Source: a virus. From it: DNA of 21,929 nucleotides. Under the pieces are notes generated by a model. That model searched no databases. It had not been told where the DNA came from and was given only the letters and a program-made list of their open reading frames with translations. Location: positions 1 through 21,929 of the IMG/VR virus record IMGVR_UViG_3300008450_000525. One strand, 5' to 3'. Shown in pieces: positions 1-21,929 of the stretch; the stretch's first letter is position 1, and the number at the start of each line of letters is the position of its first letter. The translations under genes and the position numbers were made by a program.

Positions 1-108
1 GGGTGGAATGCTGCGCTTGACTCGGCGGCAAATCAAGTTGCCGGGATGTTTGGCGGAGAAGACACGGCAGATTCCTTTGCCGTGTTTTTCCGCAACATGA
101 AGGTTTAA
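1..108 (+). CDS. C-terminal fragment of a convergent plus-strand protein (partial)
   Basis: An open frame runs from base 1 to a TAA at 106-108 and encodes the last 35 residues of a protein that begins outside the window, ending in ...FAVFFRNMKV. The amino-acid mix is ordinary for a soluble protein and the minus strand has no competing gene here (its only ATG, at 98, gives about 21 codons without a ribosome site). Its stop overlaps the stop of the 1407-aa minus-strand gene, so the two genes converge tail to tail. I do not recognise a family. A plus-strand terminator-like hairpin at 62-89 lies inside this frame, which is odd and lowers confidence that the frame is coding to its end. Confidence 0.5.
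   Translation, partial: GWNAALDSAANQVAGMFGGEDTADSFAVFFRNMKV
62..89 (+). terminator. Terminator-like hairpin with T-run, plus-strand orientation
   Basis: An 8-bp perfect stem (ACACGGCA at 62-69 with TGCCGTGT at 78-85) encloses an 8-nt loop and is followed by four further T residues to 89. This is the classic intrinsic-terminator layout for plus-strand transcripts. Read on the minus strand it lies about 20 nt after the end of the 1407-aa gene, but there it is followed only by a mixed pyrimidine run, so minus-strand termination would be weaker. It may separate the two converging transcription units. Confidence 0.5.
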
Positions 109-3100
109 TCCTTCTCTTCGCCTTCGACCGTGAGGCCCTGGCGTAAGAAGCTGCGTTTCTCGCGCAGCTTTTCTTTTTCGCGTTCGGCCGCGTCGCTGGT
201 GATCGCGCCCTTTGCCTCCAGACGTGTGAGCTTTTTGATCTCAACGTCAAGCGCGTTGATCATTTGCTTGGTCTGGCCGCGCTGGATTTTCTCTGAGGTA
301 TCCAGGTCAATCGGGCGAGCTTTGATACCCACGGTCTGCATCGCTGCGTACTTAGGTTGAATCGGCAAGCCGTCTGGACCAACGCCCGTGTACTCTGCCA
401 GGCCCACGTTGACCGGCTGGCCAGTGGCGTTGGCAATCACGTTCATGGCACGCTCAAAGTGGGTGTTGCCAATGGCGATTGCTGGGCTGACCTGTTTCCA
501 CATCCACGCCAAACGCTTTTGTGCAGCCTCGGCCGAGGTGTCCGTCTTGGTCACGATCTCTTTGTTGCGGAACGTGTCCTTGTTGAACAGCATCGCAGCG
601 GCCGTGGTGAGGATTGGGTTGTTTGGCGTGAGGGGTGCCAGCAACGGGACGCCGCCGGCGTTGTTGTGTGCGTCAAACAAATCACCGCCTGGGAAAAGAC
701 GGCTCACATCCAAGAACACCGGCAGGTTGGTCAGGTCATCCGTGCCCAAGCGAATCGCTTTCTGCGTACCCAGCGACAGGCTTGCGCCGCGCATCCAGTC
801 AGGCAGGAACTTGCGCTCTTGCTGCTCCATGTCTTTGGCGCGCTGACGGAATTCTGGATCGGTCATGTAGCGACGGATCACGGTCCACCAGTCTTCGTCG
901 TCACCGCCGCCCAGGCTTGCGGCCATGGCGTACATCGCAGCGTTGGCCACGTACAGCGCCACGGCTGGTGCAGCGTAACGCTCAGGGTGCTCAAGCGCCG
1001 TGTTGGCCAGGGCCGGGATCGCTTTGAAGGTGTAGCTGAAGAACGGCAGACCCACTGGCATGTCACGAATGACACGCGCAGTCTTGGGCAGATCGTCGTA
1101 GGTGAAGATGTACTTCTGTGCGTAGTCAACTGAATCGTCCACGCTCAGACCACGGCCGCGCGCGTCGCGGTAAATGAGGTAGCGGAAGAACTGATCTTCT
1201 GCGTCGTAGGCCACGCCCATTGGTTTGCGCAGGAACAACGACATCGCGTTCCACACGCGGTCCACGTTCTTGCCAATAGGTGACTCGGTCATCTGAGCCA
1301 TGGCGCGCAGCTCTTCAGGCATTGCACTGATCAGCTCAGAGCGATTGAACGTGCCGCCAAACAAGCCAGCCTCTTTGGCTTCGTCGACCATGTCGTCGCC
1401 CTTGACCAGGTCCTTGATTGTGCCGATGTACTTGTGTGCATCCCAATACGACACGCCGGCAAAGTGGGCCATCGTCAAGTTGGACAACACGTTGTTGGCG
1501 TGAGCCACTGGGTTGAGAACGGTCTTGCCCTCTTTCCACATCGACAGACCCTTGAGGTACATCTTGGTGAGGTCGTTCTGCATCGAGCTGTCGAATGCGC
1601 TCAATTGATCGAGCACTTCTTTGGGCACAAACTTGCCGGCCAGTTTGCCGTAGCGCGGGACCATGGTGTCCTCGATCTTGGTGTCGGGCACCTTGACATA
1701 GTCCGGCTGCTCTGTGCGGCTGCCGTAGGTGGCGGCCAGGCTCTCATACAAACGGCCAAGCGAAATGTCGCGCTGGCTTTTGTTGTAGCCCATGACAAAG
1801 CGGAACATGGCATCACGAATCTCGCCCATGTCGTCGCGTTCGTCGCGGGTGTAGTCGCGCCACATCGTCATCTCGGTGTCGACTGCTGGATCAAACGCGT
1901 CGTCGCGTTTCTCCCAGCCCTCGGCTTCCCATTCGGCAATGTCCTCGACCGGCACGTTCTGGAATAAGCCGCGTGCTTTGAGGCTGTTGCCGGTGATGCC
2001 TTGCATGGTTTTCTTGCGGCCAAGCAAACCCTTGACGGCTTTCATCCAGGCTTTGGTTTCGTCGCCCAGCTTTTGTTCGTAGAAGCGCGGCAGGTACTTG
2101 CCATCCCAGCGGCCGGCGGCCTCGGGTGACAGCATGCCCAGCTTGACTAGCTCAGCGGATTGCTCCGACATGATGGACTGCATCGAAGCGGCCAGCTCCA
2201 GCACGCGCTGGGGTGGTTTGCTGCCACGCTTGAGCTCGCCTTCGATGATGTCGCTGATCATCTCGCGCTCTTGCTGCGGCAAGTCTTTGAGGTTCTTGGC
2301 CACATCGACCGTGAGGTTCTGTGCCTTCTCGATTTCCGTCTTCATCTTGCGCAGGGCGCGAGACAGCTCGGGCGAGACTGGTGCCAGGTTGACCTTGGCC
2401 AACACGGTGTTGGCAACATCCGCTGCGTAACGGTAAGCCTTTGCACCTGCACCAAAGCGGAAGCGGCCCAGCTCATCGCGGCTGAGAACCCAGCCTTCGG
2501 TTTCTTTGCCGACTGGCTGGCGCTGGCTAAATGCGATCGGCGCGCCGGTGATGTCTTTGTCTGTTCCGAACTCTACGTTCTTGGCCAGGACCAGGGGGCC
2601 GATCTGGATCACCTCGTCAGCCTTGAGCACAGGGCGCATGCTGTCGCGGTCGTAAAAATAACTGTGGCGGAATGGGTCCATGCCGACCTGGGTCCAGGCC
2701 GGATCATTCAGTGCAGCGTCAGAACGCACCTTGGCGGCCGCATCGCTGATGGGTTTCCACTTGCCAAACATGGTGGCGATCGTGCCCTTGGATGTGCCTT
2801 GTGCGATCTTGGTTGCGGCTCTTTGGTTCATGCCAAAGGTCACGTCAGTCATTGCAGCAACCGACTCATAGCCGACCACGGGGCCGGCGTCATAGGCTGC
2901 CTGCACTTCGCGGTTGGTGGACTTGGGTGTGTGCACGCTGACCACCCAGGCGTCGTGCTCTTGGTACGACGGGATGTCCAGGCGCAGCTGGGCAAAGTCG
3001 CCGCTGGCCAGGGTGTCTGAGGGCAGGCCATACTTGGCCGCCTTCTCTGCGCTTTGACCACGGCCATTGGCCAGGGCATAAGTTGCCTCGGCTTTGGTTG

Positions 3101-4328
3101 TGATGGCTGGAACTTTTTCGTAAGGGTAGACCGGGCGCAGATCGTCAACCATGCGGTTGTAATCGTCCAGCGAAATCTTGCCGTCTTGCAGATCGGTGAC
3201 TGCTTGCTGGAGTTGCTCGGTGCGTTTGAACCGGTCGGAGCTGACGTTGCCGACGCGGCTGGCAGCAGGGTTCTTTTGCCCTGCCCGACTTACGGCGTAT
3301 CCTGGTTCGCCAGGCTGGCCCCGTCCTTGAACTTCGCTTTCAGCTCCCGGCTGAACGCCAGCTGGTTTGCCCTTGCCTCCATCTGCTTGGCCGGCGTCAT
3401 AGGAGGACGTGGTTGCGTCGTAGATGATCTTGCTGATTCGGCCTTCTTTGAATGCTTGGTCTGTTGCATCTTTAAATTTCTCCAATAAACCTTCACGCTT
3501 GACAACCGGAACGGCATCAAGAGTGGAGAACGCGGCATTGCCCTGCCCGCGTGAGTTGTCGATAACCTCAATTGCAAACCGAGGGTCACTGCCAAACTCT
3601 TGCTGGAGTTGGCGAACTGTTTCGCTGGACCCAGCATGTCCTTTGACAAGAGCCCGCAAAGTCACGGGCCGACCGCGCGACATGGCACGTTCAAGCACCC
3701 CGCCTTTTCGGTTTTCTAACGCATCAAGAGGGTCTCTGTATACGTAAGCAATAGTAACATATTGGTTGTTGTCGAGTGCGAGTTTTACATTCTTGGCGGC
3801 CTTGTCGTAGCTCGACATCGTGCCATCCAAGATTGTGTTGGCGCGCTCCATAGCGTCGCTGAGCAAGCTCTCGGCGCTGGACTTACCTGCCCCACCACCG
3901 CCCGCCATAAAGACCACCAAGGCCCCGTCTGGTGCGTTGGCCATACGTTCTTCAAACGCACGCTGCGTGAACGCGCTGGCAGCTTCGTGCACCTTGGGTG
4001 CCAGGCTTCGATCGGCGCGGTATTCTGCGGACAGCTCGCGGGCCTGATCGGTGTCAAGCAGCTTGCCGTTCTTGGTAGCAGGCAGCGCGCTGTACTCGCG
4101 CACAGCTGCATCGAAGTCGGAAAAGATTTTCTGTTGAAGCCGGGTGTTCAGGTCTTCGCCCTGCTTGGCGCTGAACGCAGGCGCGGCAACGCCAGGCATG
4201 CGGTCAGCAAAGGACGGCAGCAAGTATTGCAGGCCATCGTTAAGCAGGTACGTTTTGAACGCGGCTTTGCCTTCGATGACTCGCTCTTTGCCGTCTGCGC
4301 CGGTGAACCGGTATGTGCAGTCAGCCAT
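105..4328 (-). CDS. Giant polyvalent-type protein (1407 aa) with N-terminal P-loop/zeta-toxin-like kinase
   Basis: A 1407-aa protein, probably virion cargo delivered with phage DNA. Residues about 135-300 look like a zeta-toxin/P-loop kinase: Walker A GGGGAGKSS at 143-151, an LDGTMSSYD segment at 167-175 supplying a candidate catalytic Asp, and an Arg-rich region near 198-235. A linker (about 310-400) follows, then a module at about 445-585 (RLDIPSYQEHDAWVV, RHSYFYDRD, IGPLVLAKNV) that I associate with large polyvalent protein domains without being able to name the Pfam entry. The rest is mostly helical, with a conserved-looking stretch at 925-1125 (TVLNPVAHANN, PFFSYTFKAIPALANT) and a charged C-terminus. 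The start is supported by GGAGG 8 nt upstream, lying inside the last ferritin codons. No antitoxin gene is adjacent. Polyvalent assignment is family knowledge; delivery into the host is inference. Confidence 0.8.
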   Translation of the reverse strand: MADCTYRFTGADGKERVIEGKAAFKTYLLNDGLQYLLPSFADRMPGVAAPAFSAKQGEDLNTRLQQKIFSDFDAAVREYSALPATKNGKLLDTDQARELSAEYRADRSLAPKVHEAASAFTQRAFEERMANAPDGALVVFMAGGGGAGKSSAESLLSDAMERANTILDGTMSSYDKAAKNVKLALDNNQYVTIAYVYRDPLDALENRKGGVLERAMSRGRPVTLRALVKGHAGSSETVRQLQQEFGSDPRFAIEVIDNSRGQGNAAFSTLDAVPVVKREGLLEKFKDATDQAFKEGRISKIIYDATTSSYDAGQADGGKGKPAGVQPGAESEVQGRGQPGEPGYAVSRAGQKNPAASRVGNVSSDRFKRTEQLQQAVTDLQDGKISLDDYNRMVDDLRPVYPYEKVPAITTKAEATYALANGRGQSAEKAAKYGLPSDTLASGDFAQLRLDIPSYQEHDAWVVSVHTPKSTNREVQAAYDAGPVVGYESVAAMTDVTFGMNQRAATKIAQGTSKGTIATMFGKWKPISDAAAKVRSDAALNDPAWTQVGMDPFRHSYFYDRDSMRPVLKADEVIQIGPLVLAKNVEFGTDKDITGAPIAFSQRQPVGKETEGWVLSRDELGRFRFGAGAKAYRYAADVANTVLAKVNLAPVSPELSRALRKMKTEIEKAQNLTVDVAKNLKDLPQQEREMISDIIEGELKRGSKPPQRVLELAASMQSIMSEQSAELVKLGMLSPEAAGRWDGKYLPRFYEQKLGDETKAWMKAVKGLLGRKKTMQGITGNSLKARGLFQNVPVEDIAEWEAEGWEKRDDAFDPAVDTEMTMWRDYTRDERDDMGEIRDAMFRFVMGYNKSQRDISLGRLYESLAATYGSRTEQPDYVKVPDTKIEDTMVPRYGKLAGKFVPKEVLDQLSAFDSSMQNDLTKMYLKGLSMWKEGKTVLNPVAHANNVLSNLTMAHFAGVSYWDAHKYIGTIKDLVKGDDMVDEAKEAGLFGGTFNRSELISAMPEELRAMAQMTESPIGKNVDRVWNAMSLFLRKPMGVAYDAEDQFFRYLIYRDARGRGLSVDDSVDYAQKYIFTYDDLPKTARVIRDMPVGLPFFSYTFKAIPALANTALEHPERYAAPAVALYVANAAMYAMAASLGGGDDEDWWTVIRRYMTDPEFRQRAKDMEQQERKFLPDWMRGASLSLGTQKAIRLGTDDLTNLPVFLDVSRLFPGGDLFDAHNNAGGVPLLAPLTPNNPILTTAAAMLFNKDTFRNKEIVTKTDTSAEAAQKRLAWMWKQVSPAIAIGNTHFERAMNVIANATGQPVNVGLAEYTGVGPDGLPIQPKYAAMQTVGIKARPIDLDTSEKIQRGQTKQMINALDVEIKKLTRLEAKGAITSDAAEREKEKLREKRSFLRQGLTVEGEEKD
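3290..3400 (-). CDS. Possible embedded +1-frame ORF (36 aa) in a linker of the 1407-aa gene
   Basis: Within the 1407-aa gene, the +1 frame holds a 36-codon ORF (starts MTPAKQMEARANQ, ends GASLANQDTP) with a helix-like, charged composition. It covers residues 310-346 of the main frame, which there is a Gly/Pro/Gln-rich interdomain linker. No good ribosome-binding site is visible before either ATG (3400 or 3382), so independent translation is doubtful. It is listed because it matches the position and frame of two better-supported embedded ORFs in the 2064-aa gene. It may be a relic or chance. Confidence 0.2.
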   Translation of the reverse strand: MTPAKQMEARANQLAFSRELKAKFKDGASLANQDTP

Positions 4329-4332
4329 GAGC

Positions 4333-4824
4333 TTAGCCTCCCAGCTCTTGATCGATCAGGAGCATGCCAGCTTTGTCTTGATCGACAACCTGGATGCGGG
4401 CCAACAGATCGCCGTACTCGCCGACACTGGTGCGTTGGAATTCCAAGAACTGCAACAAGAACTGCTGGACCACGGGGTCGCTTTCAGCTTGGGCATACCA
4501 CTTCTTGTAGTCGTTGTACAGCTCCAGCTCGGTCTCGTAGCCAGTCTCAACTGCGTCGCTCAAAGTCTTGATTGAATCCGTCATGGCTTCGATCATTGGG
4601 ATTTTGGCCACACAACCTACGTCGTTTTGAAACTCAACGTGCAGCTGGTAGTGCACCAGCTCGTCGGCGCTTTCTTTCAAAAAGAATTTGGTTGCGCCAA
4701 AGTACCCGATACGTTGCAACTGGTTGGCAATGTGCTTGTAAAGATTCGATGCGTAGAGCTCCGAATGGACAGCGTCGTCCAACATGTTTTTGAGCTCGGT
4801 GGAGATAATCATTTTTGGTGTCAT
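4333..4824 (-). CDS. Ferritin (FtnA-like, 163 aa)
   Basis: Ferritins are four-helix-bundle proteins that assemble into 24-subunit cages, oxidise Fe(II) and store ferric mineral. Comparing by eye with E. coli FtnA, the sequence aligns over its whole length, including the ending GMLLIDQELGG against GLYFIDKELS. The ferroxidase residues are all present: E22 (FtnA E17), E55 (E50), H58 (H53), E97 (E94) and Q130 (Q127), plus Y29 (Y24). The third-iron-site residues are largely lost: E49 is D54, and E126, E129 and E130 are F129, T132 and S133. An ATG with TGAGG 7 nt upstream starts the gene, 8 bp after the 2064-aa gene; the next gene's ribosome site is inside its last codons. It is thus embedded in a late-gene operon between two giant polyvalent proteins. 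Family assignment is strong; role in infection is unknown. Confidence 0.9.
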   Translation of the reverse strand: MTPKMIISTELKNMLDDAVHSELYASNLYKHIANQLQRIGYFGATKFFLKESADELVHYQLHVEFQNDVGCVAKIPMIEAMTDSIKTLSDAVETGYETELELYNDYKKWYAQAESDPVVQQFLLQFLEFQRTSVGEYGDLLARIQVVDQDKAGMLLIDQELGG

Positions 4825-4832
4825 GTTGGTCC

Positions 4833-7800
4833 TCAGTCGCAGTTGATCTTAACCGTGCCGGCGTCATCCAGCTCGGAAAGAATGTCAAGAAAATTGTCTT
4901 GCACGAATTGGATTCGCGCAGCATCGGGGTGATCTTTCAAAGCCGCTTCGCCTTTGGTCCTAGCCAGGCCACGCTTGTCCAGGTTGGCAAAGATCGTGGC
5001 AGGGTTGGCCGGCTTTGGCTTGTCAGTCTGCCGCACTTGCTTGATGTCTGCAAGTGCTTCGGCCTGGGCCTTTGCGCCGTCGTCGTATTCAGCAATGACA
5101 TCACCGTCAGCCTTGGTGTACTTGCCAAAATACTTTGGATCGTGGACCATGAACACGACATCGGGTTCGCCGTTGTTGAATTCCTTGAAGGTCTCTTTGT
5201 CCCAGCCGTCGGGGCTGTATTCGTCGTTCCACTTTGTGCGGGCCACAGCGCGAAAGCCGTGGACGCTGTACAAGTTGGGAAGCACGGTGTCGAATGCGTC
5301 AAGGCGGCGGCCGCCTTCTTGCGTGGCCAGCTGGAGGATCGCATTGACTGCGCCCTTTTGTGACTCGCCGGCAAACACCGACACAATGTCGTCGCCCTTG
5401 AGAGCAAAGCCTGCTTTGCCGTCTTCGGCCAAGAACAAGCGCATGCCTTCGTAGTCACCCTGGTCGTAGACGTAGACAGCAGCACCGAATGGTGAGCTGT
5501 CTTTGGCTGATTGGATGGAATTGCGGAATGCCGCTGCGCCGTTTGCACCGACCTCAAAAAACTTGGGTGCGGCTACGGGGATTTCGCCCAGGGCATTTTT
5601 GAAAGTGGTCGCCGGGCTGTAGATGGCGACCGACGGGACACCTAGAACCCGAAGGCCGCTGCCATCTCCTCCGCTTTTTCGCGTGTAAGAGTTGGGTTGT
5701 CCTTCATCGCTTGCGCCAGCGGATCGAACCCGGTCGATGACGCCTGTCGTGAGGAAAACCCGTCCCTCTCGTTGATTAAAGCCTCGAACTCCTGGCGCGG
5801 CACCAGCTTGGGTCCCTGCTCCAGTACCTGTTCCTGTTGTTCCTGCGCTGACTCTGCTCGCATAATCTTTCTCCGCTTCGGCTACAGCCGATTGAATGTT
5901 TGCGTCAGAGACGCCGATGCTACGCGCCAGCTTGGCTGCCGCGTTAGCGTAGTCCGGTGCCTCATCGTCCGAGTAGCCTTCTTCTTTGTTGGCCGACTCG
6001 TCCGCTTTTGCAATGTCGTATAGGCGTTTCTCTGGATACCAAAGCAACGCTTGTAAGTCGGACATTGTAAGTGCGGGATGATCTTTTTGCACTTCTTTTA
6101 AGATTTGGCCAAACACTTTGCGAATGAAGTTGCGTTCTTCTGGACCGGCCGGGGCTTCCTTCTGACCATCCAAATACTTGGCCAGGGCGTTGCCAGTTTT
6201 GCGCAGGTTCTCGCCGGTCTCAGTCTTGTTGAACTGCTCCCGAGTGGCGGGGTCCATCGATGCCTTCTGGATCGCGGCGGACAAACCTTCCAGATCGCCC
6301 ACGTTCAGCTTGGCACCCAATGCTTTTTGAAACTCAGCCGCAGCAGGTGCGTTCTGTTTCATTTTTACAACAAGATCGCGCAGCTCTTGGCGTTTTGCTT
6401 TGACCATGTCAGGGCGTGACTCGATCAGCGTACCGGTCCAGCGGCCCCATGTGCGCATGAGCCAGCGGTCCATCGTGAGCTGGTCAAAGAACCCGTTCAA
6501 GTTGGAGTAGAAACCGTTGCCGATCTTGGGGCCGAGCACAGCAGCACCGCGCACCTGGGTGTCAGCGAATTCGCCGGTCACTTCCAGGCCGGTGGCGCGC
6601 TTGATCTGGGACACAGCGAACTTGCTGTCCATAAACTTGCGCACGCTGTCGATGCCGTACTGATCGACCATGGTGTTGAACAAACCCAGGCCGTCGTTGA
6701 TGGCCTTTTGCGCCTGCCCGCCCTGGATGTTGGTCGGCATTTTGCCGCTGGTCTTGTAGGCTTTGTACGCACGCTCAGCAAGCTCAAAATTCTTGTCGAC
6801 TTTTAAGCCGTTCGATGTGACGGCCAGCGCCCAAGTGAATGCAAACTTGGCATTCGGGTCGGTGTCGATCTCGGGGTGAATCTTGCCCAAGATTTTGAGG
6901 GCCTTGGTCACCGTTTTGTCGTACCAGCCCACGGCGTTGGCGTTGGCTTGCAACGCATACAGCGCATCGGCCACACCAACACGCACCAGGTACTTCTCGG
7001 TCTGCGCATTCTGTGCAGCCAGGTCAATCTTGGCCAGCTTGGCTGCGTTCGTGATGGCAGTTTGCAGGTTGACCTTCAATTCCCGGTTGGTGTTGAACGA
7101 ACCCTCGCGTGCGCGGGGGATGATGTTCTCCAAACGGGCAAAGCTGTCGATGTCTTCGGGCACTTCTTTCTTGCTGAAGCGCACGTCGCTGCCAATCCTG
7201 GCCAGCTCAGTGTTGGCTGCTTCGGATTGCTCGGCGGGAATTTCCAAATTGCCCATGCGCACCTGAGCGCCAGGGATTTTGGACACGTCGATGGCGCTTG
7301 CCTCGCGTGACAGCAAGCCTTTGGTCAGTTTGGTGGGTGCCGCAGCTTGCGGTGCCGGTGCTGAAGGGACTTGGCCAAGGGCGCGAACGGGCACTGCCTT
7401 GTGTTTCATGCCCAGCAGCACGACGGCTGACTGGTTGTTTCCAAACGGCGCAATGTAGCCGTCGAAACCGGCGTTGATTACTGCGGACTCGAACGCGTTG
7501 GCGTCCGCTTGCGGCTTGATGAGGCGCGTTTTGGGGTCGTAGATGTTGTCGAGCTGGACTTCGTGGGCGATGCCTCCGACTCCGGCTTCTGGGCGGACGC
7601 CTGCGCCCTGGTCGACATAGAAGTAAATCCTGTTTTTGAGGCGCGGATCAGGGCTACTGTCCAAGCGATTGCGTTCTGCACCTTTGAGGCCACGGCCATA
7701 GTACGCCCCGCTTAAGGCTTGGCGGGGAGCCGTTGAGTAGTGCCGCCCGACAACGGAGACTGCGCCTTGGCGGCTTGTTCCGTAGCGGGGGGCCGGACCG

Positions 7801-10800
7801 CCCCCACCTGCACCAGGTATTTGTCCAATTGCGCCTGCAAGGCTTGGCTGGATTGCACCTCCTGGCGCGACATCGATTCGTTGTTCATTCTGTTCTCCTT
7901 GCACCTGGCTAAAAGCCGGGGCTGTAGTTGCGACCTGCTGCAATGTGCCGTTGCGATAAGCCACCAAGGCATCGCGTGCGACCATCTTGGCTTTGTTCAA
8001 ATCACGAATGTAGGTGTCGACCTTGGCCGACTCTTTCGTTTTCTGATTGGCATTGCCGCGCAGGGTAGACAGCAGATTGTCAATGACGCCAACCCATTTG
8101 TCGACAAAACCTTTGAAGCCTTGAGGATCAGCCTTTGCAACGCTTGCCCAGAAACGCTTGTCCGTAGCCCGGTTGCCCAGGAAGTCGGCGGTCATTTCGG
8201 ACTTCAAGTTGTTGCTTGTAAGCAACGCTTGCACGCGTTGTTCCCGCGCAACAGGATCGGCAATTCCGGCCAGCTCATCTGCGTGAAGGAAGTTTTCCAC
8301 GTAGGCGCGCTTGCCTTCCGGCGTCATGTCATCGAACACACTGTCGATGCTGGCCGTGAACTTCTGAGCTGGGGTATCGGTTTGGCCAGCTGCGGTTTCA
8401 GCTGCGGCGATTTGCTCGACCGTGTGCTTGAACTCATGCAGCGACGTGCGCATCACGTTGACATCGGTCGCCGTGTTGACGAAGGCCGTGCCGCCAATGG
8501 CGAAGCCGTTGGGCGCAGTGGGTGCTGTATCAGTAAACGCTACAACCCTGCCGCCGAACTGGCTGCCCAGGGCGTTGGCAATGTCGTTGACTGCGGTCTC
8601 TTGCTCAGGCGCTGGCGCGTTGAGACGGGGTGCAGTTACACCGTTGGCAGCAGCCCATTGGTCGAGAGATGCTTGTGCAGTTGCTCGCGCTCTGGGGGCG
8701 TCAGGGATTCCTGCCACTGTCGGAGCTGCGGCGTCAGACACTGCCTGGACACCTGGGGTGGTGTCTGGGATTGAGATGAAGGTTTCTGTAACAGGCGTGG
8801 CATTTGTTTGGGCCGCTGGGGCAGCGGCGGTAGGTTTACGTGTGAAGGTGACCGAACCATCTGGATTCTCCGTCTGATCAAACTCTTGCGCAAGAGTGCG
8901 ACGATCGCCCAGGCGCAATTGGCCAAGCTCAGTTTGCGTAAGAGTTCGGGATTCGACGGGAGCCTCTACGACGGGAGCAGCAGGCTGGACAGCCTCTACC
9001 CTTGCCGGGGTCTCGATCGCAGCGCCTGGGGCCGTTTGCTCAGCCTGACGGGCTGTTAACTCAACGGCCGCACTTCGGCGGGTAATGGCTGGCGTAGTTT
9101 CATCGCTGGCAATAGTTGTCAGCTGGTCGTCAGTAAGGTTGGCGACAGGCTCACCCTGGATGCGCTGAGGGCGCGGGGTGTTCAAGCGCAATCTATCCAG
9201 GCCGAACTGTTGTTCGGTTTCAGCGTTGACCGGGGGCAGCTCAGTGCTGACCGGTGGGGTGATGGTCGGGGTGATTGTTTCCAAACCACTGGGTTCAATC
9301 CGGCCGCCAGGCTCAATGCCCAAGTCAATGGGCGCATCGGTGAGCATCGGCTCGTTGAAGACAGGCAACGGGGTCACGGCACTGCCGGGCACCAGAAGCT
9401 CATCTACTGAGCCTGCCATGACGCCGGCGGCATCAGCCATATCGTCCACGTTTGTGGCGGTTCTGAATGCTTCTTGCGCCACTTGCAAGTTGGCCGTGCG
9501 CGTGGGGCTGATGATGTTTGCGTCGTAGGTTTGCACGTCCAGCAGACGGCGAGCCATGGCGTCGCCACCGGTGAACTCAGTGCCGGCAACAGCGCGATCG
9601 ATCTCGTTGGCGATCTGGCGTTCAGGGCTGACCTCTTGCAGCTTGCGCGCGATAGGCGCAGCCACGCGGCCAGCACCACCCATGACCAGGGTCTGAGCAG
9701 TCGTTTGGTAGAACGTGTCGCCGACGGCTTTGAGATAGTCGTCAAGGGTTGAGTTGGGGGTCAGGCCAAACGGTGCCCACTTGTCCGTGCCAAACTGCAT
9801 AGCAGTCGTGACTTGTTCGGCCAGGTTTTCCTTGGCCAAGTACCGGGCAAACACGGGCATGATCTCGTCAACGGGCACGCCTTTGACCAGGTCTTTGAAG
9901 CCCTTCATAAACGGGGCCGGCAAGCTGGCGCGTTCGCCAACCCATTCAGCAACACCCATGAAGGCGGCGCGCGGCAGCGCCTGGCTCATGCTTTGGCCAG
10001 CGGCTTTGCCGTTGCCGTATTCTTCAGCGACGGTCTGCGCAACTGCGGCGGTAACGCCCAGCGCGGGGTTGACTAAGTACGGCGCAAAGTTGTTGATCGC
10101 ACCGGCGACGCCGGTCTCAATAAAGTTCAAAGCGGCGTTCGGGTTTTCGCCGATCGCTTGAAGTTTTGCTTTGGCTTCTTTTTGCTGAATGGCGTTGCCG
10201 CTGGACAGGCGAGAGCCGACATCGGCCAGTTGCTTGGACCCGGCCAAGTCGCCGGCAGATTCAAGCGTGTCGCCGATCAGCTGCCAGGCACCAGCCGAAG
10301 CAGACTGAAACCCGCCGGCAACTTTGCCGCCAATGGCTTTGCCTGCGCCGACCAACTGCTCAAAGCCAGTGGGCTGGATCGTGCGAGCACCCAGCAAACC
10401 GCCGGTCTCTTCCAGCACCATCTTGCCTTCGGGGCGCTTGTATTCTTCCTTGCTGGCAAAGTCAAACGTCGACGGCTTGATCTCGCCAAAGCGTTGTGGC
10501 TCGGCTCCAGTCGATGCGTCGCGCGCGGCAAGCGCATCGGCTGATTCACCATTCAAACCCTGGGAGATGTACGCATCACGGCGCGCTTCCCGACGGGTAT
10601 CAAAGATGCGCAGTGTGGGCGACTGCTTGGCGTCGAGCTCACGGTACTGTTTGTCGATGACTTGAAACACCGAGCCTTCAAAGCCTTTGCTTTGCAGCAG
10701 GCCCTGGCGCTCTTTGGGATTCGCCGCGTCGTATTTTGTTTTGAGCTCTTTAAACTTTTCTTCGCTGACTGGCGCACCACGGCGGTCGATGATTGGCGCT

Positions 10801-11027
10801 TGTGGGGGCAGCGTCGTGCCTTCAAGCACACTGGTGCGCTTAGGCTCAGCAGCGGCTATGATGGCCGCCCCGAAGTCTGCGCCCATGGCGTCTGAAGTTG
10901 ATACTGGTTCGGCCGCTTGTCTTACAGGTGCTGGTTTGCTTTCCTGGGTTGACTCAAGCGGGACGAAGCTGTAAGGCTTGCTATCCTCTTCAGTGTCTTT
11001 CGACAGCGGTACGAACTCGTATGCCAT
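4833..11027 (-). CDS. Giant multidomain polyvalent protein (2064 aa): HExxH peptidase, ADP-ribosyltransferase-like and GNAT-like modules
   Basis: The largest gene in the window, probably a particle-borne effector cargo. Modules in order: N-terminal duplicated YxFVPL motif (3-8, 19-24); Ala/Gly-rich helical region (about 215-465); Pro/Thr-rich linker (545-800); metallopeptidase-like module with HEFKH at 864-868 and EMTADFLGN at 944-952, the Glu being a likely third ligand; linker; ADP-ribosyltransferase-like module (about 1092-1215) with RHYST, GLKGAERNRL, RIYFYV, AHEVQLDNIYD and NAFESAVINAGFDGY, matching the ART type known from polyvalent proteins; helical module (1291-1720) containing GPKIGNGFYSNLNG and MDRWLMRTW; linker; GNAT-like module (about 1800-1965, ending LPNLYSVHGFRAV). 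The start overlaps nothing; only a weak AAG-type ribosome site is visible 3 nt after the preceding stop. Domain order fits polyvalent proteins; the GNAT call is by pattern only. Confidence 0.8.
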   Translation of the reverse strand: MAYEFVPLSKDTEEDSKPYSFVPLESTQESKPAPVRQAAEPVSTSDAMGADFGAAIIAAAEPKRTSVLEGTTLPPQAPIIDRRGAPVSEEKFKELKTKYDAANPKERQGLLQSKGFEGSVFQVIDKQYRELDAKQSPTLRIFDTRREARRDAYISQGLNGESADALAARDASTGAEPQRFGEIKPSTFDFASKEEYKRPEGKMVLEETGGLLGARTIQPTGFEQLVGAGKAIGGKVAGGFQSASAGAWQLIGDTLESAGDLAGSKQLADVGSRLSSGNAIQQKEAKAKLQAIGENPNAALNFIETGVAGAINNFAPYLVNPALGVTAAVAQTVAEEYGNGKAAGQSMSQALPRAAFMGVAEWVGERASLPAPFMKGFKDLVKGVPVDEIMPVFARYLAKENLAEQVTTAMQFGTDKWAPFGLTPNSTLDDYLKAVGDTFYQTTAQTLVMGGAGRVAAPIARKLQEVSPERQIANEIDRAVAGTEFTGGDAMARRLLDVQTYDANIISPTRTANLQVAQEAFRTATNVDDMADAAGVMAGSVDELLVPGSAVTPLPVFNEPMLTDAPIDLGIEPGGRIEPSGLETITPTITPPVSTELPPVNAETEQQFGLDRLRLNTPRPQRIQGEPVANLTDDQLTTIASDETTPAITRRSAAVELTARQAEQTAPGAAIETPARVEAVQPAAPVVEAPVESRTLTQTELGQLRLGDRRTLAQEFDQTENPDGSVTFTRKPTAAAPAAQTNATPVTETFISIPDTTPGVQAVSDAAAPTVAGIPDAPRARATAQASLDQWAAANGVTAPRLNAPAPEQETAVNDIANALGSQFGGRVVAFTDTAPTAPNGFAIGGTAFVNTATDVNVMRTSLHEFKHTVEQIAAAETAAGQTDTPAQKFTASIDSVFDDMTPEGKRAYVENFLHADELAGIADPVAREQRVQALLTSNNLKSEMTADFLGNRATDKRFWASVAKADPQGFKGFVDKWVGVIDNLLSTLRGNANQKTKESAKVDTYIRDLNKAKMVARDALVAYRNGTLQQVATTAPAFSQVQGEQNEQRIDVAPGGAIQPSLAGAIGQIPGAGGGGPAPRYGTSRQGAVSVVGRHYSTAPRQALSGAYYGRGLKGAERNRLDSSPDPRLKNRIYFYVDQGAGVRPEAGVGGIAHEVQLDNIYDPKTRLIKPQADANAFESAVINAGFDGYIAPFGNNQSAVVLLGMKHKAVPVRALGQVPSAPAPQAAAPTKLTKGLLSREASAIDVSKIPGAQVRMGNLEIPAEQSEAANTELARIGSDVRFSKKEVPEDIDSFARLENIIPRAREGSFNTNRELKVNLQTAITNAAKLAKIDLAAQNAQTEKYLVRVGVADALYALQANANAVGWYDKTVTKALKILGKIHPEIDTDPNAKFAFTWALAVTSNGLKVDKNFELAERAYKAYKTSGKMPTNIQGGQAQKAINDGLGLFNTMVDQYGIDSVRKFMDSKFAVSQIKRATGLEVTGEFADTQVRGAAVLGPKIGNGFYSNLNGFFDQLTMDRWLMRTWGRWTGTLIESRPDMVKAKRQELRDLVVKMKQNAPAAAEFQKALGAKLNVGDLEGLSAAIQKASMDPATREQFNKTETGENLRKTGNALAKYLDGQKEAPAGPEERNFIRKVFGQILKEVQKDHPALTMSDLQALLWYPEKRLYDIAKADESANKEEGYSDDEAPDYANAAAKLARSIGVSDANIQSAVAEAEKDYASRVSAGTTGTGTGAGTQAGAAPGVRGFNQREGRVFLTTGVIDRVRSAGASDEGQPNSYTRKSGGDGSGLRVLGVPSVAIYSPATTFKNALGEIPVAAPKFFEVGANGAAAFRNSIQSAKDSSPFGAAVYVYDQGDYEGMRLFLAEDGKAGFALKGDDIVSVFAGESQKGAVNAILQLATQEGGRRLDAFDTVLPNLYSVHGFRAVARTKWNDEYSPDGWDKETFKEFNNGEPDVVFMVHDPKYFGKYTKADGDVIAEYDDGAKAQAEALADIKQVRQTDKPKPANPATIFANLDKRGLARTKGEAALKDHPDAARIQFVQDNFLDILSELDDAGTVKINCD
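5642..5863 (-). CDS. Candidate embedded gene in +1 frame (73 aa), inside the 2064-aa gene
   Basis: A complete 73-codon ORF overlaps residues 1722-1795 of the 2064-aa frame, exactly the Gly/Thr-rich linker before the GNAT-like module. It begins MRAESAQEQQEQVLEQ and ends DNPTLTREKAEEMAAAFGF, an acidic, amphipathic, protein-like sequence, while the host frame reads repetitive Gly/Thr/Ala. An upstream in-frame TAG means it is not simply a longer shadow, and GGAG (5871-5874) lies 7 nt before the ATG. I do not recognise a family. Options: a real small gene, a relic of a separate gene before fusion, or the product of a +1 frameshift giving the giant an alternative C-terminus. Confidence 0.4.
   Translation of the reverse strand: MRAESAQEQQEQVLEQGPKLVPRQEFEALINERDGFSSRQASSTGFDPLAQAMKDNPTLTREKAEEMAAAFGF
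7712..7888 (-). CDS. Candidate embedded gene in +1 frame (58 aa), inside the 2064-aa gene
   Basis: A 58-codon ORF starting MNNESMSRQEVQSSQALQ and ending TTQRLPAKP overlaps residues 1047-1105 of the 2064-aa frame. It spans the Gly/Pro-rich linker between the metallopeptidase and ADP-ribosyltransferase-like modules and the first residues of the latter. A perfect AAGGAG (7895-7900) sits 6 nt before its ATG, the same ribosome-site sequence used by the 393-aa gene in this operon. The first 40 residues look like a real helical protein (LQAQLDKYLVQVG). No family recognised. An in-frame extension upstream to 7972 has a shadow-like composition, so the start with the ribosome site is preferred. Confidence 0.45.
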   Translation of the reverse strand: MNNESMSRQEVQSSQALQAQLDKYLVQVGAVRPPATEQAAKAQSPLSGGTTQRLPAKP

Positions 11028-11030
11028 AGG

Positions 11031-12212
11031 TTACTTTTTGCCTCGGACGTAGCCAATCAAATTACCGGACTTGTCTTTCACTTCCCAGCCTTTTTCGGTG
11101 CGGATGCCGATCGATGCGCCAGCTGGCGCGCCTTGCACTTCGCCAATTGAAGGCGCTTTCTCAGCCTTGGCTGCTGCATCGGGCTTGGCCGCAGGCTCAG
11201 GCTTAGGTGGTGGCTTGTTTGTATCGCGCGCGTCGAGGCTACCTTTTTGCAAAGCCGTGGCTTTGTCGCGGACTGCAATGGCGTCATCGTACTGGCGCTG
11301 CCATGCGGCCTTAGCTTCAGGCGTGGTGCCTTTGCTGCCTTCGGTCAATGACTTGATCGTGGCGTTGGCCGAGTTGATCATCGAAGTCAGCTTCTCGCTG
11401 CTGTTCTTGTTGAACGCTCCGCCGGCAATTTCAGCATCGATCTTCTCAATCTCTTTGCCGTACTTCTTGCTCAACGCGCCAGCTTGGCCAGCTTGTGCCA
11501 CGTTCTCGGTGATCTGCGATTGACCCACAGGCGTGACCTTGCTGTCACCCGTGTACTGGTTGTACTGCATTCCGCCTTCGACGTTGACCAAAGGTTTGGC
11601 TTCGGACACTGCCACAGCCTGGCCACCTTTGCCTGCGTTGATGTTGCCGGACAAAACGCCTTTGGCAGTCTCAGTGCCAAACTCAGTGCGTCGGCCTTTG
11701 GCCACATCATCAAATTTGCCGCCCAAGGCATAAGACTCTTCGATGTCTGCAAGGGCCTTGGTCTTGGAATTAAAAAATTCACGGAATTGCGGGGGCAGAC
11801 GTTTAACCTTTTGCTCGTCACCAAAATCGCCGAAAGTTGTTTCTTCTTTTTCAAACGCGCTGAAGTCGCCGGTCTTGCGAGAGCTGTAATACTGGGCGTA
11901 CTCGGGTTCAGTCATACCCAGTTTGCCAGCGACCATGCCAGCGAGCTTGCCGCCTGGTGCATAGTCTTCAGCCTTGAGACCGCCCTGGCCACCGCCGCCA
12001 CTGCTGTCTTTGCTGGCGGCTATTTCACGGCGTAACTCGCGGTCGCGCTCGCGGTCTTCCAAACGCATCGCCAGTTCTTCTTTGCGCGATGCGGCTTTGT
12101 ACGCGCGGTCTTCCTGGGCCATCAAGTCTTTGAACAAGAATTGGCCCATGGTGGACCCGGCGTCCGCAATACCTTTGCCGATACCGGCCCAGATCAATCC
12201 ATCACCAGCCAT
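11031..12212 (-). CDS. Putative virion/ejection-associated protein (393 aa)
   Basis: A soluble, mostly helical protein with no recognised domain. It begins with MAGDGLIWAGIGKGIADAG, then a highly charged helix (about residues 35-65, rich in Arg/Glu/Asp), a Gly spacer (SGGGGQGG) and a middle region containing QFREFFNSKTKALADIEESY. A Pro/Ala/Lys-rich hinge (about 335-355) leads to a small C-terminal segment ending GWEVKDKSGNLIGYVRGKK that looks like a short beta domain. The frame stays open 62 codons further upstream, but the ATG at 12212 is chosen because AAGGAG (12219-12224) lies 6 nt before it and the extension is only a shadow of the preceding gene. Its position just before the 2064-aa cargo gene suggests a structural or ejection role; this is inference. 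Confidence 0.7.
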   Translation of the reverse strand: MAGDGLIWAGIGKGIADAGSTMGQFLFKDLMAQEDRAYKAASRKEELAMRLEDRERDRELRREIAASKDSSGGGGQGGLKAEDYAPGGKLAGMVAGKLGMTEPEYAQYYSSRKTGDFSAFEKEETTFGDFGDEQKVKRLPPQFREFFNSKTKALADIEESYALGGKFDDVAKGRRTEFGTETAKGVLSGNINAGKGGQAVAVSEAKPLVNVEGGMQYNQYTGDSKVTPVGQSQITENVAQAGQAGALSKKYGKEIEKIDAEIAGGAFNKNSSEKLTSMINSANATIKSLTEGSKGTTPEAKAAWQRQYDDAIAVRDKATALQKGSLDARDTNKPPPKPEPAAKPDAAAKAEKAPSIGEVQGAPAGASIGIRTEKGWEVKDKSGNLIGYVRGKK

Positions 12213-12222
12213 GTTGTTCTCC

Positions 12223-12741
12223 TTAAGCCGCTGCTTGCGAGAACACGGCTGGATCGATCTGGTCCATGCCTTGTTGCAGCTGCGATGTGTCAACGCCATT
12301 CTCGCCGAGGTAGCGGAGCAGCATGTCTTTGAAAGCGCCAGCAGCATCCTGGGGTTGGATGTCCATCTTGGCAGCTTCTGCGATGTCGACGATCTCATTC
12401 AAGATGGCCATGGCCAGCAAGCCGATCAGCTCGCGTGGGACCTTGCCATCCGTGCGCTCGTCCACCACGCTGACGATCTCGTAGGCGACGTTGGCCAAGC
12501 CTTCTTGCTTGTTTTTGGAAGCGCGCAATTGTTTGGCAATGTCGTCGGCTGCACCACTTTGGTAGAGCACCTTCAACGCAAACTTCATGGCCAAAATGAA
12601 TTCGGGATTGCGCTCGTCAACTTCCTCGCCACCCTGGTCTTCTTGGCCAGGTGGCATTTGCCCTTGCATAGGTTGCTCGGGGGGCATGGGAGCGGCTTCG
12701 GGTTTTTGCCCAGCCATCTCGTTTCTAATCAATCCAGCCAT
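12223..12741 (-). CDS. Helical phage protein of unknown function (172 aa)
   Basis: The first 45 residues are Pro/Gln/Met-rich and disordered (PMPPEQPMQGQMPPGQ), and residues about 45-155 form a compact helical domain with ordinary composition (LIGLLAMAILNEIVDIAEAA). No catalytic motif or membrane segment is evident. The start has AAAGGA before it, and its TAA stop lies within the ribosome site of the next gene, indicating translational coupling. Its place among probable virion and ejection proteins suggests a particle protein or assembly factor, but I do not recognise the family. Confidence 0.7.
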   Translation of the reverse strand: MAGLIRNEMAGQKPEAAPMPPEQPMQGQMPPGQEDQGGEEVDERNPEFILAMKFALKVLYQSGAADDIAKQLRASKNKQEGLANVAYEIVSVVDERTDGKVPRELIGLLAMAILNEIVDIAEAAKMDIQPQDAAGAFKDMLLRYLGENGVDTSQLQQGMDQIDPAVFSQAAA

Positions 12742-12767
12742 GTTGTTTCCTTTCGATGGTTTCAGGC

Positions 12768-13778
12768 TTAGCCGCCCGGTGGTTTCATGTTGGCGCTAAT
12801 CAAGCCTTTGGATGTGGACACGCCTGTGTCCATATTGCCTTTAAGCCGGGCGACTTCTTTGTCAAAATCTGTCAAGTTTCCGTAGCCGGTGAGGCCCATA
12901 CGCAAACGCCATTCTTCCTCAGTTTCACCTGGGCCAGGACCACTGGTTGGCGGCGTCACCACGGGTGGAGTTACCACGGGCGGCGTCACCACGGGTGGAG
13001 TAGTTACGGGTGGCGTAGTCACGACTGGGGTTGTCGTTGTCGTCGCGGGTGTCACCGTAGGAGTTACCGCAGGAGTTACCGCAGGAGTTACCGCAGGAGT
13101 TACCGCAGGAGTTACCGCAGGAGTTACCGAAAGGCCGCCCCCGTCAATAGACCGGCTCTCGCCTGTACCGATTGGTCGATCGCTGGTAATTACCATCTCC
13201 GGCACATCGGGTTTTGTTGGGCGTTTGCTGGTGATGGTTACTTCAGGCACATCGTCGTTGACGGTTGTGGTTGTTGGGGCGATAGACCTAGTTGCTGAGG
13301 TGTCGTCTGTGGAACGGCTGCCAGTGACAGTCAACTCTTCTACTTCGTCGTCACCGGTATCCGTTGGAAAATCATTTGGGTTGGTGCTGGTGCTGTTGGT
13401 AGCAGTGTCCGCCGGAAAATCATTTGGGTTGGACTTGTTGTCATCCAAAGTATCGTTGGCCGTCGGTGTTGTAAAACCAGGCAACGCATCGGCAGAGCCA
13501 GACGCTGCCGCCCGGTCCATGATGTCGCTGATGGTGGGAATGTCGCCAGTGCCGCCGCTGATCTCTTTGCCGCCGCTAACATCTCCGCCGGCATTGCTGT
13601 TGCCGCCGCTAGCGCCACTAATATCTCCGCCTTCGTTGCCAAAGCTATCGCCGCCGCTAAACCTATCGCCGCCAAAGTCTACGCCGAGGTCTCCGTCGAA
13701 GTCGCCGCCGAAGTCGCTGCCGCCGCCTATGTCATCAAAGGCGACGTTTTGAAGCCCGTTTCTATCTCGAATTGCCAC
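12768..13778 (-). CDS. Low-complexity repeat-rich phage protein (336 aa)
   Basis: An almost wholly disordered protein. Residues 18-78 are Gly/Asp/Ser-rich with GGD spacing; residues 116-141 contain a duplicated NPNDFPxDT motif; three copies of a short motif follow (EELTVTGSR 147-155, PEVTITSKRP 178-187, PEMVITSDRP 193-202). Then come VTPA repeats (about 218-245), PPVVT repeats (about 255-280) and an ordered-looking C-terminus (EEEWRLRMGLTGYGNLTDFDKEVARLKG). The repeats are exact or near-exact at DNA level. It could be a flexible linker or scaffold in the particle. The three motifs resemble the entry to the plug domain of TonB-dependent receptors, but no barrel is present. Function unknown. 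Confidence 0.65.
   Translation of the reverse strand: MAIRDRNGLQNVAFDDIGGGSDFGGDFDGDLGVDFGGDRFSGGDSFGNEGGDISGASGGNSNAGGDVSGGKEISGGTGDIPTISDIMDRAAASGSADALPGFTTPTANDTLDDNKSNPNDFPADTATNSTSTNPNDFPTDTGDDEVEELTVTGSRSTDDTSATRSIAPTTTTVNDDVPEVTITSKRPTKPDVPEMVITSDRPIGTGESRSIDGGGLSVTPAVTPAVTPAVTPAVTPAVTPTVTPATTTTTPVVTTPPVTTPPVVTPPVVTPPVVTPPTSGPGPGETEEEWRLRMGLTGYGNLTDFDKEVARLKGNMDTGVSTSKGLISANMKPPGG
12949..13023 (+). repeat. Tandem 15-bp coding repeat (PPVVT-type), 5 copies
   Basis: Five adjacent 15-bp units alternate between ggcggcgtcaccacg and ggtggagttaccacg-type sequences at 12949, 12964, 12979, 12994 and 13009. On the minus strand they encode Pro-Val-Thr pentapeptides in the 336-aa protein. Copies 1 and 3 are identical, which suggests slippage or unequal exchange. 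Confidence 0.85.
13060..13131 (+). repeat. Tandem 12-bp coding repeat (VTPA), 5 full copies plus one partial
   Basis: The unit ggagttaccgca occurs in perfect tandem at 13060, 13072, 13084, 13096 and 13108, with a last partial unit from 13120. It encodes Val-Thr-Pro-Ala on the minus strand. Perfect identity at synonymous positions indicates recent expansion, so copy number is likely variable between relatives. Confidence 0.9.
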
Positions 13779-13780
13779 AG

Positions 13781-14275
13781 TTATACCCGTCCAGTCGTGT
13801 AGTAGGGGTTAGAAGTTGGCGGCGCGCTAAGCGAAGCCCCTGAGTCAATCGTCCCGGCATACGCCGGATTGAACATTGGAAGATTGTTGTTGGTCAACGT
13901 GTTTTTGATGTTGCGGTTGATAAGACCGCCGGCGCTCGGTTGGTTTCGAGCGTTAGCGTCACGGGCCCCTTGGACCGGGTCCAATGGGGCATTGGCTGCA
14001 ACCGGCGGTGTCATCGTATAGTTTGGAACCCCAGCGCGGCGAGCTGCCCCAGGACTTGAATACATAGACCCATCGGGTCCGTAAACTATGACTTGCAAAT
14101 CCATCTCGCGATCGGGTGCCGGTGCGGGCGCAGGCGCGGGCGCAGGCGCAGGTGCCGCCGCTACCGGGTCCAGACCAACAATCTGACGCATGACCGCGTT
14201 GGCTTTATCTTTCTCTCCGGCTTTTAGGAGAGTGATTGCGTCGGAAAGCGCCGGTACTTGTTGGGGGTTTGCCAT
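13781..14275 (-). CDS. Phage protein with (AP)n linker and INRNI-type C-terminal tail (164 aa)
   Basis: Residues 1-37 form a short helical segment (SDAITLLKAGEKDKANAVMR) that resembles a tetratricopeptide-like helix pair. An Ala-Pro repeat of 7 units follows (encoded by 14115-14156), then a small region with VIVYGPDGSMYSSPGAARRAG. The C-terminal tail (DPVQGARDANAR...GLINRNI...NNNLPMFNPAY...NPYY) closely resembles the tail of the next upstream gene, the 338-aa protein. This suggests a shared binding partner or a partial duplication. No enzymatic motif is seen. The frame starts 10 bp after the preceding gene's stop. Confidence 0.65.
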   Translation of the reverse strand: MANPQQVPALSDAITLLKAGEKDKANAVMRQIVGLDPVAAAPAPAPAPAPAPAPDREMDLQVIVYGPDGSMYSSPGAARRAGVPNYTMTPPVAANAPLDPVQGARDANARNQPSAGGLINRNIKNTLTNNNLPMFNPAYAGTIDSGASLSAPPTSNPYYTTGRV

Positions 14276-14285
14276 GGATTACTCC

Positions 14286-15302
14286 TTAACCGCGACCAGG
14301 AGGGGTAGCGTAGTACGGGTTGTAAACCGGGTAGTTGTTGTTTGCCATCGGCGTGCCAGGCTGCACAGTGCTGATGTTGCGGTTGATGACGCCAGGGCTA
14401 CCAACGGTTGCAACCATAGGCTGTCCTGAATACCGAGCGTTGATGTCACGCGCAGCTTGTTGAGGGTCCCAAGCATTTACGCCTGGCATCCCTGTGACTG
14501 GATTGACGGGTTGATTAGAACCCCACAAAGCCGTGCCCACGTTTGCGTTGTAACGATCGCGAGCTTCTTGCGCCATGCGCAGTTCGTAATCGCGTTGGTC
14601 TTCTTGCGCTGCTTTTTGGCCAGCGCCTTGGATCATGCCGCCAACCACTTGTGTGCCTGCGGTGATCGCGCCGTACTGGGCAAGAGGAGACAAGCTGGCA
14701 AAGCCTGTTGCAGCAGGAGCCGCAGCAGCGGCAGGAGCCACGCCCGCAGCAGCAAGAGGGGCTGAAGCCGGCATGGCCAAACCTTGAGCGCCGCCCATGG
14801 TTGCGCCGACGTTTGCCTGGGTGATACCGCCGTTGATGGCGGCCGTTGATGTGCCAGCGGTAGGCGCTCCAATCGTTGCCGTCGGTGCAGCAACCGTAGT
14901 CGGTGCAGCAGCTGCACCAACGGTCATTGCGCCAGTGCCTGCGGCTTGGCCAGCGGCTGCGCCGGCAGTACCCCAGGCATTGCCCACCGCGCCTGCTGCC
15001 TGGCTAAAGTTACCGGCCATAACAGAACCCCAAGCAGACGACAGTGTGGACGCGGCGCTGCTCACGCCCGCGCCCATGCCCGAGAGGAAACTTCCCCCCG
15101 CCGCCGATGAGCCAAAGCCCCCGGCCAGCGCCGCACCTCCGAAGTAGATTGCGCCAGCAATGATGATGGCTTTACCCAGTTTAGAACTGGCAATGCTTTT
15201 GACCAAGTCGCCGACGCCTTTGACAGCACCTTTGACGACATTGACAACGCCTTTGACAACGCTGGCAACACCTCCGAAAACGGATTTAACTACTTTGCTC
15301 AT
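14286..15302 (-). CDS. Ala/Gly-rich hydrophobic, ejection-like virion protein (338 aa)
   Basis: The N-terminus (residues 4-36) is an amphipathic repeat of VVKG-type units (VVKGVVNVVKGAVKGVGDLV), followed by a hydrophobic stretch (43-62, GKAIIIAGAIYFGGAALAGG). A long Ala/Gly/Thr/Pro-rich middle (60-210) and a short charged segment with QEDQRDYELRMAQEARDRY follow. The tail has DPQQAARDINAR, GVINRNIS and YPVYNPYYATPPGRG. Podoviral ejection proteins often combine membrane-active and Ala/Gly-rich segments, so a role in forming the DNA conduit is plausible but inferred. Its ATG overlaps the stop of the GNAT gene (ATGA). The tail repeats the pattern found in the 164-aa neighbour. Confidence 0.65.
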   Translation of the reverse strand: MSKVVKSVFGGVASVVKGVVNVVKGAVKGVGDLVKSIASSKLGKAIIIAGAIYFGGAALAGGFGSSAAGGSFLSGMGAGVSSAASTLSSAWGSVMAGNFSQAAGAVGNAWGTAGAAAGQAAGTGAMTVGAAAAPTTVAAPTATIGAPTAGTSTAAINGGITQANVGATMGGAQGLAMPASAPLAAAGVAPAAAAAPAATGFASLSPLAQYGAITAGTQVVGGMIQGAGQKAAQEDQRDYELRMAQEARDRYNANVGTALWGSNQPVNPVTGMPGVNAWDPQQAARDINARYSGQPMVATVGSPGVINRNISTVQPGTPMANNNYPVYNPYYATPPGRG

Positions 15303-15745
15303 GCTGAGACTCCTCGAACGTATGAGAGATTCATTGCCTCTCGGTTGAACCCAACGCGGTGGAAAAACTTCACCAGGCGTGGGTCAACCCCTGGCTCTAA
15401 CTCGATGACGGCCACTTTGATTGCCGATCTGCTTTTGACCCAGCGAGCAAACTCGCGAATCAATGGCAAACCTGCGCCCTTGACAGTCGTGTAATACAAA
15501 AGCACAGAGCACTGCATGCGCTCGTACCAAAAACTTTTTTGCACGCAAGCCGCAAACGCTGCAACGATCTTGCCGTCTTCATCCTCTGCCACCCACAGGA
15601 AGTGTGCAGGGTTGAGACAGACTTTGGCCGTGTCGGCCATCGACAGCTTGTCGATTTTGACCGGCAACGGATCGTTTGAAACCGAGATAACGGCCAGCTC
15701 CACAATGGCCGGCACATCTTCAAATTTGGCTTTGCGATAAATCAT
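15299..15745 (-). CDS. GNAT-family N-acetyltransferase (148 aa)
   Basis: GNAT enzymes transfer acetyl from acetyl-CoA to an amine on a protein or small molecule. The fold pattern is visible: MIYRKAKFEDVPAIVELA (beta1-alpha1), HFLWVAEDEDGKIVAAFAA (beta2-beta3), a beta4/alpha3 region with TVKGAGLPLIREFARW (82-103) where the degenerate GAG may be the pyrophosphate-binding loop, then VAVIELEPG and the typical LVKFFHRVGFNREA ending. At 148 aa it is full length. It overlaps both neighbours by ATGA, so it is tightly co-translated with the hendecad protein and the Ala/Gly protein. Substrate unknown; a virion protein or host target is possible. Confidence 0.85.
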   Translation of the reverse strand: MIYRKAKFEDVPAIVELAVISVSNDPLPVKIDKLSMADTAKVCLNPAHFLWVAEDEDGKIVAAFAACVQKSFWYERMQCSVLLYYTTVKGAGLPLIREFARWVKSRSAIKVAVIELEPGVDPRLVKFFHRVGFNREAMNLSYVRGVSA

Positions 15746-17775
15746 ACGGGCGTAGAGATTTTAGGAATTGTTGCGCCGTAAAACTTCTCAGCCCAGGCGA
15801 TCTGCGCGTTGGCATACGTCACCAAGTTTGTAATCGCCGTGGTCTTTGCAGCCGGGGTCAAGTTGCCATCAGCCATGATGGCATTCACACCGCTCATGGT
15901 GGTGTTGCTGATGTTGGCAGCAAAGGTTGTGGGGATGCTCTGCTGGTTAGCTTTGATCTGCAAGCCAAGGCGGTCGAGTTGCGCGGCGTTGTCTGCAATT
16001 TGACGCTTGGCCAAGTTAAGTTGCTCAGCATCAAACTGGCTGGTCTTGAGCGCGATCTCTTTGTCGAAACGGTTGTCAACGCCAGCGTCTTGCAGCTTCT
16101 GCATGGCTTCGCGAGACGCAATGTCGCGTGCCTGGCGGAAGTCCAAACCAGACTCTTGCAGCGTAGCGAGCTTTTGTTGAAATTCGTTTTGAATTTTGTT
16201 TTGGCCAGCGGCAAACTCTTGTTGGCCAACTTGCAAAGCAGTCTGCTGTGAACGGTCTTTGGCGGCTTCGGCTGTCACAGAAGCCAGCTGTGTGGCTTGT
16301 CGCACTTCCATGCCAGACTCTTGCAGCTTGACAATAAGCTGCTGCTGCGCGCGGTCTTTGTCGGCTTGAGTGCCGGTAAAGGTTTGTTGCGCATCTTGCA
16401 AGACTTTTTGCTGTGTGCGGTCCAGGCCAGCTTGAGCCGATTGGAAAGTTTGCTGACTGGTCTGTGCGCGTTCTTGCGCCACGATCTGTGTGGCTTGACG
16501 TGCGTCGAGGCCAGCGTCTTGCAGCTTCTGGATAGCCACTTGTTGTGCGCGATCCTTCTCGGCTTGGGTGCCTGTGAAGCTGAGCTGATTGTCTTGCATG
16601 ACTTTCTGGAAAGTCTGCTGAGCGGTGGCCAGCTGTGTCTGTTGTGCGCGGTCGAGCTCGGACTGAGAAGCCGTAAAGCCCTGCTGAGCTTTTTGCAAAG
16701 CTGCTTGGGCCTCGATACCTTTGTCGGTAAGGGCGACCTGCTGTGCACGTTCCAGCTCGGACTGAGCTGCTGTAAAGCGTTGCTGCGCGCCCAAGATGAC
16801 GGACTGCTGTTCGCGTTCCAACTGGGTTTGGCCAGCGGTAAAGGTTTGCTGACCGGCTTGCAAAGCTGTTTGCTGTTGACGGTCCAGCTCGCCTTGCGCA
16901 GCCGTGAAATTCTGTTGCGCCTTTTGCAAATTCGATTGCGCCTCGATGCTCTTGTCGGTAAGGGCGACCTGCTGTGCACGTTCCAGGTTTGCCTGGGCTG
17001 CTTGGAATTGTTGCTGCGCGCCTTGAAGGTCTTTCTGCGCAGTGATCTGCATGCCGGTGATGGCGGTCTCTTGTTGACGGCCAAGGGCAGATTCGCCGGC
17101 AGCAAAGGTCTGCTGGCTGGCTTGCAACTGTTGCTGCTGAATGCGGTCCAGGTTTGACTGCGCACCGGTAAAGTCTTGCTGGGCTTTCTGCAAGCCCTGC
17201 TGAGCCTCGATGCTCTTGTCGGTCAAGACCAACTGCTGTGCACGGTCCAGGTTCGACTGCGCGCCCTGGAAGGTCTGCTGCGCTGTCTGCAATTGCGATT
17301 GCTGCTGGCGCTCAAGGCCAGCCTGCGTGGCTGCAAACTCTTGGCCAGCTTGCCGCTCAGTCGTGGCAAATTGCTGGGCACCGGTTTGCAAGCCGAATTT
17401 GTTTTGCTCGCCGGCATTGAACATGCCGCCGGTGTTGACCGCCGCCTGGTTGGTCATGGCGCGGTTGCTGTATGTGGCTGCGTCAGACGCGGCGATTGGG
17501 GTGGCCTTCTCCAGCATGGCGGCAACGCCGGCACCCTGGTTCATCGAGCTGTTGATCAAGCCCCGCTGGGCCATGCCCTGGGTTGCTTGTGTGCGTGCCA
17601 GCTGCATGAGCGGGCTGTCTTTTTGCAGAATGGTTTGAAGCTGGCCAGAGGTGGTTTCCTTGGCGGCGTCGACTTCACGTTGCTCGGGCGCAAACTGCGC
17701 AGCCGTGTTTGATCCCGAAGCATTCGTCAGGTTGCCCCCGGTCTTAATGTCGAAAGGATTTGCAGCTGTTGCCAT
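15742..17775 (-). CDS. Long glutamine-rich hendecad-repeat coiled-coil protein (677 aa)
   Basis: Residues about 127-585 consist of repeats whose spacing is always a multiple of 11: 22-residue units of the type TALQAGQQTFTAGQTQLEREQQ-like pattern and 33-residue units beginning VALTDKSIEAQ. The VALTDK-type segments start at residues 182, 270 and 347, that is 88 and 77 residues apart. Hendecad periodicity predicts a long, nearly straight or slightly right-handed coiled coil. The N-terminal 126 residues are less repetitive, and the C-terminus (about 610-677) is a small helical domain (NLVTYANAQIAWAEKFYG). There is no signal peptide. A GGAG 5 nt before ATG defines the start. As the first gene after the only gap, it leads the ejection/cargo block; a rod or tube function in the particle is an inference. 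Confidence 0.75.
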   Translation of the reverse strand: MATAANPFDIKTGGNLTNASGSNTAAQFAPEQREVDAAKETTSGQLQTILQKDSPLMQLARTQATQGMAQRGLINSSMNQGAGVAAMLEKATPIAASDAATYSNRAMTNQAAVNTGGMFNAGEQNKFGLQTGAQQFATTERQAGQEFAATQAGLERQQQSQLQTAQQTFQGAQSNLDRAQQLVLTDKSIEAQQGLQKAQQDFTGAQSNLDRIQQQQLQASQQTFAAGESALGRQQETAITGMQITAQKDLQGAQQQFQAAQANLERAQQVALTDKSIEAQSNLQKAQQNFTAAQGELDRQQQTALQAGQQTFTAGQTQLEREQQSVILGAQQRFTAAQSELERAQQVALTDKGIEAQAALQKAQQGFTASQSELDRAQQTQLATAQQTFQKVMQDNQLSFTGTQAEKDRAQQVAIQKLQDAGLDARQATQIVAQERAQTSQQTFQSAQAGLDRTQQKVLQDAQQTFTGTQADKDRAQQQLIVKLQESGMEVRQATQLASVTAEAAKDRSQQTALQVGQQEFAAGQNKIQNEFQQKLATLQESGLDFRQARDIASREAMQKLQDAGVDNRFDKEIALKTSQFDAEQLNLAKRQIADNAAQLDRLGLQIKANQQSIPTTFAANISNTTMSGVNAIMADGNLTPAAKTTAITNLVTYANAQIAWAEKFYGATIPKISTPV
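16723..16986 (+). repeat. Near-identical 33-bp direct repeats 231 bp apart within the hendecad gene
   Basis: The 33 bases at 16723-16755 recur identically at 16954-16986, 231 bp (77 codons) away; a diverged third copy lies near 17218-17250. They encode the minus-strand LERAQQVALTD segment. Identity at synonymous sites indicates recent internal duplication of a large unit. Confidence 0.85.
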
Positions 17776-17790
17776 TTTTGCTCCACAATG

Positions 17791-17813
17791 AAAAAAGCCG
17801 CTACAAAGCGGCC
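17791..17813 (-). terminator. Intrinsic terminator downstream of the lysozyme gene
   Basis: Read on the minus strand, a 6-bp G/C-rich stem (GCCGCT/AGCGGC, 17797-17812) with a 4-nt loop is followed by six T residues (17796-17791). It lies about 70 nt after the lysozyme stop and just before the ribosome site of the 677-aa gene, so it could end the lysis transcript or attenuate a leader starting in the gap. Confidence 0.85.
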
Positions 17814-17815
17814 TT

Positions 17816-17838
17816 CTGCGGGCGCACGGGCCCCGCAG
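17816..17838 (-). other. Second GC-rich hairpin in the leader
   Basis: CTGCGGG (17816-17822) pairs with CCCGCAG (17832-17838), a 7-bp stem enclosing 9 nt. It lacks a following T-run and sits 2 nt upstream (in minus-strand transcripts) of the terminator, right where a transcript from the candidate promoter would begin. Confidence 0.6.
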
Positions 17839-17840
17839 AG

Positions 17841-17870
17841 ATTTTATGCTATGACCAGCCTATTCGGCAA
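17841..17870 (-). promoter_or_regulatory. Candidate sigma70-type promoter for the cargo block
   Basis: On the minus strand TTGCCG (17870-17865; 4 of 6 to the -35 consensus) is followed after 18 nt by TAAAAT (17846-17841; 5 of 6 to the -10 consensus). The only noncoding gap in the window is here, directly ahead of a new block of genes. The predicted start would fall at the foot of the hairpin at 17816-17838. Phage-specific promoters cannot be excluded. Confidence 0.4.
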
Positions 17871-17880
17871 GCCCTTCTTT

Positions 17881-18360
17881 TTAGCCTGCCCTAAACAGGG
17901 CGGCCTCGTCTTTGCGGCGGGTTTCCAGGCCCCGAAGGACCTTGCCGCCGGCCTTGCAATACTGCATCAGCGATTCAATCGCCGCTTCTTTTTCGCCCCG
18001 AATAAGTTTCTGACGGAAGGTGCTTCGCTGAAGTGTTCCCAGGCCAACATTAAAACTAAAGCTAACGCAAGCATCGAACTCACCTTGGGTAAGGGCCACG
18101 GGAACCAGCTTCTCCACACCTCGTTCAAAGCGGTCCAGATCAGATCGAAGAATTGCATCGACCTCCTCCATTGAAATTGTGCGGTCCCATCCAGCTGGGA
18201 TAGGCAAAGCCTTGCGCTGATCCAGGGGGACGCGCCCGTGGTTGGGATCGATGACATGGCCCACGCCAATTGTCCAGAGGAGGGCGGGGCACTGGTATGC
18301 CTTTTGCCGCACCCCCTCATGGTGCTTGATCATCTTGATGGCTTTAGGGCTGACGTTCAT
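17881..18360 (-). CDS. Endolysin, GH24 lysozyme (159 aa)
   Basis: A T4/P22-type lysozyme that cleaves the MurNAc-GlcNAc bond of peptidoglycan at the end of infection. The catalytic Glu is E15 (HHEGVRQKAY); the residue at the T4 Asp20 position is Cys24, and T30 follows in WTIGVGH, giving an E-C-T triad with E+9 and E+15 spacing. The C-terminal half has the family's FNVGLGTLQRSTFRQKL and GLETRRKDEAALF. There is no N-terminal signal or SAR segment, so it should depend on a holin for release. Its ATG overlaps the stop of the holin-like gene (ATGA), and a terminator follows. Confidence 0.93.
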   Translation of the reverse strand: MNVSPKAIKMIKHHEGVRQKAYQCPALLWTIGVGHVIDPNHGRVPLDQRKALPIPAGWDRTISMEEVDAILRSDLDRFERGVEKLVPVALTQGEFDACVSFSFNVGLGTLQRSTFRQKLIRGEKEAAIESLMQYCKAGGKVLRGLETRRKDEAALFRAG

Positions 18361-18872
18361 TTGCCAAAAGCCCGGCCGCCAAAGTGGAAGGCGATGATGG
18401 ATGCAAACAAAGCCTGGGTCTCAGAATCCCACAGCATCTCAAGCATGTCTTTGAAATCGACGCCACGGTAGACGCCGTAGGCAAAACCGGCCACATCGAC
18501 AAACACCAGCAGGAAGAAGAATCCGTAGGTGATCACGGGGCGCACGCTGGCGCGCAGGTTCTTCATCCAGGTTGAAGTGCCTTCATTGAGTGAGGCGTCG
18601 TGGGCGTAGATGGCTTGCATCTCAGCTTTCTGGGCGTCGACCAAGTCGCGCCGCGTGTCGTTCTCGGCTTGGATTTGCAGCTGCTCAGTGTGGATGTGCT
18701 CGACGCGCTCTTGCGCTTCAAAGCCCAGCTTGCGCATTTCCAGCTCGCGCTGAATCTGCAACTGCGCCAGCTCAAGCTCATGCTTCTTGTCGCTGCGATC
18801 CTGGAAAAAGTCCAGCAGCTTGGGCAGGCCGCCCATCAAAAACGAAATCAAGGTCGAAAGAAGTGTCAGCAT
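18357..18872 (-). CDS. 3-TM holin of the GTA-holin type (171 aa)
   Basis: Residues 1-18 form a hydrophobic segment, 25-95 a long charged coiled coil, and about 112-134 a clear TM helix (PVITYGFFFLLVFVDVAGFAYG). The C-terminus (FASIIAFHFGGRAFGK) matches the F-x-FG-x-R pattern ending GTA-type 3-TM holins. Holins open the inner membrane to release the endolysin. The ATG at 18872 is preferred, with GGAG 7 nt upstream; a TTG two codons earlier overlaps the preceding stop but would put that site almost against the start codon. The gene overlaps the lysozyme by ATGA, the expected lysis pair. Confidence 0.8.
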   Translation of the reverse strand: MLTLLSTLISFLMGGLPKLLDFFQDRSDKKHELELAQLQIQRELEMRKLGFEAQERVEHIHTEQLQIQAENDTRRDLVDAQKAEMQAIYAHDASLNEGTSTWMKNLRASVRPVITYGFFFLLVFVDVAGFAYGVYRGVDFKDMLEMLWDSETQALFASIIAFHFGGRAFGK

Positions 18873-18874
18873 GG

Positions 18875-19357
18875 TCAAACTCCAAATTGAGCGTAGAAGA
18901 ACAAAACGGTCCCGAGGCTACCTACCCCTACGGAACCCCAAAACAACGGCATGGCGACGGCAAGGATCGCGGCGGTGGACAGCACAATGCCGATCTGCAA
19001 AAGCGATCCGGCGTATGTGAAATACGGCGACTTGGCCTTGGCCAAATCGCGCTCAACTTCTAGGGCCTTGGCTTTGGCAGCCAGATCGTCCATGTCGGCT
19101 TTCATGCGCCGAGCCTCTTCGCGGTAGTGCTCCGAAAGAGAACCCTTGGTGGTGTCAGCCGTAGTGGCGTAGATCACGCTGCGCACGTTCTTGGCTTGAT
19201 ACCAGGCCCACTGGTTGTTGGCCGCAATAGTGTTGCCCAAAATCTTTGAGCTGTTGCTGCCGCCCAGCAAAGTGCTGATCGCCAACAACGCCGCAAAGAT
19301 GGTGACAACAATTGCCGCGCGCTTTTTGATGATGATCTCAAGTTCACTTCGGGTCAT
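18875..19357 (-). CDS. DUF4337-like membrane protein in the lysis block (160 aa)
   Basis: Hydrophobic segments at about 14-32, 116-139 and 142-159 flank a charged coiled coil (75-108). The stretch NTIAANNQWAWYQAKNVRS (42-60) and the LLQIGIVLSTAAILAVAMPLFWG segment match the pattern of DUF4337, a family of unknown function. The start is the ATG at 19357 with AGGAG 6 nt upstream; the 12-codon extension upstream is rejected. It directly precedes the holin gene, so an accessory holin, antiholin or spanin-like role is possible but unproven. Confidence 0.75.
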   Translation of the reverse strand: MTRSELEIIIKKRAAIVVTIFAALLAISTLLGGSNSSKILGNTIAANNQWAWYQAKNVRSVIYATTADTTKGSLSEHYREEARRMKADMDDLAAKAKALEVERDLAKAKSPYFTYAGSLLQIGIVLSTAAILAVAMPLFWGSVGVGSLGTVLFFYAQFGV

Positions 19358-19367
19358 AACTCTCCTA

Positions 19368-19517
19368 TCAGAATGGCAGCTTGGCCAAAACAAATTTCAA
19401 AACCTTGTCAGCTATCGGTTGCGGCAGCACGTAAAGCAAATCCAGAAACCACCAGGCGGCGCAGACATAGCAGAAGACTTTCAAAAATTGATCGAAAGAC
19501 TTCTGGTACTCATTCAC
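19368..19517 (-). CDS. Small single-TM protein (49 aa)
   Basis: A GTG at 19517 overlaps the TGA of the preceding gene (GTGA) and opens a 49-codon frame: VNEYQKSFDQFLKVF, then a hydrophobic Trp/Phe/Leu segment (about residues 14-31, with AAWWFLDLLYVL), then an amphipathic Lys-containing tail ending FVLAKLPF. Its stop is followed at once by the AGGAG of the DUF4337-like gene, so it exactly fills what would otherwise be a 156-bp gap in a gapless operon. An AGGTG 8 nt ahead could serve as ribosome site. Possibly a small lysis regulator. Confidence 0.6.
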   Translation of the reverse strand: MNEYQKSFDQFLKVFCYVCAAWWFLDLLYVLPQPIADKVLKFVLAKLPF

Positions 19518-20011
19518 CTGCCGCACCTGCGAGAGGTCTGGCAAAACTCAATCAGCTCAATAAGGCCGATGCCAAATATGAACAGGATGAAAGCGACTGC
19601 GCCAATCGCGATTGCGATTTCCGTCATTTCTTGTTCTTTGGCCTTGCGCTTCTTCTCCTCTGCTTTCAACGCACTCATCTCTTTGGCATCAGCCAAATCC
19701 ATCTCATGTTGACGCGCTTTGATTTTGTTCCACACGTCAATCTTGCCCGTCTGCATGAACAACATTTTGAGCTCCTCCTCGAATGCGCGAGCTTGCTCAA
19801 GCGCCATTTCGATTTGAAGAGCGGTGCCCATGTTCGAGCCCTTCTTATCCTGTTTGGCTTGGATCAACGCTTTGGTAGCGACGCTCTTTGCATCAAACAT
19901 CTTGCCGATCATCGGCGCTAAAGAACCCAGGTCATTGGCCACTTGACTGGCTTTTTTGACCAAACTAATTGCTGACTGTATGCCGGCCAGCGCGGTCATC
20001 GGATCGATCAT
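19514..20011 (-). CDS. Coiled-coil protein with C-terminal membrane anchor (165 aa)
   Basis: The N-terminus MIDPMTALAGIQSAISLVKK resembles that of the 227-aa protein two genes upstream (DPxT, VKK). The middle (60-128) is a charged helix rich in Glu, Lys and Ala, and residues 131-153 form a TM helix (EIAIAIGAVAFILFIFGIGL), with a short Cys/Arg tail. GAGG 7 nt upstream defines the start. No family recognised. As part of the membrane-protein run before the holin it may act in lysis or in envelope targeting. Confidence 0.7.
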   Translation of the reverse strand: MIDPMTALAGIQSAISLVKKASQVANDLGSLAPMIGKMFDAKSVATKALIQAKQDKKGSNMGTALQIEMALEQARAFEEELKMLFMQTGKIDVWNKIKARQHEMDLADAKEMSALKAEEKKRKAKEQEMTEIAIAIGAVAFILFIFGIGLIELIEFCQTSRRCGR

Positions 20012-20013
20012 AT

Positions 20014-20316
20014 TTATTCCTCTTTGGTAGCTTGCCGATCCTTCTCCATTTCTCTTCGAGCTTTAACGACCTTTATAAGTTCTTCTTTAACCATCGACCT
20101 CATGGCCAGGATGTCCATGTACATGATGGCAGTAATTGGCAAAACAAAAGCAAGCACTGTGGCCAAAATGCAAATCACGACAAGAAAGAGTCTAGACTCT
20201 CCTTGTGAATTTTTATTGACCACATCAACCCCCATACGTAAATTACCAGCAGCGCCACTATCAACAAGTCGCCTGCCCGGCTGCGCCACAGGTCTAGGTT
20301 TTGCTGACGTTGCCAT
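20014..20316 (-). CDS. Small single-TM protein overlapping its upstream neighbour (100 aa)
   Basis: Residues 43-70 form a long hydrophobic helix (LFLVVICILATVLAFVLPIT) followed by a charged helix (MVKEELIKVVKARREMEKDR). Starting at the ATG at 20316, it overlaps the 227-aa gene by 142 bp with only a weak GAAG site. An ATG at 20235 (M28) would cut the overlap to 61 bp but has no better site. The C-terminal part is clearly coding. A spanin-like or holin-regulator role is conceivable from its TM-plus-charged-helix layout, without sequence proof. Confidence 0.6.
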   Translation of the reverse strand: MATSAKPRPVAQPGRRLVDSGAAGNLRMGVDVVNKNSQGESRLFLVVICILATVLAFVLPITAIMYMDILAMRSMVKEELIKVVKARREMEKDRQATKEE

Positions 20317-20858
20317 GCAATCTTCACATCCTCTATGCGTTGCGCTTCTCGGGCTTCCGCCTGTTCTTGCTCTACCTGTGCGCGCATTTGCTCAAAGCGT
20401 GTCCACAAATCCCCCAGCTCAGCTGGCGTGTTCCAACACATCTCTTGCCGAATATCGGCGTGCATTTGCGCCAGGCGACTGCGGATCAGCACGCGCTGTA
20501 ACGCGCGGCGGCTGAGAGACACATCGCCTGTGTAAACCTTTTTGGCATTGCGCTCTTCTTCCCAGAAGAGGTGTTCGATCTGGTCAAACGCGTCGAAGAA
20601 AACTCCGAGCTGTTCGCCGATCTGCGTGATCACCTGGTCGGGGTTGCTTGCCCCGATTGACTTGACCCGCTCCTTCTCAGCCTCGTATTGGGCTTTCTGT
20701 TCTTTGCTGACCTTCTTACCAGCGAACTGGGATTGAAGGTCTGCCAGGACCTCCTTGACATCGCCGGCTGCGCCTTTGACATCTTTGTAGAGCTGGCATC
20801 CTTTCTTGACTGCTGCAACGGCCGCGTTGGCCATCGCAAGGATGGTCAACGGGTCCAT
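20175..20858 (-). CDS. Helical protein with C-terminal membrane anchor (227 aa)
   Basis: Starts MDPLTILAMANAAVAAVKKG, similar to the 165-aa protein, with a helical body containing GEQLGVFFDAFDQIEHLFWEEE (in two parts, 81-102) and a Glu/Gln/Arg-rich coiled coil (150-190). A TM helix lies at 195-215 (GDLLIVALLVIYVWGLMW). Only a weak ribosome site is visible; the ATG is 3 nt after the preceding TAG, suggesting coupled re-initiation. Probably a membrane-bound late protein paralogous to the 165-aa product; function unknown. Confidence 0.7.
   Translation of the reverse strand: MDPLTILAMANAAVAAVKKGCQLYKDVKGAAGDVKEVLADLQSQFAGKKVSKEQKAQYEAEKERVKSIGASNPDQVITQIGEQLGVFFDAFDQIEHLFWEEERNAKKVYTGDVSLSRRALQRVLIRSRLAQMHADIRQEMCWNTPAELGDLWTRFEQMRAQVEQEQAEAREAQRIEDVKIAWQRQQNLDLWRSRAGDLLIVALLVIYVWGLMWSIKIHKESLDSFLS
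20187..20200. other. 14-bp perfect palindrome at a gene overlap
   Basis: AGAGTCTAGACTCT at 20187-20200 is a perfect palindrome containing TCTAGA. It lies inside the overlap of the 227-aa and 100-aa genes, and on the minus strand an AAGGAG immediately precedes it (partly overlapping). It could be a protein-binding site or coincidence. Confidence 0.4.
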
Positions 20859-20861
20859 GCA

Positions 20862-21107
20862 CTATTTGGCCATCAAGCTCAGCAGCATCATAATGATTGA
20901 GCCAAAGCCACCGATCACGGCAATAGACGCGCCGACCATGATTTGCTCGATGCGCTTGAGCCTGGCATTGCTGCCCTGGAATTGCAGCTCCATATTCTTG
21001 ACGGTGCTTTTGAGCTGAAGGTCGATGTTCTCGTAGCGCAGTGCACAGATTTGTTCATGCGTGTTCAAGCGGGCCTCCGTCTTGTCAATCACTGCGCTCT
21101 CATCCAT
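20862..21107 (-). CDS. Small coiled-coil/TM protein (81 aa)
   Basis: Residues 1-54 form a charged coiled coil (IDKTEARLNTHEQ, NARLKRIEQ) and 57-79 a C-terminal TM helix (MVGASIAVIGGFGSIIMMLL). The layout resembles XhlA-type hemolysin/holin-helper proteins, but similarity is only in architecture. Its ATG overlaps the preceding TAA (TAATG), showing coupled translation with the upstream 105-aa gene. Confidence 0.65.
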   Translation of the reverse strand: MDESAVIDKTEARLNTHEQICALRYENIDLQLKSTVKNMELQFQGSNARLKRIEQIMVGASIAVIGGFGSIIMMLLSLMAK

Positions 21108-21424
21108 TAAGCACTCCAGGGCAGTGCTGTATTTGCAGGGCTGATAGGCGGTGTAATCATGCTGTCAATTTGGCCCTGCACACAGGCTTGTGCGCTGGCG
21201 ATCTGGTCAGCAGGAATCCAACCAATGACCGTGGCTTCTGTCAACTGATCGTAGGGGATGAAGGCACCCACTTGGTCAGCAGAGTTAAACTGCGTGTTGC
21301 CACCGATGGATGCGGTGTTAGAGCCGTCCACGCCAGTGACTTCCCAGAGGGCGTTCACTACGTAGTTGGGGTCTGGCTGTTGCAGGGTGTACATGCGGGT
21401 GATAGTGGTGGTGAATGTGGTCAT
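21107..21424 (-). CDS. Phage protein, second of a tandem paralogous pair (105 aa)
   Basis: Contains FIPYDQLTEATVIGWIP (55-71) and ends ANTALPWSA, sharing both with the adjacent upstream 105-aa gene. The N-terminal half is beta-rich (VNALWEVTGVDGSNTASIGG). GGAG 9 nt upstream lies in the last codons of the paralog. I associate this PYDQLT...GWI...LPWS pattern with a small family seen next to tail-fibre genes in phages (DUF7936-like, from memory). Function unknown; a fibre-associated or assembly role is likely from position. Confidence 0.65.
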   Translation of the reverse strand: MTTFTTTITRMYTLQQPDPNYVVNALWEVTGVDGSNTASIGGNTQFNSADQVGAFIPYDQLTEATVIGWIPADQIASAQACVQGQIDSMITPPISPANTALPWSA

Positions 21425-21425
21425 T

Positions 21426-21743
21426 TCAGTTGCTCCAAGGTAGGGGTGGGGTTACGACGGGTGGGTTCTTCTGCGCGTCAATCAACGCCTGAAGGTTGGC
21501 CTCGATCTCTGGGCGGTCGATGCTTGGGTTGATCCATCCCCAGACCTGCTCTTGCGTGAGTTGGTCATAAGGGGTGTATGGTGAGCCTGCAACATAAGTC
21601 ACAGGCACAGAGCCAAACGAATTGGCCGAGTAGCCTTCATCGTTTGCATTGCACTGCCAGTTGACCTGAAACACAACGTCAGTTTGACCTTCAGCCTGCG
21701 GGTAGGCAGGCATTGATTGGATTTGCCAATTAAAAATAGTCAT
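21426..21743 (-). CDS. Phage protein, first of a tandem paralogous pair (105 aa)
   Basis: Contains YTPYDQLTQEQVWGWINP and ends VVTPPLPWSN. The first half (VVFQVNWQCNANDEGYSANS) is beta-like. It aligns with the following 105-aa gene over the C-terminal 50 residues and in total length, so the pair looks like an old tandem duplication. An AAGGA 6 nt before the ATG supports the start. It follows directly after the tail-fibre-like fragment. Confidence 0.65.
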   Translation of the reverse strand: MTIFNWQIQSMPAYPQAEGQTDVVFQVNWQCNANDEGYSANSFGSVPVTYVAGSPYTPYDQLTQEQVWGWINPSIDRPEIEANLQALIDAQKNPPVVTPPLPWSN

Positions 21744-21752
21744 TTAAATTCC

Positions 21753-21929
21753 TTAGTTTATGTAAACAACTTGGCAATAATAAGTTGGCGTATTGCCAGA
21801 AGTATTTGTACTGGTTATTAACGGGCTGGTTCCAGAGGTTGAAAATGTAAGCGTCCCGCCAACTTCACGCTTGGCAATAGTTGTAAGCAATATGGCGTTA
21901 CCGTTGTAATCATTGGTGTACAAAGCAAC
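21753..21929 (-). CDS. C-terminal fragment of a tail-fibre-like protein (partial)
   Basis: Fifty-eight codons run in from the right edge to a TAA at 21755-21753, ending GNTPTYYCQVVYIN. The sequence is rich in Thr, Ser, Asn and Gly with alternating beta-strand character (REVGGTLTFSTSG), as is common in fibre or appendage proteins. The gene sits first in the visible order and is followed after 9 bp by the paralogous pair. Only the end is visible, so the identity is an inference. Confidence 0.55.
   Translation of the reverse strand, partial: VALYTNDYNGNAILLTTIAKREVGGTLTFSTSGTSPLITSTNTSGNTPTYYCQVVYIN

Follow-up and report, generated by a model that had tools for sequence, protein, structure and literature searches.

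Why would a bacterial virus carry a ferritin gene, and why would it be placed between two very large genes? This question is raised by the window, a stretch of 21,929 nucleotides of IMG/VR virus record IMGVR_UViG_3300008450_000525, in which an ORF for 163 amino acids lies within a run of minus-strand genes (Table 1). A first-pass annotation, made from the sequence alone, had described the product as a phage ferritin, FtnA-like over its full length, in a late operon between two giant cargo genes, here called giant1 (upstream) and giant2 (downstream). It had also suggested that such a ferritin might store iron of the host, load iron into particles or protect DNA.

Table 1. Positions of the ferritin locus, of other genes in the window, and of two proteins encoded at related loci.
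Feature	Sequence	Positions	Strand	Remarks
Ferritin	window	4333..4824	-	163 aa; E22, E55, H58, E99, Q130; Y29; third site absent
giant1	window	4833..11027	-	2064 aa; upstream half of split putative ejected protein; sole Cys C2063
giant2	window	105..4328	-	1407 aa; downstream half; Zeta_toxin near N-terminus; sole Cys C4
Ribosome-binding site of giant2, GGGAGG	window	4337..4342	-	inside the last ferritin codons; read directly
Sole Cys codon of giant1 (C2063, penultimate)	window	4839..4841	-	
Sole Cys codon of giant2 (C4)	window	4317..4319	-	
C-terminal tail motif of giant1, last 58 aa	window	4836..5009	-	...NFxDILxxLxxxGxVKINC(D/K)
N-terminal head motif of giant2, 45 aa	window	4194..4328	-	MxxCTYxFxxxxGxxxxIxGxxAFKxYL
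455-aa ORF preceding giant1	window	11031..12398	-	homologues 394-395 aa
GNAT-type acetyltransferase (phrog_1249)	window	15299-15745	-	within ejection module
DUF4337 protein	window	18875-19393	-	1e-31; lysis region
Two tandem DUF7936 paralogues	window	21107-21743	-	105 aa each
Mini-protein, 138 aa	L281	8567-8980		C5 and C138
Protein with C-terminal Cpn10 domain, 287 aa	L299	8126-8986		directly upstream of phage ferritin

The identification as a ferritin was borne out by profile, fold and structural comparison. The ORF matched the Pfam family Ferritin (PF00210, E=3.4e-15) and, in phmmer, roughly 60 PDB ferritins (best 3e-7). The AlphaFold2 model, built from 28 viral homologues, had a pLDDT of 92.7 and contained five helices, A-E (residues 9-38, 42-68, 88-112, 117-147 and 151-162), which correspond to the four-helix bundle and short fifth helix of ferritins. 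In Foldseek, this model aligned with E. coli FtnA-type structures (PDB 1EUM, 4ZTT and 4XGS) at a TM-score of 0.93 over 158-160 columns, so the structural check against FtnA kept the protein within the ferritins; it shares the five-helix fold with FtnA but only about 20% identity, and the phage proteins form a separate clade. The product of the gene is a real ferritin, and it would be expected to assemble into a cage of 24 subunits. In BFVD, Ferritin/Dps-like folds were also seen as parts of larger phage proteins, some of them labeled "prohead protease" (e.g., A0A6J7XDU5, A0A6J7WIS1), which may hint at other links between ferritin and capsid.

The residues of the ferroxidase center were compared with those of FtnA using an FtnA query that equals PDB 1EUM over its full length except for one residue. 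FtnA E17, E50, H53, E94, Q127 and Y24 have equivalents in E22, E55, H58, E99, Q130 and Y29 of the phage protein. Among 104 distinct phage sequences, E22, E55, H58, E99 and Q130 were present in every one, including all the diiron ligands (FtnA E17, E50, H53 and E94), and position 29 was Tyr in 83 and Trp in 21. The first-pass annotation had named E22, E55, H58, E97 and Q130 as the five ferroxidase residues; E97 has to be exchanged for E99 as the site-B glutamate because FtnA E94 aligns with the invariant E99, whereas position 97 varies (E, D, N, Q, K, T or S) across the phage homologues, and the other four were correct. A ferritin kept as a purely structural relic was rejected, since the diiron ligands are invariant, and the protein is probably catalytically competent, oxidizing Fe2+ at the diiron site.

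The replacement of the third site by F129, T132 and S133, which had also been proposed, was reproduced in the FtnA alignment, and D54 (FtnA E49) likewise belongs to the lost site. The third site of FtnA (site C; E49, E126, E129 and E130) is lost throughout the homologues, with E126 kept in 1 of the 104 phage ferritins, E129 and E130 in none, and Ser, Ala or Thr at the position of E130. Animal H-chain ferritin has a diiron center without third-site ligands, and it shares this with both the phage ferritin and SynFtn of marine picocyanobacteria. Site C has been described as absent from SynFtn (PMC7762939), so a missing third site excludes the FtnA subtype, not a ferritin. In most bacterial Ftns, E130 is a ligand of site B as well as of site C (PMC7762939), and S133 therefore alters site B besides site C. 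By its residues, the center of the phage ferritin resembles H-chain or SynFtn-type centers; the phage protein is not closely related to SynFtn in sequence (23% identity), and its late-operon setting in phages sets it apart from SynFtn and H-chain ferritin alike.

A survey of related phages, as the first-pass annotation had suggested, showed that the ferritin recurs. IMG/VR scans gave 115 distinct viral ferritin loci, 41-100% identical to the queries used, all of them metagenomic as for the MAG fragments below, with ORFs that are longest-ORF calls and loci that are not independent of each other. In a maximum-likelihood tree, one branch (100/99) separated 38 phage ferritins from 19 cellular ferritins, which were mainly from Pseudomonadota, the eukaryotic row being a long branch. 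The median dN/dS was about 0.085 in the clade of the window, showing purifying selection on the phage ferritin. With a phage-only profile, the best cellular ferritin in 399 Pseudomonadota genomes scored 84 bits, whereas a phage-like contig in a MAG bin scored 267 bits. No close cellular parent was found in GTDB contig scans or in class and phylum genome scans; the strong cellular matches of the class scan were set aside as canonical FtnA or Thermotoga-type ferritins, since that profile contained FtnA and Thermotoga ferritin. The GTDB contig scan gave three matches, all on MAG contigs, and giant neighbors are retained in two of them; the contigs with phage ferritin were binned with Burkholderiales, Rhodoferax and Methylobacter, and these bins give only a hint of the hosts. 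No relative was found among INPHARED phages in tblastn searches with three family members, and the FtnA query gave six INPHARED records with FtnA-like matches of 28-35% identity. The ferritin is therefore shared by an entire family of bacterial viruses from the environment. A single insertion recently acquired from a host does not fit the 115 loci, the clade of their own and the low dN/dS, and an auxiliary metabolic gene lately taken from a host was rejected in view of the separate clade, the lack of a close match and the recurring positions. A published description of a phage ferritin of such kind was not found in the literature.

The positions at which the gene recurs are of few types. In the window, 8 nt separate the giant1 stop from the ferritin ATG and 4 nt separate the ferritin stop from the giant2 ATG, and this spacing, together with the ribosome-binding site of giant2, upholds the tight late operon described earlier. 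Throughout the main group, the ferritin likewise has giant1 on one side and giant2 on the other, each only a few bases away. Elsewhere it directly follows the portal gene (21 loci with phrog_6547 and 3 loci with the lambda family), the portal gene plus a gene for 100 amino acids (2 loci) or a MuF minor head protein (3 loci), and the remaining loci are mostly between giants. Across several unrelated types of phage, the ferritin thus adjoins a gene for a portal, for MuF or for a giant polyvalent, putatively ejected protein. A relative of 55.7 kb, G001, is apparently complete, because its last bases recur near its start as a direct terminal repeat of 100 bases or more. It encodes TerL, a podovirus-type head-tail connector/portal (phrog_332), a major head protein (phrog_1357) and tail genes, and on the circle the tail genes are followed by the module with giant1, ferritin and giant2. 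Among phages that are named or deposited, Pseudoalteromonas phage Y3 included, the closest capsid proteins are 31-43% identical. The ORF preceding giant1 in the window is a probable further member of the ejection module; its true start is probably further in, given the length of its homologues, and its homologue in G001 contains no Cys. Two other genes of these regions were observed. The GNAT-type acetyltransferase gene of the window is about 92% identical in G001 and G002, where neighboring genes are 40-50% identical, and a GNAT-like gene also lies upstream of several fused giants (see below). The Cpn10 domain encoded at L299 is GroES-like.

Polyvalent proteins have been described as very large late phage proteins whose effector domains include Zeta-toxin, ART and MuF-C and for which injection is predicted (Iyer et al., 2017; PMC5512222), in a text in which the word "ferritin" is absent. 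The giants are alike in size, late genes and effector domains: ART-PolyVal, MuF_C, RelA_SpoT and Zeta toxin domains, several of them unrelated, occur among the members of their alignments, and they share the late module with portal, capsid and tail genes. No Pfam match was obtained for giant1 of the window. The earlier description of the neighbors as large and cargo-type is supported by these domains and by a lack of Cys like that of known ejected proteins, and the giants are probably taken into the particle and then ejected into the host. In ferritin-less relatives, the counterpart of the "two giant cargo genes" is one protein, of which they are the halves. The C-terminal 795 aa of giant2 are conserved, although they were modeled poorly by AlphaFold2 (pLDDT 60), and an IMG/VR scan with this part gave 74 loci. 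The ferritin directly preceded giant2 at all loci where the giant2 start was closed and sufficient DNA lay before it, except in fused giants. Six fused giants were read (2505-4189 aa), in which the N-terminal part matches giant1 and the C-terminal part giant2; no ferritin was found in the fused-giant contigs, which may be incomplete fragments. Judged by these alignments, the ferritin gene of the window sits exactly where one giant protein is cut in two.

In a second lineage, L313, L280 and L277 have an upstream and a downstream giant that are colinear with a single, unsplit giant of 2088 aa in L303. The region that L313 has in common with it ends about 87 aa before the end of the upstream giant and resumes at residue 41 of the downstream giant. 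In this lineage, the ferritin also lies behind an unsplit giant (L303 and L289) or at the portal (L318). Since it occurs with unsplit giants, it needs no cysteine ends, and the ferritin as an obligatory partner of such ends was rejected.

Exactly one Cys, at the ferritin-facing end, was present in 48 of 49 complete giant1 and 59 of 60 complete giant2 proteins of split loci, and five of the six fused giants contained no Cys, while the remaining ORFs of these phages contain about 9-11 Cys per 1000 aa and the ferritin itself is not cysteine-poor. Among 107 loci with co-directed neighbors, tail and head Cys occurred together at 73, in 13 upstream and 9 downstream giant clusters, and no convincing case of either alone was found; two apparent cases look like a wrongly called edge ORF (L261) and an unrelated gene (L086). 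The tail and head motifs are conserved in the main clade (HMM E 1e-21 to 1e-31) and were absent from the six fused giants tested. Outside the main clade, HMM significance is mostly weak, with several matches at the expected ends, and homology there is suggested weakly, mostly by position and Cys; the head profile missed a head in L293 that is visible by eye, so an absence by this profile is weak evidence. In L281, the order is a 1187-aa giant with C1186, a 158-aa gene, the 138-aa mini-protein, the ferritin and a 1455-aa giant with a head Cys. The mini-protein carries both Cys-head and Cys-tail motifs and has one further homologue, in L364 (65% identical). This alternation of tail and head suggests tail-to-head docking.

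The ejected proteins of well-known phages provide a comparison. T7 gp15 and gp16 and N4 gp50 (the virion RNA polymerase, 3500 aa), gp51 and gp52 contain no Cys, against about 4.5-11 per 1000 in most other T7 and N4 genes counted as a control (L376 and L377). T7 gp15 and gp16 and the N4 polymerase are, like the giants, large internal virion proteins free of Cys, but they are single chains with no ferritin between them and no terminal Cys pair. Since known ejected proteins are Cys-free, the lack of Cys in the giants fits delivery through the periplasm, and their lone terminal Cys is an exception under selection.

Considering the above results, we propose an explanation to which we give an even chance: a late, catalytically competent ferritin works with the portal/ejection apparatus, and the halves of the split giant are probably rejoined via their paired ends. 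Ferritin of the phage clade would be made late, alongside portal and ejection proteins, and would act while particles are assembled in the infected cell, or within the head, most likely binding and oxidizing Fe2+ at an H-chain-like diiron center without the third site. In the phage of the window, giant1 with its Cys-tail, the ferritin and giant2 with its Cys-head form a three-part cassette, in which the giants are the halves of one very large, otherwise Cys-free polyvalent protein, probably packaged and ejected. Docking of the halves to each other, and perhaps also to the ferritin, would most likely be the task of tail and head, giving back the continuity that a single chain provides in relatives. 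The ferritin is probably not ejected, because it is not cysteine-poor and a 24-mer cage is too large for the portal channel.

Co-expression alone could explain the position of the ferritin. In that case a soluble ferritin would oxidize and store free Fe2+ in the dying cell, so that new DNA and proteins suffer less from Fenton chemistry. The gene would merely occupy a convenient, strongly expressed late slot, and its product would have no contact to portal or giants. This is possible, if clearly short of probable: the intact diiron site in 104 of 104 sequences, the lack of Cys depletion in the ferritin and its several late positions in related phages, at the portal or the giants, all agree with it, but portal, MuF or ejection-type genes adjoin it in almost every case, not tail or lysis genes, and where the giant is split, the break coincides exactly with the ferritin and both ends carry a Cys. 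In another reading, the lone Cys at the giant1 end and the giant2 start would form a disulfide or share iron, thereby rejoining the halves under control of the ferritin, whether by H2O2 from the ferroxidase reaction, by iron supply or by shielding the thiols from Fenton chemistry; the halves would part in the reducing host cytoplasm. Such a joint is a special case of the favored explanation, so that their probabilities overlap, and we regard it as doubtful. The single Cys on the ferritin-facing end of each otherwise Cys-free half, the constant co-occurrence of tail and head Cys, the L281 protein with both Cys, and the fused relatives with neither tail nor head point toward it, while the ferritin is also found without split giants and terminal Cys could serve other uses. 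A still more specific form, in which tail, ferritin and head are a portable cassette and a virion-associated ferritin governs the making, breaking or metal content of the single-Cys clasp, we consider unlikely.

Iron might instead be the cargo itself, carried in particle ferritin to help uptake at iron receptors or to be delivered to the host, as in the "Ferrojan horse" idea. According to excerpts of the report on phage Sajous1 (PMC10892097), peptides of gp217, a protein with a Phyre2-predicted ferritin fold, were detected by mass spectrometry, but TonB and FeoB mutants were infected as well as the wild type. The same excerpts place gp217 in a different phage group and beside a tail completion gene, and their description includes no giants or Cys ends. 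The ferritin gene of the window lies in the head/ejection module, not with tail fibers, and iron carriage of this kind is very improbable here. Even harder to credit is a ferritin gene inserted into the giant gene by chance, with ends that decayed into new termini. The colinearity of fused and split giants would allow it; the conservation of the terminal motifs in the main clade at the E-values given, the single Cys kept across all the downstream and upstream giant clusters, and the same arrangement in the second lineage contradict it.

What is new here is that giants split into two halves, with one Cys per half facing the ferritin, are fused in ferritin-less relatives. Genetic support for the "Ferrojan horse" idea had been scant; the present family ties phages to iron through a genetic link that is concrete, widespread and conserved, and it places this link in the head/ejection module. 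With a single Cys facing the ferritin on each half, the question can be tested via two residues, and if the unlikely portable-cassette reading is true, there would be an iron- or redox-controlled joint in a phage delivery machine. Furthermore, Cys-free composition looks usable as a sequence signature and genome-wide predictor of ejected phage proteins.

Other genes in the window were also recognized. The DUF4337 protein is encoded beside a phage lysozyme and a holin-like gene, and the two DUF7936 paralogues lie further toward the end of the window.
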